Shown: positions 1-64,000 of the stretch, one piece after another
Numbering within the stretch: the first letter of the stretch is position 1
How the letters are laid out: the number at the start of each line of letters is the position of its first letter
From: Burkholderia multivorans ATCC BAA-247
Lineage (GTDB): Bacteria; Pseudomonadota; Gammaproteobacteria; Burkholderiales; Burkholderiaceae
Direction: 5' to 3'
Length of the DNA: 64,000 nt
NCBI RefSeq assembly: GCF_000959525.1
Contig: NZ_CP009830.1
Location: forward strand, 124,001-188,000
The notes under the pieces: model-generated
The model's input: only the letters and a program-made list of their open reading frames with translations
What the model was told of the DNA's origin: nothing
The model's database searches: none
Position numbers and translations under genes: made by a program

Positions 1-239
1 GCCTTGAGCTTGCCGTAGTCGGTCGGTCCGTCCATCAGCACCTTGATGCCGCTCGCCTGCGTGAACGGCTGCGCCCAGTCCTTCTGCTGCGACGATTGGG
101 TCGTCCCGCCCCAGCTCGTGAACACGATCGGGTCCGCAGCGACCGCCGGTGCGGCGCAAAGAACGGCCAACGGTGCGATACAGGCAAGCTGCGATGCCAG
201 ACGCGGTGCTGCGAAACGCGGGATGCTTCTGCTGCTCAT
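1..239 (-). CDS. ABC transporter periplasmic substrate-binding protein, N-terminal part
   Basis: The gene is cut by the left window edge; about 79 N-terminal residues are visible. It starts MSSRS, followed by a basic stretch and a hydrophobic segment ending AAPAVAADP, which is a good Sec signal peptide with likely cleavage after AVAA. The mature start PIVFTSWGGTTQ is typical of family 1 (spermidine/putrescine, PotD-like) binding proteins, where a strand ending in W-G-G leads into the first lobe. The protein would therefore sit in the periplasm and deliver a small cationic or organic ligand to an inner-membrane permease encoded further left. The ligand cannot be told from this fragment. Confidence 0.7.
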   Translation of the reverse strand, partial: MSSRSIPRFAAPRLASQLACIAPLAVLCAAPAVAADPIVFTSWGGTTQSSQQKDWAQPFTQASGIKVLMDGPTDYGKLK

Positions 240-386
240 GGTCTCTCTCCAGATGAAACGGGTGCGGCTTGCGGCCACCGGAACGGCAGCCCTCCGAATA
301 CGCGTGCTCGGTCCGGCAGCGCCCGCCGCGCCGGCTGCTCGATCGCCTCGTTCGTCACTGCGGCGCATCGCGCGCCGCCGATGCCG

Positions 387-1349
387 TTACGCGGCAGCCA
401 GCGGCTGGACCGTACCGGCCTCCGTGTCGCCGACGTAGATTCCATATGCGTCCTGCCTGCGTTCGCGCACGTAGCGCTCGAGCATCGAGCGCACGGCGGT
501 ATCGGCGATTTCGTCCCAAGGAACTTGCCACAGCGGCACGATGCGAATACTGCTGTCGAACCACGGCGAACCGGTGGGCATCACGCGGCCGCGGTAATAG
601 ATGTGCACGCCCGGCTCGCGGCCGCCGGCCGATTCGAAGACGGCGAACAGGAAGTCGAGATGCGCGTTGAGCCCGAGCTTCGTCAGCACACCGCGCAGGC
701 TCGCCGCGTCGCTCGCCGGTTCGAGCCGGCTGCCGGTCGGCAGGCGCAGGCCGTGCGGCGTATCGACGAGCACCAGCCCGTCGCGATGTTCGAGAATCGC
801 GCCCACCCGTGCGCACCCCGCCGCGGACAACGCGTCCTGCGACAGGCTGAAGTTCACGTATGCGCCGCGGCAATAGCCGAGCGGCGACGCGCTCGTCTGC
901 GCGAAGTCGACCACGCGTCCGATCAGAATGATGTGGTCCCCCGCGTCGACCACGTCGTGCGTCACGCAGTCGAAGCTCGCGGCCGCATCCCGGATCACCG
1001 GGGCACCCGTTTTGCGCGTATCCCACGGTACTCGGGCGAATTTGTCCTGTGCTTTCGAGGCGAACACGCCGGACACGTCGGCCTGGTTCTCCGCCAGCAC
1101 GCTCACCGCAAAACGCTGCGTGGCCGAGAACACCGGATGGCTCGACGCCGTCTTCGAGATGCACACGAGAATCAAGGGCGGATCGAGCGACACCGACGTG
1201 AACGAGTTGGCGGTGAAGCCGCGCGGCGAACCGTCGGGCTGGATCGTCGTGACGACCGTCACGCCGGTGACGAATGCACCGAGGGCGCGGCGAAAGCCGG
1301 ACGTGTCGAATGGCTGCTGCTCGATCGGCTCGGTTATCGACTCGGTCAT
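387..1349 (-). CDS. Flavin reductase-domain protein with C-terminal NUDIX-like domain (copy 1)
   Basis: The protein has 320 residues. The first 165 or so are a flavin reductase domain of the HpaC/RutF type: FRRALGAFVTGVTVVTT at the start, then GFTANSFTSVSLDPPLILVCI, and the DAGDHIILIGRV strand. Such proteins make reduced FMN with NAD(P)H for a partner monooxygenase. The remaining 150 residues look like a NUDIX fold, but the catalytic Nudix box is not recognisable. It is a paralogue of the protein at 4153-5088 and diverges from the rest of the cluster. Two ATGGNATRCCAT palindromes lie 39-92 bp upstream of its start, so it is probably controlled by the adjacent GntR protein. The likely partner is the luciferase-like monooxygenase at 5100-6137; that pairing is inferred. 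Confidence 0.85.
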   Translation of the reverse strand: MTESITEPIEQQPFDTSGFRRALGAFVTGVTVVTTIQPDGSPRGFTANSFTSVSLDPPLILVCISKTASSHPVFSATQRFAVSVLAENQADVSGVFASKAQDKFARVPWDTRKTGAPVIRDAAASFDCVTHDVVDAGDHIILIGRVVDFAQTSASPLGYCRGAYVNFSLSQDALSAAGCARVGAILEHRDGLVLVDTPHGLRLPTGSRLEPASDAASLRGVLTKLGLNAHLDFLFAVFESAGGREPGVHIYYRGRVMPTGSPWFDSSIRIVPLWQVPWDEIADTAVRSMLERYVRERRQDAYGIYVGDTEAGTVQPLAAA

Positions 1350-1387
1350 GGCGTCCTCCCGGGATGGCTGTGCTGCTTGATGAGATT

Positions 1388-1441
1388 ATGGTATGCCATC
1401 TTATGGGCTACAACAATGGACGCTGTATTATGGAATACCAT
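1388..1441. promoter_or_regulatory. Pair of GntR-type operators (ATGGNATRCCAT)
   Basis: Two 12-bp near-palindromes, ATGGTATGCCAT at 1388-1399 and ATGGAATACCAT at 1430-1441, lie 42 bp apart (about four helix turns) upstream of the flavin reductase gene that starts at 1349. The same word occurs in front of the GntR gene (2285-2296) and in the divergent region at 2698-2724. TGGTATACCA-like palindromes are usual targets of FCD-type GntR regulators; assignment to the local GntR protein is an inference. Confidence 0.75.
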
Positions 1442-1464
1442 GAGTCGAATCGGCACACAAAACA

Positions 1465-1496
1465 AAAGGCCGCCGGCAAGTTTGCCGACGGCCTTT
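1465..1496 (-). terminator. Rho-independent terminator of the gntR gene
   Basis: A hairpin with arms 1465-1479 and 1482-1496 (AAAGGCCGCCGGCAA against TTGCCGACGGCCTTT, one internal mismatch) is followed, in minus-strand reading, by TTTTGTTTTG. It lies 40 bp beyond the gntR stop codon and separates that gene from the flavin reductase operators. Confidence 0.8.
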
Positions 1497-1537
1497 CGTG
1501 GTGAATCGCGCGTATCGACGCCCGCGCCGGCGTGTCG

Positions 1538-2227
1538 TCAACGGTCGTCGACGGCCTCGTCCTGCTGCTGCGCGAGCGCGGACTGCGCCAGCTCGGAAAC
1601 GCGCTTGATGTGCGCCGCCGACGCCGCCGCGGCCGCGTCGCCATCGCGCCGCTCGATCGCGTCGAGCAGGCGGTTCATCTCCGTATTGGAATCGCTGCCG
1701 CGCCCCGGCATTGCGATGGTCAGCGCACGCAGCCGATTGATGCGCGCATTCAGCGTCTTAACGACCGTCAGCGACACGTGTTTGCCCGCCGCCTCGAACA
1801 GCGCTTCATAGAAGCGTTCGGTGTATTCGAGCACGCGCGGCAGATCTTCCTTCTCGAACGCATCCTCGATCACCGCGCGAATTTCGCGCAGTCGCTGCAC
1901 GACTTCGGGCGTCGCGCCCTCCGCGCACGCGCGCGCCGCATTGGCTTCGAGCAGCCCGCGCAGTTCGTAAATCTCGCCGACCTGCCCCGGATCGAGCCGC
2001 GCGACCACCGGCCCCTGCCGCGACACGGTCTCGACCAGCCCTTCCGTCTCGAGATGCCGCAGCACCTCGCGCACCACCGTGCGACTCACGCCGAGTTCGT
2101 CGCAGAGCGTGCGTTCGACGAGCCGCGCGCCCGGTCGGAAATAACCCTGCACGATCGCGCCACGCAGCTTGTCGAGCGTCAGTTCGCGCAGGGTCTTGGC
2201 ATTGCGGTCGATTTTCAGGTCTTGCAT
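1538..2227 (-). CDS. GntR family transcriptional regulator (FCD/FadR subgroup)
   Basis: The 229-residue protein has an N-terminal winged helix (TLRELTLDKLRGAIVQGYFRPG, then LCDELGVSRTVVREVLRHLETEGLV) and a C-terminal all-helical FCD domain beginning near GQVGEIYELRGLLEANAA. The FCD domain usually binds an organic-acid effector with a metal. I place the start at 2227 (MQDLKIDRN). An in-frame ATG at 2296 also exists, but it would put a 12-bp operator palindrome (2285-2296) inside the coding region. That operator is probably the site of autoregulation. Same-type operators border the flanking catabolic genes, so this is the likely local repressor, released by a pathway substrate or intermediate. 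Confidence 0.88.
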   Translation of the reverse strand: MQDLKIDRNAKTLRELTLDKLRGAIVQGYFRPGARLVERTLCDELGVSRTVVREVLRHLETEGLVETVSRQGPVVARLDPGQVGEIYELRGLLEANAARACAEGATPEVVQRLREIRAVIEDAFEKEDLPRVLEYTERFYEALFEAAGKHVSLTVVKTLNARINRLRALTIAMPGRGSDSNTEMNRLLDAIERRDGDAAAAASAAHIKRVSELAQSALAQQQDEAVDDR

Positions 2228-2284
2228 GGACGGCACTCTGGAAACGAAATGGGCCTGCCGCCAGCCCAAAAGGCGGCGGCCGAC

Positions 2285-2296
2285 ATGGAATGCCAT
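2285..2296. promoter_or_regulatory. GntR-type operator in front of gntR
   Basis: ATGGAATGCCAT matches the ATGGNATRCCAT word found four more times in this regulon. It lies 58 bp upstream of the chosen gntR start at 2227, which fits autoregulation and is the main reason for rejecting the longer gntR start at 2296. Confidence 0.7.
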
Positions 2297-2360
2297 ATTA
2301 TGACCTAACTGTCATCGAGCTTTCCATCCCGCCGGCAGCGTGCCCGGCGACGCCGCCGTT

Positions 2361-2651
2361 TCAGTCCTCCAGCCCCTCGACGATCGAGATCTGCGCGCGG
2401 CAATGTCCATCCCGCTTCGCCTTCGCCGTCTGGTATTCGGCCGAGTGATAACACGCGAGCGCGGCGTCCATATCGGGAAAGCGGATCACGACGTGGCGCT
2501 CGAACGCCTCGCCCTCGAGCGTCTGCGACGCGCCGCCGCGCGCGAGAAATACGGCGCCGAACTTCTTGAACGCCTGCGGCGCGAGATCCGTGTAGTCCTT
2601 GTACTTCACGGGATCCAGCACCTGCACGTGGGCAATCCAGTACGCACTCAT
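2361..2651 (-). CDS. DUF1330 family protein
   Basis: This 96-residue protein (MSAYWIAHVQVLDPVKYKDY near the start, HVVIRFPDMDAALACYHSAEYQ in the middle) has the sequence pattern of DUF1330. These are small dimeric ferredoxin-like-fold proteins often found beside oxygenase and catabolic genes; the biochemical role of the family is not established. It diverges from the operon starting at 2762 and shares with it a control region carrying two GntR-type operators (2698-2724), so it is likely co-regulated with the monooxygenase pathway. Confidence 0.85.
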   Translation of the reverse strand: MSAYWIAHVQVLDPVKYKDYTDLAPQAFKKFGAVFLARGGASQTLEGEAFERHVVIRFPDMDAALACYHSAEYQTAKAKRDGHCRAQISIVEGLED

Positions 2652-2697
2652 TTTTCACCTCCGCTTTCGCGCAATTTCGAGACACGGGTTAACACTC

Positions 2698-2724
2698 ATG
2701 GCATGCCGTAACATGGTATACCAC
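2698..2724. promoter_or_regulatory. Paired GntR-type operators in a divergent control region
   Basis: ATGGCATGCCGT (2698-2709) and ATGGTATACCAC (2713-2724) lie 15 bp apart between the DUF1330 gene (starts 2651, minus) and the amino-acid-synthesis-family gene (starts 2762, plus). Both differ from the perfect ATGGNATRCCAT palindrome only near the 3' end. One GntR dimer pair here could control both directions. Confidence 0.75.
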
Positions 2725-2761
2725 AATGAATCCGACAATCAACGCATGAAAGGAAGGTGCC

Positions 2762-3364
2762 ATGAGCCTGATTCGGAAATCCGTCCTCCACGTCGAAACG
2801 CTGTACGTGGATGGCGACAAGGTGGCTGCGAAACCGCTGAAGATGATCGGCGCGGCCGCGGTGATCAAGAACCCGTGGGTGGGCCGCGGATACGTCGAGG
2901 ACCTGTCGCCGGAGATCCGCAGGCTCGCGCCGCAACTGAGCGAACACCTGACGAAGCTGATCCTCGACGAAGCCGGTTCGGGCGAGGCCGTCGAAGCGTT
3001 CGGCAAGAGTGCGATCGTCGGTCTCGACGGCGAGATCGAGCACGCATCCGCGCTGATCCACACGCTGCATTTCGGCAATACGTATCGGACGGCCGTCGGC
3101 GCGAAGTCGTATCTCGCGTTCAACAACACGCGCGGCCCGGCCAACGCGCCGCTGCTGATTCCGATGATGGACAAGAACGACGAAGGCCGCCGTTCGCACT
3201 ACCTGACGCTCCAGTTTGCGATTCCGGACGCGCCGGCCGCCGACGAACTCGTCATTGCCCTCGGCGCGGCCACCGCCGGCCGGCCGCATCACCGCATCGG
3301 CGACCGCTACAAAGATCTCGCAGAGCTCGGAAATGACGTCAAGAACCCTGCCGCTGTCAAATAA
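2762..3364 (+). CDS. Amino acid synthesis family protein (AA_synth, DUF1185-like)
   Basis: This 200-residue protein (MSLIRKSVLHVETLYVDGDK; HTLHFGNTYRTAVGAKSYLAF; PLLIPMMDKNDEGRRSHYLTLQFAI; GRPHHRIGDRYKDLAEL) matches my memory of the amino acid synthesis protein family. Its true function is unproven; many genomes carry it next to flavin-dependent monooxygenases and amidases. A strong GGAAGG ribosome site precedes the ATG. It is the first gene of a seven-gene operon and overlaps the next gene by 32 bp, which points to coupled expression and a shared pathway. A role in hydrolysis or tautomerisation of a ring-derived intermediate would be speculation. Confidence 0.75.
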   Translation: MSLIRKSVLHVETLYVDGDKVAAKPLKMIGAAAVIKNPWVGRGYVEDLSPEIRRLAPQLSEHLTKLILDEAGSGEAVEAFGKSAIVGLDGEIEHASALIHTLHFGNTYRTAVGAKSYLAFNNTRGPANAPLLIPMMDKNDEGRRSHYLTLQFAIPDAPAADELVIALGAATAGRPHHRIGDRYKDLAELGNDVKNPAAVK

Positions 3365-4151
3365 GCGCGTCGCCCACTATCTCGACCAGGGCGCGGGCGA
3401 ACCGCTGGTGCTGATTCATGGGGTCGGCATGCAGGCGAGCGCGTGGTATCCGCAGATCGACGACCTGTCGCGCGACTTTCGCGTGATCTCCGTCGACATG
3501 CCGGGCCACGGGAGAAGCGATCCGCTCGACACCGGCGCCGAGCTGCCGCAGTTCGTGCAGTGGGCGGCAGAGTTCATCGAAGCGCTGAAGGTCGGCCCCG
3601 TCAACCTGGCCGGCCATTCGATGGGCTCGCTGATCGCGGCCGGCGTCGCCGTGACGCGACCGGATCTCGTCAAGCGCGTGGCAGTCCTGAACGGCGTGTA
3701 CCGCCGAACCGAGCAGGCGCGCGAAGCCGTGCTGCAACGCGCCGCCGAACTGCGGTCGGGCACCATCGACGTCGATACGCCGCTCAAGCGCTGGTTCAAC
3801 GCGGAAGAAGCGCAGCAGGCCGCCGCACGGAAGGTGCAATCGTGGCTGCAGTCGGTCGACCTCGTCGGTTATGCGACCGCGTACCACGCCTTCGCGAACG
3901 GCGACGAGGTGTATGCGGACGCCTGGCACCGGATCGCCTGCCCCGCCCTCGTGCTCACCGGCTCGGACGATCCGAATTCGACGCCCGAGATGGCGCGACA
4001 GATGGCGCAAGCCGCACAGGATGGCAAGGCCGTCGTGATCGAGAACGAGCGCCACATGGTCAACCTGACCGCGCCCGACACGGTCAATCGCGCGCTGCGT
4101 GCGTGGCTGCAGACCGTGCCGCAGGCGGAAACCCTGAAATCGGAAGTGTGA
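3333..4151 (+). CDS. Alpha/beta hydrolase (RutD-like position in the pathway)
   Basis: The 272-residue protein has the alpha/beta hydrolase core: oxyanion-hole motif LVLIHGVG at residues 26-33, nucleophile elbow GHSMG with Ser96, an acid in the TGSDDPNSTP segment and the base in NERHMVNL. I chose the ATG at 3333, preceded by GAGCTCGGA and followed by a normal hydrolase N-terminus. An in-frame upstream start would add 39 residues with no hydrolase character, all inside the preceding gene. In the Rut pathway the equivalent position is occupied by RutD, which hydrolyses an aminoacrylate-type product. The substrate here is unknown. Confidence 0.85.
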   Translation: MTSRTLPLSNKRVAHYLDQGAGEPLVLIHGVGMQASAWYPQIDDLSRDFRVISVDMPGHGRSDPLDTGAELPQFVQWAAEFIEALKVGPVNLAGHSMGSLIAAGVAVTRPDLVKRVAVLNGVYRRTEQAREAVLQRAAELRSGTIDVDTPLKRWFNAEEAQQAAARKVQSWLQSVDLVGYATAYHAFANGDEVYADAWHRIACPALVLTGSDDPNSTPEMARQMAQAAQDGKAVVIENERHMVNLTAPDTVNRALRAWLQTVPQAETLKSEV

Positions 4152-4152
4152 C

Positions 4153-5088
4153 ATGAGCCAAGCAATCAGCCAGGAAGCCTCGACGATCAACACCCGGGAG
4201 CTGCGCGATGCGTTCGGCGCGTTCATGACGGGCGTGACGATCGTCACGACTGCGCGCGACGATGGCCAGCCGCTCGGCTTCACCGCGAACTCGTTCTCGT
4301 CGGTGTCGCTGGATCCGGCACTGCTGCTCGTCAGCATCGCGAAGACGTCGAGCAATTTCCAGACGTTTTCCACGGCCGGCCACTTTGCGATCAACATCCT
4401 CGCGGAAGGGCAAACGGAGCTGTCGAACAGGTTCGCGCGCCCGAGCGAGAACCGCTTCGCGAACGTCGGCTGGCATCTGAGCGCACATCGTAATCCGCTG
4501 ATCGACGACGTCAGCGCGTGGTTCGACTGCACGACGCACGAGGTGATCGATGCGGGCGATCACGCAATCATCATCGGCAAGGTCGAGGCGTTTCATTCGG
4601 CAGGCTATGCGGGGCTCGGTTACTACCGCGGCGGGTATTTCACGCCGGCGAAGCTGTCGACCGAAGTCATTGCAGGCCCGAAGGTCGTCGTCAGCGCGAT
4701 CATCGCGCGCGACGACAAGGTGCTCATGATCCGCACCGCCGAGGGCAAGTGGACACTGCCCGCGAAGGAGATCGGCCGTGAAGGCGCCGACAAGGCGCTC
4801 GCCGAACTTTTCCGGCAATACCAGCCGGACGCATCGGCAAGCTTTATCTACTCGGTCTACAACAATACCGAGACACACTACCAGTACATCTCGTTCCTCT
4901 GCAGCGCACCGGACGAAGCGGCGGCCGCCGGCGAATTCGTGAGCCTCGACGATCTCGACGCGGACGCGTTCCAGGACAGCGCGCTCGCCAGCATGCTCGA
5001 ACGCTATCGCAAGGAGAGCCAGCTGAAGAGTTACGGCCTGTACTTCGGCGATCACAGCACCGGCACCGTCCGTCCGCTTCTTTCCTGA
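4153..5088 (+). CDS. Flavin reductase-domain protein with C-terminal NUDIX-like domain (copy 2)
   Basis: The 311-residue protein starts 1 bp after the hydrolase stop. Residues 1-165 form the flavin reductase domain (LRDAFGAFMTGVTIVTTA, GFTANSFSSVSLDPALLLVSI, DAGDHAIIIGKVEAF). From about residue 175 a NUDIX-like domain follows (VVVSAIIARDDKVLMIRT, then GKWTLPAKEIGREGADKAL). The expected GX5EX7REUXEEXGU box is degenerate, so nucleotide hydrolysis is doubtful. It probably supplies reduced flavin to the luciferase-like monooxygenase encoded directly downstream. The whole-length paralogue at 387-1349 shows that the two-domain arrangement is stable. Confidence 0.88.
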   Translation: MSQAISQEASTINTRELRDAFGAFMTGVTIVTTARDDGQPLGFTANSFSSVSLDPALLLVSIAKTSSNFQTFSTAGHFAINILAEGQTELSNRFARPSENRFANVGWHLSAHRNPLIDDVSAWFDCTTHEVIDAGDHAIIIGKVEAFHSAGYAGLGYYRGGYFTPAKLSTEVIAGPKVVVSAIIARDDKVLMIRTAEGKWTLPAKEIGREGADKALAELFRQYQPDASASFIYSVYNNTETHYQYISFLCSAPDEAAAAGEFVSLDDLDADAFQDSALASMLERYRKESQLKSYGLYFGDHSTGTVRPLLS

Positions 5089-5099
5089 AAGGTCCCATC

Positions 5100-6137
5100 A
5101 TGCGTTTTTCGCTTTTCGTTCACATGGAGCGCGTCTCCGACCAGACCAGCCAAAAGCAGCTGTACGACGAGATGGTCGAGCTGTGCCAGATCGCCGACCG
5201 CGGCGGCATGCACGCCGTCTGGACCGGCGAGCACCACGGCATGGATTTCACGATCGCGCCGAACCCGTTCATCAACCTCGCCGATCTCGCGAACAAGACG
5301 AAGCGCGTACGGCTCGGCACGGGCACGGTCGTCGCGCCGTTCTGGCATCCGATCAAGCTCGCCGGCGAAGCCGCGATGACGGACATCATCTCGGGCGGGC
5401 GCCTCGAGCTCGGCATCGCGCGCGGCGCCTACTCGTTCGAATATGAGCGCCTGATGCCGGGTCTCGACGCGTGGAGCGCAGGCCAGCGCATGCGCGAGCT
5501 GATTCCGGCCGTGAAGAAGCTGTGGGAAGGCAACTACGCGCACGACGGCGAATTCTGGAAGTTCCCGTCGACCACATCGTCGCCGCTGCCGCTGCAGCAA
5601 CCGCATCCGCCGATCTGGGTCGCCGCGCGCGATCCGAACAGCCACGAGTTCGCGGTGGCCAACGGCTGCAACGTGCAGGTCACACCGCTGCATCTCGGCG
5701 ACGACGAAGTCGAGAAGCTCGTCGGCCATTTCAACGCCGCGTGTGCGAAGTACAGCGACGTGCCGCGTCCGCAGATCATGCTGCTGCGTCACACCTATGT
5801 CGCGAGCAACGAGGACGACGCGCAGCGAGCCGCCGACGAAATCAACGTGTTCTACAACTACTTCGGCGCGTGGTTCAAGAACGAACGTCCGGTCAGTCGC
5901 GGGATGATCCAGCCGCTGAGCCGCGAGGAAATCGCCGCGCATCCGTTCTACACGCCCGAAGCGATGCGCCGGAACAACGTGATCGGCACGCCGGCGGAAG
6001 TGATCGAACGTCTGAAGACCTATGAGGCGCTCGGCTTCGACGAGTACTCGTTCTGGATCGACACGGGCATGCCGTTCGAACGCAAGAAGGCGTCGCTCGA
6101 GCGGATGATCCGCGACGTGATGCCGGCGTTCCGGTAA
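5100..6137 (+). CDS. LLM class flavin-dependent monooxygenase (luciferase-like, RutA-like role)
   Basis: The 345-residue protein is a luciferase-like TIM-barrel monooxygenase: MRFSLFVHME at the first strand, AVWTGEHHG at the second, RVRLGTGTVVAPFWHP, the GGRLELGIARGAY loop, and HPPIWVAARD. Members use reduced FMN and oxygen to oxidise substrates and depend on a separate flavin reductase, here encoded immediately upstream with an 11-bp gap. Operon position and neighbours (hydrolase, aldehyde dehydrogenase, permease) suggest oxidative opening or dealkylation of an imported nitrogen-containing compound. This is by analogy with RutA, not shown by the sequence itself. Confidence 0.88.
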   Translation: MRFSLFVHMERVSDQTSQKQLYDEMVELCQIADRGGMHAVWTGEHHGMDFTIAPNPFINLADLANKTKRVRLGTGTVVAPFWHPIKLAGEAAMTDIISGGRLELGIARGAYSFEYERLMPGLDAWSAGQRMRELIPAVKKLWEGNYAHDGEFWKFPSTTSSPLPLQQPHPPIWVAARDPNSHEFAVANGCNVQVTPLHLGDDEVEKLVGHFNAACAKYSDVPRPQIMLLRHTYVASNEDDAQRAADEINVFYNYFGAWFKNERPVSRGMIQPLSREEIAAHPFYTPEAMRRNNVIGTPAEVIERLKTYEALGFDEYSFWIDTGMPFERKKASLERMIRDVMPAFR

Positions 6138-6149
6138 GGGGACGATGTC

Positions 6150-7619
6150 ATGAATGCACATTTTCAGCTGTATATCGACGGGCAGTTCGAGCCCGGCGCC
6201 GCCACCTTCGGCAGCATCGACCCGGCAACCGGCGCCGTGTGGGCGCAGATGCCGGAAGCCCGCACGGACGAAGTGAATCGCGCGGTCGCGGCGGCCCGCC
6301 GTGCACTGACCGATCGCGCCTGGGCAGGCCTGACCGCGTCGGCGCGCGGCAAACTGCTGTACCGGCTCGCGGACCTCGTCGAACAGGCTGCACCGCGGCT
6401 CGCCGAAATCGAAACGAAAGACACCGGCAAGATCATCCGCGAAACGTCGAGCCAGATCGCATACGTTGCCGAGTATTACCGCTACTACGCCGGCATCGCC
6501 GACAAGCTCGAGGGCAGCAGCATCCCCGTCGACAAGCCCGACATGCAGGTATGGCTCGAGCGGCAGCCGGTCGGCGTGGTCGCCGCGATCGTGCCGTGGA
6601 ACAGCCAGCTGTTCCTGTCCGCGGTCAAGCTCGGCCCCGCACTCGCCGCGGGCTGCACCGTCGTGCTGAAGGCATCCGAGGAAGCACCGGGACCGCTGCT
6701 CGAGTTCGCGCGCATCGTGCACGAGGCCGGCTTCCCGCCCGGTGTCGTCAACGTCGTCACCGGCTTCGGCCCGGAATGCGGTGCGGTGCTGAGCAGCCAT
6801 CCCGATGTGGACAAGGTCGCGTTCACCGGCGGCCCCGAGACCGCGCGCCACATCGTGCGCAATACGGCCGATAACCTCGCGAAGGTGTCGCTCGAACTCG
6901 GCGGCAAGTCGCCGTTCATCGTGTTCGCCGATACCGACATCCAGAGCGCCGTGAATGCGCAGGTTGCGGCCATCTTCGCAGCGAGCGGCCAGAGCTGCGT
7001 CGCGGGTTCGCGCCTGCTGATCGAGGCTTCGGTCAAGGATCGATTCCTCGCGATGCTCGTGGAACGCGTATCGCGGATTCGCATCGGTTCCCCCGGCGAG
7101 CGGGAAACCGAATACGGCCCGCTGTGTACCGAGCGACAGCTTCGCCACATCGAGACGGTCGTCGAGCGCTCGGTGCGTCAGGGCGCGACCGTGCTCGCCG
7201 GCGGAAAGAAGCTGGCACGCGACGGGTATTACTACGCGCCGACGATCCTCGACTGCACCGGCGTCGCGCACGCCGACAGCATCACGACCGAATTGTTCGG
7301 GCCGGTGCTGTCGGTCGACACGTTCGAATCCGAGCAGGAAGCGATCGACAAGGCGAACGGCACCGCATATGGCCTCGCGGCCGGCATCTTCACGACCAAT
7401 CTCACGCGGGCTCACCGCGTGTCGAAGCGCGTGCGCACCGGCATCGTGTGGATCAACACGTATCGGGCCGTGTCGCCGCTCGTGCCGTTCGGCGGCTTCG
7501 GGCTATCCGGACACGGCCGCGAAGGCGGGCTGAGCGCCGCGCTCGAATACACGACCACGAAGTCCGTATGGCTGCGCACGTCGGACGATCCGATCGGCGA
7601 CCCGTTCGTGATGCGCTGA
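6150..7619 (+). CDS. NAD(P)-dependent aldehyde dehydrogenase
   Basis: The 489-residue protein has the complete ALDH superfamily signature: cofactor segment IVPWNSQLF near residue 147, general base Glu249 in SLELGGKSPF, catalytic Cys283 in ASGQSCVAGSR, and the C-terminal PFGGFGLSGHGREGG loop. It is of normal family length. It follows the monooxygenase with a 12-bp gap and would oxidise an aldehyde (for example a semialdehyde) released by the upstream hydrolase or monooxygenase to an acid. The exact substrate is not deducible. Confidence 0.9.
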   Translation: MNAHFQLYIDGQFEPGAATFGSIDPATGAVWAQMPEARTDEVNRAVAAARRALTDRAWAGLTASARGKLLYRLADLVEQAAPRLAEIETKDTGKIIRETSSQIAYVAEYYRYYAGIADKLEGSSIPVDKPDMQVWLERQPVGVVAAIVPWNSQLFLSAVKLGPALAAGCTVVLKASEEAPGPLLEFARIVHEAGFPPGVVNVVTGFGPECGAVLSSHPDVDKVAFTGGPETARHIVRNTADNLAKVSLELGGKSPFIVFADTDIQSAVNAQVAAIFAASGQSCVAGSRLLIEASVKDRFLAMLVERVSRIRIGSPGERETEYGPLCTERQLRHIETVVERSVRQGATVLAGGKKLARDGYYYAPTILDCTGVAHADSITTELFGPVLSVDTFESEQEAIDKANGTAYGLAAGIFTTNLTRAHRVSKRVRTGIVWINTYRAVSPLVPFGGFGLSGHGREGGLSAALEYTTTKSVWLRTSDDPIGDPFVMR

Positions 7620-7717
7620 GCGGCGATCCGATCGCCTGCCGTATCGATTCATAAGCGACGGAGACCAGGCTGCGCCCGCGCGGCGCCGCTTGGTCCGGCA
7701 ATAACGATGGAGACAGC

Positions 7718-9130
7718 ATGACAAAGCAGGACAGCGACGGCGGCGTTCTCGCCATCGAAAGCAACTCGATCGAATATGTTCCGTCGGAGGCCCGCCACGG
7801 CAAGCCGGCCGATCTCTTCACCCTGTGGTTCTGCACGAACGTCGCACCGCTGGCCGTGATCTCGGGCGCCACGTCGGTGCTGGTGTTTCATCTCGACCTG
7901 GTCAGCGCGATTCTCGCGATCGTGGCCGGGCAATTCTTCGGCGCGATCTTTCACGCGCTCACTTCCGCGCAAGGGCCGCTCGTCGGCGTACCGCAGATGA
8001 TCCAGAGCCGCGCCCAGTTCGGCCGCTACGGCTCGCTGCTCGTGGTCGGGTTCACCACGCTGATCTACCTCGGCTTCTTCGTATCGAACATCATTCTGGC
8101 GGGCAAAACGCTGCACACCGCCATGCCCGCGATACCCGTACCCGCCGCGACCGTCGTCGGTGCGGTGCTTGCGACGCTGGTGGGCGTGATCGGCTGCCAC
8201 TTCATTCATCGCTTCAACAAGATCGGTGCGTGGTTCATGGGCGGCGCGCTGCTGATCGGCATCGCGCTGATGGCGCCGGGGCTCGACGCGCAGATCTTCG
8301 AGCGAGGGCATTTCGATTCCACGAACTGGTTCGCGATGTTCGGGCTGTGCGCGATCTGGCAGATCAGCTTCGCGCCCTATACGTCCGACTATTCTCGCTA
8401 TCTGCCGGCCTCCGCCGGATTCGGGAAGACGTTTGCGTATACCTATTTCGGTACATCGCTAGGCACGATCTTCGCGTTCCTGTTCGGTGTGCTCGCAGTC
8501 AGCACCGGACATTCGTCCGACGCGATGCAGGCCGTCCGCGAGCAGACCGGCGCGTTCGGCTACGTGCTGATCCTCCTGTTTCTCGTCAACATCATCGGCC
8601 ACAACGGAATGAATCTGTACGGCGCAGTGCTGTCGTTCATCACCGCCGCGCAGACGTTCCGCCCGCACTGGGTGCCGGGGCGCAAGGTGCGCGTCGCCGT
8701 GTCGGCGGTGCTGCTGGTGGCGTCCACCGCGATCGCCCTGTGGGCGTCGAGCAACTTCATCGCGATCTTTCTGAACGCGATCTTCGCGCTGCGCATCGTG
8801 CTCGCGCCATGGATCGCGATCAACCTGATCGACTTCTACCTCGTCAACAACCGGCACTACCGCGTCGCGGAGATCATCAGCAGCAATGGCGGCATGTACG
8901 GCGCGTTCAACGCCAAGACCACCGCGATCTACGTGTTCGGGATTGCGGTGCAGGTTCCGTTCATGCAAGAGAGCTTCTTCCGCGGCCCGTGGGCGTCGAT
9001 TCTGGGTGGCGTCGACGTCTCGTGGATGGTCGGCCTCGTCGTCACCGCGCTGGTGTGCTACCTGTTCGCGTCGCGGGACGGCTCGCGTTCGCGGAGCCGG
9101 TGTCCGGCCGGCGCCGGCGCTCTGGATTAA
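7718..9130 (+). CDS. NCS1/cytosine-permease-type transporter
   Basis: The 470-residue protein has about twelve hydrophobic segments and the pattern of the purine-cytosine permease (NCS1) family: FTLWFCTNVAPLAV in the first helix, GQFFGAIFHALTSAQGPLVGVPQMIQSRAQFG in the loop between helices 2 and 3, and SFAPYTSDYSRYLP in the middle. The family carries nucleobases, hydantoins and related ring compounds into the cell with protons or sodium. It follows the aldehyde dehydrogenase after 98 bp and probably imports the substrate of this pathway. The Rut pathway uses an unrelated NCS2 permease (RutG) in the same role. Confidence 0.88.
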   Translation: MTKQDSDGGVLAIESNSIEYVPSEARHGKPADLFTLWFCTNVAPLAVISGATSVLVFHLDLVSAILAIVAGQFFGAIFHALTSAQGPLVGVPQMIQSRAQFGRYGSLLVVGFTTLIYLGFFVSNIILAGKTLHTAMPAIPVPAATVVGAVLATLVGVIGCHFIHRFNKIGAWFMGGALLIGIALMAPGLDAQIFERGHFDSTNWFAMFGLCAIWQISFAPYTSDYSRYLPASAGFGKTFAYTYFGTSLGTIFAFLFGVLAVSTGHSSDAMQAVREQTGAFGYVLILLFLVNIIGHNGMNLYGAVLSFITAAQTFRPHWVPGRKVRVAVSAVLLVASTAIALWASSNFIAIFLNAIFALRIVLAPWIAINLIDFYLVNNRHYRVAEIISSNGGMYGAFNAKTTAIYVFGIAVQVPFMQESFFRGPWASILGGVDVSWMVGLVVTALVCYLFASRDGSRSRSRCPAGAGALD

Positions 9131-9145
9131 CAATGGAGATCGATC

Positions 9146-9535
9146 ATGAATGAAGACGAGGCGCTGTTTCAGAAAGGCTTGCCGATCCGCCGTGAAGTGC
9201 TCGGCCCCGAATACGTCGATGCATCGATGGAAAAGGCGGACGCCTTCATGATGGCGTTCCAGCGCGCCACCACCGCATGGGCGTGGGGATGGGCATGGGG
9301 CGACGACACGCTCGACCGCAAAACGCGCAGTCTGCTCAACCTCGCGATGCTGACTGCCGGCGGCCATACGAACGAACTCAAGCTGCACGTGAAGGGGGCG
9401 CTCAACAACGGCGTAAGCGTCGACGAAATCAAGGCGACATTGCTGCACGCGACCGCTTATTCGGGCATTCCGCACGGGCTCAGCGCGTTCAAGGCCGCAC
9501 ACGAGGTGCTGGTGTCCGAAGGGGCATTGAAATAA
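9146..9535 (+). CDS. Carboxymuconolactone decarboxylase family protein (PcaC-like)
   Basis: The 129-residue protein matches the PcaC/CMD fold: DRKTRSLLNLAMLTAGGHTNELKLHVKGALNNG and the following ATLLHATAYSGIPHGLSAF helix pair. It lacks the CxxC of AhpD-type peroxidases, so a decarboxylase/isomerase-like or ligand-binding role is more likely than peroxidase activity. It is the last gene of the operon, 15 bp after the permease, and may act on a late ring-fission intermediate. Confidence 0.85.
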   Translation: MNEDEALFQKGLPIRREVLGPEYVDASMEKADAFMMAFQRATTAWAWGWAWGDDTLDRKTRSLLNLAMLTAGGHTNELKLHVKGALNNGVSVDEIKATLLHATAYSGIPHGLSAFKAAHEVLVSEGALK

Positions 9536-9602
9536 GCGCAGCGCCGGAGAAGCGAGTGGCATCGCGGCCTGGGTCGACGGACTGAATAACCGCGATCGGC
9601 CT

Positions 9603-9619
9603 ACAGCGCGGGGCGCTGT
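9603..9619. terminator. Small hairpin between convergent genes
   Basis: ACAGCGC (9603-9609) and GCGCTGT (9613-9619) form a 7-bp GC-rich stem with a 3-nt loop in the 276-bp gap between the end of the catabolic operon and the convergent LysR gene. There is no T tract on either side, so it is only a weak candidate. Nothing else recognisable was seen in the gap. Confidence 0.3.
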
Positions 9620-9811
9620 GTCGACCGTTTCCCTCGCTTCTCTCCATTTGCGATCGGGTGTAACCGACGACCGTTGCGGCTGCAGCTTCGACGCGCCATA
9701 CCGACGATCTTCCTGCGGCGCGACGCAAACCGAGAGCACAACCTGCCCGCTACCATTCCGTCATCCATCGGCCCGGCCATTCCGCCGTTTAACCGCTCGC
9801 GCCGCGCATCG

Positions 9812-10717
9812 CTAACTTCTATCCAGAAACAAATCCGCCACCACCGACCGCAACCAGCGATTACCGGCCTCGTGGTGGTATTTCGCATGCCAATGCTGAC
9901 GCACCGCAAACTTGTCGACCGGAAACGGGCAGGGATGAACCGCGATCCCGTTCACGCGCGCCAGCGTCTCCCCGATGTTTCTCGGCAGCGTCGCAATCAG
10001 ATCGGTCGACTGGATGATCGACCCAAGCCCGAGCATACCCGGCAGCTCGAGCACGACGTCGCGGTCGATGTTCTCGCGCAGCAGCGCCTGCTCCAGCAAT
10101 TGCGCACCCGTGCCGGCCGCGATGATCACGTGTCCTTCGCGGCGGTATTGCTTGAGCGTCAGCTTCGCGCGCACGCGCGGATGATCGGGATTGGCGAGAC
10201 AAACCCAATCCTGCATGTAGAGCTGCTGCTGGTACATGCCGCTGCCGAGCCACGGCACATACCCGATCGCGAGATCCGCCTCGCCCGATTCCAGCGCGCG
10301 CTCCGTGTTCCCGTCGATTCTCGCCGCTTCGAGTCGAATGCCCGGCGCCTGCGCGCGCACATGCGCGAGCATTTTCGGCAGCAGCGTGATGTGACTCGCA
10401 TCCGTCATGCAGATCCGGAAGCGCCGCTTGGCCGTGGCAGGATCGAACGAGATTTCCCATGCCGAAAACCGCCGCAGCGACTCCAGGATTTCCCGGCATG
10501 GGCCGATCAACGCGTCTGCCTGAGGCGTCGGCGTCATCCCGGCGGGCGTACGCACGAACAACGGATCCTGCAGATGTTCGCGCAGCCGCCCCAGCCAGAT
10601 GCTGATCGTCGGCTGGCTCTGCCCGAGCTGCTCCGCCGCCCGCGTCACGCTGCGCACGTCATACAGCAAGTCGAAAAGCTGAAGCAGCTTGAGATCCGGC
10701 AGCTCGGCAGTGCCCAT
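9812..10717 (-). CDS. LysR family transcriptional regulator (NahR/NodD-like subgroup)
   Basis: The 301-residue protein starts MGTAELPDLKLLQLFDLLYDVRSVTRAAEQLGQSQPTISIWLGRLRE, the winged-helix region typical of the NahR/NodD branch, followed by a periplasmic-binding-protein-like effector domain. It lies downstream of the aroE-like operon in the same direction. A 14-bp palindrome (10735-10748), 18 bp upstream of its start, matches 13 of 14 bases with one at 14806-14819 in front of that operon. It is thus the likely regulator of both. The inducer is unknown. Confidence 0.87.
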   Translation of the reverse strand: MGTAELPDLKLLQLFDLLYDVRSVTRAAEQLGQSQPTISIWLGRLREHLQDPLFVRTPAGMTPTPQADALIGPCREILESLRRFSAWEISFDPATAKRRFRICMTDASHITLLPKMLAHVRAQAPGIRLEAARIDGNTERALESGEADLAIGYVPWLGSGMYQQQLYMQDWVCLANPDHPRVRAKLTLKQYRREGHVIIAAGTGAQLLEQALLRENIDRDVVLELPGMLGLGSIIQSTDLIATLPRNIGETLARVNGIAVHPCPFPVDKFAVRQHWHAKYHHEAGNRWLRSVVADLFLDRS

Positions 10718-10734
10718 GGCTTCATTGTGTTTCG

Positions 10735-10748
10735 CAATGTCGCCATTG
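10735..10748. promoter_or_regulatory. LysR-type operator (CAATG-NCGC-CATTG), copy in front of lysR
   Basis: CAATGTCGCCATTG lies just upstream of the LysR start at 10717. A copy with one difference, CAATGGCGCCATTG, is found at 14806-14819 in front of the gene that opens the neighbouring operon. The pairing of the two sites 4 kb apart is the evidence that this is a real binding site. Confidence 0.6.
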
Positions 10749-10858
10749 TAGTCATTTCGTTGCGCCTATGCGGCACGTCCGACGAATAGACGCCCGCGGA
10801 CAGGACTCGACGCCCTGCTTTCCGGATCGCAAGAACATCACACTAATGGCGGTTGCGC

Positions 10859-11719
10859 TCACTCGGGCGCAGCCTGCTCGTCATGTCGCACGAGCGGAAC
10901 GGTGAGCCGATCGATCAGCGCACGCGTCTGCGGTCGAACGCCGCGCCACCATGCGAACGCTTCGGCCGCCTGCTCGACGAGCATCCCGACACCATCCGCG
11001 ATGCCCTGCACACCGGCGCTGCGCGCGAGCTGCAGGAACGGCGTCAAGCCCTTGCCGTAGGCGAGTTCGTAGGCGCTGCCGCTCGCGCTGAATACGCTGG
11101 GCGGAACCGGCGGCAGCTGCCCGGTCAGGCTTGCCGAAGTCGCGTTCACGACGAGGTCGAAGCGTCCCATCGATTCGAGGTCCGCATAGCTGCACGCACG
11201 CAGCGCGCTACCTGCGCCTGCCTGCTCGACCAGCGCTTGCGCCTTGTCCGGATGTCGGTTGACGATGACGAGTTCGGCGGGGCGCGCGCCGATAAACGGC
11301 AGCAACGCGCCGCGCACGGCGCCGCCTGCGCCGAGAATGAGTACGCGCTTGCCGGCCATCGGCTGATGCAGATTGACTTCGATGTCGCGCACGAGGCCGA
11401 CGCCATCGAAGTTCTCGGCGACGACGCGACCGTTCTCGAACTTCATCGCGTTCACGGCGCCCGCGAGCGTCGCGCGTTCGCTGCGTTCGTCGGCCATCGC
11501 AAACGCTCTCAGCTTGAAGGGCGCGGTGACGTTCATGCCCTTGCCACCGGCCGCGATGAAGGCTGTGACCGTGTCGACGAACGCGCCGTCCGGTTCCAGC
11601 GGCGCCTCCATCGCGACATACGCGATGTCCTGCCCGGTCTCCTCGGCGAACAGACGGTGGATCAGCGGAGACTTCGTGTGCCCGATCGGATTGCCGATTA
11701 CCGCATACTGGTCGCTCAT
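10859..11719 (-). CDS. aroE: Shikimate dehydrogenase-like protein (AroE family), altered substrate site
   Basis: The 286-residue protein is AroE-like over its whole length: GNPIGHTKSPLIH at 9-21, GKGMNVTAPFK at 59-69 with Lys69, GAVN ending at Asn90, NFDGVG at 103-108, the nucleotide loop GAGGAVRG from 130, and ADGVGMLVEQAA near the end. AroE enzymes reduce 3-dehydroshikimate with NADPH. Relative to my memory of the E. coli enzyme, several substrate-contact positions differ: Ser14 is Thr15, the AVNT threonine is Ala, and the NTDG threonine is Phe104. A relaxed or different substrate is therefore likely. It is the last gene of a catabolic-looking operon, overlapping the CoA-transferase gene by 1 bp, so it is probably not the housekeeping copy. 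Confidence 0.8.
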   Translation of the reverse strand: MSDQYAVIGNPIGHTKSPLIHRLFAEETGQDIAYVAMEAPLEPDGAFVDTVTAFIAAGGKGMNVTAPFKLRAFAMADERSERATLAGAVNAMKFENGRVVAENFDGVGLVRDIEVNLHQPMAGKRVLILGAGGAVRGALLPFIGARPAELVIVNRHPDKAQALVEQAGAGSALRACSYADLESMGRFDLVVNATSASLTGQLPPVPPSVFSASGSAYELAYGKGLTPFLQLARSAGVQGIADGVGMLVEQAAEAFAWWRGVRPQTRALIDRLTVPLVRHDEQAAPE

Positions 11720-12939
11720 CACGCGCTCCTTTTCGAGAACAGCACGCCGTCGGTTTGCATCGCGTCGATTTCCGCTGCACTGAAGCCGAGCGATTGCGCG
11801 ACCTCCACGTTGTGCTGACCGAGGTCCGGGCCGACTTCGCGAATCGACGTATCGCAATCGGAAAAACGGAACGGCAGGTTCGGCAGACGCAGCGTGCCGA
11901 AGCGCGGATGCGCCTGTTCGATCACCATGCCGCGCGCGACGATTTGCGGATCGTTGACGACCTCGTCGATGCGCTGCACCTTCGCGCAAGGAACGTCGAC
12001 CTCGTCCAGCAGCGCCAGAACGTCGGCCACCGAGCGGCCGGCCACCCACGGCTTCACCACGGCAAGAATGGCTTCGCGATGGGCGTTGCGGCCGTTCAGG
12101 TCGTGAAAGCGCGTGTCGGTTCCAAAACCGGCGGGGCCGCCATGCTGCTCGACGACCGCCGCGAACCGCTTCCACGCATCGTCGACTTGCGCGGCGATGA
12201 CGAGGTCGCCGTCGGCGGCGCGGAAGACGCCGTACAGCGTGGACGTCGGCATGTCGTGGCCGGTCTGCTCGGGAACGACGCCCTGCATCGTGTAGCACTG
12301 GACGGCATATTCGTGCATCGACACCAGCGTGTCGTACAGCGCCATGTCGATATGCTGCCCGCGCCCGCTCGCTACGCGGCCGAGCAGCGCCGCGTTGATC
12401 GCGGCGACCGCGTGAATGCCGGTGTACATGTCGCCGAGCGAAATGCGCATGAGCGGCGGCGGCTCGCCCGGATTGCCGATCATCTGCATGATGCCGCTCT
12501 TCGCTTCGGCGATCAGGCCGAAGCCCGCACGATGCGCGTCGGGCCCCGTGTGGCCGTACGCCGAGATCGAGCAGTAGACGAGCCGCGGATTGCGCGCCGA
12601 CAACGCCGCGTAGCCGAGACCGAGCTTGTCGAGCGCACCGGGACGATAGTTCTCGATAAACACGTCGGCCGAGTCGCACAGGCGTTGCATGAACGTCTTG
12701 CCGCGCGGGTCCTTCATGTCGACGCTGACACCGCGCTTGCCCATGTTGAGCTGCAGAAAATAGGCGCTTTGCTGATCGTCCAGGATCGTCGCGTGCCGGC
12801 GCCCGGCGTCGCCGCCGCCGGGGCGCTCGACCTTGATGACTTCTGCGCCGAGCGCGGCGAGGCAGCGGCCGACATACGGGCCGGCAAGAAAGTGGCTGTA
12901 ATCGACGACGCGAATGCCTTCGAGGGGACGGGCCTGCAT
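11719..12939 (-). CDS. Class III CoA-transferase (CaiB/BaiF family)
   Basis: The 406-residue protein opens with PLEGIRVVDYSHFLAGPYVGRCLAALGAEVIKVERPGGGD, the family III CoA-transferase signature, and carries SADVFIENYRPGALDKLG. These enzymes move CoA between organic acids through a conserved aspartate. It overlaps the MaoC-like gene upstream and the aroE-like gene downstream by 1 bp each, showing a tightly coupled operon. With a MaoC-type hydratase next to it, activation of an unsaturated dicarboxylic acid to its CoA ester and hydration is a reasonable but unproven scheme. Confidence 0.88.
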   Translation of the reverse strand: MQARPLEGIRVVDYSHFLAGPYVGRCLAALGAEVIKVERPGGGDAGRRHATILDDQQSAYFLQLNMGKRGVSVDMKDPRGKTFMQRLCDSADVFIENYRPGALDKLGLGYAALSARNPRLVYCSISAYGHTGPDAHRAGFGLIAEAKSGIMQMIGNPGEPPPLMRISLGDMYTGIHAVAAINAALLGRVASGRGQHIDMALYDTLVSMHEYAVQCYTMQGVVPEQTGHDMPTSTLYGVFRAADGDLVIAAQVDDAWKRFAAVVEQHGGPAGFGTDTRFHDLNGRNAHREAILAVVKPWVAGRSVADVLALLDEVDVPCAKVQRIDEVVNDPQIVARGMVIEQAHPRFGTLRLPNLPFRFSDCDTSIREVGPDLGQHNVEVAQSLGFSAAEIDAMQTDGVLFSKRSA

Positions 12940-13400
12940 CAGTACGCTCCCGGACGACGCGGAATCATCAGACGATGCTCGCCGCGCTGGACGACCTGGC
13001 CGTCCTGGTTGATCAGTTCCGACGGCAAAACGACGATGCCCCAGTCGGGCCTGCTCTTGCTGGCGCGCATCGCGCCGACGCGGAACTTGACGTGCAGTAC
13101 GTCGTTCACCTTGATCGGCAGCAGGAAATCCCAGGTCCAGCCGAGCGACATGCCGGGTACGAAGCGATAGTCGCTTTGCGTCTTCAGGCCGTCCGCGACG
13201 GACAAGCCGAACAAGCCATGCGCGACGATGCAGCCGAAGTGGCTCGCGTTCGCGTAGTCCTCATCGACGTGCACGGGCGTGTGATCGCCCGTGAGATCGG
13301 CATAGGCGAGAATGCGTTGTTTCGTGACCGTATACGTCGGGCTGATGCATTCGTCGCCTTCCTGCGCATCGTCCCAGTATTTTTCGATGATGCGGCTCAT
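12939..13400 (-). CDS. MaoC-like (R)-specific enoyl-CoA hydratase family protein
   Basis: The 153-residue protein (start MSRIIEKYWDDAQEGDE) is a hot-dog-fold MaoC dehydratase: the hydratase motif reads YADLTGDHTPVHVDEDYA with the catalytic Asp and His, followed by CIVAHGLFGLSVADGL. An in-frame start 113 codons upstream would run through the VOC gene and is rejected. It sits between the CoA-transferase and a VOC protein in one operon and would hydrate or dehydrate a CoA ester made by the transferase. Confidence 0.87.
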   Translation of the reverse strand: MSRIIEKYWDDAQEGDECISPTYTVTKQRILAYADLTGDHTPVHVDEDYANASHFGCIVAHGLFGLSVADGLKTQSDYRFVPGMSLGWTWDFLLPIKVNDVLHVKFRVGAMRASKSRPDWGIVVLPSELINQDGQVVQRGEHRLMIPRRPGAY

Positions 13401-13402
13401 GC

Positions 13403-13795
13403 TCACGCCTCCGCGCGCGGATCGATCGCCAGCGCCTGTGCGACGCACGTGGCCGGTTTCGCCTGAATGAGTTCGATCGCGAGTCCGTCGGGCAGGCGCA
13501 GCCAGTTGCGTCCCTGCGGCATTTCGGTCACGCCGAATGCCTGCGCCGCCGCGATGGCCGCGTCGAGCTCTTCGCACATCACGCCGAGGTGCGCGAGCCG
13601 ACCCTCCGGTCCGTCGTAATGCGGCTCGCTGATGAATTGCAGACCGCCGAGCGTCCAGTATTGACGCGGCGCTTCCCGGCTGCCGTCGACTTCGCGCATG
13701 GTCATGCCGAGCACTTCCTCGAAGAAGCGGATATGCCAATGGATGTCCTTCACCCGGATGGCGACGTGCTCGAGATAGGCTTTCGCGGCGCTCAT
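13403..13795 (-). CDS. VOC (glyoxalase/dioxygenase superfamily) protein
   Basis: The 130-residue protein has one beta-alpha-beta-beta-beta module pair typical of VOC metal proteins: LEHVAIRVKDIHWHIRFFEEVLGM at the start, then REAPRQYWTLGGLQFISEP and HLGVMCEELDAAIAAAQAFG. His8-type and glutamate metal ligands are plausible but not certain. It overlaps the ketopantoate-reductase-like gene by 4 bp (ATGA) and ends 2 bp before the MaoC-like gene. Possible roles include epimerase, lyase or glyoxalase for a pathway intermediate. Confidence 0.82.
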   Translation of the reverse strand: MSAAKAYLEHVAIRVKDIHWHIRFFEEVLGMTMREVDGSREAPRQYWTLGGLQFISEPHYDGPEGRLAHLGVMCEELDAAIAAAQAFGVTEMPQGRNWLRLPDGLAIELIQAKPATCVAQALAIDPRAEA

Positions 13796-14742
13796 GCCGA
13801 GACCTCCTCTTTCTGGCGATCGATCATGGCGCGTTCAATCCCCTTGATGCAGGCGACAAGCGTCGCATTGACGGGCGTCGGCACGCCGAGCCGTTCGCCC
13901 CAGCGCACCACGGCGCCGTTGATGAAGTCGATTTCGGTGATCGACGCTTTCTCGAGGCTTTGCAGCATCGACGTCTTGAACGCGGCCGGAAGGCCTTCGG
14001 CGGCCATGTTCCACGCATCTTCCGCTGCGGCGATGGACAGCCTGACACCGGCGGCTTTGGCCGCGGCCATTGCTTCTTCGATCGCCGCAAGCGCCGTCGC
14101 CTTGAGGACGGGCTCGTCGTAAAGCTGACCGTAGGTCAGGCGCGTGATGCCGGTGATCGCGCCGGTCGCGACATTGATCAGCAGCTTGTCCCACATCGTG
14201 CCGAGGATGTTGTCGCTGACGCGCGTGGTCAAACCTGCGCCGTTGAACGCGTCCGCGACCGCTTGCACACGGGCCGTGATCCGGCCGTCGAGTTCGCCGA
14301 CGATCGTGAGCTTGCCCGCGACGCCGCTCTGAATCTGGCCCGGCGCGCGCAATACGCCGCCCACGTAGGTTTTGCCCGCGAGCACGCGCTCTCGTCCGAC
14401 GATTTCGGCGAGCACGTCTTCATGACCGAGGCCGTTTTGCAGCGACAGAACGACGGTCTCCGGCCCGACGAGCGCGAGCGCGCCGCGCATCGCCGCATCG
14501 GTATGGAACGACTTGACCAGCACGATCACGAGATCGACCGTGCCGACTTCGGCGGGATCCATCGTCGCGCGAACCTTGACGCGCCGCGTGCCGCGCTCGT
14601 CGTCGATCTGCAGCCCGTCGCGCGACATGGCCGCGACATGCGCGGCAAACCGGTCGACGAGCCATGTCTCGTGACCGGCTTCGGTCAGCGTGGCACCGAT
14701 GGCGCAGCCCAGCGCGCCGGCGCCCAAAAATGCGATCTTCAT
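13792..14742 (-). CDS. Ketopantoate reductase family (ApbA/PanE-like) dehydrogenase
   Basis: The 316-residue protein starts MKIAFLGAGALGCAIGATL, a Rossmann nucleotide loop, and continues through VLVKSFHTDAAM, LQNGLGHEDVLAE and the C-terminal helical domain with DKLLINVATGAITGITR, the PanE/ApbA architecture. I chose the ATG at 14742, directly before the Rossmann strand; the longer in-frame start adds 29 unrelated residues. In this operon it may reduce a 2-oxoacid other than ketopantoate. It is the first gene of the five-gene operon and lies downstream of a LysR-type palindrome. Confidence 0.85.
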   Translation of the reverse strand: MKIAFLGAGALGCAIGATLTEAGHETWLVDRFAAHVAAMSRDGLQIDDERGTRRVKVRATMDPAEVGTVDLVIVLVKSFHTDAAMRGALALVGPETVVLSLQNGLGHEDVLAEIVGRERVLAGKTYVGGVLRAPGQIQSGVAGKLTIVGELDGRITARVQAVADAFNGAGLTTRVSDNILGTMWDKLLINVATGAITGITRLTYGQLYDEPVLKATALAAIEEAMAAAKAAGVRLSIAAAEDAWNMAAEGLPAAFKTSMLQSLEKASITEIDFINGAVVRWGERLGVPTPVNATLVACIKGIERAMIDRQKEEVSA

Positions 14743-14805
14743 CAACGTCTCCTTGAATGGAGACCACGATACGGCGCGCGACACATGTCGGCAATGCAAT
14801 GAATT

Positions 14806-14830
14806 CAATGGCGCCATTGCGGATCGCAAT
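14806..14830. promoter_or_regulatory. Overlapping LysR-type palindromes upstream of the ketopantoate-reductase-like operon
   Basis: CAATGGCGCCATTG (14806-14819) overlaps a second palindrome, ATTGCGGATCGCAAT (14816-14830), whose ATTGC-N5-GCAAT form fits the LysR T-N11-A pattern. The first copy recurs with one change in front of the LysR gene at 10735-10748. The pair lies 64-88 bp upstream of the start at 14742, the usual place for a LysR activator. Confidence 0.6.
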
Positions 14831-14914
14831 ATTGAGTCGACACGGACATAGCACTGCCGTAGCGCGCACGCCGTTTTGCGAGCCGCTGGCGCTCGCCGCC
14901 ACGCCGCCCAAAAA

Positions 14915-14947
14915 GCGACAAGCCCGGCGCGAAGCCGGGCTTGTCGC
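14915..14947 (-). terminator. Strong Rho-independent terminator of the tcu operon
   Basis: A perfect 14-bp stem (GCGACAAGCCCGGC at 14915-14928 against 14934-14947) with a 5-nt loop is followed in minus-strand reading by TTTTT. It sits 25 bp past the tcuC stop and isolates the tcu genes from the operon that starts at 14742. Confidence 0.92.
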
Positions 14948-14972
14948 GTGTTCGAACCTGACGTCCCAATGT

Positions 14973-16295
14973 CTATCCCGCCGACGAAGCGGCCGACTCG
15001 CCACTGTCCGCGCGCCGCCGGTACAGCGCCAGCGTCGCGCCGAGCCCGCAGAGCGCGGCGAAACTCAGCCAGTAGCCCGGCGCTGCCTTGTCATGCAGCG
15101 CCTGGATCAGATACGTCGACACGGCCGGCGTAAACCCGCCGAACAAGGCGGTCGCCAGACTGAACGCCAGCGAGAACCCGGCGACGCGTACTTCGACCGG
15201 CATCACTTCCGTCAGCGCGGCGACCATCGCGCCGTTATACATGCCGAAAAAGAACGAGAACCACAGCAGCACGATCAGCATGCGCGCGAAGCTCGGCGCA
15301 TCGGCGAGCCAGAACAGCGCCGGATAGGCCGTGAAGATCGCGAGCACGGAAATCGCGACGAGCAGCGGCTTGCGGCCGATGCGGTCCGAGATCGCGCCGC
15401 CGATCGGCAGCCAGACGAAATTCGACGCGGCCACGAGCAGCGTCACCATCAGGCTGTCCGACGTGGACAGCTTCAGCACCGATCTGCCGAAGGTCGGCGT
15501 ATAGACGGTGATGAGATAAAACGTCGTGGTCGTCATCGCTGTCAGCAGCATGCCGCCGACGACGGTCCGCCAGTTGCCGAGCAGCATCGCGAAGATCTCG
15601 CGTGCCTGCGGATGGTGCCGCCGCGCTTGGAACGCCGCGGTCTCCTGCAGCGAGCGCCGCAGCAAGAACAGAAACGGCACGATCGCACAGCCGATGAAAA
15701 ACGGCACGCGCCAGCCCCATGCGCCGATCTGCTGCGCCGACAGCCACTGGTTCAGCCCGTAACCGATGGCCGCCGCCATCACGATCGCGACCTGCTGGCT
15801 CGCCGATTGCCAGCTCGTGTAAAAACCCTTGTTGCCGGGCGTGGCCATTTCCGCGAGATAAACCGACACGCCGCCGAGCTCGGCCCCCGCGGAGAATCCT
15901 TGCAGCAGCCGCCCGAGCAGCACCAGCGCCGGCGCGAGCAGGCCGATGCTCGCGTAGCCCGGCACGCACGCGATCAGGATGGTGCCGCTCGCCATGATCG
16001 AGAGCGTGACGATCAGGCCGGTGCGCCGCCCGACCTTGTCGATATACGCGCCGAGAAAGATCGCGCCGAGCGGACGCATCAGGAACCCGGCGCCGAATAC
16101 CGCGAACGTGAGCATCAGCGACGCGAACTCGCTGTCCGACGGAAAAAAGATCTTCGAGATCGATGTCGCATAGAAGCCGAACAGAAAGAAATCGAACTGT
16201 TCGATGAAATTGCCGCTGGTCACGCGCAGCACGGCGGCGGCCCGCGTCATCGGCGAAACGCCGGACGTCGCGGCAATGGGTTCGGTACGGCTCAT
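14973..16295 (-). CDS. tcuC: MFS transporter, TcuC-like citrate/tricarballylate-proton symporter
   Basis: The 440-residue protein has twelve predicted membrane segments and the metabolite:H+ symporter pattern: [26 protein letters not shown] at helix 1, [24 protein letters not shown] between helices 2 and 3, and [24 protein letters not shown] in helix 4. It is the last gene of the tcuA-tcuB-tcuC group and ends in a strong terminator. In Salmonella TcuC brings tricarballylate into the cell; the same or a related tricarboxylate is expected here from the context. Confidence 0.85.
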
Positions 16296-16350
16296 GGTGT
16301 CTCCTGCCTATTGTGTTTTGTGGCGATGGGCGCCGGCGGCGCCCGTGACG

Positions 16351-17595
16351 CTAGTCGGCGCCGACGCTCGACGCGTTGCGTTGCCGCTTCTCGATCGACG
16401 ATTTGAGCAAGGCGGCCGAGCGGAAAATGCCGTGCGCGAACTTGCCGTAAGGCAGCGTCGCGAATAGCGCGATCACGATGCCGAGATGGACGGCGAGCAG
16501 CGAAGGCATCGCGGCAGTCGTACGACCGGCGAGCAATGCGAGACCGGATGCACTGGTCAGCAACAGCAGCGCGATGAAGCCGCGGTCCATCGGACGCTGA
16601 CGCGGATCGCCGCGCTCCGGCGCGCGTGTCAGGTTCAGCCAAAGCAGCCCTGCCGGCCCCGCGATCAGTCCGACGCCGCCCGCCGTTCCGAGCAGCACCG
16701 GCGCACTGAAAAACGGATACGGCGCTTCCAGACCGAACGCGTAGTGATAAAGCGTGACGATCGCCGTTGCCGCGAAGCACATCATGAAGCCGTAGAACGT
16801 CAGGTGATGGAAACGGCGCCGGGCCAGCGTGAACGCATCGTCCCGTTCGTTGCAGCCCTCGCCGTGGCCGCCGTCGAGGTACTTGAGCGTCAGCGCGTTC
16901 TTCGCCGCTTCCGCCACCGCCGGCGCGCTCGCGCGTGTCGTTCCCGCCGACACGTCGCGCCAGAAGCGCGTGACGCCCACGCCGAGCGCGACCATGGCGA
17001 ACACAAATACGCTGCCGAACATCGCGGCGAGCAGCGTGTGCGGAAAGACCGCGTAGAAGTTCGCAGGCCCGACGTCGCGCGACAGGCCGCCGTGCAATGC
17101 GGTGCCGAGCAGCAGAAACAGCGCGAGCCCGGCCGCGAGTGCAACCGACAGCGTCAGACCGTTGCGCTTGTACAGCGCACCGAACGCCGCAGGAAACGCG
17201 TACTCGGTGTAGGTGTCGAGCCGGACTTCGGCCATCGCTTTCGGCACGTTCACGGCGAATTCGTGCGGTGGCGCGTATTGGCACGCGTGATAGCACGCAC
17301 CGCAGTTGTGGCACAGATTCGCGAGATAGTTGACGTCCGCCTTGCCGAATTCGAGCCGGCGCGTCATCGCGGGGAACACGGCGCAAAAACCTTCGCAATA
17401 GCGGCATGCGTTGCAGATCTGCATCTGGCGCGCCACTTCGGTTTCGCTCGCGCTCATCGGCACGATCGGGATCACGCGTGCCGCGCCGCCGTGCGAAGTT
17501 TTTTGGGTATCGACCGGCGACGCCGTGTGCGTGCGTTCGGTCGCGAGTGCGTCAGGCTGCTGCACGGCTTGCCTCCGTTGTCTTGAGTGCCGCAC
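16351..17595 (-). CDS. tcuB: TcuB, iron-sulfur/membrane partner of tricarballylate dehydrogenase
   Basis: The protein has up to 414 residues. Two four-cysteine clusters lie in the N-terminal half: [11 protein letters not shown] (Cys 61, 64, 67, 71) and [11 protein letters not shown] (Cys 95, 98, 101, 105), fitting two 4Fe-4S centres. Several membrane helices follow, among them [15 protein letters not shown] and [21 protein letters not shown], with histidines that could bind haem. In Salmonella TcuB reoxidises the FADH2 of TcuA into the quinone pool. The start is uncertain: the ATG at 17595 makes the first 44 bp overlap tcuA, and the conserved part begins only near residue 47. Confidence 0.87.
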
Positions 17596-18961
17596 GTGCA
17601 GCCTGCGTCCCGGCGATGCGCCCGAAGGCCGTGCCGATCGACATGCCGACGCCGGCCGTATAGCCCTTGCCGAGCACGTTGCCGGCCATCATTTCGCCGG
17701 CGACGAACAGGTTTTCGCTGGCTTCGCCGCCGAAGTGGACCTGCGCGCGCTCGTTCGTCTTCAGGCCGAGATAGGTGAACGTAATGCCCGGCCGCAACGC
17801 ATAACCGTAGAACGGCGGCGTATCGATGCGGCGCGCCCAGTGCGTCTTCGGCGGCGTGAGGCCTTCGGTGTGGCAGTCGTCGAGCGCCGTGTGATCGAAC
17901 GTGCCGACGCGGCACGCGTCGTTGTAGCGCGTCAGCGTGTCGACGAAGCGCCGTTCGGGCAGGCCCAGCTTGCGTGCGAGTTCCGGCAGCGTGTCCGCCT
18001 TTTCGCCGGGAAACACCGGCGGCATGAAACGGCCGATCGCTTTCGAATCGATGATCGAATAGCCGATCTGCTCGGGCTGCTGCGCAACGAGCCGCCCCCA
18101 GATCGCATAGCGCTTCGGCCAGAAATCCTCGCCTTCGTCGTAGAAGCGCTCGGCGTCGCGATTCACGACGACGCCGAGCGACACGCAGTCGATGCGCGTA
18201 CAGATGCCGCCGTCATACAGCGGCGCGCGCGCATCGATGGCGACGCAGTGCGACTGCGACGGATCGCCGATCATGTCGGCCCCGGCGTCGCGCATATGCT
18301 TGAGGAGCACGCCCTGGTTGAAGCGTGTGCCGCGAATCAGGAAGTTGTCGGCCGGCCATTCGCCGCGCGCGTTCTGCCCCCACGCGTCGCGCAGCCATTC
18401 GCGGTTCGATTCGAAGCCGCCCGCGGCGAGGACGCAGGCATGCGCCTCGAAGCGCCGGCTGCCGCTGCGCGCCGCGACGAAACGGCTGCCGTCGAGCTCG
18501 ATCGCATCGACCGGCGTGTCGTACCGGACCTCGACGCCGAGCGCTTCGGCGCTGCGGTAATACGCGTTGACGAGCGCCTTGCCGCCGCCCATGAAGAACG
18601 CGTTCGTGCGTGCGACGTGAAGCGCACCGGACAGCGGCGGCTGAAAGCGCACGCCGTGCTTCTGCATCCACGGCCGGCACGACGACGACGCGCGGATCGT
18701 CAGCCGCGCCAGATGTTCGTTCGTGATGCCGCCGGTCACCTTCAGCAGGTCCTGCCAGAATTCCTCTTCCGGATAGGCATCGACGAGCACGTCTTGCGGC
18801 GCATCGTGCATGCAGCGCAGATTGCGCGTGTGTTGCGAGTTGCCGCCGCGCCATTCGCGCGGCGCGGCTTCGAGAAGCAGGACCGACGCGCCCGCTTCGC
18901 GCGCCATCAATGCCGCACACAGGGCAGCATTCCCTCCTCCGATTACGAGCACATCGACCAT
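17552..18961 (-). CDS. tcuA: TcuA, FAD-dependent tricarballylate dehydrogenase
   Basis: The 469-residue protein starts [31 protein letters not shown], a dinucleotide-binding FAD motif, and has the fumarate reductase/succinate dehydrogenase flavoprotein pattern: [26 protein letters not shown], and a C-terminal [22 protein letters not shown] that closes the FAD site. In Salmonella TcuA oxidises tricarballylate to cis-aconitate, which then enters the TCA cycle. Its neighbours tcuB and tcuC and the upstream LysR gene support the same assignment. Related flavoproteins act on other dicarboxylates, so the substrate is not certain. Confidence 0.87.
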
Positions 18962-19024
18962 CAGACTTGCCTCCTTTCGGACAAATCGTAGGGATCGCGT
19001 GCCCGCTGCGCTATCAGGCGGCCG

Positions 19025-19978
19025 TCAACGGGTCTTCACTTTTTGTGAAGAGTCGGTTTCGCGCAGCCGCGCACCGGGCCAGCGGCCTTCATGCACGAGT
19101 TGACGCGCGACATCGGCAAGGACCACGCGCGCGGCGAGCCCGGCCGGAGACAGTTCGTCATCGGAAATGCTTGCGATGAGGTTGGGCCGCCTCGCGTATT
19201 TCTCCGCGACGGGCACGCTCGTCAGCGTCGCGTTCTCGCGTCTGGCGAGTGCTGCGCCCGGCTGTATGGTCGCCCCGATGCCGGTGCGGACGATGTCCAT
19301 CAGCAGCGCGAGGCCGTCGACTTCGGCGACGATGTTCGGCTCGTATTCGGCGCGCTTGAACGCCGACGAAAGCAGCGAACGCAGCCCGTGCGTACCGCTG
19401 GGCAGAATGAGCGGCAGCTTGCCGAGATCGGTCAGCCGGATCGATCCGCGTGTCGGCATTCCGTCGAGATCGGCCGCGCCGATCAGGAACAGCCGCTCGT
19501 CGAGCAGCGGCTGCACGCTCCAGCGTTGCGCGGATTCTTCGCGAAACAGCACGGCGAGATCGATCTGGCGCGCGCTCAGCATCGACGCGAGATGACCGGA
19601 CAGACTTTCGACGAGATGAAGCCGCACATCGGGATAGCGTGCGCGCATTGCCTGCATGAACGCCACGCCGAGCACGCTCGCCGTGCTCGGCGCCATGCCG
19701 ACGCTGACATGGCCGGACAGACGCGCCGAGCGCGCGGCGAGCGCCGCGTCGTCGATATGACGCAGCGCGAGTTGCGCCTGACGCCAGAACGCCAGCCCTG
19801 CGTCGGTCGGAATGACGCCGCCCGACGTGCGCTGTAGCAAACGCGTGGACAGTTCGCCTTCGAGTCGGCTGATCTGCTGACTCAGCGCCGAGGTCACCAC
19901 GCCGAGTTCCAGCGCGGCCTTGCCCATGCTGCCGTGTTCGACGACGCTGAGAAAATAACGTAGTTGTCTGAGTTCCAT
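19025..19978 (-). CDS. tcuR: LysR family regulator of the tcu genes (TcuR-like)
   Basis: The 317-residue protein begins [50 protein letters not shown], a standard LysR winged helix, followed by the effector domain ([20 protein letters not shown]). It lies 63 bp upstream of tcuA in the same direction. A perfect TTCAC-N5-GTGAA palindrome inside its last codons is well placed to be its own binding site for tcuA activation. The inducer in Salmonella is tricarballylate; that it is the same here is inferred. Confidence 0.85.
19033..19051. promoter_or_regulatory. LysR-type box inside the 3' end of tcuR, upstream of tcuA
   Basis: TCTTCAC (19033-19039), TTTTT, GTGAAGA (19045-19051) is a perfect 7-bp inverted repeat containing T-N11-A. 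It overlaps the last codons of tcuR and ends about 72 bp upstream of the tcuA start. There is no U tract after it in the direction of transcription, so an operator is more likely than a terminator. Confidence 0.6.
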
Positions 19979-20286
19979 TCCGCGATCGGACAGGGGATGA
20001 CGCGCGTATTCTGACAGAACGTCGACGACGGTCTTTCGCGTGGCGCGCGGCCGACTTTGCGGCGCGGCGTTGGCGCTGCAAGCGGCGCAGCGGCGAAAGC
20101 AACGCTTCGAACCGCATCGGCACGCCCGCGCCGCTGCGCAAGCTCGCGACTTTGCTTATCAGAAATCGATGTTTCCCGTGCGGCGCGAATCGATCGACAC
20201 TTTGCTGCTCAGGCAGCACCGCGGCAGCAACGCGGCAGCAATGCGTGCTGGCGTGCGCCCTTCCGTTCAACGACGCGTTTCGATTC
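19979..20286. other. Divergent intergenic region, no gene seen
   Basis: This 308-bp stretch separates tcuR (minus) from the sigma-54 activator gene (plus) and must hold both promoters. No convincing ribosome-linked reading frame, operator palindrome or sigma-54 type -24/-12 element was recognised. Confidence 0.5.
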
Positions 20287-21414
<1,128 letters not shown>

Positions 21415-21445
21415 GCGCGCTTCGGTGCCTGACGACCGGGCCCAT

Positions 21446-21505
21446 CCGCTCGCGGCCGGCGCTCGGGCCGCGAACCCGCTCGCGCGCGGCGCTCGGGCCG
21501 CGAGC
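21446..21505. repeat. Tandem 30-bp GC-rich repeat, two copies
   Basis: Copies at 21446-21475 and 21476-21505 both read CCGCTCGCG, then a short variable part, then GGCGCTCGGGCCGCGA; they differ at about four positions. Each copy contains a self-complementary core (CTCGCGG / CCGCGAG-like), so the pair can fold into a stable stem in the 273-bp gap between the activator and the kinase gene. It could act as a transcriptional barrier. Confidence 0.7.
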
Positions 21506-21687
21506 GCGCGCCGCCCGTGGAGCGGCGTGCCGACCTGATGTATCGTGGCACCGAAGCGCGCACCGGCGAGATCCATGGCACCGCCGCACGCCACCGCCGC
21601 CACGGCGCGCGCATTCCCGCAACCCGACAGCCCGAGGCGCCGGATCGGTTCGGCCCGCGGGCTTTCATCTGCCCGGAAACCGTCGCC

Positions 21688-23388
21688 ATGAAAAAACTCG
21701 TGAACCGTCCGTCCGACGTCGTGCGTGAAATGCTCGAAGGCATCGCGCGACAGTCGCCGCATCTCGCGATGCTCGGCGGCGAGCACGTGCTCGTCCGCCG
21801 CCCGCTGCCCGAACCGTCGCAGCGCACGGTCGCAGTGCTGTCGGGCGGCGGCAGCGGGCACGAGCCTGCGCACGGCGGCTATGTCGGCGACGGAATGCTC
21901 AGTGCGGCCGTGTGCGGCGAAGTGTTCACGTCGCCGTCCACCGACGCGGTACTCGCCGCGATCCGCGCGACAGCGGGCCCGAACGGCGCGCTGCTCGTCG
22001 TGAAGAACTACACCGGCGACCGGCTCAACTTCGGTCTGGCAGCCGAACTCGCGCGCGCGGAAGGCATTCCGGTCGAGACCGTGATCGTCGCGGACGACGT
22101 ATCGCTGCGCGGCCGCGTCGAGCGCGCGCAGCGGCGCGGCATCGCGGGCACCGTGCTGATCCACAAGCTCGCGGGCGCGGCGGCCGCGCGCGGGCTGTCG
22201 CTGCCGCGCGTCGCGGCGATCGCGCGCGATGCGGCCGCCGATCTCGGCACGATGGGCGTCGCGCTCGACGGCTGCACGCTGCCGGGCGCCGACCAGTCCG
22301 GATTCAGTCTCGCCGACGACGAAATCGAGCTCGGTCTCGGCATTCACGGAGAAAAAGGCGTCGAACGCACGGCGCCGCTGCCGGCCGACGCGCTCGCCGA
22401 CACGCTGCTGTCGGCGATCGTCGCCGACCTCGTGCTCGATCGCGGCGAACGCGTCGCGCTGCTCGTCAACGGTCTCGGCGCGACGCCCGACATGGAGCTT
22501 GCGATCGTGCTGCGCGCCGCCTACGAAAACCTGAGCCGTCGCGGCATCGCGGTCGAGCGCGCGTGGGCCGGCACGTTCCTGTCGGCGCTGAACATGCCCG
22601 GCTGTTCGATCTCGGTGCTGCGGCTCAACGACGAACGGGCGGCGCTGCTCGACGCACCGACGCAGGCGCGCGCGTGGCCCGGCGGCGGCGCTGTCAACGC
22701 GCAGATCCGCGTCGCCGCCGCGGCACCGCAGGAACCGTCGCCGCCGCCGCTCGACGCGGCGGGCCGCGCGTGGGCCGAGCGGCTGCGCCCGGCGCTGCAC
22801 GCGGTCGCGCACACGCTGATCGACCACGAAGCGACGCTGACCGAGCTCGATGCCGCCGCAGGCGACGGCGACCTCGGCGCAAGCATGCATCGTGCCGCCG
22901 ACGCGATGCTCGCGTTGCCCGAAGCCGCGTATGCGACGCCGGCCGATGCGCTCGCCGCGCTCGGCGCCGCACTGCGCCGCGCGATCGCGGGCAGCTCGGG
23001 CCCGTTCTACGCGACCGCGCTGCTGCGCGCATCGCGGCGCCTCGCCGGCGTCGCGCAGCCGTCGGCACGCGACTGGGCCGCGGCATTGCGCAGCGCGGTC
23101 GATGCGATCGCCGAGCTCGGCGGCGCCGGTGCCGGCGACAGAACGATGCTCGACGCGCTGGTGCCGGCCGCCGCCGCGTTCGACCGTGCACTCGACGACG
23201 GCCGCGACAGCGCCGACGCGTGGGCGGCCGCCGTCGACGCCGCCGAACGCGGTGCGCAGGACACCGCGCGCATGACGCCGCGCGCCGGCCGTGCGAGCTA
23301 CCTCGGCGAACGCGCGATCGGCACGCCCGACGGCGGCGCGGTCGCCGTCGCGTACTGGCTGCGCGCGCTGCTGCCGCACGTCCGATAA
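21688..23388 (+). CDS. Fused dihydroxyacetone kinase-like protein (DhaK-DhaL)
   Basis: The 566-residue protein joins a DhaK domain (residues 1 to about 330: LSGGGSGHEPAHGGYVGDGM at 52-70, NYTGDRLNFG, and GLGIHGEKG with His220, the residue that covalently holds dihydroxyacetone in this family) to a DhaL domain (from about 350; LDAAAGDGDLGASM for Mg-ATP binding and AGSSGPFYATAL). This is the ATP-dependent, single-chain form. Related enzymes phosphorylate other trioses or tetroses such as erythrulose. The ATG at 21688 starts the conserved MKKLVNRPSDVV; the longer frame adds 57 unrelated residues. The upstream sigma-54 activator and downstream transporter suggest a polyol or triose uptake-and-kinase unit. 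Confidence 0.88.
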   Translation: MKKLVNRPSDVVREMLEGIARQSPHLAMLGGEHVLVRRPLPEPSQRTVAVLSGGGSGHEPAHGGYVGDGMLSAAVCGEVFTSPSTDAVLAAIRATAGPNGALLVVKNYTGDRLNFGLAAELARAEGIPVETVIVADDVSLRGRVERAQRRGIAGTVLIHKLAGAAAARGLSLPRVAAIARDAAADLGTMGVALDGCTLPGADQSGFSLADDEIELGLGIHGEKGVERTAPLPADALADTLLSAIVADLVLDRGERVALLVNGLGATPDMELAIVLRAAYENLSRRGIAVERAWAGTFLSALNMPGCSISVLRLNDERAALLDAPTQARAWPGGGAVNAQIRVAAAAPQEPSPPPLDAAGRAWAERLRPALHAVAHTLIDHEATLTELDAAAGDGDLGASMHRAADAMLALPEAAYATPADALAALGAALRRAIAGSSGPFYATALLRASRRLAGVAQPSARDWAAALRSAVDAIAELGGAGAGDRTMLDALVPAAAAFDRALDDGRDSADAWAAAVDAAERGAQDTARMTPRAGRASYLGERAIGTPDGGAVAVAYWLRALLPHVR

Positions 23389-23558
23389 CGCGGCGTGTCA
23401 TGGCCGCGGGTCGCCGGCGAGCGGCCCGCGCGGGTCTTCGGCACGGGGAAAACCCCAATCCCGACATCGTCCTATGACATCGGGCATGGCAAATTGGCGG
23501 GATTACTTTGAACCTCGTCGGCGCCCGCCCGGGCGCATGCTGCCAACGAGGATCCCTT

Positions 23559-24941
23559 ATGCGATACGTGCCATCGTGGACTTCCGTCTCCGCGCCGTCC
23601 GTCCCGGACGATACGGTTTCCCATCGCGGCGACGAGCCGCACAGCCTGCCGCGCGTCGCGATCGCGGCCGCCGCGCTCGGTAACGCGACCGAATGGTTCG
23701 ATTACGGCATATACGCGTACGGACTCGCGTATATTTCCGCTGCGCTGTTTCCCGGCAACACGGCCAGTGCGACGCTGTTCGCGCTCGGCACGTTTGCGAT
23801 TTCGTTCCTGATCCGCCCGCTCGGCGGCCTGTTCTGGGGCCCGCTCGGCGACCGGCTCGGCCGCAAGCGCGTGCTTGCGCTGACCGTGCTCACGATGTCG
23901 GGCGCGACGCTGCTCGTCGGCCTCCTGCCGACCTACGCGACGGCCGGTTGGCTCGCCCCGGCCGCGCTGATCCTGCTGCGCATGGTGCAGGGTTTTTCGA
24001 CCGGCGGCGAATACGGCGGCGCAGCGACGTTCATCGCCGAATACGCGCCCGACTCGCGGCGCGGGCTGTGCGGCAGCTTTCTCGAATTCGCGACGCTGGC
24101 CGGCTTCTCGCTCGGCGCGCTGCTGATGCTCGGCTTCGCGCTGCTGCTCGGCGACACGGCGATGCATGCCTGGGGCTGGCGCCTGCCGTTCCTCGTCGCG
24201 GCGCCGCTCGGTCTCGTCGGCTTCTATTTGCGCTCGCGTCTGGAAGAAACGCCGGTGTTTCGCGAACTCGAGGAGCAGGCGCACCGCCGCGAACAGGCCG
24301 CGCCGGCCGCGATGCCGATCGGCCGCCTGCTGGTTCGCTATGCGCGGCCGTTGCTGCTGCTCGGCGGGCTCGTCGTCGCGCTGAACGTCGTCAACTACGT
24401 GCTGCTCGCCTATATGCCGACGTACATGCACAAGGAGCTCGGCGTCAGCGAGAACATGTCGCTGCTGATCCCGCTGATCGGGATGCTCGCGATGATGGTG
24501 CTGCTGCCGTTCGCGGGCTGGCTGTCGGATCGCGTCGGCCGCAAGACGATGTGGTGGATCTCGCTCGTCGGCCTGTTCGTCGCCGCCGTGCCGATGTTTA
24601 CGTTGATGACGCATGGCGTGCTCGGTGCGTTCATCGGCTTCGCGGTGCTCGGCGTGCTCTACGTACCGCAGCTCGCGACGATTTCCGCGATGTTTCCGGC
24701 GATGTTCCCGACGCACGTCCGCTACGCCGGCATGGCGATCGCCTACAACGTGTCGACGTCGCTGTTCGGCGGCACCGCGCCGATCGTCAACGACTGGCTG
24801 ATCGCGCGAACCGGCAATGCGCTGATTCCCGCCTATTACATGATGGCCGCGTGCGCGGTCGGTCTGGTGGCGCTGGTCGCTGTGATCGAGACGCGCGGAT
24901 GTTCGTTGCGCGGCGATACGGTGCCGGGACAGGCACGTTGA
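23559..24941 (+). CDS. MFS transporter, metabolite:H+ symporter (MHS/ProP-like)
   Basis: The 460-residue protein has twelve hydrophobic segments and the MHS signature: ALGNATEWFDYGIYAYGLAYIS at helix 1, FLIRPLGGLFWGPLGDRLGRKRVL, and GFSTGGEYGGAATFIAEYAP in helix 4. I start it at the ATG at 23559, which has a GAGGA ribosome site 6 bp upstream. Members take up proline/betaine, alpha-ketoglutarate, citrate or shikimate. The gene follows the kinase by 170 bp and may share its regulation, but its substrate is open. Confidence 0.87.
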   Translation: MRYVPSWTSVSAPSVPDDTVSHRGDEPHSLPRVAIAAAALGNATEWFDYGIYAYGLAYISAALFPGNTASATLFALGTFAISFLIRPLGGLFWGPLGDRLGRKRVLALTVLTMSGATLLVGLLPTYATAGWLAPAALILLRMVQGFSTGGEYGGAATFIAEYAPDSRRGLCGSFLEFATLAGFSLGALLMLGFALLLGDTAMHAWGWRLPFLVAAPLGLVGFYLRSRLEETPVFRELEEQAHRREQAAPAAMPIGRLLVRYARPLLLLGGLVVALNVVNYVLLAYMPTYMHKELGVSENMSLLIPLIGMLAMMVLLPFAGWLSDRVGRKTMWWISLVGLFVAAVPMFTLMTHGVLGAFIGFAVLGVLYVPQLATISAMFPAMFPTHVRYAGMAIAYNVSTSLFGGTAPIVNDWLIARTGNALIPAYYMMAACAVGLVALVAVIETRGCSLRGDTVPGQAR

Positions 24942-25347
24942 GGTGCTGCGACGCGAGCGTGCGTCGGTGACGATGAACCGAACCCGGCTGCGGCCGGGTT
25001 CGTCGTTTCAGGGTTCATCGCGGGCGGCATCGATGTGACAACAAACGCTCTCTCCGCGACCTCCGAGCCCGTTGTACACTTGGCCAGTCCCGCATTGCAC
25101 ATCACGACGAAGGCTCTCTACCTTGACCGAAAATGCCTCGGTAGAAGCCACCGTCGGCATGACTGCAAGACGTGCACCGAATTCCTTTTTCACTTCGCAT
25201 TTGGCCGCAGACAGCGGCCGATCCGGATCCTTGGCCCGTCCACCGACATGCGCTCGCCGTTCCCGTTGCAGGCTCACGTCCATTTGATGAATCGGCTCGC
25301 CGCTCGCGCGCCGACGCGTCGGCGCATATGCGACTGCAAGGTGTCAC
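24942..25347. other. Intergenic region with terminator and ECF sigma promoter space
   Basis: This 406-bp gap begins with a terminator hairpin (24981-25000). The remainder must contain the promoter of the ECF sigma gene. No conserved reading frame, and no full ECF41-type promoter (TGTCACA with CGTC at the right distance), was found in it. Confidence 0.45.
24981..25000 (+). terminator. Terminator hairpin after the MHS transporter gene
   Basis: AACCCGGC (24981-24988), a 4-nt loop, and GCCGGGTT (24993-25000) form a perfect 8-bp stem 39 bp after the transporter stop codon, followed by CGTCGTTTC. The T tract is weak but the position is right. Confidence 0.65.
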
Positions 25348-26232
25348 ATGAATGACGACGCGCTGACCTTCGACGCGCTTCGCCCGCGCCTGCAGAAGAT
25401 CGCGTACCGCATGCTCGGCTCCGTCGCGGATGCCGAGGACATCGTGCAGGACGTGTGGCTGCGCTGGCACGAGGCGACGGGCGAGGCGATCGAGAACGCC
25501 GAGGCGTGGCTTGTCACGGTGACGACGCGGCTGTCGATCGACCGACTGCGGACGGCCAAGAGCCGGCGCGAGCAATACCCCGGCATTTGGCTGCCGGAAC
25601 CGGAACTCGGAGATTCGCCCGCGACGCCGGAAGAATTGACGGAGCGCGCGAACGACGTATCGGTCGCGTTTCTGATGCTGCTCGAACGACTGACGCCCGA
25701 GGCGCGTGCGGCCTTCCTTCTCCACGAAATCTTCGACGTCGACTACGAGCAAATCGCGAAGGTGATCGGCAAGACCGAAGCGGCCTGCCGACAGCTGGTC
25801 AGCCGGGCGCGGGCGCAACTGCGCGACGAGCGCCGGCCGGGCCGAGCCGTCCCGCGCGCGACGCACCTCCAGTTGCTGCAGACGTTCTCGCGAGCTGCCG
25901 CGCAAGGCGACTTCCCGTCGATCCAGGCGCTGCTCGCCGAAGATGCAATGCTGATCGGCGACGGCGGCGGCAAGGTGCAGAGCTTCCCGAAGCCGATGCT
26001 CGGCGGCCGGCGTATCGCTCAGCTGTTCTACGCGGCGTGGCTGCGCTACGGCAGCGGTGTCGAGATGCGGCCGGTGGTGCTGAACGGTCAGTGGGCCATG
26101 CTGCGCTTCATCGTCGGACAGCTTGAATCGGCAATGGCGTTCGAGACGGACGGCACGCGCATTGTCCGGATCCTCGTGCAGCGCAATCCGGACAAACTGG
26201 CGCGCATCGCGGCCGTCCACCCCGCCGCGTGA
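25348..26232 (+). CDS. ECF sigma factor, group ECF41 (SigJ-like, with fused SnoaL-like domain)
   Basis: The 294-residue protein has sigma region 2 (residues 10-70, ADAEDIVQDVWLRW), sigma region 4 (DVDYEQIAKVIGKTEAACRQLVSRAR, 130-155) and a C-terminal SnoaL-like domain. All three motifs I recall as hallmarks of ECF41 are present: WLPEP (81-85) in the linker, DGGGK (205-209) and NPDKL (280-284). In this group the fused domain replaces an anti-sigma factor and controls activity. The next gene, an AhpD-like protein, is the usual genomic partner. A TGTCACA-N16-CGTC element at 27425-27451 is a likely target promoter. Confidence 0.93.
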   Translation: MNDDALTFDALRPRLQKIAYRMLGSVADAEDIVQDVWLRWHEATGEAIENAEAWLVTVTTRLSIDRLRTAKSRREQYPGIWLPEPELGDSPATPEELTERANDVSVAFLMLLERLTPEARAAFLLHEIFDVDYEQIAKVIGKTEAACRQLVSRARAQLRDERRPGRAVPRATHLQLLQTFSRAAAQGDFPSIQALLAEDAMLIGDGGGKVQSFPKPMLGGRRIAQLFYAAWLRYGSGVEMRPVVLNGQWAMLRFIVGQLESAMAFETDGTRIVRILVQRNPDKLARIAAVHPAA

Positions 26233-26420
26233 CGGCGGACGATCGGCGATCGGGCGTGGGCCACCCTACGCCGATTGATGCAGCCGACGCAACACGATGC
26301 GTCCCTTCCCGTACCTTCCGCACCCGGCGGCGCACTCCTAAGATGACTTCGCGCGGCTCACTGCCGCTCGCGGCACCCGCGCAGCGCGGGTGATCCCCCT
26401 CTTCATCGCCAGGAGCCGTC

Positions 26421-26900
26421 ATGACGCAGCGTCTCAACTACGTTCAGCAATCGCCTGAACTGTTCAAGAAATTTATCGAGCTCAGCAACCTGCTGCGCAG
26501 CAGCACGATCGAGGAATCGATCCGCGACCTGGTGTCGATCCGGGCGTCGCAGATGAACGGCTGTGCCTTTTGCCTCGACATGCACGTAAAGGAGGCCCGC
26601 CTTCATGGCGAGCGCGAACTGCGCGTGCACCATCTCGCGACATGGCGCGAATCGACGCTTTTCTCGCCGCGCGAGCGAGCGGCGCTCGCATGGACCGAGG
26701 CGCTGACGAAACTCGGTGAACACGGCGTCCCGGACGACGTCTACGACCGCGTGCGCGGCCAGCTATCCGAAAAGGAATTGTCGGATCTGACGTTCGAGGT
26801 GATGGCCATCAACGGCTGGAACCGCGCGAACGTGGCGTTCCGGACCGTGCCCGGTTCGTCGGACAAGGCCTTCGGCCTCGACAAGGCGAATCTCGCCTGA
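26421..26900 (+). CDS. AhpD-like carboxymuconolactone decarboxylase family protein
   Basis: The 159-residue protein carries the redox motif CAFC-x3-H (Cys48, Cys51, His55, in SQMNGCAFCLDMHVKEAR) of AhpD-type peroxidase/CMD proteins. These proteins help reduce hydroperoxides through a thiol relay. It is 189 bp downstream of the ECF41 sigma gene, the classic pairing in which a CMD-family protein is the sigma factor's target or modulator. No TGTCACA promoter element was seen directly in front of it, so read-through from the sigma gene is possible. Confidence 0.9.
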   Translation: MTQRLNYVQQSPELFKKFIELSNLLRSSTIEESIRDLVSIRASQMNGCAFCLDMHVKEARLHGERELRVHHLATWRESTLFSPRERAALAWTEALTKLGEHGVPDDVYDRVRGQLSEKELSDLTFEVMAINGWNRANVAFRTVPGSSDKAFGLDKANLA

Positions 26901-26976
26901 GCCTCGGGCCTGCCGTTTCGTCCATCCTTTTTTCGCCGCCGTCCGACTGCGGCCGGCGGCTCACAGGAATCCCCAG

Positions 26977-27378
26977 ATGATCCGCATGAAACACGCGCTG
27001 CTGCTCGCGCTTTTGGGCGGCGTGATGGCCGCCGGCGCGCAGGCGGCACCCTCGGCGATTGTCGCGCCGCTGATGACGAAGCCGCTCGACGACTATCCGG
27101 GCAAGGAAGCCGAGATGATTTCGGTCGAGTACCCGCCCGGCGCGGTCGATCCCGTCCACCGCCACTACGCGCACGCGTTCGTGTACGTCGTCGAGGGCTC
27201 GATCGTGATGCAGGTGAAGGGCGGGCAGTCCGTCACGCTGAAGCCGGGCCAGACGTTCTACGAAGCGCCGGGCGACCTGCACACGGTCGGCCGCAACGCG
27301 AGCCTGACGCAATCCGCAAAGTTCATCGTGCTGTTGTTGAAGGACAAGGGTGCGCCCGTGCTCGTGCCGGAAAAGTGA
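26977..27378 (+). CDS. Exported cupin domain protein
   Basis: The 133-residue protein starts with a signal peptide (MIRMKHALLLALLGGVMAAGAQAAPS, likely cleaved after AQA) and then has a single cupin barrel: DPVHRHYAHAFVYVVEGSIVMQ gives the first metal-binding motif with His, His and Glu, and FYEAPGDLHTVGRN gives the final His. It would work in the periplasm as a metal-dependent enzyme or small-molecule sensor. It follows the AhpD-like gene by 76 bp in the same direction. Confidence 0.88.
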   Translation: MIRMKHALLLALLGGVMAAGAQAAPSAIVAPLMTKPLDDYPGKEAEMISVEYPPGAVDPVHRHYAHAFVYVVEGSIVMQVKGGQSVTLKPGQTFYEAPGDLHTVGRNASLTQSAKFIVLLLKDKGAPVLVPEK

Positions 27379-27424
27379 ACCGGACATGACCTCCCGCTTC
27401 CCCGAAAAAAAAATCGACCGACGG

Positions 27425-27451
27425 TGTCACAGGCGGCGGAGCCGAAACGTC
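27425..27451 (+). promoter_or_regulatory. Probable ECF41 promoter (TGTCACA-N16-CGTC)
   Basis: TGTCACA at 27425-27431 is followed after exactly 16 bases by CGTC at 27448-27451. As I recall, this is the -35/-10 pattern described for ECF41 sigma factors, and an ECF41 sigma gene lies 1.2 kb upstream. The element ends 34 bp before the LysR start at 27486. Confidence 0.65.
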
Positions 27452-27485
27452 TTGTCGAATACGGAACCACGACTTTCGCGCCCCC

Positions 27486-28493
27486 ATGTCCGACACCTCC
27501 ATCCGCCGCACTGACGCCGACGATCCGTTTGCCCGCAGCTTCTCGAGCTGCTATGCGGGCGTCGTCACCTTTCTTGCCGTTGTCACCGAAGGGAGCTTCG
27601 CCCGCGCGGCCGACCGCCTCGGCGTCGGCCGCTCGTCGGTCAGCCGCCACGTGCAGCGGCTCGAGGACCGGCTCGATACGCGGCTGTTCCAGCGCACGAC
27701 GCGCAGCATGTCGCTCACGCGCGAGGGCGAACTGTTCTACGAGAACTGCCGCCCGGGCATCGACCATCTCGCGCAGGCGCTCGAGGACATGCGCGAACTG
27801 CGCAGCGGCCCGCCCAGCGGCCACCTGCGGATCGGCTCGACGCCCGGCTTCGGCCGCAAGGTCATCGCACCGCTGCTGCGCGACTTCCACGCGCGGTACC
27901 CGGACATCTCGCTCGAGCTGCTGCTCAACGACCGGCCGGTCGACTTCTCCGCGGATCGCATCGATGTCGCGTTTCGCGACGGGCGCATGGAGGACAGCGC
28001 GATCGTCGCGCGCCAGTTGATTCCGATGCAGATGATCGTGTGCGCGTCGCCGGCATACGCGCATCGATACGGCTTGCCGCGCCACGTCAACGAACTCGCG
28101 CAACATCGATGCATCAATCTGCGCACCGCGTCGGGCCGCGTGAAGGAATGGGAATTCAAGGTCGACGGGCTCGCGCAGCAGGCGCAGCTCGCCGCGCATC
28201 ACACGTTCAACGACATGGATCTCGTCGTGCGTGCCGTGCTCGACGGGCTCGGCATCGCCCAGCTGCCCGCCTACCAGGTTTGCGACCTGCTGGCCGACGG
28301 GCAGCTGGTGAGCTGCCTCGGCCAGCATGCGCCGGACGATGGCGGCCATTACCTGTGCTACCTGAGCCGAAAGCACCTGCCGACACGCATCCGCGCATTT
28401 ATCGACTACATGATCGAGCAGACGCGCGCACGCGACCTGCAGTGCCCGACGACGATGACCACGATGACGACGACGTTCGAGGCGGTCGATTGA
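27486..28493 (+). CDS. LysR family transcriptional regulator
   Basis: The 335-residue protein has a winged helix near residues 22-80 (GVVTFLAVVTEGSFARAADRLGVGRSSVSRHVQRLEDRLDTRLFQR) and an effector domain with GHLRIGSTPGFGRKVIAPLLRDFHARYP, typical of the DsdC/GcvA-CrgA type. It ends in a Thr/Met-rich tail. A probable ECF41 promoter lies just upstream, so the regulator may be part of an oxidative or envelope stress response set. The redox and SDR genes that follow after 205 bp are candidate targets. Confidence 0.87.
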   Translation: MSDTSIRRTDADDPFARSFSSCYAGVVTFLAVVTEGSFARAADRLGVGRSSVSRHVQRLEDRLDTRLFQRTTRSMSLTREGELFYENCRPGIDHLAQALEDMRELRSGPPSGHLRIGSTPGFGRKVIAPLLRDFHARYPDISLELLLNDRPVDFSADRIDVAFRDGRMEDSAIVARQLIPMQMIVCASPAYAHRYGLPRHVNELAQHRCINLRTASGRVKEWEFKVDGLAQQAQLAAHHTFNDMDLVVRAVLDGLGIAQLPAYQVCDLLADGQLVSCLGQHAPDDGGHYLCYLSRKHLPTRIRAFIDYMIEQTRARDLQCPTTMTTMTTTFEAVD

Positions 28494-28698
28494 TGCATGC
28501 GCGACAACACTGTAGGGGCCTGTGGTGCGCTATCGGGCCGAACGGTCCGTGCCTACCATGCGCACTGTTCGAACGGCGCGCAATTCGATGCGTACGCCGT
28601 TCGGCAACAGACAGGCGTCGTCGCGACCACGCGACGCACGCCGGATTCGGTAACACGCAGCGGCGCGCGACGCGCACGCTCGTTCAAGGAGAACATTC

Positions 28699-29454
28699 GT
28701 GACGATCGTCGTCATTGGTGGGACCGGGCTTATCGGCAGAAAGGTCGTCAAGTATCTCGGCGCGCGCGGCCACGAAGCCGTCGCGGCGGCGCCTGCGACG
28801 GGCGTCAATACGATCACCGGCGAAGGACTGCGCGACGCGCTGGCGGGTGCGGACGTGGTGGTCGATCTCGCGAACGCGCCGTCGTTCGAGGAGGCGGCCG
28901 TGAAGGCCTTCTTCGAGGTGTCCGGGCGCAATCTGTTCGAAGCCGAGCACGCGGCTGGCGTGCGCCATCACGTCGCGTTGTCGGTGGTCGGAACCGATCG
29001 TCTCCATCAAAGCCCGTACTTTCGCGGCAAGATCATCCAGGAGAACCTGATCCGGGAGTCGGGCATACCGTTTACTATCGTGCGCTCGACACAGTTCTTC
29101 GAGTTCCTCGGCGCGATCGCTCAATCGGGTACCGACGGCGAACGGATCCGGCTGACGACCGCGCACTTCCAGCCGATCGCGTCGGACGACGTCGCCTCGG
29201 CCGTCACCAATTTCACGCTCGGTGCACCGCTGAACGGCATCGTCGAAATCGGCGGTCCGGACCGCGTGGCGATCGCCGACCTCGTTCAGCACTTTCTGTC
29301 CGTCACGCACGACGCACGCACGGTGATCCGCGACCCGGCGGCTGGCTACTTCGGCGCGACGGTGCAGGACGATACGCTCGTGCCGGGGCCCGGCGCGCAT
29401 CTCGGCGCCACCACGTTCGACGCATGGTTCGCGCAGAACCGCGCGGCAAGCTGA
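28699..29454 (+). CDS. NmrA-like/atypical SDR NAD(P)-binding protein
   Basis: The 251-residue protein starts MTIVVIGGTGLIGRKVVKYLGARGHE with the GxxGxxG nucleotide motif of atypical SDRs, followed by ADVVVDLANAPSFE and a region VSVVGTDRLHQSPYFRGKIIQENLI where the normal YxxxK is replaced, as in NmrA/QOR2-type proteins. It is often annotated as an SDR or NAD-dependent epimerase. COE genes, including epimerases of this kind, are common ECF41 partners. It leads a short co-directional group with the OsmC-like and SDR genes. Confidence 0.85.
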   Translation: MTIVVIGGTGLIGRKVVKYLGARGHEAVAAAPATGVNTITGEGLRDALAGADVVVDLANAPSFEEAAVKAFFEVSGRNLFEAEHAAGVRHHVALSVVGTDRLHQSPYFRGKIIQENLIRESGIPFTIVRSTQFFEFLGAIAQSGTDGERIRLTTAHFQPIASDDVASAVTNFTLGAPLNGIVEIGGPDRVAIADLVQHFLSVTHDARTVIRDPAAGYFGATVQDDTLVPGPGAHLGATTFDAWFAQNRAAS

Positions 29455-29479
29455 GCGAATACCGACGATCGCGCGTGCC

Positions 29480-29995
29480 ATGACTCCGTTGCGCCCACCG
29501 CCGCTATCGCTGCTCGACAAGTATCGCGGACGCGAGCCCCAGACGCTGTATTCGGCCACGGTGACCGTGACGGGCGGCGCCGCGGCGCATGGCCGCGCAT
29601 CGGGCATCGCCCGCTCGGACGACGGTCAGCTCGAGCTGGCGTTGCGTCTGCCGCCCGCGCTTGGCGGCCCCGGCGACGGACCCAACCCGGAACAGTTGTT
29701 TGCCGCGAGCTATGCCGCGTGCTTTCACGGCGCGCTGAGCCTGCTGGCCGCGCAGGCGGCCGTACCGATGGACAGCGCGTCGGTGTCGGCGTCGATCGAC
29801 TTCTGCCGCGATCCGATGGACGGTCTGTTCATGCTGAACGCCAATATCCGGGTTCGGTTGCCGGGCGTCGAGCGCGCGGTCGCGGAAGAACTCGTTCGAA
29901 ATACCGAGCGCTTCTGCCCGTACACCAAGATGGCGCACGACGGCATCACCCAGGTCGTGGCCCTCGCGTCCGCCGACGATTCGCGCGAAGACTGA
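29480..29995 (+). CDS. OsmC/Ohr family peroxiredoxin
   Basis: The 171-residue protein has the two redox cysteines of the Ohr/OsmC fold: one in EQLFAASYAACFHGALSLLA and one in NTERFCPYTKMAHDG. Such proteins reduce organic hydroperoxides with dihydrolipoamide or other thiols in the cytoplasm. The extra 30 N-terminal residues are usual for Ohr. It lies 25 bp after the NmrA-like gene, supporting a peroxide-stress function for this group. Confidence 0.9.
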   Translation: MTPLRPPPLSLLDKYRGREPQTLYSATVTVTGGAAAHGRASGIARSDDGQLELALRLPPALGGPGDGPNPEQLFAASYAACFHGALSLLAAQAAVPMDSASVSASIDFCRDPMDGLFMLNANIRVRLPGVERAVAEELVRNTERFCPYTKMAHDGITQVVALASADDSRED

Positions 29996-30080
29996 GCGCG
30001 TGTCGTCATTCTCGCGCGACGCTCTTCCGTGCCGGAAGTCTGCGTCGCGCCACGTTCACCTTCGTTTCCATGAGGGACTC

Positions 30081-30832
30081 ATGCCGTCATTCGACAAGCA
30101 AGTCGTACTGATCACCGGCGGTGGCGCCGGCATCGGGCTCGCGGCCGCCGTCGCGTTCGCGCGCGAAGGCGCGCACGTCGTCATCACGGGGCGCCGCGAG
30201 GCCGCGCTGGCCGCCATCGCGCAAAGCGTGCCCGGCGTCAGTTACGTCGTCGCGGACGCCGGCAATGCGGCCGATGCGGCTCGCACCGTGGATGCCGTGA
30301 TCGCGCGCTGCGGACGGCTCGACGTGCTCGTCAACAACGCGGGTGCCGGCGCCATCCTCCCGCTCTCGTCGGCCAGCTTCGAAGCGATCAGCGCGATCTT
30401 CGCCGTCAACACGCTCGGGCCGTCGTTGCTGGCGAGCGCTGCGCTGCCGCATCTGACCCGCGTGCGAGGCAGCATCGTCAATGTGTCGAGCACGTACGGG
30501 CACAAGGCTGCGGCGCTGCTGTCGCACTACGCGGCCAGCAAGGCGGCGCTCGAACATATGACGCGCTGCTGGCGCTGGAACTCGCACCGGCCGGCGTACG
30601 CGTCAACGCGGTGGCGGCCGGCCCGACCGAAACGGAATTCCTGTCGGAGCGAATGAGCCTGTCGACCGCCCAGGTCGATGCGATCAAAGCACAAGAGCGC
30701 GAGCGCATCCCGCTCGGCCGGCGCGGCGAGCCCGAGGACGTCGCGGCCTGGATCGTCGCAATGGCCTCACCGCAGGCGGCATGGATGACGGGCCAGGTCG
30801 TGACGGTCGACGGCGGGCTCGACGCCACGTGA
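30081..30832 (+). pseudogene. SDR family oxidoreductase gene interrupted by a single-base frameshift
   Basis: From the ATG at 30081 the frame encodes a classical SDR: VVLITGGGAGIGLAAAVAFA, LDVLVNNAGAGAI, and the catalytic SSTYGHKAAALLSHYAASKAAL. After GCGCTCGAACATATGACGCG, near 30566, this frame turns into nonsense (CWRWNSHRP). The frame reusing base 30566 continues correctly with LLALELAPAGVRVNAVAAGPTETEF and ends in GQVVTVDGGLDAT at 30832. One base is therefore missing. Either the gene is a recent pseudogene or the base was lost in sequencing; all other SDR features are intact over about 250 residues. Confidence 0.87.
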
Positions 30833-30950
30833 GCGGCGGTTGTTTCCGCCGATCGCGCGTCGGATGCAGTGCCGTTCAGATTCCGTATGGCACGGCTGAC
30901 AATCTGAATCTCGGCTCGCCCGATGGTTTCCCCGCAGCGAGGCGTACACC

Positions 30951-31133
30951 ATGCACCTACGAAAAGCGTACACGCTGCCCGAGTTCATCTACTGGTCGAG
31001 ACGGCAATTTTACGCGTTGATCGCGTGCGGCTCGGTGCCGATCTGCCGTCAGATCGAACGTGAACTGCTGGATATGCTCGGCGAAACCCGTCACGCCTCC
31101 GACGGGGAGCCTGACGCGTGCATCGTTCTCTAA
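30951..31133 (+). pseudogene. Short remnant, possibly an internally deleted bestrophin-like membrane protein gene
   Basis: A 60-residue frame reads MHLRKAYTLPEFIYWSRRQFYALIACGSVP and then ICRQIERELLDMLGETRHASDGEPDACIVL. The first half resembles the start of bacterial bestrophin-family (UPF0187) proteins just before helix 1. The second half resembles the end of the same family, where an IER-x-LL-x-LGE segment precedes the terminus. A full protein has about 300 residues, so an in-frame deletion of the membrane core is the simplest reading. The assignment is from memory of the family and uncertain; a genuine small gene cannot be excluded. Confidence 0.45.
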
Positions 31134-31167
31134 CGCGTGCCCAAGAACAACGTTCGCCATCGTGGCT

Positions 31168-31186
31168 TGTTGTCTTTAGAACAACA
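31168..31186. promoter_or_regulatory. Inverted repeat upstream of the MBL-fold hydrolase gene
   Basis: TGTTGT (31168-31173) and ACAACA (31181-31186) flank a 7-nt spacer about 165 bp upstream of the hydrolase start. It may be a regulator site; no matching regulator or second copy was found. Confidence 0.3.
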
Positions 31187-31352
31187 TCGTGTGGGCATTC
31201 GCGACGCTACTGGCGTTCGCCTCCGCTCACTAGAATGCTTCGCATGCCCGGTCGAATACGAGCAAAAAGGAAGCGCAAACGCTTCGCACTCGTGCTCGTG
31301 AACCGCGCTGCCCGGTGCGAATGACTCCACTCAATCAACAGGACTATTGAAT

Positions 31353-32285
31353 ATGAGCGCAACCATCCACAATGTGCGACCCGTCACCGACAATCTCGGC
31401 AGAGGCGGTTCGGGCGAGCTCGTGCCTTCCCGCTACGCCGTGCGCGTCGGCGACGTCGATGTCGTGCTGATCAGCGACGGCGTTCTGCCGCTGCCGACCT
31501 CCACCATGTCCACCAACGTGAGCGAAGCGGACCGCAACGCATGGTTCGACGGTCGCTTCCTGCAACGCGACATGTTCGACTGGGCGTTGAATATCGCGCT
31601 CGTGCGCAGCGGCGAACGCCTGATCCTGATCGACTCGGGCGTCGGCGACGGTTTCGAATACTTCACGCGCGCCGGTCAGTCGATGATGCGCCTGGAGTCG
31701 GCCGGCATCGACCTGGCCGCGATTACCGATATCGTGATCACGCATATGCACATGGACCACGTCGGCGGCCTGAATGTCGATGGTGTGAAGGCGCGGCTGC
31801 GCCCGGACGTGCGCATTCACGTGTCGGCGAAGGAAGTCGCGTTCTGGAAGGATCCGGACTTCAGCAAGACGGTGATGCCCGAGACCGTTCCTCCGGCGCT
31901 CCGCAAGGCCGCCGCGAAGTTTGTGGAACGCTACCGCGAAAACATCGTGCCGTTCGATCAGCGCGTCGACATCGCGGCGAGCGTATCGGCGCGCGTGACG
32001 GGAGGGCACACGCCGGGGCACTGTGTCGTCGATGTCGCATCGAAAGGCGAGAAACTGACCTTCGTCGGCGATGCGATTTTTGAAGTCAACTTCGACCATC
32101 CCGATTGGCAGAACGGCTTCGAGCATGATCCCGAAGCGTCGGTGGACGTGCGGATCGCGCTGCTGCGCGAAGCCGCCGAGACGGGCGCGATGCTGGCCGC
32201 GGCCCATGTCGCGTTCCCGTCCATCGGCCACATCGCAAAGAACGGCGATCGCTTTCGTTTCGTGCCCGTGACGTGGGATTACTGA
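31353..32285 (+). CDS. Metallo-beta-lactamase-fold hydrolase (lactonase-like)
   Basis: The 310-residue protein has the full metal site: THMHMDH (HxHxDH) after about 130 residues, then a His in TGGHTPGHC, an Asp in FVGDAIF and a C-terminal His in AAHVAFPSIGH. It resembles AHL-lactonase/quorum-quenching and other small-ester hydrolases of the MBL superfamily. I take the ATG at 31353, with AGGA 9 bp upstream, over the TTG two codons earlier. A TGTTGT-N7-ACAACA inverted repeat lies at 31168-31186. The substrate cannot be told. Confidence 0.87.
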   Translation: MSATIHNVRPVTDNLGRGGSGELVPSRYAVRVGDVDVVLISDGVLPLPTSTMSTNVSEADRNAWFDGRFLQRDMFDWALNIALVRSGERLILIDSGVGDGFEYFTRAGQSMMRLESAGIDLAAITDIVITHMHMDHVGGLNVDGVKARLRPDVRIHVSAKEVAFWKDPDFSKTVMPETVPPALRKAAAKFVERYRENIVPFDQRVDIAASVSARVTGGHTPGHCVVDVASKGEKLTFVGDAIFEVNFDHPDWQNGFEHDPEASVDVRIALLREAAETGAMLAAAHVAFPSIGHIAKNGDRFRFVPVTWDY

Positions 32286-32398
32286 TCGATTCCCGCGTAT
32301 CGTGCGTCCGGCGACGTTGCACTGACAATTGGTGAAAGGTCGCCGCGCGTTCACGAGATTCGCGGCGCTTCCCCGGCAGGCAGCGTTTCGAGACTCGC

Positions 32399-32433
32399 AA
32401 AAAAAACGCCGCCGTACTTTCGTACGACGGCGC
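32399..32433 (-). terminator. Rho-independent terminator of the ectoine catabolic operon
   Basis: CGCCGCCGTAC (32407-32417) and GTACGACGGCG (32422-32432) form an 11-bp stem with one mismatch and a 4-nt loop, followed in minus-strand reading by eight T residues. It lies about 50 bp past the doeD stop codon, at the end of the eight-gene operon. Confidence 0.9.
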
Positions 32434-32480
32434 CCGTTATGCGCTGCCGCAGCGAGAACGCAAACAACCGAATCGCGCGC

Positions 32481-33875
32481 TTACCCCGCCACGGCGAGAT
32501 TCCGCTCCGCGACCTCATCGACGGCTTCCCGCACGATCGCGACGATCTCGTCGGCCTCCGCACGCGTCATCACGAGCGGCGGCGCGAAACCGAGAATGTC
32601 GCCGTGCGGCATCGCGCGCGCGATTACACCGCGCTGCAACGCCGCGGCCGACACCTGCGCGCCGATCTTCAGCGCGGGATCGAACGGCGTACGCGCGTCC
32701 TTGTCGGCCATGAACTCGAGCGCCGCGAGCATCCCGACACTGCGCACTTCGCCGACGAGCGGATGCGCACCGAACGCGTCGCGCAGCTTCGCGCCGAAAT
32801 ACGCGCCGACTTCGGCCGCATTGCCGACGAGGTTTTCGCGTTCGAGAATCGCGAGGTTCGCGAGCGCGGCGGCCGCGCAGACCGGATGCCCCGAATACGT
32901 CCAGCCGTGGCCCATCGGCCCGTGCTCCTGCGAGCCGCGCGCGATCACGTCCCACACCTTCTCGCCGACGATCACGCCCGACAGCGGCGCATAGGCACTC
33001 GTCAGCCCCTTCGCGACGGTGATCAGATCCGGCTCGATGCCGAAGTGCTGCGCGCCCATCTTCGAGCCGAGGCGCCCGAACCCGCAGACGACCTCGTCCG
33101 AGATCAACAGAATGTCGTGCTTGCGCAGCACCGTTTGAATCGCCGGCCAGTAGCCGGCCGGCGGTTCGATGATGCCGCCCGTGCCCATCACCGGTTCCGC
33201 GATGAACGCCGCGATCGTGTCGGCGCCCTCGCGCGCGATCAGCTTCTCGAGCTCGTCCACGCAGTACGCGACGAACTGCGTTTCGCTCATCCCGACCGGC
33301 GCCTTCCGGTACCAGTGCGGACAAACGGTGTGCTTCACGCGGTCGATCGGCAGGTCGAAATGCTGATGGAAGCTCGGCAGGCCCGTAAGGCTGCCCGTCA
33401 CGATACCCGAACCGTGATAGCCGCGTTCGCGCGAGATGATCTTCTTCTTGTTCGGACGGCCGAGCACGTTGTTGTAGTACCAGACGATCTTGACCTGCGT
33501 CTCGTTCGCATCGGAACCCGACATCCCGTAATAGACCTTCTTCATGCCGGCCGGCGCCCAGTCGATGATGCGCGACGACAGTTCGATGATCGCGTCGGAC
33601 GAGTGCCCGACATACGTGTGGTAGTACGCGAGCTGCTTCGCCTGCTGGTACATCGCGTCGGCCACTTCCGTGCGGCCGTAGCCGATGTTCACGCAGTACA
33701 GGCCGGCGAATGCGTCGATATAGCGCTTGCCCTGATGGTCCTCGATGCGAATGCCCTGGCCGCCGCGCACGATCTTGCCGGGCAGCGCGCCGGTTTCGTG
33801 GTCGTACGCGTGCGTCGACGGATGCATGAAGTGGGCACGGTCCTCGCGCAGCAGCGCGTCGATGGATTGCGTCAT
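32481..33875 (-). CDS. doeD: DoeD, class III aminotransferase (L-2,4-diaminobutyrate transaminase)
   Basis: The 464-residue PLP enzyme shows the class III aminotransferase pattern: YIDAFAGLYCVNIGYGR, GMSGSDANETQVKIVWYYNN, the cofactor-contact aspartate in ILLISDEVVCGFGRLG, and the Schiff-base Lys289 in DLITVAKGLTSAYAPL. In the ectoine pathway DoeD removes the gamma-amino group of L-2,4-diaminobutyrate to give aspartate semialdehyde. The assignment rests on position at the end of the doe operon, next to the semialdehyde dehydrogenase. By sequence alone it could be any omega-amino-acid transaminase. Confidence 0.88.
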   Translation of the reverse strand: MTQSIDALLREDRAHFMHPSTHAYDHETGALPGKIVRGGQGIRIEDHQGKRYIDAFAGLYCVNIGYGRTEVADAMYQQAKQLAYYHTYVGHSSDAIIELSSRIIDWAPAGMKKVYYGMSGSDANETQVKIVWYYNNVLGRPNKKKIISRERGYHGSGIVTGSLTGLPSFHQHFDLPIDRVKHTVCPHWYRKAPVGMSETQFVAYCVDELEKLIAREGADTIAAFIAEPVMGTGGIIEPPAGYWPAIQTVLRKHDILLISDEVVCGFGRLGSKMGAQHFGIEPDLITVAKGLTSAYAPLSGVIVGEKVWDVIARGSQEHGPMGHGWTYSGHPVCAAAALANLAILERENLVGNAAEVGAYFGAKLRDAFGAHPLVGEVRSVGMLAALEFMADKDARTPFDPALKIGAQVSAAALQRGVIARAMPHGDILGFAPPLVMTRAEADEIVAIVREAVDEVAERNLAVAG

Positions 33876-33894
33876 GATGAACTCCTTTGAATGA

Positions 33895-35373
33895 TCAGGC
33901 CGCCGCCCCGACGGGCAGGCCGAGGTTGCCGAGACAGAAGTACTTGGTTTCGGTGAACGGTTCGAAGCCTTCGATGCCGCCTTCGCGGCCGAGGCCCGAC
34001 GCCTTCATGCCGCCGAACGGAATCGGCGCACCGGTGAATTTCACGCCGTTGACCGACACCATCGCGAAATCGAGCCGGCGCACGAGCTGGAAAATCGTGT
34101 CGATGCGCGTCGCGCACACGTAGGCGGCGAGCCCGTACTCGGTGTCGTTCGCCTTCGCGACGACTTCGTCGAGCGTGTCGAACGCGCATACGGCCGAGAT
34201 CGGCGCGAAGTTTTCCTCGTCGTAGACGCGCATGCCGGACGCGGCGTCCGCGATCACCGTCGGTTCGTAGAACCAGCCGCCGAGCGCATGCGGGCGACCG
34301 CCGGCCACGATGCGCGCGCCGCGCGCACGCGCGTCGTCGACACGCGCGACCGTGGCGTCGAATGCCGCCTGATGTATCAGCGGCCCGACGTCGACGTCCG
34401 GCTCGAACGCCGGTCCGGTCTTCAGTTCGCGCACGGCATCCGCATAGTGCGTGACGAATGCGTCGTAGAGCGGGCGCGCGACGAAGATCCGGTTCGCCGC
34501 GCAGCAGTCCTGCCCCGACGTCTGAAACTTCGCAGCGACCGCGATTCGCACCGCCTGATCGAGATCGGCGTCCTCGGTCACGATGAACGGCGCGTTGCCG
34601 CCGAGTTCGAGCGCGACCTTGCGGATGCCCGCACGCGCGGCCGTTTCGGTCACGAGGCGGCCGACACGCGTCGAGCCGGTGAAGCTCACCGACCGCACGC
34701 GCGCATCGCCGACCAGCGTTTCCATCGCCATCTGCGGCTCGCCGAGCACGACGTTGAACACGCCGGCCGGGAAGCCGGCTTCGTCGGCCAGCTGCGCAAG
34801 GGCAAGCGCCGAGAACGGCGTCTCGTGCGCGGGCTTCACGACGGTCGTACAGCCGACCGCGATCGCCGCTGCGGCCTTGCGCGTGATCATCGCGGCCGGG
34901 AAGTTCCACGGCGTGATCAGCGCGGCGACGCCGACCGGCTCCATCACGGTGCCGAGCTGCGCGCCGTCGATATGCGTCGGTATCGTGCGGCCTGCGACGC
35001 GCTTCGCCTCGTTCGCAAACCATTCGACGAAGCTTGCCGCGTAGCGGATCTCGCCGCGCGCCTCGGCGAGCGGCTTGCCCTGCTCGAGCGAGAGCAGCGC
35101 GGCGAGGTCGTCGAGGTGGCGCAGGATCAACGCGTGCCAGCGCAGCAGCGCCGCACTACGCGCGGCCTGCGGCGTCCAGCGCCACGTTTCGTAGGCACGC
35201 TGCGCGGCATCGATCGCCGCGACGATCTGCGCACGCTCGAGCATCGGCACGTGGCCGATGACGGCCTGATCGGCCGGATTCACGACGGCGACCGTCGCGG
35301 CACTGTCGCTGTGAATCCAGCGACCGTCGACATAGCACATCGACTTGAACAGAACGGGGTGTCCGGGCAGCAT
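33895..35373 (-). CDS. doeC: DoeC, aspartate-semialdehyde (succinate-semialdehyde type) dehydrogenase
   Basis: The 492-residue aldehyde dehydrogenase has TPWNFPAAMITRK (cofactor site), general base Glu256 in ALELGGN and catalytic Cys290 in TSGQDCCAANRI. It is closest in pattern to GabD-type succinate semialdehyde dehydrogenases. In the doe pathway the enzyme in this position oxidises aspartate semialdehyde to aspartate. It lies 19 bp upstream of doeD in the same transcript and 123 bp downstream of the Lrp-type gene. Confidence 0.88.
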   Translation of the reverse strand: MLPGHPVLFKSMCYVDGRWIHSDSAATVAVVNPADQAVIGHVPMLERAQIVAAIDAAQRAYETWRWTPQAARSAALLRWHALILRHLDDLAALLSLEQGKPLAEARGEIRYAASFVEWFANEAKRVAGRTIPTHIDGAQLGTVMEPVGVAALITPWNFPAAMITRKAAAAIAVGCTTVVKPAHETPFSALALAQLADEAGFPAGVFNVVLGEPQMAMETLVGDARVRSVSFTGSTRVGRLVTETAARAGIRKVALELGGNAPFIVTEDADLDQAVRIAVAAKFQTSGQDCCAANRIFVARPLYDAFVTHYADAVRELKTGPAFEPDVDVGPLIHQAAFDATVARVDDARARGARIVAGGRPHALGGWFYEPTVIADAASGMRVYDEENFAPISAVCAFDTLDEVVAKANDTEYGLAAYVCATRIDTIFQLVRRLDFAMVSVNGVKFTGAPIPFGGMKASGLGREGGIEGFEPFTETKYFCLGNLGLPVGAAA

Positions 35374-35496
35374 GCTGTGTCTCCTCGTTGGTTGGGCACG
35401 AGCTTCATTCTGTCGTGCCGCCGGCTCCGGAAATTTCGGTTTATGCGGCTGGCGCTTGCGGTTTTTTCGGTATTGCCGCGCGCCGGCGCGAAGTTT

Positions 35497-35967
35497 TCAT
35501 TGCCAGTCCGGCGCGCCGCCGGATTCGCACTTCACGACCTTCGTCACGATGTACGTGAAGTAGCGCTCGATGCCGAGGTCTTCCATCAGCAGCGCATCGA
35601 TGAAGCGCTGGTAGTGATCGATGTCGCGCGCGACCACCTGCAGCACGTAGTCGACGCCGCCGCCCGTCGCGTAGCATTGCGCAACCTCGGGCGCCGCGCT
35701 CACGCGTTCCTCGAAACGCCGCATGTCGGGCGCGGTATGACGCGACAGCGTCACCTCGACGACGATGCGGCTGCCCGAGAACGCGCCGACCCAGTCGACG
35801 TCGGCCCGGTAGCCGCGAATCACGCCGCTTTCCTCGAGCTTGCGCACGCGCTCCCACGCGGGCGAGATCGACAGGTTCACGGCTTCCGCGAGCTTCGATT
35901 TCGTGATGCGCCCGTCGCGTTCGAGAATGCGCAGGATCGCGAGATCGTATCGGTCGAGCTTGATCAC
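35497..35967 (-). CDS. doeX: DoeX, Lrp/AsnC family regulator
   Basis: The 156-residue protein starts with GTG (MIKLDRYDLAILRILERDGRITKSKLAEAVNLSISPAWERVRKLEESGVIRGYRA), an AsnC-type helix-turn-helix, followed by a ligand-binding RAM domain (VAQCYATGGGVDYVLQVVARDIDHYQRFIDALL). It is 12 bp downstream of doeB and upstream of doeC, the same place as doeX in Halomonas elongata, where it binds near the doe genes. Effectors of the family are amino acids or, here, possibly diaminobutyrate derivatives. Confidence 0.88.
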   Translation of the reverse strand: MIKLDRYDLAILRILERDGRITKSKLAEAVNLSISPAWERVRKLEESGVIRGYRADVDWVGAFSGSRIVVEVTLSRHTAPDMRRFEERVSAAPEVAQCYATGGGVDYVLQVVARDIDHYQRFIDALLMEDLGIERYFTYIVTKVVKCESGGAPDWQ

Positions 35968-35979
35968 GGCGTGCGCATC

Positions 35980-37020
35980 CTATGCAGCGACCGGAATGTT
36001 GCGCTCGACGATGTCGGCGACCACCGCGATCGTGTCGCCGGCCTGCACGAGGCCCGGGAAATGCCGCGCGGCCAGCAGCCCGCGCCGCTTTGCGACGTAT
36101 TCGACCGGTGCGACGCCGGTGCGGTCGATGTCGTGCACGCGCGCGAGCACGTCGCCGGCCTCCACTTCGCTGCCGAGGTCGCAACACATCTCGAGCAGCC
36201 CGCGATGCTCGCTCGTCGTGAAGCACGCGCCGTCGGGCATGTCGAGCAGCGTCGTCGTACGCGGTGCCGTGCGCGCGACGCCGCCGTCTTCGTTCGGATG
36301 CGTCGCCAGCACGCCGGCATGCGCGAGAAATCCGCGCACGCCGCGCTCGGCGATCGCGACGCTCGCCGCGGTCGACGTGCCGCCGCCGCCGAGTTCGGTC
36401 GACACGAACACCTTGCCGGCCGCTTCGGCCGCCGTGTCGTACAGGCCGACGCTGTCGAGTTCGAGCATGCGCATCGAATACGGCGCGCCGAACGCGCGCA
36501 TCGCACGCTCGCAGCGCGCTTCCTGCTCGCGATCGTCGAGCACGTGAATCGCCGCGAACGGCACGAAGTCGAGCGTGCGCCCGCCCGCGTGGATGTCGAG
36601 CACGTGCGTCGCGAGCGGCAAGAGGTGCCGCTGGAAGTAATCGGCGATCTTCTCGGTCACGGTGCCGTCGGGCCGCCCGGGAAAACTGCGGTTCAGGTTG
36701 CCCGCATCGATCGGCGACGTACGGCGCCCGGCACGAAACGCCGGATAGTTCATGAACGGCACGATGATCACGCGGCCCGTCACGTCGGACGCCTTCAGCG
36801 AACCGGCGAGCTTCGCGAGCGCGACCGGTCCTTCGTACTCGTCGCCGTGATTGCCGCCCGTCAGCAGCACGGTCGGCCCGTCGCCGCGCTTCACGACGGT
36901 CACTGGAATCATCACCGCGCCCCACGCGGAGTCGTCGCGCGAGTACGGCAGCTTGAGGAAGCCGTGCTGTTCGCCGTCCGCGTCGAAGTCGACGGTCGGC
37001 ACAATCGGTGAAGCACGCAT
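35980..37020 (-). CDS. doeB: DoeB, N-alpha-acetyl-L-2,4-diaminobutyrate deacetylase
   Basis: The 346-residue protein belongs to the succinylglutamate desuccinylase/aspartoacylase family. The zinc motif GGNHGDEYEG places His58 and Glu61, and a second metal or catalytic element is seen in THVLDIHAGGRTLDF. A C-terminal domain follows with VEAGDVLARVHD. In the ectoine pathway it releases acetate from N-alpha-acetyl-diaminobutyrate. It follows doeA after a 4-bp gap and precedes doeX. Confidence 0.9.
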   Translation of the reverse strand: MRASPIVPTVDFDADGEQHGFLKLPYSRDDSAWGAVMIPVTVVKRGDGPTVLLTGGNHGDEYEGPVALAKLAGSLKASDVTGRVIIVPFMNYPAFRAGRRTSPIDAGNLNRSFPGRPDGTVTEKIADYFQRHLLPLATHVLDIHAGGRTLDFVPFAAIHVLDDREQEARCERAMRAFGAPYSMRMLELDSVGLYDTAAEAAGKVFVSTELGGGGTSTAASVAIAERGVRGFLAHAGVLATHPNEDGGVARTAPRTTTLLDMPDGACFTTSEHRGLLEMCCDLGSEVEAGDVLARVHDIDRTGVAPVEYVAKRRGLLAARHFPGLVQAGDTIAVVADIVERNIPVAA

Positions 37021-37024
37021 CGGT

Positions 37025-38233
37025 CTACTCCTTCACGAACAGCTTGCGCGGCGTGTTGCAGAACGTCTCGACACCGGTTTCGGTGATCAGGATGCTTTCG
37101 GTGATCTCGAGCCCCCAGTCGTCGAGCCACAGCCCCGGCATGAAGTGGAACGTCATGCCCGGTTCGAGCACCGTGCGGTCGCCCGGTCGCAGGCTCATCG
37201 TGCGCTCGCCCCAGTCCGGCGGGTAGCTCGCGCCGATCGGATAGCCGCAGCGGCTGTCCTTCTCGATGCCCGCGCGGCGCAGCACCGCGAAGAACGCGTT
37301 GGCGATGTCCTCGCAGACGTTGCCCGGCTTCGCGGCCGCGAGCCCGGCCTCGATCCCTTCGACTACCGCGCGCTCGGCCTCGATGAAGTGCGCCGGCGGC
37401 TTGCCGAGATAGACCGTGCGCGACAGCGGACAGTGATAGCGGCGGTAGCAGCCGGCGATCTCGAAGAACGTGCCGGCGCCGCGCTCGAACGTCGTGTCGT
37501 CCCAGGTCAGATGCGGCGCGGCTGCGTCGGCGCCGGTCGGCAGCAGCGGCACGATCGCCGGATAGTCGCCGCCGAAGCCGTCGGCGCCGCCGATGCCGGT
37601 CGCGTAGATCTGCGCGACGAGATCGCTCTTCTTCATGCCCGGCTCGATCGTCTCGACGATATGCGCATGCATCCGTTCGACGATGCGCGCGGCCACGCGC
37701 ATGTATTCGATCTCGCGCGGCGACTTCACCGCGCGCTGCCAGTTCACGAGTGCCGTCGCGTCGACCCAGCGCGCGGCGGGCAGGTGCTTCTGCAGCGACG
37801 CGTACGCGGCCGCGCTGAAGTAGTAGTTGTCGAGTTCGACGCCGATGCGCAATGCGCCCCAGCCGCGCGCCGCAATCACTTCGGTCGACAAGTAGTCCAT
37901 CGGGTGGCGATCCGGCGACTGCACGTAATGATCGGGATAGCCGACGATGTCGTCGTGCGCCATGAACACGGTGCGCTTCGCGCCGTTCGCGTCCTGGCCG
38001 CGGCCGAACCAGACGGGTTCGCCGTCCATCGGCAGCAGCACGCACTGGTGTACGTAGAACGACCAGCCGTCATAGCCGGTCAGCCAGCCCATGTTGGTCG
38101 GGTCCGTGACGATCAGCAGGTCGATGCCGGCCCGCTCCATCGCCGCGCGCGTCTTCGCGATGCGCGCAGCGTATTCGCTGCGCGCGAACGCAAGACGCGG
38201 CGCGGCTTCGTAGGTTTCGATGACTGCAGACAT
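37025..38233 (-). CDS. doeA: DoeA, ectoine hydrolase (M24 creatinase/prolidase-like)
   Basis: The 402-residue protein (start MSAVIETYEAAPRLAF) has a creatinase-type N-terminal domain (GIDLLIVTDPTNMGWLTGYDGWSFYVHQ) and a pita-bread domain (KSPREIEYMRVAARI, RGAGTFFEIAGCYRRYHCPLSRT, MTFHFMPGLWLDDWGLEITESILIT). Ectoine hydrolases of this class open the ectoine ring to N-acetyl-diaminobutyrate and lack the full metal ligand set of true peptidases. Here too several of the usual Asp/His/Glu metal ligands appear replaced. A longer in-frame start adds 28 unrelated residues. Confidence 0.9.
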   Translation of the reverse strand: MSAVIETYEAAPRLAFARSEYAARIAKTRAAMERAGIDLLIVTDPTNMGWLTGYDGWSFYVHQCVLLPMDGEPVWFGRGQDANGAKRTVFMAHDDIVGYPDHYVQSPDRHPMDYLSTEVIAARGWGALRIGVELDNYYFSAAAYASLQKHLPAARWVDATALVNWQRAVKSPREIEYMRVAARIVERMHAHIVETIEPGMKKSDLVAQIYATGIGGADGFGGDYPAIVPLLPTGADAAAPHLTWDDTTFERGAGTFFEIAGCYRRYHCPLSRTVYLGKPPAHFIEAERAVVEGIEAGLAAAKPGNVCEDIANAFFAVLRRAGIEKDSRCGYPIGASYPPDWGERTMSLRPGDRTVLEPGMTFHFMPGLWLDDWGLEITESILITETGVETFCNTPRKLFVKE

Positions 38234-38243
38234 CTGTCTCCTC

Positions 38244-39248
38244 TCAGGTCGTGAGGTCGTTGTGAAAAATCGTTCCGGCGCCCGCGGCGCGGGCGCGCTG
38301 CAGCGCGAGAACGGCAATGGCAGTGTCCTGCGCGCCGGTTCCGGTCAGGTCGCAGATCGTGATCTCGTCGCGATGCGTGCGGCCGGCGCAACGGCCGGCA
38401 ATCACTTCGCCGAGTTCGGGAAAGACCGCGTCGGCCGCGACGGCGCCGGCCGCGATCGCATGCCGCAGCTCGCCGACCACACGGGTCTGCTGCAAGCGGT
38501 CGCAGACGTAGCGCGCGGCCGCGAATACCGACGGCGCGAGTTCGGTCTTGTATTCGGCATCGGAGCCCATCGCAGTCACGTGCAGCCCCGGATGCAGATC
38601 CTCGGCATTCACGAGCGGCTCGCGGCTCGGCGTCGTGGTGACCGCGATGTCGGCATCGGCGAGCGCCGCATGCACCGATCGCGCGACGCTCGCCTCGATG
38701 CCATGCGCGCTGCGCACGTCGGCAGCAAATTGCGCCGCACGTGCGGCATCGCGCGCCCAGACCGTCACATGCGCGACGTCGCGCACGAGCCGCAATGCGT
38801 CGAGCTGCAGCCGCGCCTGTTCGCCGGCGCCGATCACGGCCACGCGCCGCGCATCGGCCCGCGCGAGATGACGCGCGGCGACCGCGCCCGCGGCGGCGGT
38901 GCGCACGGCGGTCAGATAGCCGTTGTCGAGCAGCACGGCCTCGGTCAGGCCGGTACGCGCGGACAGCACGAGCATCAGCCCGTTCAGGCTCGGCAGGCCG
39001 AGCGACGGGTTGTCGAAGAAGCCGGGGCTGATCTTGATCGCGAAGCTGTCGAAGCGCGGCAAGTAGGCGGTTTTCACATCGACTTCGCCGTGACGCGCAG
39101 GCAGCGCGAGATTGAGGATCGGCGGCATCGCGACGGGCTCCGTCGCGAGCGACACAAACGCGGCTTCGACCTGATCGATCGCGTCGAGATCGAGCGGCAC
39201 CAGCGTGCGCAGTTGCGTCTGGCCGAGCAGCGTGATGGGATGCGCCAT
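38244..39248 (-). CDS. eutC: EutC, ornithine cyclodeaminase/mu-crystallin family protein
   Basis: The 334-residue protein matches ornithine cyclodeaminase: NGLMLVLSARTGLTEAVLLDNGYLTAVRTAAAGAVAARHLAR, then a Rossmann fold with VAVIGAGEQARLQLDALRLVRDV, and AMGSDAEYKTELAP near the end. In ectoine users EutC works with EutB on the conversion of hydroxyectoine-derived intermediates to ectoine-type ones. I start at the ATG at 39248, just after the eutB stop at 39250. It is 10 bp upstream of doeA in the operon. Confidence 0.88.
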   Translation of the reverse strand: MAHPITLLGQTQLRTLVPLDLDAIDQVEAAFVSLATEPVAMPPILNLALPARHGEVDVKTAYLPRFDSFAIKISPGFFDNPSLGLPSLNGLMLVLSARTGLTEAVLLDNGYLTAVRTAAAGAVAARHLARADARRVAVIGAGEQARLQLDALRLVRDVAHVTVWARDAARAAQFAADVRSAHGIEASVARSVHAALADADIAVTTTPSREPLVNAEDLHPGLHVTAMGSDAEYKTELAPSVFAAARYVCDRLQQTRVVGELRHAIAAGAVAADAVFPELGEVIAGRCAGRTHRDEITICDLTGTGAQDTAIAVLALQRARAAGAGTIFHNDLTT

Positions 39249-39249
39249 A

Positions 39250-40221
39250 TCAGTTCTCCGCAATCAGCCGGCGATGCGCGGCCATGTCGATGTTCGCGCC
39301 GCTCACGACGACCACGATGGGCCCGTCGCGCCGGCTGCGCGGAACGGCTTCGTCGAGCAGCGCGGCGATGCCGACCGCGCCCGCGCCTTCGACGACGAGC
39401 CGCTCTTCGCGATACGCGTGCGCGATGCCGCGTGCGATCGAGCGCTCGTCGAGCAGCACGACGTCGTCGGCCAGCGCGCGCGTGAGGTCGAACGTGTAGC
39501 GGTTGTCGAGACCGATGCCGCCGCCGAGCGAATCGGCGAGCGTCGGCTGTTCTTCGACGTCGACGGGACGACCGGCAGCGAGGCTCGCATGCATGGCTGC
39601 GCCGCGCGCCATCGACACGCCGATCACCGCAATCGACGGCCGGATCGCTTTCGCGGCAAATGCGACGCCGCTGAACAGCCCGCCGCCGGACAGCGGGACG
39701 ATCAGCGTGCCTGCATCGGGCAGCGCTTCGAGAATCTCGACGCCGATCGTCGCCTGGCCCGCGATGATGCGCGGATCGTCGAACGGCGGCACGTACGCAT
39801 AGCCTTCGTCGCGTGCGAGGCGTCGCGCCTCCGCCTGCGCGTCGTCCTGGCTGGCGCCGACGATCGCGACGCGCGCGCCGAGCGCGGCTACCGCATCGAC
39901 CTTGTTCGCCGGCACGAGCGACGACATGCAGACGGCCGCTTCAAGGCCGAGCGCGCGCGCCGCATGAGCGACCGCGCGCCCATGATTGCCGGTCGATGCG
40001 GTAACGACGCGCGTCACGCGCTGCGCCGCGAGTTCCGCGAGCACATTGGTCGCGCCGCGGATCTTGAAGCTGCCCGTCGGCTGCAGCGTTTCGAGCTTCA
40101 GGTGAACGGGGACGCCGGCGCGCGCCGACAGCGCAGCGGACGCGACGAGCGGCGTGACGCACGTACGCCCGGCGATGCGTTGGCGCGCGCGGTAGACGTC
40201 GGACAGCGACAGGAAGGACAT
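39250..40221 (-). CDS. eutB: EutB, threonine dehydratase-like PLP enzyme
   Basis: The 323-residue protein is a fold-type II PLP enzyme: Schiff-base Lys53 in LQPTGSFKIRGATN, STGNHGRAVAHAA for phosphate contact, and the glycine-rich VPLSGGGLFSGVA. It resembles threonine dehydratase, but its place between enuR and eutC identifies it as the hydroxyectoine utilisation dehydratase EutB, thought to remove the hydroxyl-derived water. The ATG at 40221 is chosen; a GTG three codons upstream is possible. Confidence 0.88.
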   Translation of the reverse strand: MSFLSLSDVYRARQRIAGRTCVTPLVASAALSARAGVPVHLKLETLQPTGSFKIRGATNVLAELAAQRVTRVVTASTGNHGRAVAHAARALGLEAAVCMSSLVPANKVDAVAALGARVAIVGASQDDAQAEARRLARDEGYAYVPPFDDPRIIAGQATIGVEILEALPDAGTLIVPLSGGGLFSGVAFAAKAIRPSIAVIGVSMARGAAMHASLAAGRPVDVEEQPTLADSLGGGIGLDNRYTFDLTRALADDVVLLDERSIARGIAHAYREERLVVEGAGAVGIAALLDEAVPRSRRDGPIVVVVSGANIDMAAHRRLIAEN

Positions 40222-40258
40222 GGAACGCACGCCTCATTGATGTGGTGCGATCCAGTCT

Positions 40259-40296
40259 AATGTTCCAAATTGCGCTTTCGAATGTCCTGGTACATT
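40259..40296. promoter_or_regulatory. Candidate EnuR sites upstream of eutB
   Basis: AATGTTCCAA (40259-40268) and AATGTCCTGG (40281-40290) are similar words exactly 22 bp apart (two helix turns), 38-69 bp upstream of eutB. A third, ATTGTCCTAG, lies at 41807-41816 upstream of enuR. The second word also forms an inverted repeat AATGT-N6-ACATT (40281-40296). MocR-type regulators often bind direct repeats; this assignment is tentative. Confidence 0.35.
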
Positions 40297-40338
40297 GTGC
40301 GGCGCTTGTGTGCGGCGCCGCATCGCTGCAGCGGAAAG

Positions 40339-41751
40339 TCAGTGGAAATCGTGCACGTGCGGATATTGCTCGAACACGCCGGCCATTGTCTCGAGCGCCG
40401 CATTGCACGCGGCGTCGGTGGTTTCCGCGCCGATGCACACGCGCACCGCGTTCGGCCGCTCGGTACCGCCGACGAGAAACGGATCGGGCGACGTGACCGC
40501 GATCTTGCGCGTGCGCAATTCGCGCACGAGGCGATCGGCCTGCCAGTAGTCGGGCACGCGCAGCCACGCCGACAGCGCGTTCGGATGCGCGCCGAGCAGA
40601 TATGGGCCAAGCGCGGCCTTCACCATCTCCTGCCGCACCGCGAGCCGCTGCCGCTGCAGCTCGACGAGCCGGCGCGCGGTGCCGTCCGCGATCCAGCGCG
40701 TCGCGATCTCGGCGATCGGCGACGTCGCCATCCAGCTGCTCACGCGCAGCACGCTCTCCACGCGCAAAGCAAGGCGCCGCGGCATGGCCAGGTAGCCGGT
40801 GCGCAACCCCGTCAGCACCGATTTCGTCATGCTCGTGCAGTAAAAGCCGAGCTCGGGAATCATGCTCGCGATCGGCGTCGCGGTTTTGGCGGGAAGCGCG
40901 CCGTACACGTCGTCCTCGATCACGTACACGCCGTAGCGCGCCGCAATCCGTGCGATCGACCGGCGTCGCGAATCGGACATCATCGAAACGGTGGGATTGT
41001 TGAGCGTCGGCGTGCAAACGAGCGCGCTGATCCGCTCGCCGTCGCACATTTCCTCGAAGTGTTCGGGGCGGATCCCGTGCTCGTCCATCTCGAGTCCCTT
41101 CAGCGTAAACCCGAGCACGTTCGCGGAGCCGATCACGCCATGATCGGTCAGGCTTTCGCAGAGCACGGTGTCGCCCGGGCCGACGATCGACGCGAGCGCG
41201 AGAAAGATGCCATGCGCGGCACCGTTCGTGATCAGCAACGATTCCGGGTGCACGGGCATGTTCAGCGACGCGAGCCATGCGGCGCCGGCTTCGCGATGCG
41301 CGTCGAGGCCGGCGATCGGCCGGAACGAGCGGATCCACGGCTGATCCTCGGTGCCGGCCAGCTCCGCGCAGACGGCCCGCCATGCCGCGTCGTGTTCCGG
41401 CGTATGCACGATGCGCGCGATCGAGAAATCGACGAGCTCGCGTTCGGCCGTATCGAGCATGTAGTTCGACATCGACTCGGTCACGCGCGCGGCGACGAAG
41501 CTGCCGCGCCCGACCTCGCAGCGGATCAGGCCCTGCCTTTCGAGCTCCTTGTACGCGTTGGTCACCGTCTGCACGCTGACGCCGAGACTGGCCGCGACGT
41601 CGCGCTGCGGCGCGAGCCGTGCGCCCGGCGCGAGCGCGCCGCTCTCGATGTCGGCGGCGATCGCCTTCACGAGCCGCTTGTATTTCGACTCGATGCCATG
41701 CACGGCGCCGATCGCGTCGTGCCAGCGTGTCGATACCTCGGTCCGTCCCAT
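40339..41751 (-). CDS. enuR: EnuR, MocR-type (GntR-aminotransferase fusion) regulator of ectoine use
   Basis: The 470-residue protein has an N-terminal GntR winged helix (KAIAADIESGALAPGARLAPQRDVAASLGVSVQTVTNAYKELERQGLI, residues 29-76) and an aminotransferase class I-like domain with ISALVCTPTLNNPT, YGVYVIEDDVYG and the PLP Lys310 in YCTSMTKSVLTGLRTGYL. In other bacteria EnuR binds N-acetyl-diaminobutyrate or diaminobutyrate through its PLP and releases the operon from repression. It heads the operon, 117 bp upstream of eutB. A longer frame start would add 45 non-conserved residues. Confidence 0.92.
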   Translation of the reverse strand: MGRTEVSTRWHDAIGAVHGIESKYKRLVKAIAADIESGALAPGARLAPQRDVAASLGVSVQTVTNAYKELERQGLIRCEVGRGSFVAARVTESMSNYMLDTAERELVDFSIARIVHTPEHDAAWRAVCAELAGTEDQPWIRSFRPIAGLDAHREAGAAWLASLNMPVHPESLLITNGAAHGIFLALASIVGPGDTVLCESLTDHGVIGSANVLGFTLKGLEMDEHGIRPEHFEEMCDGERISALVCTPTLNNPTVSMMSDSRRRSIARIAARYGVYVIEDDVYGALPAKTATPIASMIPELGFYCTSMTKSVLTGLRTGYLAMPRRLALRVESVLRVSSWMATSPIAEIATRWIADGTARRLVELQRQRLAVRQEMVKAALGPYLLGAHPNALSAWLRVPDYWQADRLVRELRTRKIAVTSPDPFLVGGTERPNAVRVCIGAETTDAACNAALETMAGVFEQYPHVHDFH

Positions 41752-42156
41752 CTCGATGTCTCCGTCGTTGCTTCCGCATGGTCGCTCAGAAAGACACCCG
41801 AAAAATATTGTCCTAGTGCAATCGCGTGCGAAAGCAGGACGCTGCGGGCCGTACCGCGGCGTGCACTTCGCGTGCCTGCTACGCATGTCTTACGAAAAGA
41901 TGACAGTCCGGCCTCCGCACGCGCGGCGCCCGCGCCGTGCCCGAGCGCGGTATCGCGGAACGGCGCACGTCAGACTATTCAATATTGAGCGCACCGGACC
42001 GGACGAAGGCACAGCCTCGGCATCGCGCCGCTTGACCGTGCGTCGCGCGCGGCCTAGATTCGTCGTTGCGGGCGGCCGAACCGCACGACGACGTGACAGC
42101 CGGATGACACCGAACGATAGTTTGCTATCGAATGGTTTTGCCTTATCATCTCGCCC
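41752..42156. other. Divergent control region between enuR and marR
   Basis: These 405 bp hold the promoters of the ectoine operon (minus) and of the marR-efflux operon (plus). On the enuR side there is an AT-rich block (41799-41812) with an ATTGTCCTAG word. On the marR side lies a CGATAG-TTTG-CTATCG palindrome (42115-42130). No gene was recognised. Confidence 0.5.
42115..42130. promoter_or_regulatory. MarR-type operator
   Basis: CGATAG (42115-42120) and CTATCG (42125-42130) are perfect inverted 6-mers around TTTG, 26 bp upstream of the marR ATG at 42157. AT-rich palindromes of this size directly in front of the gene are typical autoregulatory MarR sites. It overlaps the likely -10 region. 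Confidence 0.65.
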
Positions 42157-42636
42157 ATGACGAATCTGCACGATCTCCGCCTCGCCGTCAGCAGCCTGCT
42201 GGTGCTCAGCGCGCGCAAGTGGCGCCGCGCGAGCGACAGCATGCTCACCGCGTACAACGTGTCCGAAGCGTGCGCGACGCCGCTGCTGATCGCCGGTCGC
42301 CTCGGCGAAGGCGTGCGTCAGGGCACGCTCGCCGAGTACGTCGGCATCGAAGGCCCGTCGCTCGTGCGTCTGCTGGATCAGCTGTGCGCGGCCGGCCTCG
42401 CGCGCCGCGACGAAGATCCGCACGATCGCCGAGCGAAAACGATCTCGCTGACGGCCGAGGGCCGCGCCGTCACCGAGAAGATGGAGGAAGATCTGCGCGT
42501 GCTGCGCGCGCAGGTGCTCAAGGGGATCTCGCGCAGCGACCTCGAAGCGACGCTGCGCGTGCTGACCGCATTCAATGGCGCCGACGCACATGCATCGACG
42601 CCGCGCGCGCCGCACTCCGCCGCTTCCGCGTCATGA
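42157..42636 (+). CDS. MarR family transcriptional regulator of the efflux operon
   Basis: The 159-residue protein has the MarR winged helix: RQGTLAEYVGIEGPSLVRLLDQLCAAGLARRDEDPHDRRAKTISLTAEGRAVTEKM, including the conserved wing D-x-R-(A/S)-K. It shares a 4-bp ATGA overlap with the FUSC-protein gene. A palindrome just upstream suggests autorepression, relieved by a phenolic or aromatic effector, as in homologous aaeXAB-like or emr-type systems. Confidence 0.92.
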   Translation: MTNLHDLRLAVSSLLVLSARKWRRASDSMLTAYNVSEACATPLLIAGRLGEGVRQGTLAEYVGIEGPSLVRLLDQLCAAGLARRDEDPHDRRAKTISLTAEGRAVTEKMEEDLRVLRAQVLKGISRSDLEATLRVLTAFNGADAHASTPRAPHSAASAS

Positions 42637-44765
42637 CCTACCCGAGCCTTCGCGACTGGCTGTTCTCGGGCAAGACGTTCGCCGCATCGATGCTGGCGCT
42701 GTATCTCGGCCTGTACTTCCAGCTGCCGCGTCCATACTGGGCGATGGCGAGCGTCTACATCGTGTCGAACCCGTTCGTCGGCGCGACGCGCTCGAAGGCG
42801 CTGTATCGCGCGCTCGGCACCGCACTCGGCGCGGCGGCGGCGATCTTCTTCGTGCCGCCGTTCGTCGAGACGCCGCTCCTGTTCAGCGTCATCGTCGCAA
42901 CATGGTGCGGCACGCTGCTCTACCTCGCGATCTCCGACCGCACCGCGCGCAGCTACGTGTTCATGCTTGCCGGCTACACGATGCCGCTCGTCGCGCTGCC
43001 GACCGTGACGAACCCGGCCAGCGTGTTCGACGTCGCGATCGCGCGCACCGAAGAGATCGTGCTCGGCATCGTCTGCGCGAGCGTGGTCGGCAGCACGGTG
43101 TTTCCGAACCGGCTCGCGCCGACGCTGATCGAGCGCACCGACGCCTGGTTCAGGGATGCCGCGTTCTACGGGCGCGAAACGCTGTCCGGCCGTATCGCCG
43201 GCAAGGCATTGAGCGCCTGCCGGCAGCGGCTCGCGACCACGATCACGGGCCTCGAATTCCTGCTGAGCCAACTGAGCTACGACCATGCGCATCCGCGCGT
43301 GCTGTCGCGCGCGCAGGCGCTCGCGGGGCGAATGCAGCTGTTCCTGCCGCTGATGTCGTCGCTTGCCGATCCGCTCATCGCGCTGATGCGCGACCTGCAC
43401 GTGCGGCCGCCCGCACTCGATGCCTTGCTCGCCGACGCCGCGGCATGGTTCGACGCACCGCTGCCCACGATCAAGCCCGGCACCGACGGCGACATGGCCG
43501 ACGATCCGGTCGCGGACCGCCTGCGCGCCGGCATCGCGGCGCTGCAGCCGACCGACGAGGCACTCGCGAGCTGGGACGGCGCGCTGCTGTCGAACGCGCT
43601 ATGGCGGCTGCGCCAGGTGATCGACATCTGGCAGGACTGCCGTTCGCTGCGCGCGCTGATCGCGAACGAATCGGGCGTGTGGCAGCCGCGCTACCGGCAC
43701 TGGCGGCTCGGCGGCACCGAGCGCTTCTTCGATCGCGGCATGATGCTGTTCTCGACGCTGACCGTCGTCGGCGCAATCGTGTTCGCATGCTGGCTGTGGA
43801 TCGAATCGGGCTGGCACGACGGTGCCGGCGCCGTCACGCTCGTGGCCGTCGCGTGCAGCTTCTTCGCGGCGCTCGACGAACCGGCGCCGATGGTGTTCCG
43901 GTTCTTCCTCGCGACGGCCGCGAGCGTCGTGTTCGCGGGGCTTTACCTCTTCGTCGTGCTGCCGCACGTGCACGATTTCCCGATGCTCGTGCTGATGTTC
44001 GCGGGCCCGTTCATCCTGATCGGCACGCTGCTGCCGCGACCGCAGTTCAACATGGTCACGATGCTCGTCGCGGTCAACACGGCGACGTTCGTCAGCATCC
44101 AGGGCGCCTACGACGCCGACTTCTTCGTGTTTCTGAACAGCAACCTTGCAGGCGTCGCGGGACTGCTGTTCGCCTACGTGTGGACACGCGCGACGCGGCC
44201 GTTCGGCGCCGAGCTCGCGGTGCGGCGGCTGCTGCGCTCGGGCTGGGAGGACGTCGCACGCTCGGCCTCGACGCAACCGCTCGAAGACCAGCGCAATCAT
44301 GCGTCGCGCATGCTCGATCGCGTGACGCAACTGCTGCCGCGTCTCGGCGCCTCCGACGACCACCGTCATCCGTCGATCGAGAGCTTCCGCGACCTGCGCA
44401 TCGCGCTGAACGCGCTCGATCTGCGCCGGCTGCGGCGCAAATTGTCCGGCGATCTGTCCGACGCGATCGATCGCGTGCTCGCCGGCGTAACCGACCACTA
44501 CGCGCGCTGCGCCGCGGCGAACGCGCGTCAGCCGGTACCGCCCGCGCTGCTCGAATCGATCGACGATGCGCTGCGGCGCGTGGTCGGCCGCAATCTGCCC
44601 GGCGCGGCACCCGCGCCCGGCGATGCGCCGCCGGCCGGTCACGCGATCCCGGTCATGCATCGCCGGCTGCGCGACGCGCTGCATGCGCTCGTCGGCCTGC
44701 GTCTGTCGCTGTATCCGGCCGCGTCCACGCGCGCGCCGCAAACGCCCGACGGAGCGCAGGCATGA
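42633..44765 (+). CDS. FUSC-family inner-membrane efflux protein (AaeB-like)
   Basis: The 710-residue protein starts MTYPSLRDWLFSGKTFAASMLALYLGLYFQLPRPYWAMASVYIV, the membrane start of aromatic-acid exporters (FUSC/AaeB). It has two blocks of about five to six helices, the second beginning GTERFFDRGMMLFSTLTVVGAIVFACWLW, separated and followed by cytosolic parts. With a DUF1656 peptide, an HlyD adaptor and an outer-membrane factor it forms a tripartite exporter for aromatic acids or drugs. The start is set by the ATGA overlap with marR. Confidence 0.9.
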   Translation: MTYPSLRDWLFSGKTFAASMLALYLGLYFQLPRPYWAMASVYIVSNPFVGATRSKALYRALGTALGAAAAIFFVPPFVETPLLFSVIVATWCGTLLYLAISDRTARSYVFMLAGYTMPLVALPTVTNPASVFDVAIARTEEIVLGIVCASVVGSTVFPNRLAPTLIERTDAWFRDAAFYGRETLSGRIAGKALSACRQRLATTITGLEFLLSQLSYDHAHPRVLSRAQALAGRMQLFLPLMSSLADPLIALMRDLHVRPPALDALLADAAAWFDAPLPTIKPGTDGDMADDPVADRLRAGIAALQPTDEALASWDGALLSNALWRLRQVIDIWQDCRSLRALIANESGVWQPRYRHWRLGGTERFFDRGMMLFSTLTVVGAIVFACWLWIESGWHDGAGAVTLVAVACSFFAALDEPAPMVFRFFLATAASVVFAGLYLFVVLPHVHDFPMLVLMFAGPFILIGTLLPRPQFNMVTMLVAVNTATFVSIQGAYDADFFVFLNSNLAGVAGLLFAYVWTRATRPFGAELAVRRLLRSGWEDVARSASTQPLEDQRNHASRMLDRVTQLLPRLGASDDHRHPSIESFRDLRIALNALDLRRLRRKLSGDLSDAIDRVLAGVTDHYARCAAANARQPVPPALLESIDDALRRVVGRNLPGAAPAPGDAPPAGHAIPVMHRRLRDALHALVGLRLSLYPAASTRAPQTPDGAQA

Positions 44766-44799
44766 TGCCGCTTCCCTACCCGACTTTCCGACCGCGACC

Positions 44800-45012
44800 A
44801 TGATCGGCGAAATCGACATTCTCGGCGTGTTCGTGCCCGCTCCGCTCGTGCTGATGCTGATCGCCTACCTGATCAACGTCGCCGTGCGCACCGTGCTCGA
44901 TCGCATCGGCTTCTACCGCCTCGTCTGGCACCGTTCGATCTTCGATCTCGGCATCTACGTGTTCGTATTCGCCGCCGTCGTGATCGTGTCCCACCATTTC
45001 GTGGCTACCTAA
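44800..45012 (+). CDS. DUF1656 small membrane protein (AaeX-like)
   Basis: The 70-residue protein (MIGEIDILGVFVPAPLVLMLIAYLINVAVR, then FDLGIYVFVFAAVVIVSHHFVAT) has two membrane helices and is typical of DUF1656/AaeX peptides, always found between FUSC and HlyD genes. Its function in the complex is unknown. It ends 1 bp before the GTG of the adaptor gene. Confidence 0.9.
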   Translation: MIGEIDILGVFVPAPLVLMLIAYLINVAVRTVLDRIGFYRLVWHRSIFDLGIYVFVFAAVVIVSHHFVAT

Positions 45013-45013
45013 C

Positions 45014-46003
45014 GTGAACGTGAAAAAACCCTGGCTCTCGGCAGGACAGGTCCTGCTCACCCTGATCGTCGTCGTCGTCGCCGCGCTCGTGCTATGGCGC
45101 GTGATCGACTACTACATGTTCTCGCCATGGACGCGCGACGGGCACGTGCGCGCCGACGTAATTCAGGTCGCGCCCGACGTGTCGGGGCTGATCACGTCCG
45201 TCGAAGTCGCCGACAACCAGGCCGTCACGCGTGGGCAGGTGTTGTTCGTGATCGACCGCGCGCGCTACGCGCTCGCGGAACGGCTCGCCGAAGCGACGCT
45301 CGCCCAGCGCCGCGCGACGCTCGCGCAAGCGAAGCGCGAATATGCGCGCAACCTGCAGCTCGGCAATCTCGTCGCGAGCGAGCAGGTCGAGGAGAGCCGC
45401 ACGCGCGTCGAGCAAGGCGAAGCGGCGGTGCAGGATGCGCAGGTGTCGCTCGACACCGCGAAGCTGAATCTGCAGCGCACGACCGTCGTGAGCCCCGTCG
45501 ACGGCTATCTGAACGATCGCGCACCGCGCGTCGGCGAATACGTGCCGGCCGGCCGTGCCGTGCTGTCGGTCGTCGATCGCAACTCGTTCCGCGTCGACGG
45601 CTATTTCGAGGAAACCAAGCTGCGCGGCATCCATATCGGTCAGCCCGTCGACATCTTCGTGATGGGCGAACCGCACTCGCTGCGCGGTCACGTGCAGAGC
45701 ATCGTCGCGGCGATCGAGGATCGCGACCGCACGCAAGGGTCGAACCTGCTGCCGAACGTGAATCCCGCCTTCAGCTGGGTGCGGCTCGCGCAGCGCGTGC
45801 CGGTGCGCGTCGCGCTCGACGAAGTGCCGGACGATTTCCGCATGATCGCGGGGCGCACCGCGACCGTCGCCGTGCGTGCGCCCGATACGCAGCGCCGCGA
45901 CCGCGCGCAGCCGGTCGCGCCGGCCGCACCTGTCGCACCTGTCGCACCTGTCGCACCTACCGCGTCCGGCACGGCCGCCAGCGCGGCGGGAGCGTCGCAA
46001 TGA
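45014..46003 (+). CDS. HlyD-family periplasmic adaptor of the efflux system
   Basis: The 329-residue protein starts with GTG and has one N-terminal membrane helix (LLTLIVVVVAALVLWRVI), a lipoyl half-motif VAPDVSGLITSVEVADNQAVTRGQVLFVID, a helical hairpin (residues 90-145) and the second half-motif with VVSPVDGYLNDRAPRVGEYVPAG. It links the inner-membrane FUSC protein to the outer-membrane factor. The C-terminal tail holds an Ala-Pro-Val repeat coded by tandem 9-bp units (45926-45960). It overlaps the next gene by 4 bp. Confidence 0.9.
   Translation: MNVKKPWLSAGQVLLTLIVVVVAALVLWRVIDYYMFSPWTRDGHVRADVIQVAPDVSGLITSVEVADNQAVTRGQVLFVIDRARYALAERLAEATLAQRRATLAQAKREYARNLQLGNLVASEQVEESRTRVEQGEAAVQDAQVSLDTAKLNLQRTTVVSPVDGYLNDRAPRVGEYVPAGRAVLSVVDRNSFRVDGYFEETKLRGIHIGQPVDIFVMGEPHSLRGHVQSIVAAIEDRDRTQGSNLLPNVNPAFSWVRLAQRVPVRVALDEVPDDFRMIAGRTATVAVRAPDTQRRDRAQPVAPAAPVAPVAPVAPTASGTAASAAGASQ
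45926..45960 (+). repeat. 9-bp tandem repeat inside the adaptor gene
   Basis: Three perfect copies of GCACCTGTC (45926-45952) and a partial fourth (45953-45960) encode the A-P-V tripeptide repeat in the C-terminal tail. Because the unit is in frame, slippage would only change the tail length. Confidence 0.85.
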
Positions 46004-47505
46004 AGCGGCCCGGTCTTCGCGTCGCGGCGACGCTTGCACCGCTCGCCCTCGCGCTCGGCGCATGCAAATCGGTCGGCCCCGACTACACGCTGCCGCAGCA
46101 GGCGTACGTGAACGCACCGCTTGCCAATCACGCGCTCGACGATGCGAACGGGACGCTCGTTTCGCACGATGCGGTACCCGGCAACTGGTGGCAGCTGTAC
46201 GACGATCCGGCGCTCAACGACCTCGTGCGCAGCGCGCTGACGTCGAATACCGACCTGCGCGTCGCGGCGGCCAATCTCGCGCGATCGCGTGCGGCGCTCG
46301 AGGTCGCGAACCAGCAGGGCGGCTTCTCGGGCCGCACCGAAGCCGCGGTGCAACGCGCGCAGGAATCGGCCGAGCAGTATCTGCTCGAGAACAAGCTGCC
46401 GGTCGTCAACGAAGGGTCGGTCGGCATCAACGTGTCGTACGAGATCGATCTGTTCGGCAAGCTGCGGCGCGGCGTCGAAGCGGCGCGCGCGGACAGCGAG
46501 GCCGTGCAGGCCGCCGCCGATCTCGCGCGCATCACGGTCGTCGCCGACGTCGTGCGCGCATACGTCGAAGCGTGTTCGGCCGGTGAGGAGCTCGAGATCG
46601 CGAAGCAGTCGGTCGCGCTGCAGCGGCAGCGTGTCGCGCTGTCGCAGCGGCTGCGTGACGTCGGTCGCGGCAATCAGACCGAGGTGACGCGCGGCGTCAC
46701 GCAGGTCCGCACGCTCGCCGCCGACATCCCGCGCTTCGAAAGCCGCCGCAAGATCGCGCAGTACCAACTCGCCGCACTGCTCGCGCGCGCGCCGGCCGAC
46801 TTGCCGAAGGCCGTCACCGAATGCGCGCGGCTGCCGAAGCTGCGCCGGCCGATTCCGATCGGCGACGGCGCCGCGTTGCTGCGCCGCCGTCCCGACGTGC
46901 GCGAGGCCGAGCGTCAACTTGCGGCTGCGACCGCGCGCATCGGCGTCGCGACCGCCGCGCTGTATCCGTCGATCAGCATCGGCGCGTCGGCGGGATCGGT
47001 CGGCGTCGCCGCCGATCTCTTCTCGTCGACGACGAATCGCTGGTCGTTCGGCCCGCTGATCAGCTGGACCTTTCCGGTCAACGGACAGCGCGCGCGTGTG
47101 CGCGAGGCCGAAGCCGCGACCGGCGGTGCGCTCGCGCATTTCGACGGCGTCGTACTGAATGCGCTGCGCGAAACGCAGTCGAGCCTCGCCGCGTATGCGG
47201 CCGACGTGCAGCGCGCGGACGAACTGCGTACCGCGTACGAGTCGGCACGCAGCTCCGCGGACGAAACGTATCGGCTCTATCGCGCCGGACGCGAGTCGTT
47301 CATCGCCGATCTCGACGCGACACGCACGCTGACCAGCGTGCACGCGCAAGTCGCGGCCGCCGAAGGACAGGTCGCGGCCGATCAGGTGAGATTGTTTCTC
47401 GCGCTCGGCGGCGGATGGGAAGGTGACGCGACGCCCGCTGCATCGCAGCAGGAGACGTCGTCGGCACGGCCGGCGACGGCGGACGGCGGACGGCGCGGCG
47501 AATAA
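46000..47505 (+). CDS. Outer-membrane factor lipoprotein (NodT/TolC-like) of the efflux system
   Basis: The 501-residue protein starts with a lipoprotein signal (PLALALGACKSVGPDYTLP, lipobox LGAC) and has the two internal OEP repeats seen in NodT-family factors: WWQLYDDPALNDLVRSALTSNTDLRVAAANL in the first, and RRPDVREAERQLAAATARIGVATAALYPSIS in the second. It forms the outer-membrane channel for the exporter made with the upstream genes. The start is fixed by the ATGA overlap with the adaptor gene. The Ala/Ser/Gly-rich tail is weakly conserved. Confidence 0.92.
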   Translation: MKRPGLRVAATLAPLALALGACKSVGPDYTLPQQAYVNAPLANHALDDANGTLVSHDAVPGNWWQLYDDPALNDLVRSALTSNTDLRVAAANLARSRAALEVANQQGGFSGRTEAAVQRAQESAEQYLLENKLPVVNEGSVGINVSYEIDLFGKLRRGVEAARADSEAVQAAADLARITVVADVVRAYVEACSAGEELEIAKQSVALQRQRVALSQRLRDVGRGNQTEVTRGVTQVRTLAADIPRFESRRKIAQYQLAALLARAPADLPKAVTECARLPKLRRPIPIGDGAALLRRRPDVREAERQLAAATARIGVATAALYPSISIGASAGSVGVAADLFSSTTNRWSFGPLISWTFPVNGQRARVREAEAATGGALAHFDGVVLNALRETQSSLAAYAADVQRADELRTAYESARSSADETYRLYRAGRESFIADLDATRTLTSVHAQVAAAEGQVAADQVRLFLALGGGWEGDATPAASQQETSSARPATADGGRRGE

Positions 47506-47625
47506 CGCGCGATAAGCGTGTCGTGCAGGGCGAATGCCGCACGCCGGTCGCATCGGCGGTAAACTCGACCGCACTTTCGTTGTCCATTTGCCGCGCGCGA
47601 TGCGGCCCGTCCCCGGAGACTCGCC

Positions 47626-48051
47626 ATGCGAACCAGTGCCCGCAATCAATTCACCGGTCAGATCAGCGCCGTCAAGACGGGCGCCGTCAACGACGAAATC
47701 ACGCTGCGCACGCAGGACGGCCTCGAGATCGTCGCGGTCATCACGCACGGCAGCGCCGCGTCGCTCGGCCTGTCGACCGGCACGAAAGCGTTCGCGCTCG
47801 TGAAGGCGTCGTCGGTCATCGTGATGGTCGATGTCGATGCCGGCAAGGTCTCGGCGCGCAACTGCATCGCGGGCACCGTCGCGTCGGTCGCGAAGGGTGC
47901 CGTGAATTCGGAGGTCGCGATCAGGACGGCCGGCGGCACCGAAATCATCGCGATCGTCACGAACGATAGCGTCGAGCGACTCGGACTCGCGAGCGGCAGC
48001 GCCGCGACGGCGATGTTCAAGGCGTCGAGCGTGATCGTCGGCATCGAGTGA
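47626..48051 (+). CDS. Di-Mop (tandem TOBE) molybdopterin/molybdate-binding protein
   Basis: The 141-residue protein is a tandem of two Mop/TOBE domains, each about 65 residues. The first runs from ARNQFTGQISAVKTGAVNDEITLRT to ALVKASSVIVMVD; the second from SARNCIAGTVASVAKGAVNSEVAIRT to AMFKASSVIVGIE. Such molbindins (ModG type) store molybdate or tungstate in the cytoplasm. It overlaps nifQ by 4 bp, suggesting joint molybdenum handling. An ATG at 47626 follows a GGAG site. Confidence 0.92.
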   Translation: MRTSARNQFTGQISAVKTGAVNDEITLRTQDGLEIVAVITHGSAASLGLSTGTKAFALVKASSVIVMVDVDAGKVSARNCIAGTVASVAKGAVNSEVAIRTAGGTEIIAIVTNDSVERLGLASGSAATAMFKASSVIVGIE

Positions 48052-48656
48052 AGGATTCGAAGCCGATTGATGCGAGCGCGTGTACGGAAGGTGCCGAGAC
48101 ATTTCGCTCGCTGCTGTCGGGCGCGGTCGATCCGGGCAGCCCCGACGCGCGGCTGTTCGCCGCGCTCGTTGCGGCGCGCGCGAGCCGCAACGAGCCCGCG
48201 CTGCTCGGTCTGTCGCACGCGCAATTGACGCGGCTGCTCGCGCGACATTTTCCGGCGCTGTCCGGCGACGTCGCCGCGGCATTGGCAGCGCCTTTTATCG
48301 TTCGCTCCTTGCCGCCCGCACATGCCACGTTCGTCGCGACCTTGCATGCACTGCTGATGCGCGATGTCGGCGCTGCAGTGGCGGTCGACGACGCCGACTG
48401 CGTCGCTTCGATCATCGCGCATGCGTGTCTGCGCGGCGATCATCTGTGGCGCGATCTCGGGCTCGACGGCCGCGACGCGGTCGCGACGATGCTCGATCGC
48501 TATTTTCCTGCGGTCGCGGCGCGCAACGTCGGCCAGCTGCGCTGGAAGAAATTCCTGGCGCAGGAAGCCGCTGCATCGCTCGGCTTGCCGCCGGGGCCCG
48601 CGCCTGGATGTCCCGGCTGCGAGGACTTTCCTGTTTGCTTTCCTCCGCAGCGATAG
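48048..48656 (+). CDS. nifQ: NifQ-family molybdenum-delivery protein
   Basis: The 202-residue protein, GTG-started and overlapping the di-Mop gene, ends with a NifQ-type cysteine cluster CPGCEDFPVC (Cys188, 191, 197) and carries the family's NVGQLRWKKFL helix just before it. NifQ binds a Mo-Fe-S unit for cofactor synthesis in diazotrophs. The canonical motif, as I recall it, has a fourth cysteine five residues before the first one; here that position is Gly. No nif genes are visible nearby, so a role in molybdenum storage or supply to other Mo enzymes is more likely. Confidence 0.85.
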   Translation: MKDSKPIDASACTEGAETFRSLLSGAVDPGSPDARLFAALVAARASRNEPALLGLSHAQLTRLLARHFPALSGDVAAALAAPFIVRSLPPAHATFVATLHALLMRDVGAAVAVDDADCVASIIAHACLRGDHLWRDLGLDGRDAVATMLDRYFPAVAARNVGQLRWKKFLAQEAAASLGLPPGPAPGCPGCEDFPVCFPPQR

Positions 48657-48723
48657 TCGGTCGCGACGGTTGCGTAACTGCGTCGCCTCGGGTTCGCTGT
48701 GCCGCTACTCGGAGCATCTCGCC

Positions 48724-49089
48724 ATGACCGATATTGCCAGCCCCAATCTGCCCTCGCGCGATTTCGACGCGACGTCGCGCTTCTACGCCAAGTTCGGTTT
48801 TATCGAAACCTGGCGCGATGAAGATTGGATGATTCTGCGGCGACGCGATCTGTTACTCGAGTTCTTTCGGCATGCCGATCTCGATCCGGCTGAAAGCTGG
48901 TTCAGCTGCTGTTTTCGCCTCGACGACGTCGACGCGTTCTTCGATGAAGTGATCGCGGCCGGCATACCGGAGACGACGACCGGATGGCCTCGCGTGCATC
49001 GGCCAAAGCGCGAGGCGTGGGGTGGTAAGGTCGGTGCGCTGGTTGATCTCGATGGAACGTTGATTCGGCTGGTTCAGAACGGCGGGTGA
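48724..49089 (+). CDS. VOC superfamily protein (bleomycin resistance-like)
   Basis: The 121-residue protein reads SPNLPSRDFDATSRFYAKFGFIETWRDEDWMILRRRDLLLEFFRHADLDPAESWFSCCFRLDDVDAFFDEV, the pattern of Ble/Sh-ble-type drug-sequestering VOC proteins (about 120 residues, dimers). It lacks obvious metal ligands. It follows nifQ by 67 bp and has no clear link to its neighbours. Confidence 0.87.
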   Translation: MTDIASPNLPSRDFDATSRFYAKFGFIETWRDEDWMILRRRDLLLEFFRHADLDPAESWFSCCFRLDDVDAFFDEVIAAGIPETTTGWPRVHRPKREAWGGKVGALVDLDGTLIRLVQNGG

Positions 49090-49641
49090 ATGTAGGCCGT
49101 TGGGGGCTTGTGGGGCGAACGGTGGGCGGTGCGCCGTGCGCGGATGCTGTCGGTACGGTGGTTACGCCTGGTGCGTCGGTCAGTGAAGATTGCGCCCGAT
49201 TGATGAACGCGTGCGCCTTGCTTACCAGGCGTCGCGTTGCTCATCGAGAGATGGGCGAAGATATCGCATCATTTCCGGCGAGCCTCGCGTCGAAAGGGAC
49301 CATGGACGATGGCGATGTCGGCGCAGGATGTGGTCTCGAACACGGAGCATCGGCAGCGCAATGGGCTCAAGTCCGTTCGTTCATGGCGAACGGTATGTGT
49401 CGTCGCTCGATCAGGATCACGAATTTTCCGAGCTGCACTTCGCACGAATCGTGTGCCGACTTCGCTTGGGAACGCGAAATGCTACGCGTCGATGAACCGT
49501 GCAAGCATCCATGCCGCTGCTCGCGCGGTGACATTTGTCACTTCGCGTTTACCGCGCCGCAGTTTAGAACGACGCGACAGGTCGGCTGCATGCCTGCCGC
49601 CGAAGACGTCGCCGCGCGATGGCGCGGCGACGTATCCGACC
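49090..49641. other. Intergenic region, no gene seen
   Basis: These 552 bp separate the VOC gene (plus) from the convergent proQ gene (minus). Apart from the hairpin at 49606-49633 I see no conserved frame, repeat or RNA gene. The open frames here have no recognisable protein family and no good ribosome site. Confidence 0.5.
49606..49633 (-). terminator. Terminator-like hairpin after proQ
   Basis: ACGTCGCCGCGC (49606-49617) and GCGCGGCGACGT (49622-49633) form a perfect 12-bp stem with a 4-nt loop, 8 bp past the proQ stop codon. Only a short T-rich stretch follows, so the hairpin could also protect the mRNA 3' end. Confidence 0.65.
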
Positions 49642-50298
49642 TTACTCGTTACCAGCCGCTTGCTGTTCGACCTGCGGCGCCGGTTCTGCCGGCCGTTGAG
49701 TGTCCGCGGCGGCCGGCTGCTGCACGGCGGCGTCCGTCTGCGCGTCGGCCTTCGGCTGCTGCGCGCCCTTCGCCGGCTTCGCAGCACTCTTGCCGGGACG
49801 CCGCGACTTCAGGTGTCGCGCACGCGCCGCATCGTCGCGCGTCACGCGCCCTGCTTCGTTGCCCTGCAGGTCGACGCGGACCGCATCTTCAACGAGGCAC
49901 GACCAGTAACGGTTGCCGCGACACCACGTCGACATCGCATCGCGCAGCTCCGCTTCGCTCAGACCGAGCGTCTGTGCTTCGCGCGCGAGGTCTTCCCAGA
50001 TACCGACCTTCAGCGGCACCTTCGGTGCCGGATTCTTCGGGAAAGCGCGCGGAAAACGCCGTTGCAGTTTTCCGATCGCGACGATCACGGGATCGACGGG
50101 CGCCGACGGCTTTGCCGGCGCGGCCTTCGCGCTCGTCGCTGCTTTGGTGCCGGCACCCGATTTGGCCCCGCGAGGCGGACGATCGCCGGACGGCTTCGCG
50201 CCGGTGTCCGGACGCGTTGCCGGCCGCTTCGCGTTCCGTTCCTGCTTGGCCTTCGCTGCGAGCTGCGCCCGCAATTCGGCAAGTTGTTCAAAACCCAT
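49642..50298 (-). CDS. proQ: ProQ/FinO family RNA chaperone
   Basis: The 218-residue protein (start MGFEQLAELRAQLAAKAKQE) has a ProQ/FinO domain at about residues 65-165 (DPVIVAIGKLQRRFPRAFPKNPAPKVPLKVGIWEDL, and LRDAMSTWCRGNRYWSCLVEDAVRVDLQG). The domain is flanked by a Lys/Pro/Ala-rich N-terminal linker and a Lys/Gln/Ala-rich C-terminal tail. Such proteins bind structured sRNAs and mRNA 3' ends; plasmid members (FinO) control transfer. A longer open frame reaching 50856 adds non-conserved residues and is rejected. Confidence 0.9.
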   Translation of the reverse strand: MGFEQLAELRAQLAAKAKQERNAKRPATRPDTGAKPSGDRPPRGAKSGAGTKAATSAKAAPAKPSAPVDPVIVAIGKLQRRFPRAFPKNPAPKVPLKVGIWEDLAREAQTLGLSEAELRDAMSTWCRGNRYWSCLVEDAVRVDLQGNEAGRVTRDDAARARHLKSRRPGKSAAKPAKGAQQPKADAQTDAAVQQPAAADTQRPAEPAPQVEQQAAGNE

Positions 50299-50983
50299 AA
50301 ATTCAATCCACCAGGAGTGTAAGGCGTGATTCGCGCGGCCATCGCGCGTATCGACGTCGGACCACGCGCTTCGCCGCATCGGCTGCAGCATCTGCCGCCG
50401 ACGCGGATCGCGACGAAACCGCGTCGCGCACGCCACTGTTTCAGGCACCGGCCAAGATGCCGGACAAGGCAGGAGTCGAAGTATACCGGTACGCGCGGAT
50501 GACGGCTGACTCACTGGTCCGGATCGGCCGGAATGCGCGGACGCGGACTGCGACCGACGGGTCGGTGAGCGCAGGAAAGCGGCGGTGCTGGGTAACGAAA
50601 ATGGACGGGATGTCAGGCGCAATTGGGCACAATGATTTCCGGTGTGGCGGCGTGCTGCGCGACGGGAAGGAACGATTCTCCAATCGTGAGACGGAGGCAT
50701 GGTGCCATGAGGAGTCGAGATCGCGTTGCGCAAGATCGCGCGAATCTTGCCACCTATATCCCGCAGCCTCAGCGGTGCGATGAACGGACGGCGCGAAACG
50801 CGCGTCGATGCCCGTCTATTTCGTTGCGTACGCATCCTTTTCGTCCCGAGTCGCATCGCTGCCGAAAAGCACGAAAGTGCGTAGTATGTCGTGCAGCGTC
50901 CGGCTGTTGTGCGTTCACGTTATCGCGTGCCGGGCCGCATACACATTGCCTATGCAAACCCGGTTGCGCAACGGAGCAGATCC
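50299..50983. other. Long divergent intergenic region, no gene seen
   Basis: These 685 bp lie between proQ (minus) and the DUF2889 gene (plus). Short open frames occur but none has a recognisable family or ribosome site. The length leaves room for a proQ leader or a small RNA, but no terminator-plus-promoter pair was found to support one. Confidence 0.45.
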
Positions 50984-51568
50984 ATGGTTTCCCCACACGA
51001 CACCGCGCAGGAAGACGTCACGCGCGAGGAAATTCATCATCGGCAGATCGACATGCGCGGTTATCGACGCAGCGACGGCTTGTTCGAAGTGACGGCGTGT
51101 CTGACGGACCGAAAGCCTGTCGACTTTACGCCGCCCGGCGATGCGCGGATGATCGCCGCACATGCGCCGATTCACGATCTGGGCGTCACGCTTGTCTTCG
51201 ATGGCGACATGATCGTTCGCGCGGTTTCCACCTTCATCAAATCGCATCCGTACGCGCAATGTCCCGGCGGCGGCGATTCGCTGCAGGCGCTGGTCGGCCT
51301 GCGCATCGGTGCCGGGTGGAACAGCGAGGTCCGCAAGCGTCTGCCATCGTGCGACACCTGCACGCATTTGAAGGAGATCCTTACGCCGCTCGCGACGGCC
51401 GCGTATCAGACGATGGTCGGATTTCGCCCGTCGTCGCTGAACGAGTACGACAGCAACGGCAAGCCGGTGAAAATCGACAGCTGCTATGCCTACGGCGCTT
51501 CGCGCGATCTCGTAAAGCGTCTGTGGCCAGAACATCATCGACCGGAAGCGGCGAAGATGGGAGATTAG
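50984..51568 (+). CDS. DUF2889 family protein
   Basis: The 194-residue protein (MVSPHDTAQEDVTREEIHHRQIDMRGYRRSDGLFEVTACLTDRK; CPGGGDSLQALVGLRIGAGWNSEVRKRLPSCDTCTHLKEIL) has the DUF2889 pattern with conserved Arg-Tyr start, Cys-rich CDTCTHL centre and MVGFRPSSLNEY end. The function is unknown; members are common in Burkholderiales beside acyl-CoA and aromatic genes. The ATG at 50984 has GGAG 7 bp upstream. Confidence 0.87.
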   Translation: MVSPHDTAQEDVTREEIHHRQIDMRGYRRSDGLFEVTACLTDRKPVDFTPPGDARMIAAHAPIHDLGVTLVFDGDMIVRAVSTFIKSHPYAQCPGGGDSLQALVGLRIGAGWNSEVRKRLPSCDTCTHLKEILTPLATAAYQTMVGFRPSSLNEYDSNGKPVKIDSCYAYGASRDLVKRLWPEHHRPEAAKMGD

Positions 51569-51599
51569 TCGAGCGCGCATCCGGCGACGGCATCACGAA

Positions 51600-52091
51600 T
51601 CAAAAGATGCCGAGCGCCAGTCCTGCCGCGAGCGCTGCGCCGAGCTCCGCACAGCGCGCCAGATCGGCGGCGCCGATGGTCTTCGGCGCAAGAATGCGCT
51701 CCGGTGTTTGCGCATGCGTGCATACGATCAGGCCCGGCGCCACGTTGTTGAGTCGCCAGCCGGTCGCGATCCGATCGATCTGGCGTAGCGCGTTCTGACC
51801 GTCGCTGCCCGCGCAGATCATCGCCGCATACGGTCGGCCGTTCACGCGATCGAGGACGGGGTAATAACAGCGATCGAAGAAATCCTTCATGACGCCGGAC
51901 ATCGCCGCAAGATTTTCCGGCGTCGCGAAGAGATACGCGTCGGCGGTCAATACGTGCTCCGGCGTAGTCGCATCCGCGCGCTGCAGCCGGACGTCGACAC
52001 TCGATTCGTCGCGTGCAGCCGCGGCCGCCGCCTCGGCCATCTGCCGCGTCCCGCCGGTCATCGTGTGATAGACGATCAGCAGCGTTTTCAT
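51600..52091 (-). CDS. Flavodoxin-like NAD(P)H-dependent oxidoreductase
   Basis: The 163-residue protein starts MKTLLIVYHTMTGGTRQMAEAAAAAA, a flavodoxin-type FMN phosphate loop (T-x-T-G-G-T), then AYLFATPENLAAMSGVMKDFFDRCYYP, the second FMN loop. It is short and lacks obvious partners for electron transfer. Minus-strand orientation and an 117-bp gap to the TetR gene suggest it could be part of the TetR-controlled set. Confidence 0.85.
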   Translation of the reverse strand: MKTLLIVYHTMTGGTRQMAEAAAAAARDESSVDVRLQRADATTPEHVLTADAYLFATPENLAAMSGVMKDFFDRCYYPVLDRVNGRPYAAMICAGSDGQNALRQIDRIATGWRLNNVAPGLIVCTHAQTPERILAPKTIGAADLARCAELGAALAAGLALGIF

Positions 52092-52208
52092 CGATCGGTC
52101 CTCACGCTCCGATGCGTCCGTACTGGTGATATACATATCGGTGTCGATAAGCGCAGCAGGCTTCAGCGATTCCGGCCTCGCCGCCCCGCGCAGGAAGTGC
52201 GCTCAATC

Positions 52209-52856
52209 TCACGATTTGACCGGGGCGTCCTTGCCGTCGGCGCGCGAGTAGCGCGCGAGAAACATGTCGGCCGCCGATTCGGCAACCCTTAGTCGCTCCT
52301 GCGAATCGAGCGGCGGCTGGCCCATCGTCAATTGCGGCCAGAACGCAAACGCCTTCACGATGCCATGCAGTTGTTGGGCGGAGAATATAGGGTCCGATAC
52401 AGACAAACGTCCAGCGGCGGACGCTTCGCGGATCCATACGGTGACATCTTCTTCGCGCTCGCCGAGGCGCGCGACCATGTCGCGTGCGCGCTCCGGCGAA
52501 TGCATCGCCGCGCCGATCGCGACACGCGCAAGTGCCAGGAACGACTCGTCGTTCAATAACTTTAGTTTGCGATTCAACAGCGCGACGAGTTGCTCGCGCA
52601 ACGGGACATCGTCGCGATATGCAGGTGTGCCGTCGTCCTGCGTCGCGTTCCACAGTTTCTGCAGGATCGCGACGAACAGCGCGTCCTTGCTCGGAAAATG
52701 ATTGTAGACCGTGCGCTTCGATACGCCGGCGTGGGCAGCGATTCGATCCATGCTCGTTGCGTCGTAACCGGAAGCGAGAAACGCCTCGATCGCCGCATCG
52801 ACAATGGCGGCACGCTTGCGGTCGGTGAGGCGCTGTGGAGACGAGGTGGTGTTCAT
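52209..52856 (-). CDS. TetR family transcriptional regulator
   Basis: The 215-residue protein has the TetR helix-turn-helix RAAIVDAAIEAFLASGYDATSMDRIAAHAGVSKRTVYNHFPSKDALFVAIL (residues 14-63) and a C-terminal ligand-binding domain of the AefR-like/TetR_C type. It diverges from the metallohydrolase gene across an AT-rich region holding a GTAGTTT / AAACTAC inverted repeat (52875-52903), its likely operator, which would control both directions. Confidence 0.9.
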   Translation of the reverse strand: MNTTSSPQRLTDRKRAAIVDAAIEAFLASGYDATSMDRIAAHAGVSKRTVYNHFPSKDALFVAILQKLWNATQDDGTPAYRDDVPLREQLVALLNRKLKLLNDESFLALARVAIGAAMHSPERARDMVARLGEREEDVTVWIREASAAGRLSVSDPIFSAQQLHGIVKAFAFWPQLTMGQPPLDSQERLRVAESAADMFLARYSRADGKDAPVKS

Positions 52857-52874
52857 TCGAAAATTTTACACCGC

Positions 52875-52924
52875 GTAGTTTACTTTTTCGAATAAGAAAC
52901 TACACTGCTGAGTGTACTTTTTCG
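52875..52924. promoter_or_regulatory. TetR operator region with an inverted repeat and a direct repeat
   Basis: GTAGTTT (52875-52881) and AAACTAC (52897-52903) form an inverted repeat in the 80-bp divergent gap. The word ACTTTTTCG occurs twice (about 52882-52890 and 52916-52924, 34 bp apart). The region is far richer in A and T than the surrounding sequence, as expected for a promoter with bound repressor. Confidence 0.65.
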
Positions 52925-52936
52925 GACGAGTCGAAC

Positions 52937-54061
52937 ATGGCCTCACCTTTTACTTTTGTGCAGCGCGCGCTAGGCCTTACGGCCGGGAAGCGTAGTCGCG
53001 CGTATGGTCGTCGTTCAACGCAGCATAACGGCGAGCGCTTCGTCAACGTGAGGCCGCGGCCAGCCGAGGGATTCGGAAAGATGCTCCGGGTCGCATGGAA
53101 CATGCTCGTCAATAAACCACAAGGCACGATGCCCGCCGCGGCGCTGACCGTCGATCGCTTGACCGTATCCGAACTCGACGAAGCACCGGACCGCAGCCTG
53201 TACCGTCTTGGGCATTCGACACTGCTCATCAAGTTGCGCGGCGAATGGTGGTTGACCGATCCCGTCTTTTCGGAGCGCGCATCGCCGTTCCGCACGCTCG
53301 GTCCGAAGCGGTTCCACCCTACGCCAATCGCGCTCGGCGATTTGCCTCCGTTGCGCGGAGTCATCCTGTCGCACGATCACTACGATCACCTCGATCGTGA
53401 AACGGTGCTCGCGCTCGCTTCAACGACTCGCGTATTCGTCACGCCGCTAGGTGTCGGCGACCGCTTGATCGAATGGGGCGTCGATGCAGCGAAAGTGCAG
53501 CAGCTCGATTGGTGGCAAAGCGTCGAGATCGATGGGCTGGCGCTGACGGCCACCCCCGCGCAGCATTTCTCCGGCCGAAGCCTGTTCGATGGCGACAGCA
53601 CGCTGTGGGCGTCATGGGTCATCGTCGACGATAGTCTGCGCTTGTTCTTCAGCGGGGACACCGGTTACTTCGATGGCTTCAAGGCAATCGGCGATCGCTT
53701 GGGGCCGTTCGACGTGACATTGATCGAGACTGGCGCGTACGACGCGCAGTGGCCGTACGTGCATATGCAGCCAGAAGAAACGGTTCAGGCTCATATCGAT
53801 CTACGCGGACGACGACTCGTACCGATACACAACGGGACATTCGACCTTGCCATGCATCGTTGGCAAGATCCGTTCGAAAGAGTGACGGCACTGGCTGTGG
53901 CGCGCGGCGTTGCACTGTCGACGCCGCGGATGGGCGAACGTCTCGATCTCGATGCACCGCATCGCGGCGAGCAATGGTGGCGGGCCGTGCCTGAGGAGAA
54001 AAGCGCGTCCGGAAGGAAGGCGCGCCGCTGGCGGTTGTGTCCGGCGGAAGCCGAGAGGTAA
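52937..54061 (+). CDS. Metallo-beta-lactamase-fold hydrolase (UlaG/NAPE-PLD-like)
   Basis: The 374-residue protein has an SHDHYDHLD motif (HxHxDH metal site), LGHSTLLIKLRGEWWLTDPVFSERASPF upstream of it, a TPAQHFSGRSLFDG His, and FSGDTGYFDGFKAIG. This is the UlaG/NAPE-PLD type of the MBL superfamily rather than a beta-lactamase. The N-terminal 60 residues are Lys/Arg/Gly-rich, of unknown purpose. It diverges from the tetR gene and is likely repressed by it. Confidence 0.88.
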   Translation: MASPFTFVQRALGLTAGKRSRAYGRRSTQHNGERFVNVRPRPAEGFGKMLRVAWNMLVNKPQGTMPAAALTVDRLTVSELDEAPDRSLYRLGHSTLLIKLRGEWWLTDPVFSERASPFRTLGPKRFHPTPIALGDLPPLRGVILSHDHYDHLDRETVLALASTTRVFVTPLGVGDRLIEWGVDAAKVQQLDWWQSVEIDGLALTATPAQHFSGRSLFDGDSTLWASWVIVDDSLRLFFSGDTGYFDGFKAIGDRLGPFDVTLIETGAYDAQWPYVHMQPEETVQAHIDLRGRRLVPIHNGTFDLAMHRWQDPFERVTALAVARGVALSTPRMGERLDLDAPHRGEQWWRAVPEEKSASGRKARRWRLCPAEAER

Positions 54062-54136
54062 GCTCACGGGCGATATCCCCTTGCGAATATCGGCAGGCCC
54101 TCGTCCAAGCCGTGCGTTGCGTCGGTTTGCACACGC

Positions 54137-54152
54137 GTTGTCACGTGACAAC
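54137..54152. other. parS partition site 1
   Basis: Perfect palindrome GTTGTCACGTGACAAC. It is the most distal site, 1156 bp before parA and 598 bp from the next copy. The sequence is the type I recall for the third replicon of B. cenocepacia. Confidence 0.92.
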
Positions 54153-54734
54153 CGGCCGGGATCGGCGCGCGGCATGACCGCCGTTTCGCGCATCAGACTC
54201 GGCAATGAATCTTGCGCACGGGCGATTCGTATCGATCACGACCCAACACGTATCAATCAATACAGCGTCACTCTCAAGAAGCTCACCGGGTAATGTCCTG
54301 AGGCGTGAGCCGTCATCCGCCCCCGTTTCCCGCCCTAACGCGGTGTATTCTCCGTGAAACAGCTTGAGCAATCCAGCGTAAACCCTTGTGCCAAAAGGAT
54401 CCCCGCGGCGCTTCAATTTTTCGCGATTGTTTCACGGTTGCGCTCAAAGCCTGCGGAGGGCGGTTTTCACGTCACTACGCTCGGCCCACTCGAGCACATT
54501 GGCGGAGATCGCCAGCGTCCGACGTGTAATCAAGAGCGTTGCGATGCAAGGCGGGGGTTTCCGGTGCCCTTTTATTAGGGACACATCGTTGCATGATGCG
54601 GCAGCTGCTAACTCGGCCGGCGTGCAGTTGAGCCCGATGCCGCCCGGCCCGATTCCAACGGCGGTCTTTCCGCGGCGAACGTAGCGCCCTCTCTTCTTTC
54701 GAGCCGCCCGGAGCGATATCCAACGGTCCACGTC

Positions 54735-54750
54735 GTTGTCACGTGACAAC
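54735..54750. other. parS partition site 2
   Basis: Perfect palindrome GTTGTCACGTGACAAC, in the middle of the gene-free region upstream of parA. Confidence 0.92.
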
Positions 54751-54904
54751 TCGACTCCCGCAGCCGTGCTACGCACTTCTGCAGTTACGGAGCGTCGTAG
54801 GCGTCAGGGACCTACTGACACGATCGTCGAGGAGATGAAGCAGCAAAAGGGGCGTTGATTTAAGGCGGCAGACCTCGGCAGCCCGCTGAGCGTCGCCGGC
54901 GGTA

Positions 54905-54920
54905 GTTGTCACGTAACAAC
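54905..54920. other. parS partition site 3 (one base changed)
   Basis: GTTGTCACGTAACAAC differs from the consensus at one position of the second half-site. It lies 170 bp after site 2. Confidence 0.85.
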
Positions 54921-55038
54921 CGCGAACCAGAGGGGCCGCGACAAGCGCAACGGGAGCCCAATTTATCGAAAAAGGCGCCTAACTCAGCGTCGTTCTCCTG
55001 CGCGAGCGCCGTGGAGGTACGTCGCTACGGGCATCCCG

Positions 55039-55054
55039 GTTGTCACGTAACAAC
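55039..55054. other. parS partition site 4 (one base changed)
   Basis: GTTGTCACGTAACAAC, identical to site 3, including the same A in the second half-site, 134 bp after it. Confidence 0.85.
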
Positions 55055-55198
55055 CGCCTGCCCTACTGTCGCACTTCTATAGTCCCGCGTTCGCGAAGCG
55101 CAATTTAACGAGACCTATCAACCCTCGTGCTCCGGAATCACCGCACGATCATTTTTCTATCCAGCGTCGTTATCCGAGCCACCCAGCCATTCGACCTA

Positions 55199-55214
55199 CT
55201 TGTCACGTGACAAC
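55199..55214. other. parS partition site 5 (outermost base changed)
   Basis: CTTGTCACGTGACAAC keeps the 14-bp core; only the first base differs. It is 41 bp upstream of the parAB -35 element, so ParB spreading here could influence the promoter. Confidence 0.85.
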
Positions 55215-55254
55215 CACATTTCGTAAAAAATCGAGCCTTGTGAAAGCGTTTGTC

Positions 55255-55283
55255 TGGACAATCAGCGTTTCGCTGAATATATT
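55255..55283 (+). promoter_or_regulatory. parAB promoter
   Basis: TGGACA (55255-55260) and TATATT (55278-55283) are separated by 17 bp, a good sigma-70 promoter. It lies between parS site 5 and the parA start at 55308, with a GTGGAG ribosome site at 55296-55301. Confidence 0.7.
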
Positions 55284-55307
55284 ACGCAAAACTCCGTGGA
55301 GAATTTA

Positions 55308-56003
55308 ATGGCCTTCAAAATCGCCGTTAGCAATCAAAAAGGTGGGACGGGGAAGACGACCATCTCCGTCAATATCGCCGCGGCATTCGAAGCGGGCGGG
55401 AACAAAGTGGCGCTGATCGACGCCGACCCTCAAGGCACTTCGGTCCGCTGGGTAACGAGCGGCGAGAACACGCTCCCGATGACAGTCCTGTCGCTGGCAC
55501 CTGCCGGGCGCGGCATCGGCGCCGAAATAAAAAAACAGGATGCAAACTTCGACGTCATCGTCGTCGACTGTCCGGGCAACCTCGAGGACCCACGCATTGC
55601 CTCCGTGCTCGAAGTGGCCGATTTCTGCCTGGTGCCGTTGTCGCCGTCGCCGGCCGATCTGTACAGCACCGTCGCGATGATCCGCATGATCGAGTCGATG
55701 CGCGCCGTTCGCAATCCCAATCTCTCTTCCGCATTAATGCTGAATAGCGTCAATGGAAAAACTAAAATGCGTGAAGAAATTTTAAAAATTCTAAGAGCGG
55801 AAGAAATAGGGGAGCATCTGCTCGACAGCCAGATCGCACAACGCGAGGTCTATCGCCAAACGTTCGCGCTCGGCACGACCATTCACCATCACAACCGGTA
55901 TCTGAAGGGGCTGAAAGAGGCTCGCGCCGAGATCGAAAAGCTCGTGACCGAAATGGCCCAATACATCGCATCGACGCGCGCAACGGGAGCCGCTCATGGC
56001 TAA
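55308..56003 (+). CDS. parA: ParA, partition ATPase
   Basis: The 231-residue protein starts MAFKIAVSNQKGGTGKTTISVN with the deviant Walker A motif (KGGTGKTT, Lys11 and Lys16), followed by VALIDADPQG and FDVIVVDCPGNL (Walker B). It is the short ParA form without an N-terminal DNA-binding domain, so it regulates through other means. The ATG at 55308 is preferred over an upstream GTG at 55296, which overlaps the ribosome site. It moves the replicon by binding nucleoid DNA and responding to ParB. Confidence 0.95.
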   Translation: MAFKIAVSNQKGGTGKTTISVNIAAAFEAGGNKVALIDADPQGTSVRWVTSGENTLPMTVLSLAPAGRGIGAEIKKQDANFDVIVVDCPGNLEDPRIASVLEVADFCLVPLSPSPADLYSTVAMIRMIESMRAVRNPNLSSALMLNSVNGKTKMREEILKILRAEEIGEHLLDSQIAQREVYRQTFALGTTIHHHNRYLKGLKEARAEIEKLVTEMAQYIASTRATGAAHG

Positions 56004-57021
56004 GGACACATCCAAAGAGAAAAAGCCGACCGGCAATCTGCATCTCGCGGCAGGGCTGCTGCGCGGGCTCGCGCAAGAAAACGCGGCGCTCGAAACGCGC
56101 ATACCCGAGCCGCCCTCGGCGGCGAAAACAGGCGTCGGCGCCGCGGTGGCGGCCGCCCCCGGCGTCACGCCACCCGATGCGCTGGATCTCGGCGCGCCGC
56201 AACGCGTCGCCGTCAAGGACTGCATTCCGAACCCGTTCAATCCGCGCGTGTTCTACTCCGAATCGAGCCTGCACGAACTCGCGTTGACGTTGAAGCGAGA
56301 AGGGCAGATCGAGCCGATCAAGGTCACGCGGCTGCCGGAGTTTCCGGGCAAACTCGTCGTGATCGACGGTCAACGCCGCTTGCGCGCCACGAGCATCAAC
56401 GGCGACGAAACGATCAACGCGACGTTCCGCACCGATCACACGCCGGAGCAACTCTATACGATCGCGTATCGCGCCAACCACGATCACGAACGCCAGACGA
56501 TCTTCGACGACGCAGTGGCATGGAAGCGCCTGCTCGACGAGAAGGTCTTCCCCGACCAGAACACGCTCGCGGAAAAGATCGGCAAGGACAAGGCATCGAT
56601 CAGCAAGACGCTGTCGCTGAACGCCCTGCCGAATACGCTGCTCGAGCGCATGGCGGCCGCGAGCGACGTCGTCGGCCTGCAGGCAGCGTATTTCCTGAAG
56701 CTGATCTTCGAGCGCCTGGGCGAGGCGACCGCCGACCGTCTGCTGACGGCCGTCATCGATCGCAAGAAGTCGGTGCGCGACCTCGAGAACTTCCTGCGCG
56801 CGCAGAGCGACGACACCAAGAAGGCGGGACGTACGCGCTACAGCGTCCGTCACGATTTCGCGCTCGAGTCACGCGCGATCGGCCAGTTGAAGACATATCC
56901 CGACGGGCGTCTCGACCTGCAGCTGAAGGGCGTGGACGCAACCCATCAGGAAGCGCTCGCCGACAAGCTCAAGGCCGTCATCGACGAATACGTCGCCGCA
57001 CTGACCGCCGCACAGCAGTAA
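55996..57021 (+). CDS. parB: ParB, parS-binding CTPase partition protein
   Basis: The 341-residue protein overlaps parA by 8 bp. It has the ParB N-terminal domain with VAVKDCIPNPFNPRVFYSESSLHELA, the phosphate-binding VVIDGQRRLRATSI (a GxRR-x-RA box), a helix-turn-helix DQNTLAEKIGKDKASISKTLSLNALPNTLLERM, and a C-terminal dimer domain ending KAVIDEYVAALTAAQQ. The N-terminal 60 residues are Ala/Lys-rich. It should bind the five parS sites upstream. Confidence 0.95.
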   Translation: MAKDTSKEKKPTGNLHLAAGLLRGLAQENAALETRIPEPPSAAKTGVGAAVAAAPGVTPPDALDLGAPQRVAVKDCIPNPFNPRVFYSESSLHELALTLKREGQIEPIKVTRLPEFPGKLVVIDGQRRLRATSINGDETINATFRTDHTPEQLYTIAYRANHDHERQTIFDDAVAWKRLLDEKVFPDQNTLAEKIGKDKASISKTLSLNALPNTLLERMAAASDVVGLQAAYFLKLIFERLGEATADRLLTAVIDRKKSVRDLENFLRAQSDDTKKAGRTRYSVRHDFALESRAIGQLKTYPDGRLDLQLKGVDATHQEALADKLKAVIDEYVAALTAAQQ

Positions 57022-57040
57022 AACGAAACAACGCAGACCT

Positions 57041-57090
57041 CGCGTCCACGCCGCACGCCACGTCGGAGCGATCCGACGTACGTGGACGCG
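57041..57090. terminator. Nested bidirectional hairpin between parB and the initiator gene
   Basis: The outer arms CGCGTCCACG (57041-57050) and CGTGGACGCG (57081-57090) enclose an inner hairpin ACGTCGGA (57060-57067) / TCCGACGT (57072-57079). It fills the 86-bp gap between the two convergent stop codons and can fold on either strand. No T tract is present, so it may be a barrier against read-through rather than a classical terminator. Confidence 0.7.
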
Positions 57091-57107
57091 GATCCGCGCG
57101 GTCTCGT

Positions 57108-58424
57108 TCAGTTGGTGGCGAGGCTGCTCTTGAGCAGGAACTCGAGCAGATCGTCCGACGTCGGCTCGCCCCAGGTGTCGAGCGCGAGCCAGCGGAAGAA
57201 GCTCGTTTGTGCGAGCTTGCTTGCCTTCTTCTTCGGCGACAGCGTCAGGTCCTTCGACCCGGCAACGGTCTCGTTGTAGCGTTCGATCAGCTTGGTCTGA
57301 TCGTCGATCTCGAGCTCGCGGAAATACGCGCCGGCTTCCTCGACCTTCGCGGCCAGATACTTGTCGCGAATCTGCTCCTGCTTGCTTTGCGCGGATTCCT
57401 GGACTGCTGCGCCGGTCTCGGCGCCTTGTCCGTCGGACAGCGTGTAGCCGTGCGTCAGCGCTTTGCGGAAATACGCGGCCACATTGTCGATCGGCGCGGC
57501 ATTCTTTTTCGTAGTCCGATTGAGCGTATAGGCGATCGCCGCCTTGATCCGCTGTACGCCGTATTGCGTAATGAGCCGACGCGCTTCGGAGCGCGGGATG
57601 CCGAACTTCGCGACCTCATCGACGAGCGCTTCGTTCTTGACGTCCCCTTCCTCGACCGTATCGGCGCTCGGCTTGCGCGTGACCTTGAACTGCACGGCCT
57701 CGACACTGCGGCCCGACTTGTGTTCGATCAGTTCAAGCGTGTGGTCCGATACTTCGTTCACCTCCTGAATGCACGGCACGAGGACCTTGCTCTTGAACAG
57801 CTTGTACTCCTTGTACGACTGCGATGCCTTGTCCTGACCCAGAATGAGGTCGCGGAACTTCGGCAGCGGGATCTTGGCGGTGATGCCGATCCCTTCGTAG
57901 CGCACGGTGTTTTCCCACAGCGCCAGCGAATGCGATCGACGAAACTCGCGCGCGATGCGCATATCGATCAACGCATAGATCTCGGGGTTGAGCAGTTCGC
58001 TGCGAATCTGGTCGGAGAAGCTGTACTTCAGGACCGATTGCTCGAGCTCCGCGCCCGCCAGCAAGCCCGACGCCTTCCACACGGTCGACCGGTCGGCGGC
58101 TAGGTAGTCCCAGTTCACGACGGTGCTGATCAGCGAATTGACCGTATCCTTCACGTACTTCGTGTTGTTGCTGTTCAGCCCGCTCTCGTGCGAAAGCGCG
58201 GCAATCGAAATCGAGAAGCTCGTGCGGCCGGGCTCGAACGCTTCCTGTCGAAGCGCGTTCTTGATGAGCGAACTGAACATCTTGCGCTGCTGCAGTCCGA
58301 TCTTCCCCGACTTGGGTGCGATGTGAATCGCCTGGACCGCCTTGCGCAGCAAGTCGGGAGGCTCGGGTGTCTGAAACAGCGAAACCTGTTTGTCGGAGCC
58401 TTTGCTTGCGGGCTTGCGCGGCAT
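57108..58424 (-). CDS. Plasmid-type replication initiator (RepB/Rep_3-like family)
   Basis: The 438-residue protein has the two winged-helix arrangement of plasmid initiators: PPDLLRKAVQAIHIAPKSGKIGLQQRKMFSSLIKNALR near the start, FSISIAALSHESGLNSNNTKYVKDTVNSL for DNA binding, and SHSLALWENTVRYEGIGITAKIPLPKFRDLILG. It extends past the core domains with a Lys-rich tail (ILTLSPKKKASKLAQ region). It reads away from the iteron array that begins 152 bp upstream, its likely binding sites and origin. It is conserved on Burkholderia secondary replicons. Confidence 0.93.
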   Translation of the reverse strand: MPRKPASKGSDKQVSLFQTPEPPDLLRKAVQAIHIAPKSGKIGLQQRKMFSSLIKNALRQEAFEPGRTSFSISIAALSHESGLNSNNTKYVKDTVNSLISTVVNWDYLAADRSTVWKASGLLAGAELEQSVLKYSFSDQIRSELLNPEIYALIDMRIAREFRRSHSLALWENTVRYEGIGITAKIPLPKFRDLILGQDKASQSYKEYKLFKSKVLVPCIQEVNEVSDHTLELIEHKSGRSVEAVQFKVTRKPSADTVEEGDVKNEALVDEVAKFGIPRSEARRLITQYGVQRIKAAIAYTLNRTTKKNAAPIDNVAAYFRKALTHGYTLSDGQGAETGAAVQESAQSKQEQIRDKYLAAKVEEAGAYFRELEIDDQTKLIERYNETVAGSKDLTLSPKKKASKLAQTSFFRWLALDTWGEPTSDDLLEFLLKSSLATN

Positions 58425-59157
58425 CGTGGTGTCCGGATAAGGTGACCGTATTGAGGGCGGACTTTATACCTTTTCGCGGCGGCGAGCAACGCCCCTGTTC
58501 CAGCGTCACTTGCACAACGGACGCTAAGCCGTCGACGCAAAAGGGAAATTTTTTGTGTGTCGATCGGCGCGTCGTCCCATAGGCATATACCTTTCGGCCA
58601 AAATGCGTCCCACAAACAGCTACCTTTGACGCTCGAACACCCGCGCCCGGCATGGCTCTTGCCGAATCGAAGGTAGCCTTCCATGGGAACTTATCCGGCT
58701 GAACCGGAACGGAACCGGCATTTCGTGGTGCCGTGCAGCACGGTCGCGATTTTCTCCCATAGCCGGCTACCTTTTCAAAATCCCATAAATGGATACCTTC
58801 AAACGCATCGACAGTGAGAGGTTTCGCACGATCGCCGCAGGGGCCGCGCCAAAGCATCCCATAAACCGCTACCTTACTGCGTTCCCATAAAAGGTTACCT
58901 TTCTCGCCAGAGGCACCTGTTTATGGGAGACCACGCCGCGCGCATGACCTTCGATGCCATCCCGAGCGCCGAACCGCTGCCCATAAACGGCTACCTTTCG
59001 CCGATACCATAAACGGCTACCCAAACAGGAACGCAATGCCTCTCGACATTCGGCATTTCGCAGCAACGCACCATAAATGGCTACCTGAAGGAGATCCCAT
59101 AGATGGCTACCCAAGCCATTTCCGGTCTGAAATCCCATAGACGGGTACGCTCTTCCC

Positions 59158-59210
59158 ATATCCACATCCCCGGTTCCCCACAGGCTGGTACCCAATCCCC
59201 CAAATCCACA
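59158..59210. promoter_or_regulatory. Two DnaA-box-like sites inside the iteron array
   Basis: ATATCCACA (59158-59166) differs from the TTATCCACA box at one base, and AAATCCACA (59202-59210) at two. Both point the same way and lie between iterons. They are weak but well placed for a DnaA contribution. Confidence 0.35.
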
Positions 59211-59280
59211 GACCTCACCCCCCACGATCTTCTACCTGTGCTCCCATAAATGGGTACCGATCCCCCTTCAAACCCTTACT

Positions 59281-59354
59281 GGACAAGGCTGTGAGGCTGC
59301 TAAAAGTAGTTAAAGAAGTAAACGTTGCTTTCTAAAGATGTAAACACACGTGTG
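59281..59354. other. AT-rich candidate DNA unwinding element
   Basis: Two 13-mers, TAAAGAAGTAAAC (59311-59323) and TAAAGATGTAAAC (59333-59345), 12 of 13 bases identical and 22 bp apart, lie in the most AT-rich stretch of the origin. A CACACGTGTG palindrome follows at 59345-59354. Tandem AT-rich 13-mers beside iterons are the classic form of an unwinding element. Confidence 0.6.
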
Positions 59355-60076
59355 CTTTTGCAGAAAGACCTACCCCATAAACCGCTACCCAACGATGCCG
59401 AGGTGGTTCAAAGTGACGGTCACGGTGGTGCTCACCGGAGCTGAGCGACGCAAGAATTCCTTTTCCTGACAATGACTTACGCGTCCAACGTGACCTCGCA
59501 TGTGAGTACCTACTCACAAACTGCAAACGTAGAAACCTATGGGAGAAAACCGCCCGCGAAACGGCGATCGGACCGTATAGGTTCCCGTCTATGGGAGCAT
59601 CCAGGCAGCGCAGGCGTGTCATTCCGCACGCAATCGACGCGGGCGCCGCACTGAAACAGCTGTGGGGCAGACGACCATTCACGCGGTTGAATCGCTGTCG
59701 AGCGGACTTGTGGCAAGCAGACTTGTCCTCACCGAGCCGCGGCGCTTTGGACAACCCGCTCGCCGGACCCTTGCTGAACCGCTGCGAGTAGCACTGTCGC
59801 GCTTGGCACCTCACACGATCTTTCACATCGCGATAACAGCTTCGTTCCCAAATCCGATCGAACCGCAAATCGACCGCAGCTTCACCCGGGCTAGCCCAAC
59901 TCGGTCAGATATCTCCCATAAACGTATCCCCAAGCCACCATCGCGACGTGAACCCGGCCGTCGCGTAACGCGGTTATGATGCACAGGCCCCGTCCGGTTT
60001 CTCTACCGCTCGGGGAGCAGGGGTGGTATCTCGATGTGCTGTCTGTCCGTGACCCATTACACAAGAGAGTTCAGCG

Positions 60077-60385
60077 ATGCGAATCCAGACGAAAAAACTG
60101 ATGCTGGCCGCGACTGCGGCTGCGTTCCTGCTTGGCTCGACGGCGCCCGTGTTTGCGCAGACGGATGCGAGCGCACCGGCCGCGCAGGACGCCAAGGCTG
60201 CCAAGCAGGAAGCGCGCAAGGCGGCACGTGCCAAACGCAAAGCCGAACGCAAGGCGGCGCGCGCGAAGAATACCGCTGAGCTGAAGAAGCTCGAGGACGC
60301 GGGCTACAAGCCGGCCGTCAACGATCCGAATTATCCGCAGAACCTCCAGAACGCCGAGAAGAAGGCCGCCGGTTCGGGCCAGTAA
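60077..60385 (+). CDS. Small exported Lys/Ala-rich protein (DUF4148-like)
   Basis: The 102-residue protein has a clear Sec signal peptide (MRIQTKKLMLAATAAAFLLG, likely cleaved after VFAQ), then a very basic Ala/Lys/Arg-rich helix (KQEARKAARAKRKAERKAARAKNTAE) and a C-terminal GYKPAVNDPNYPQNLQNAEKK, the DUF4148-type ending. It would be periplasmic. It is the first gene after the origin and ends in a strong hairpin. Its function is unknown. Confidence 0.8.
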   Translation: MRIQTKKLMLAATAAAFLLGSTAPVFAQTDASAPAAQDAKAAKQEARKAARAKRKAERKAARAKNTAELKKLEDAGYKPAVNDPNYPQNLQNAEKKAAGSGQ

Positions 60386-60398
60386 GCGCCGACCGGTT

Positions 60399-60428
60399 CG
60401 CAAGCCGCGGATGTCCTCGCGGCTTGCG
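60399..60428 (+). terminator. Hairpin after the small exported protein gene
   Basis: CGCAAGCCGCG (60399-60409) and CGCGGCTTGCG (60418-60428) form a perfect 11-bp stem with an 8-nt loop, 13 bp past the stop codon. No T tract follows. Confidence 0.65.
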
Positions 60429-60563
60429 TGCCGCAGCGATGACTGCGGCGCTCCACGAGTCGCTTTCGATCGGCGGCCGACACATCGCGCCTCGACAATC
60501 CCTTCTACGCCGGGCTCCCCGGCATGCCCATCCGGCCCATCCGGCAGGCACCTCACACGCCGA

Positions 60564-61469
60564 TCAGCGCAGACCGCCCGAACGCTCCGCACGTCCCGCC
60601 AGCTTCAGCCAGTCCCTGAACGCGCGTACCGCTTCATCGTCGATCCGCGTGGCCGACACGTAGGTGAAATACCGCCACGCCGGCAACGCCGGGCCGCTGA
60701 ACGGCTGCACGAGCCGGCCGTCGGCAATATCGTCGGCGACGAGCGCGATCGGCCCCATTGCCACGCCGAGTCCGTCGAGCGCGCCCTGCAGCGTCAGGTA
60801 GAAATGTTCGAGCGTCAGCGCCTGCCGAGGCGCGAGATTCGGGCAGCCGGCCGCTGCGAGCCATTCCGGCCACATGCCGGGATAGGTGGCCGCATGCAGC
60901 AACGTGAAGTTCGCCAGATCGGCCGGCGTGCGCAGCGGCGTGCGCTCGAGCAGCTTCGGCGCACACACCGGCAAGCGGACTTCGGACAGGAATTCGTCGG
61001 CCACGTAACCGTCGATCGTCTGCGGGCCGCCGCGGATGATCAGATCGGCGCTGTCGCGCAGCTTGTCGATCGGCTCGTTCGACGTCGACAGCCGCACCTC
61101 GATCGTTGGATGGGCGACCTGAAACGACGACAGTTTCGGCACCAGCCAGCGCAACGAAAACGTTGCGGGCGCATTGACGCGCAGCACGCGCTGCTGGCCT
61201 TGCCCGAACTGCTGCGCAGTCGCGAGCGCGATGCGATCGAACGATGCGCAGACTTCCGCAAGATACGTACGCCCTGCATCGGTGAGCACGACGCGTCGAT
61301 TCAGACGTTCGAACAGCGGCTTGCCGAGCCAGGTCTCCAGCTGCTGTACATGCCGGCTGATCGCACCGTGCGTGACGCACAGTTCGTCGGCGGCGAGCGT
61401 GAAGCTACCCAGTCGCGCGGCGGCCTCGAATGCGCGTAGCGAATTCAGCGGCGGAAGTCGACGTGCCAT
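60564..61469 (-). CDS. LysR family regulator (GcvA-like)
   Basis: The 301-residue protein (start MARRLPPLNSLRAFEAAARLGSFTLAADELCVTHGAISRHVQQLETWLGKPLFER) matches the GcvA-type LysR pattern, in which the helix-turn-helix starts near residue 6, followed by a substrate domain with NAPATFSLRWLVPKLSSFQVAHPTIEVRLSTS. It diverges from purA across 143 bp. The much longer frame to 62462 is antisense to purA and rejected. Confidence 0.87.
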   Translation of the reverse strand: MARRLPPLNSLRAFEAAARLGSFTLAADELCVTHGAISRHVQQLETWLGKPLFERLNRRVVLTDAGRTYLAEVCASFDRIALATAQQFGQGQQRVLRVNAPATFSLRWLVPKLSSFQVAHPTIEVRLSTSNEPIDKLRDSADLIIRGGPQTIDGYVADEFLSEVRLPVCAPKLLERTPLRTPADLANFTLLHAATYPGMWPEWLAAAGCPNLAPRQALTLEHFYLTLQGALDGLGVAMGPIALVADDIADGRLVQPFSGPALPAWRYFTYVSATRIDDEAVRAFRDWLKLAGRAERSGGLR

Positions 61470-61612
61470 GCTTTTCGAGTCCGTGTGAGTTTTTCTGACG
61501 AGATCGCTCAGATTTAATCGTTTGATTGCCGGGAGACGCTTTGCGACTATGCCACACGAGCGGCCGCATCGGCCGACGCGAGTGTCTGAATTTCTCACAT
61601 GGAGAATCGAGC

Positions 61613-62911
61613 GTGGCAAATGTGGTCGTGGTAGGCGCCCAATGGGGCGACGAAGGCAAGGGGCGGATCGTGGATTGGCTGGCGGCACGGGCCGATGTCG
61701 TCGCGCGCTATAACGGCGGTCACAACGCCGGTCACACGCTCGTCGTCGGCGGGAAGACGTACAAGCTCGCGCTGCTGCCGAGCGGCATCGTGCGCGGCAA
61801 GCGCGGCGTGATCGGCAACGGCGTTGCGCTCGATCCGGAAGCGCTGCTCGCCGAAATCGCGCGAATGGCGGAGCTCGGGCTGCAGGTGACGCCGGACAAC
61901 CTGTCGATCGCCGAAAACGCGACGCTCGTGCTGCCGATTCACCGCGCACTCGATGAGGCACAGGAGCGGCTGCGCCGCGAGCCGATCGGCACGACGCTGC
62001 GCGGAATCGGGCCGGCGTACGAGGACAAGGTCGGCCGCCGCGGGCTGCGCGTCGGCGATCTTGCCGAACCTGCCCGCCTCGCCGACAAGCTCGAGGCGCT
62101 GGTCGACTATCACAACGCATGGTTCCGTGGCCTTGGCCTCGAGGTCTGCTCGCGCGATGCGATGTTCGACAGGCTGATGGACGTCGCGCCGAAGATCCTG
62201 CCGTTCGTGCGGCCGGCGTGGGCCGACCTGAACGACGCGACCGACCGCGGCGAGCACATCCTCTTCGAAGGCTCGCAGGCCGTGATGCTCGACATCGACT
62301 GGGGCACGTATCCGTTCGTGACGTCGTCGGCAACCGTGGCCTCCGCGGCGGCGGCCGGGACCGGGCTCGGCGCGTCGAAGCTCGGGCACGTGCTCGGCGT
62401 GACGAAGGCCTACGCGACGCGCGTGGGCGGCGGCCCGTTCCTGACCGAGCTGACCGACGCAACCGGTGAAGCGCTGCGCACGCGCGGACAGGAATTCGGC
62501 GTGAACACCGGCCGGCCGCGGCGGTGCGGCTGGCTCGATGCCGCGCAGTTGCGTCAGGCCGTCAGGGTGTCCGGTATCGATTCGCTGGCGCTGACCAAAC
62601 TCGACGTGCTCGACGGCTTCGACTCGATCGAGCTCTGCGTCGGCTATGAACTGGACGGCGCGCGCGTCGACCATCTGCCCGCGAGTCTCGATGCCCAAGC
62701 GCGTGCACGGCCCGTGTACGAGCGGTTCGACGGCTGGCAACGCAGCGTGAAGGGCGTGCGCGAGCGTGCAGCGTTGCCGCATGCCGCGCAGGCGTTCATC
62801 GCACGCGTCGAAGCGGTCGCGGGCGTCCCCGTGTCGATGATCACGACCAGCGCGGAACGGGACGACACGATCGTGTTGCGCGATCCGTTCGACCCGGCGC
62901 CGCGCGTCTAA
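61613..62911 (+). CDS. purA: Adenylosuccinate synthetase, divergent paralogue
   Basis: The 432-residue protein is full-length PurA: VVGAQWGDEGKGRIVD (catalytic Asp kept), NGGHNAGHTL, GIGPAYEDKVGRRGLRVGDL, FEGSQAVMLDIDWGTYPFVTSS and NTGRPRRCGWLD. It joins IMP and aspartate with GTP to make adenylosuccinate. Compared with the E. coli enzyme as I recall it, several near-invariant loops differ (GAQGT to GSQAV, DHGTY to DWGTY, TSSNT to TSSAT, RRRRTG to RPRRCG). The GTG at 61613 with GGAG 8 bp upstream is the start. A chromosomal purA is expected elsewhere, so this may serve another need. Confidence 0.9.
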   Translation: MANVVVVGAQWGDEGKGRIVDWLAARADVVARYNGGHNAGHTLVVGGKTYKLALLPSGIVRGKRGVIGNGVALDPEALLAEIARMAELGLQVTPDNLSIAENATLVLPIHRALDEAQERLRREPIGTTLRGIGPAYEDKVGRRGLRVGDLAEPARLADKLEALVDYHNAWFRGLGLEVCSRDAMFDRLMDVAPKILPFVRPAWADLNDATDRGEHILFEGSQAVMLDIDWGTYPFVTSSATVASAAAAGTGLGASKLGHVLGVTKAYATRVGGGPFLTELTDATGEALRTRGQEFGVNTGRPRRCGWLDAAQLRQAVRVSGIDSLALTKLDVLDGFDSIELCVGYELDGARVDHLPASLDAQARARPVYERFDGWQRSVKGVRERAALPHAAQAFIARVEAVAGVPVSMITTSAERDDTIVLRDPFDPAPRV

Positions 62912-63169
62912 TGGACAGGACGTATCGTCCCGTCCCGGCATGACGTCGGACGGCGCGATATGCCCGTTCGCACGCCTTGCGGAACGCGTTCTTCCGCCGC
63001 GCTGCGGGCACCGCACGAGACCGCGCACGGCGAACTGGACACGCTACCGACGCTGCTGTACTGTTCCGCACAATTCGCGCCGGACCGGCCGCAGTCGTAG
63101 CGGCTCTCGACGACGGAGACACGCGGCGACGCCGCGGCACGGTGCGGTTTCAATCCCGGGGACATGGCG

Positions 63170-64000
63170 ATGGACACGTTACAGATGATGCGCATTTTTG
63201 TCCGGGTCGCGGAGGAGGGCAGCTTTACGAGCGCCGCCCAGCGGCTGGACATTACGACAGCCTACGCATCCCGCTCGGTCGCGCAGCTGGAAACGCATCT
63301 GCGCACGCGTCTGCTGAATCGCAGCACCCGCCGCATTGCGCTGACGGACGCAGGCCAGCGCTACCTCGACCGTTGCCAGCGGATTCTCGCGTATATCGAC
63401 GAAGCCGAAGCCGAGGCGGCCGACGCGCAGGCAAAGCCGTCGGGGCGATTGCACGTGCACGCGACGACGAGCTTCGGGCAGGCGTACGTCGTGCCTGCGG
63501 TCGTTCGCTATCGACAGCGCTATCCGTCGGTCGCGGTGGAACTGACGCTCTCGCAGCATGTGCCCGACATCATCGACGAAGGCTACGACGTGTCGCTGCA
63601 GCTCAGCACGGCCGAACTGCCCGACTCCGGCCTCGTTTCGCAGCGGCTCGGCGAAATGCATAGCGTGCTGTGCGCGTCGCCTGCATATCTGAAAGAGCGC
63701 GGCACGCCGCGTACCGTGAGCGATCTCGAAGGGCACGCCTGCCTGCAGATCGTCACGCCGATCTTTCCGCGCGATCGCTGGCATCTCGATGGACCCAACG
63801 GCCGCGAGACGTTCGAACTGCCGTTGCCGGACTTTCAGGTGAACATCGCCGACGCACTCGGCGCAGGGCTGCGCGCCGGTCTCGGCATCGGCGCATTGCC
63901 GATGTCGACGGCCTTGCCGGCATTCGCGAGCGGAGCGCTCGTGCGCGTGTTGCCCGAGTACCGGCTGCAGAAGCTGACCGTCTATACGCTGTATGCGTCT
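63170..64000 (+). CDS. LysR family regulator, N-terminal part
   Basis: The gene runs off the right edge after 277 codons. MDTLQMMRIFVRVAEEGSFTSAAQRLDITTAYASRSVAQLETHLRTRLLNRSTRRIALTDAG is a CrgA-type LysR winged helix, followed by an effector domain (GRLHVHATTSFGQAYVVPAVVRYRQRYPSVAVEL). I start it at the second of two in-frame ATGs (63170), which has GGGGA at a 7-bp distance; the ATG at 63164 is too close to that site. Its target is not known, since the right-hand neighbours are outside the window. Confidence 0.87.
   Translation, partial: MDTLQMMRIFVRVAEEGSFTSAAQRLDITTAYASRSVAQLETHLRTRLLNRSTRRIALTDAGQRYLDRCQRILAYIDEAEAEAADAQAKPSGRLHVHATTSFGQAYVVPAVVRYRQRYPSVAVELTLSQHVPDIIDEGYDVSLQLSTAELPDSGLVSQRLGEMHSVLCASPAYLKERGTPRTVSDLEGHACLQIVTPIFPRDRWHLDGPNGRETFELPLPDFQVNIADALGAGLRAGLGIGALPMSTALPAFASGALVRVLPEYRLQKLTVYTLYAS

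Follow-up and report, generated by a model that had tools for sequence, protein, structure and literature searches.

Which compound is broken down by the products of the genes between positions 387 and 9,535 of the 64,000-nucleotide stretch of the Burkholderia multivorans ATCC BAA-247 genome analysed here (the window)? The original prediction saw an undescribed Rut-like oxidative pathway. Judged by sequence comparison, these genes very probably form the trigonelline catabolic operon tgn, an already described pathway, and growth on trigonelline is predicted. Trigonelline (N-methylnicotinate) is a pyridinium that is widespread in plants, and a cluster for its degradation, tgnABCDEF, was reportedly described in Acinetobacter baylyi by Perchat et al. 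(PNAS, 2018). That published work was in strain ADP1; our A. baylyi reference locus is from strain DSM 14961. Gene identity, synteny, phylogeny and the recurrence of a palindrome were computed, and the chemistry was taken from the literature; from these we infer the substrate for the B. multivorans strain, the uptake roles and the pairing of repressor with operators.

All named genes are intact open reading frames with Pfam family matches above the curated cut-off, and the order in which the original prediction had placed them is correct. The features are:

1..239, minus strand: start of an ABC transporter substrate-binding protein gene (placed by reference to the annotated B. multivorans record; contig C1, locus L087)
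387..1349, minus strand: FRed2, second flavin reductase with a putative degenerate NUDIX domain, of a second tgn-like operon type (Pfam Flavin_Reduct)
1389..1398, no strand: predicted operator 1 upstream of FRed2, TGGTATGCCA (pattern search)
1431..1440, no strand: predicted operator 2 upstream of FRed2, TGGAATACCA (pattern search)
1538..2227, minus strand: GntR/FCD regulator (Pfam above cut-off)
2286..2295, no strand: predicted operator upstream of the GntR gene, TGGAATGCCA (pattern search)
2361..2651, minus strand: DUF1330 protein, accessory (Pfam, E 4.7e-34)
2714..2723, no strand: predicted tgn operator, TGGTATACCA, which precedes the operon by 48 bp (pattern search)
2762..3364, plus strand: AA_synth (DUF1185), predicted TgnF (Pfam; 83% identity to the A. 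baylyi locus)
3333..4151, plus strand: alpha/beta hydrolase, predicted TgnD (Pfam; 65% identity to the A. baylyi hydrolase; overlaps the end of AA_synth)
4153..5088, plus strand: flavin reductase with a putative degenerate NUDIX domain, predicted TgnA (Flavin_Reduct; 64% identity to A. baylyi over the full length; Acinetobacter sp. PK01 gene annotated tgnA)
5100..6137, plus strand: LLM oxygenase, predicted TgnB (Bac_luciferase; 82% identity to A. baylyi over the full length; PK01 gene annotated tgnB; tree)
6150..7619, plus strand: aldehyde dehydrogenase, predicted TgnC (Aldedh; 76% identity to A. baylyi; PK01 gene annotated tgnC)
7718..9130, plus strand: NCS1-type permease (Transp_cyt_pur), likely trigonelline importer (Pfam; 60% identity to the A. 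baylyi permease)
9146..9535, plus strand: CMD-family protein, accessory (Pfam; 46% identity to the A. baylyi protein)

The set had been called undescribed, but the A. baylyi tgn locus holds the same genes in the same order, and tgnA-tgnB-tgnC are annotated in Acinetobacter sp. PK01. Phylogenetically, the window LLM lies with the A. baylyi and Sinorhizobium meliloti pSymA rows in a clade of 86 rows (support 100/100). AA_synth, hydrolase and reductase genes all lie upstream of the LLM gene in 81 of the 86 related loci, an association far beyond chance. The 86 loci are not independent, many being close kin. Eighty of these loci are the best 80 of at least 566 scanned, and six were hand-picked from plasmid records, including L002 from B. 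multivorans. Two of the five exceptions are contigs that start too close to the LLM gene (L046, L076); the others lack the reductase (L020, L028, L029), one of them also the hydrolase (L029).

The hydantoin, pyrimidine or lactam substrate proposed originally gives way to trigonelline, a pyridinium, as the close homologues of the LLM protein are oxygenases of that compound. A close LLM homologue with a proven substrate had been named beforehand as grounds for abandoning the prediction; one exists, although its substrate is nonetheless an N-heterocycle. If uracil, a hydantoin or a lactam were degraded in the Rut manner, that would explain the combination of LLM oxygenase, flavin reductase, alpha/beta hydrolase and nucleobase-type permease, and PMC2954203 describes the AA_synth fold as chorismate-mutase-like; even so, with trigonelline enzymes as the close homologues, this explanation is barely credible. 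The Rut uracil pathway shares the logic of the locus but differs in the ring attacked and in its products, and Rut models do not recognise the window proteins. Descent from Rut is contradicted by the reductases and the hydrolase, which score well under the cut-offs, and Rut membership was rejected for both (RutF, 102.8 and 84.7 bits against 254.75; RutD, 70 bits against 238.5). The RutA model was not among the best 25 of 30 families listed for the window LLM, and AA_synth had no NCBIfam match, RutC included, at E 0.001. Since the gene set matches the described trigonelline pathway, it is not a new Rut-like pathway. AA_synth, formerly taken for an odd addition, corresponds to a known protein: in PMC7913881, a DUF1185 homologue is named TgnF and stimulates TgnE.

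Could the oxygenase of a tgn relative have shifted to another N-methylpyridinium or pyridine (N-methylnicotinamide, homarine, nicotinate), with the later enzymes kept? Burkholderiaceae contain clades of tgn-like operons whose LLMs have diverged to ~62% and ~44% mutual identity, so the family does diversify, and only 28 of the 86 loci include an NCS1 permease. The window LLM, however, sits inside the A. baylyi/S. meliloti clade, with 82% full-length identity to A. baylyi and the same neighbours and operator. Moreover, PMC8269262 argues that steric hindrance makes homarine an improbable substrate of TgnAB. We consider such a shift improbable. The literature searched yielded nothing relevant on homarine genes.

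The Arthrobacter pyr cluster also combines a two-component flavin oxygenase and direct ring cleavage with an amidohydrolase and a succinate semialdehyde dehydrogenase. A pyridine-type degradation of this kind, compared by its chemical logic, is similar, but synteny and identity favour tgn and leave it next to no probability.

Returning to tgn, the individual assignments vary in their basis. The hydrolase is identified as TgnD from position only, its PK01 counterpart being annotated simply 'alpha/beta hydrolase'. The AA_synth gene is the only one in the genome. The CMD protein scores 120 bits, below the PcaC equivalog cut-off of 155.7, and has homologues in 30 of the 86 loci. The DUF1330 gene (2361-2651, minus strand) was absent from the earlier gene list; DUF1330 genes occur in most related loci (49/86 and 14/86 under the labels used).

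The reductases had been described as NUDIX-fused, and this probably holds at the level of fold: the C-terminal profile matches solved NUDIX proteins, the best being 3cng (E 3.1e-8). It does not extend to the motif, as no Pfam NUDIX match was listed for 37 reductase members at E 0.1 and the canonical Nudix-box pattern was found in none of 116 reductases. By these profile and pattern searches, the C-terminus is probably a degenerate NUDIX domain. The reductase at 4153..5088 adjoins tgnB and matches over its full length a solved structure, 3rh7, whose deposition names it a hypothetical oxidoreductase. In the alignment, 310 of 311 residues are identical to the L003 protein, so 3rh7 is the protein that S. 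meliloti encodes at the tgnA position.

The homologies suggest the following route. Trigonelline would enter through the NCS1 permease (7718) and probably also through the ABC transporter that starts at the window edge. TgnA (4153) would supply reduced flavin with which TgnB (5100) and O2 cleave the pyridinium ring directly, in agreement with the ring opening assigned to TgnA/TgnB in PMC8269262. The ring-opened lactol/aldehyde would be oxidised by TgnC (6150), and hydrolysis by TgnD (3333) would yield formate, methylamine, CO2 and succinate semialdehyde. An unlinked TgnE-type dehydrogenase, aided by TgnF (2762), would then produce succinate. One part of the original prediction fits the tgn homology well: uptake of an N-heterocycle, opening of its ring by a two-component flavin-dependent oxygenase, and subsequent dehydrogenase and hydrolase steps.

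No succinate semialdehyde dehydrogenase (SSADH, TgnE) gene is present in the tgn cluster of the window. Unlinked SSADH homologues exist in the genome: the best has 62% identity to the PK01 SSADH, and one at C2:2309798 has 88.7% identity to the tgn-linked SSADH of P. sprentiae. An SSADH of at least 50% identity is found at 30 of the 86 related loci; since many of them also lack a linked SSADH, this linkage does not strictly define tgn. For methylamine, no type III glutamine synthetase scored above the cut-off in the genome (best 238.6 against 469.6 bits), and the closest homologue to the PK01 sarcosine-oxidase-like protein has just 38% identity.

How might the locus be controlled? The palindrome TGGNATNCCA is a pattern picked after inspecting the window and L015. 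Of 84 related loci, 78 carry it in the 250 bp that precede AA_synth, and a site is present in 43 of 6363 other 250-base tiles. The genome has 19 copies; four of them are in the window, at the promoters of tgn, the GntR gene and the second reductase. Among the six loci without the exact palindrome, L010, L011, L063 and L068 carry the one-mismatch form TTGTATACCA, L017 has TAGTATACCA in its place, and L078 has no recognisable form upstream of the operon; the A. baylyi locus has a one-mismatch form only. The GntR/FCD protein is likely the repressor of both transcripts, and through these palindromes it would control tgn, itself, the second reductase and the ABC transporter. Across Proteobacteria, the common palindrome may serve as an inexpensive way to recognise tgn regulons.

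FRed2 has 40% identity to the reductase at 4153, and 69-83% to Burkholderiaceae reductases that adjoin LLM2-type genes or lie in remnant operons. The GntR protein has 86% identity to the GntR heading the complete second-type operon of P. caribensis (L125) and 43% to its A. baylyi counterpart. The ABC transporter gene set continues upstream of the window, and its permeases (66-67%) and ATPase (60%) resemble those of the ABC transporter encoded within the tgn operon of S. meliloti. Paraburkholderia has a complete, diverged tgn-like operon, and parts of it are matched by FRed2, the GntR gene and the neighbouring ABC transporter. The two FRed2 operators are spaced 42 bp apart, and the spacing is 41-43 bp where the second-type operon is complete. 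The common palindrome predicts a further importer and an additional reductase that is interchangeable with the first; one relative retains at its locus no hydrolase or reductase other than those of the second type.

It is possible, if doubtful, that two ancestral trigonelline operons persist here as a live mosaic with a common GntR, swappable enzymes, helpers and other substrates. If so, one GntR protein would run both operons via TGGNATNCCA sites, and the second-type reductase, in relatives also the second-type hydrolase, could replace TgnA/TgnD. TgnF, CMD and DUF1330/NIPSNAP would help steps thought to be spontaneous (lactol opening, enamine hydrolysis and decarboxylation of a formylsuccinate intermediate), and other N-methylpyridinium betaines would be the substrates of the second- and third-type operons.

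In summary, a false 'new pathway' is removed, and the Burkholderia genes gain names and a testable substrate. What is new here is a small observation, the leftover second operon and common control sites beside tgn.

Comparison with known systems places the window as follows. It shares with A. baylyi the order DUF1330 (minus strand), GntR (minus strand), AA_synth, hydrolase, reductase, LLM, ALDH and NCS1 permease, then CMD; in A. baylyi, porin and SSADH genes separate the permease gene from CMD, whereas the window has neither there, adds the second reductase and ABC transporter under the same operator type, and carries a GntR of a different subtype (43%). Acinetobacter sp. PK01 has the same gene set, with tgnA, tgnB and tgnC annotated, adjoining sarcosine-oxidase-like, folate C1 and ammonium-transport genes.

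The S. meliloti pSymA locus (L003) resembles the window in GntR, AA_synth, hydrolase, reductase, LLM (74% identity), ALDH and a related ABC transporter; it differs in having NIPSNAP, the ABC transporter and SSADH after ALDH, and no NCS1 permease or CMD was seen in its 21 kb. According to PMC4207669, S. meliloti lacking pSymA is unable to grow on trigonelline.

No description of the second tgn-like operon (L122-L125, L132, L133) was found in the literature searched. It is present in Paraburkholderia, Caballeronia, Mesorhizobium and Aquabacterium, and comprises GntR, AA_synth, hydrolase, reductase, an LLM with just ~62% identity to TgnB, ALDH and an ABC transporter, with hydrolase and reductase fused as one gene on two Mesorhizobium plasmids. 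Its palindrome is that of the window, and this is the operon type to which the window's second reductase, GntR gene and ABC transporter belong.

The genes between 387 and 9535 of the window were originally predicted to encode an undescribed, Rut-like pathway for a nitrogen heterocycle, a chemistry that proved half right; they are instead a known catabolic cluster, that for degradation of trigonelline (N-methylnicotinate; tgn), in a new seat. A tblastn search of plasmid records matched the LLM oxygenase (81.7% identity) to a protein of Acinetobacter sp. PK01 annotated as tgnB, flavin-dependent trigonelline monooxygenase oxygenase component. The record annotation orders the PK01 locus as DUF1330 (minus strand), GntR (minus strand), AA_synth, hydrolase, tgnA, tgnB, tgnC, cytosine permease, hypothetical protein, SSADH and CMD. 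Maximum-likelihood analysis of 115 LLM rows placed the window protein in an 86-row clade (support 100/100) that also holds the A. baylyi and S. meliloti pSymA proteins; inside it, a sub-clade of 33 rows (100/98) is common to Burkholderia and Acinetobacter.

The nine genes originally listed are all intact open reading frames of the families assigned, scoring above Pfam cut-offs; a DUF1330 gene (2361-2651, minus strand) had been overlooked. The window (124001-188000) lies on a 550-kb contig of a 6.3-Mb genome. Gene set and order are the same in B. multivorans NZ_CP020399.1, and the LLM protein is 100% identical in two B. multivorans records. No SSADH gene is present within the window cluster. 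The genome carries unlinked SSADH genes, the best being 62% identical to the PK01 SSADH, and an unlinked SSADH is 88.7% identical to the tgn-linked SSADH of P. sprentiae. A further SSADH-like aldehyde dehydrogenase (45% identity to the PK01 SSADH) lies at 33925-35352 on the minus strand. Past the cluster, the minus strand at 10859-18961 (coordinates in part transferred from the own-species locus L002) carries shikimate-dehydrogenase-like, CoA-transferase, MaoC, VOC and 2-dehydropantoate reductase-like genes, followed by MFS and tricarballylate genes tcuB/tcuA.

Recurrence was assessed over 86 loci, the best 80 of at least 566 from a genome scan plus six chosen from plasmid records, with genes labelled by blastp. 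LLM and ALDH were found in all 86, AA_synth in 84, the hydrolase in 82, the window's main reductase type in 81 and GntR in 80; SSADH (at least 50% identity) and CMD each occurred in 30, and NCS1 in 28. A tblastn check placed AA_synth, hydrolase and reductase together upstream of the LLM gene in 81/86 loci, and two of the remaining five are contigs starting near that gene.

What retains interest is a mosaic of two operons with a putative operator common to both. The second reductase (387-1349, minus strand; 40% identity to the first) belongs to a second operon type, ordered GntR, AA_synth, hydrolase, reductase, LLM, ALDH, usually NIPSNAP, then ABC transporter, whose LLM is ~62% identical to TgnB. 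Complete operons occur at L125 (P. caribensis), L132 and L133, and in Aquabacterium (L124) one immediately follows glnT-glxBCD-type genes, which we take to be for methylamine assimilation. Searching 398 genomes of the family with the second-type LLM (E 1e-80) gave 88 places in 71 genomes: 27 second type (82-100%), 32 TgnB type (60-63%) and 29 third type (43-46%). In four genomes (G292, G322, G327, G361) a single contig bears both the TgnB type and the second type, facing in opposite directions. The window retains the second-type GntR, reductase and ABC transporter alongside all of the first-type tgn enzymes; P. sprentiae and Caballeronia Lep1P3 retain these three second-type genes and the second-type hydrolase. 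In Burkholderia sp. H160 (L029) the first operon lacks hydrolase and reductase and the second-type pair adjoins it; in C. pedi (L028) the first-type reductase is gone and one of the second type is present. C. arvi (L020) has no first-type reductase, nor any other reductase in the 18.7 kb of its locus. These locus contents suggest that the second reductase may serve TgnB.

On two Mesorhizobium plasmids (loci L122 and L123) the second-type hydrolase and flavin reductase are fused in one gene of ~1.8 kb, at 10.2-12.0 kb of the locus and annotated as alpha/beta fold hydrolase. On Acidiphilium multivorum pACMV1 (L126) several insertion sequences break up a second-type operon, the permease is in two pieces and the LLM gene is absent from the annotation.

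After TGGTATACCA was noticed in the window and near the genes of another locus (L015), the search pattern was set as TGGNATNCCA, which predicts four sites in the window:

1389 and 1431, both upstream of the second reductase gene
2286, upstream of the gene for the GntR protein
2714, upstream of AA_synth

This count, which was not blind, compares with 0.26 expected, and 0/100 shuffles reached four. Genome-wide there are 19 sites, four of them inside this 1.3 kb, and 10 for a reversed control pattern. The real test comes from the other loci. A site lay at most 250 bases upstream of AA_synth in 78/84 loci, in 77 of them at 35-70 bases; of 6363 other tiles of 250 bases, 43 held a site. Six of the 84 had no exact site there; A. 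baylyi is one of these and carries a version with one mismatch. Upstream of the second reductase the two sites are 42 bases apart, and pairs with a spacing of 41-43 bases recur in second-type operons and remnants (L125, L127, L128, L132, L133); this spacing was not found at L122, L123, L124 or L126. We infer that the GntR protein binds these palindromes. A literature text search for TGGTATACCA returned only unrelated subjects among the matches listed.

A third tgn-like type (L129, L130, L131) comprises AA_synth, reductase, ALDH, LLM, hydrolase and NIPSNAP, its LLM being 43-46% identical to the second-type protein. None of the three has a site near the operon (L129 has a single site at 573; L130 and L131 have none). 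At L129 its neighbours include an ABC transporter of the glycine-betaine type (OpuAC) and a regulator of the PucR type. This third type may act on another pyridinium betaine.

The reductases had been described as NUDIX fusions. Profiles of their C-terminal domain do match NUDIX proteins (3cng, E 3.1e-8), but none of 116 reductases has a Nudix box and the domain has no Pfam match; by sequence it is probably a non-catalytic NUDIX-like domain. The same profile matches PDB 3rh7 (E 1.6e-29), a 'hypothetical oxidoreductase' almost identical to the S. meliloti reductase encoded at tgn locus L003, and a TgnA-type structure therefore seems already to have been solved. In the reductase of p-hydroxyphenylacetate hydroxylase the C-terminal domain senses substrate; by analogy, we would guess at a similar role here.

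The locus of A. baylyi DSM 14961 (L010), reportedly the species in which the trigonelline pathway was elucidated, has the PK01 gene order. Identities between window and A. baylyi proteins are:

AA_synth (from 2762), 83%
Hydrolase (from 3333), 65%
Reductase (from 4153), 64%
LLM (from 5100), 82%
ALDH (from 6150), 76%
NCS1 (from 7718), 60%
CMD (9146-9535), 46%

The literature states that a pSymA-less S. meliloti strain fails to grow when trigonelline is the only carbon source (PMC4207669), that TgnA/TgnB open the ring (PMC8269262), and that the DUF1185 protein TgnF stimulates TgnE-dependent succinate semialdehyde oxidation, while HcdD, the DUF1185 protein of that study's own system, had no comparable effect (PMC7913881). 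Taken together, the synteny with PK01 and A. baylyi, the LLM tree and this literature give every core gene of the cluster a tgn counterpart, and the claim of novelty falls to the known trigonelline system.
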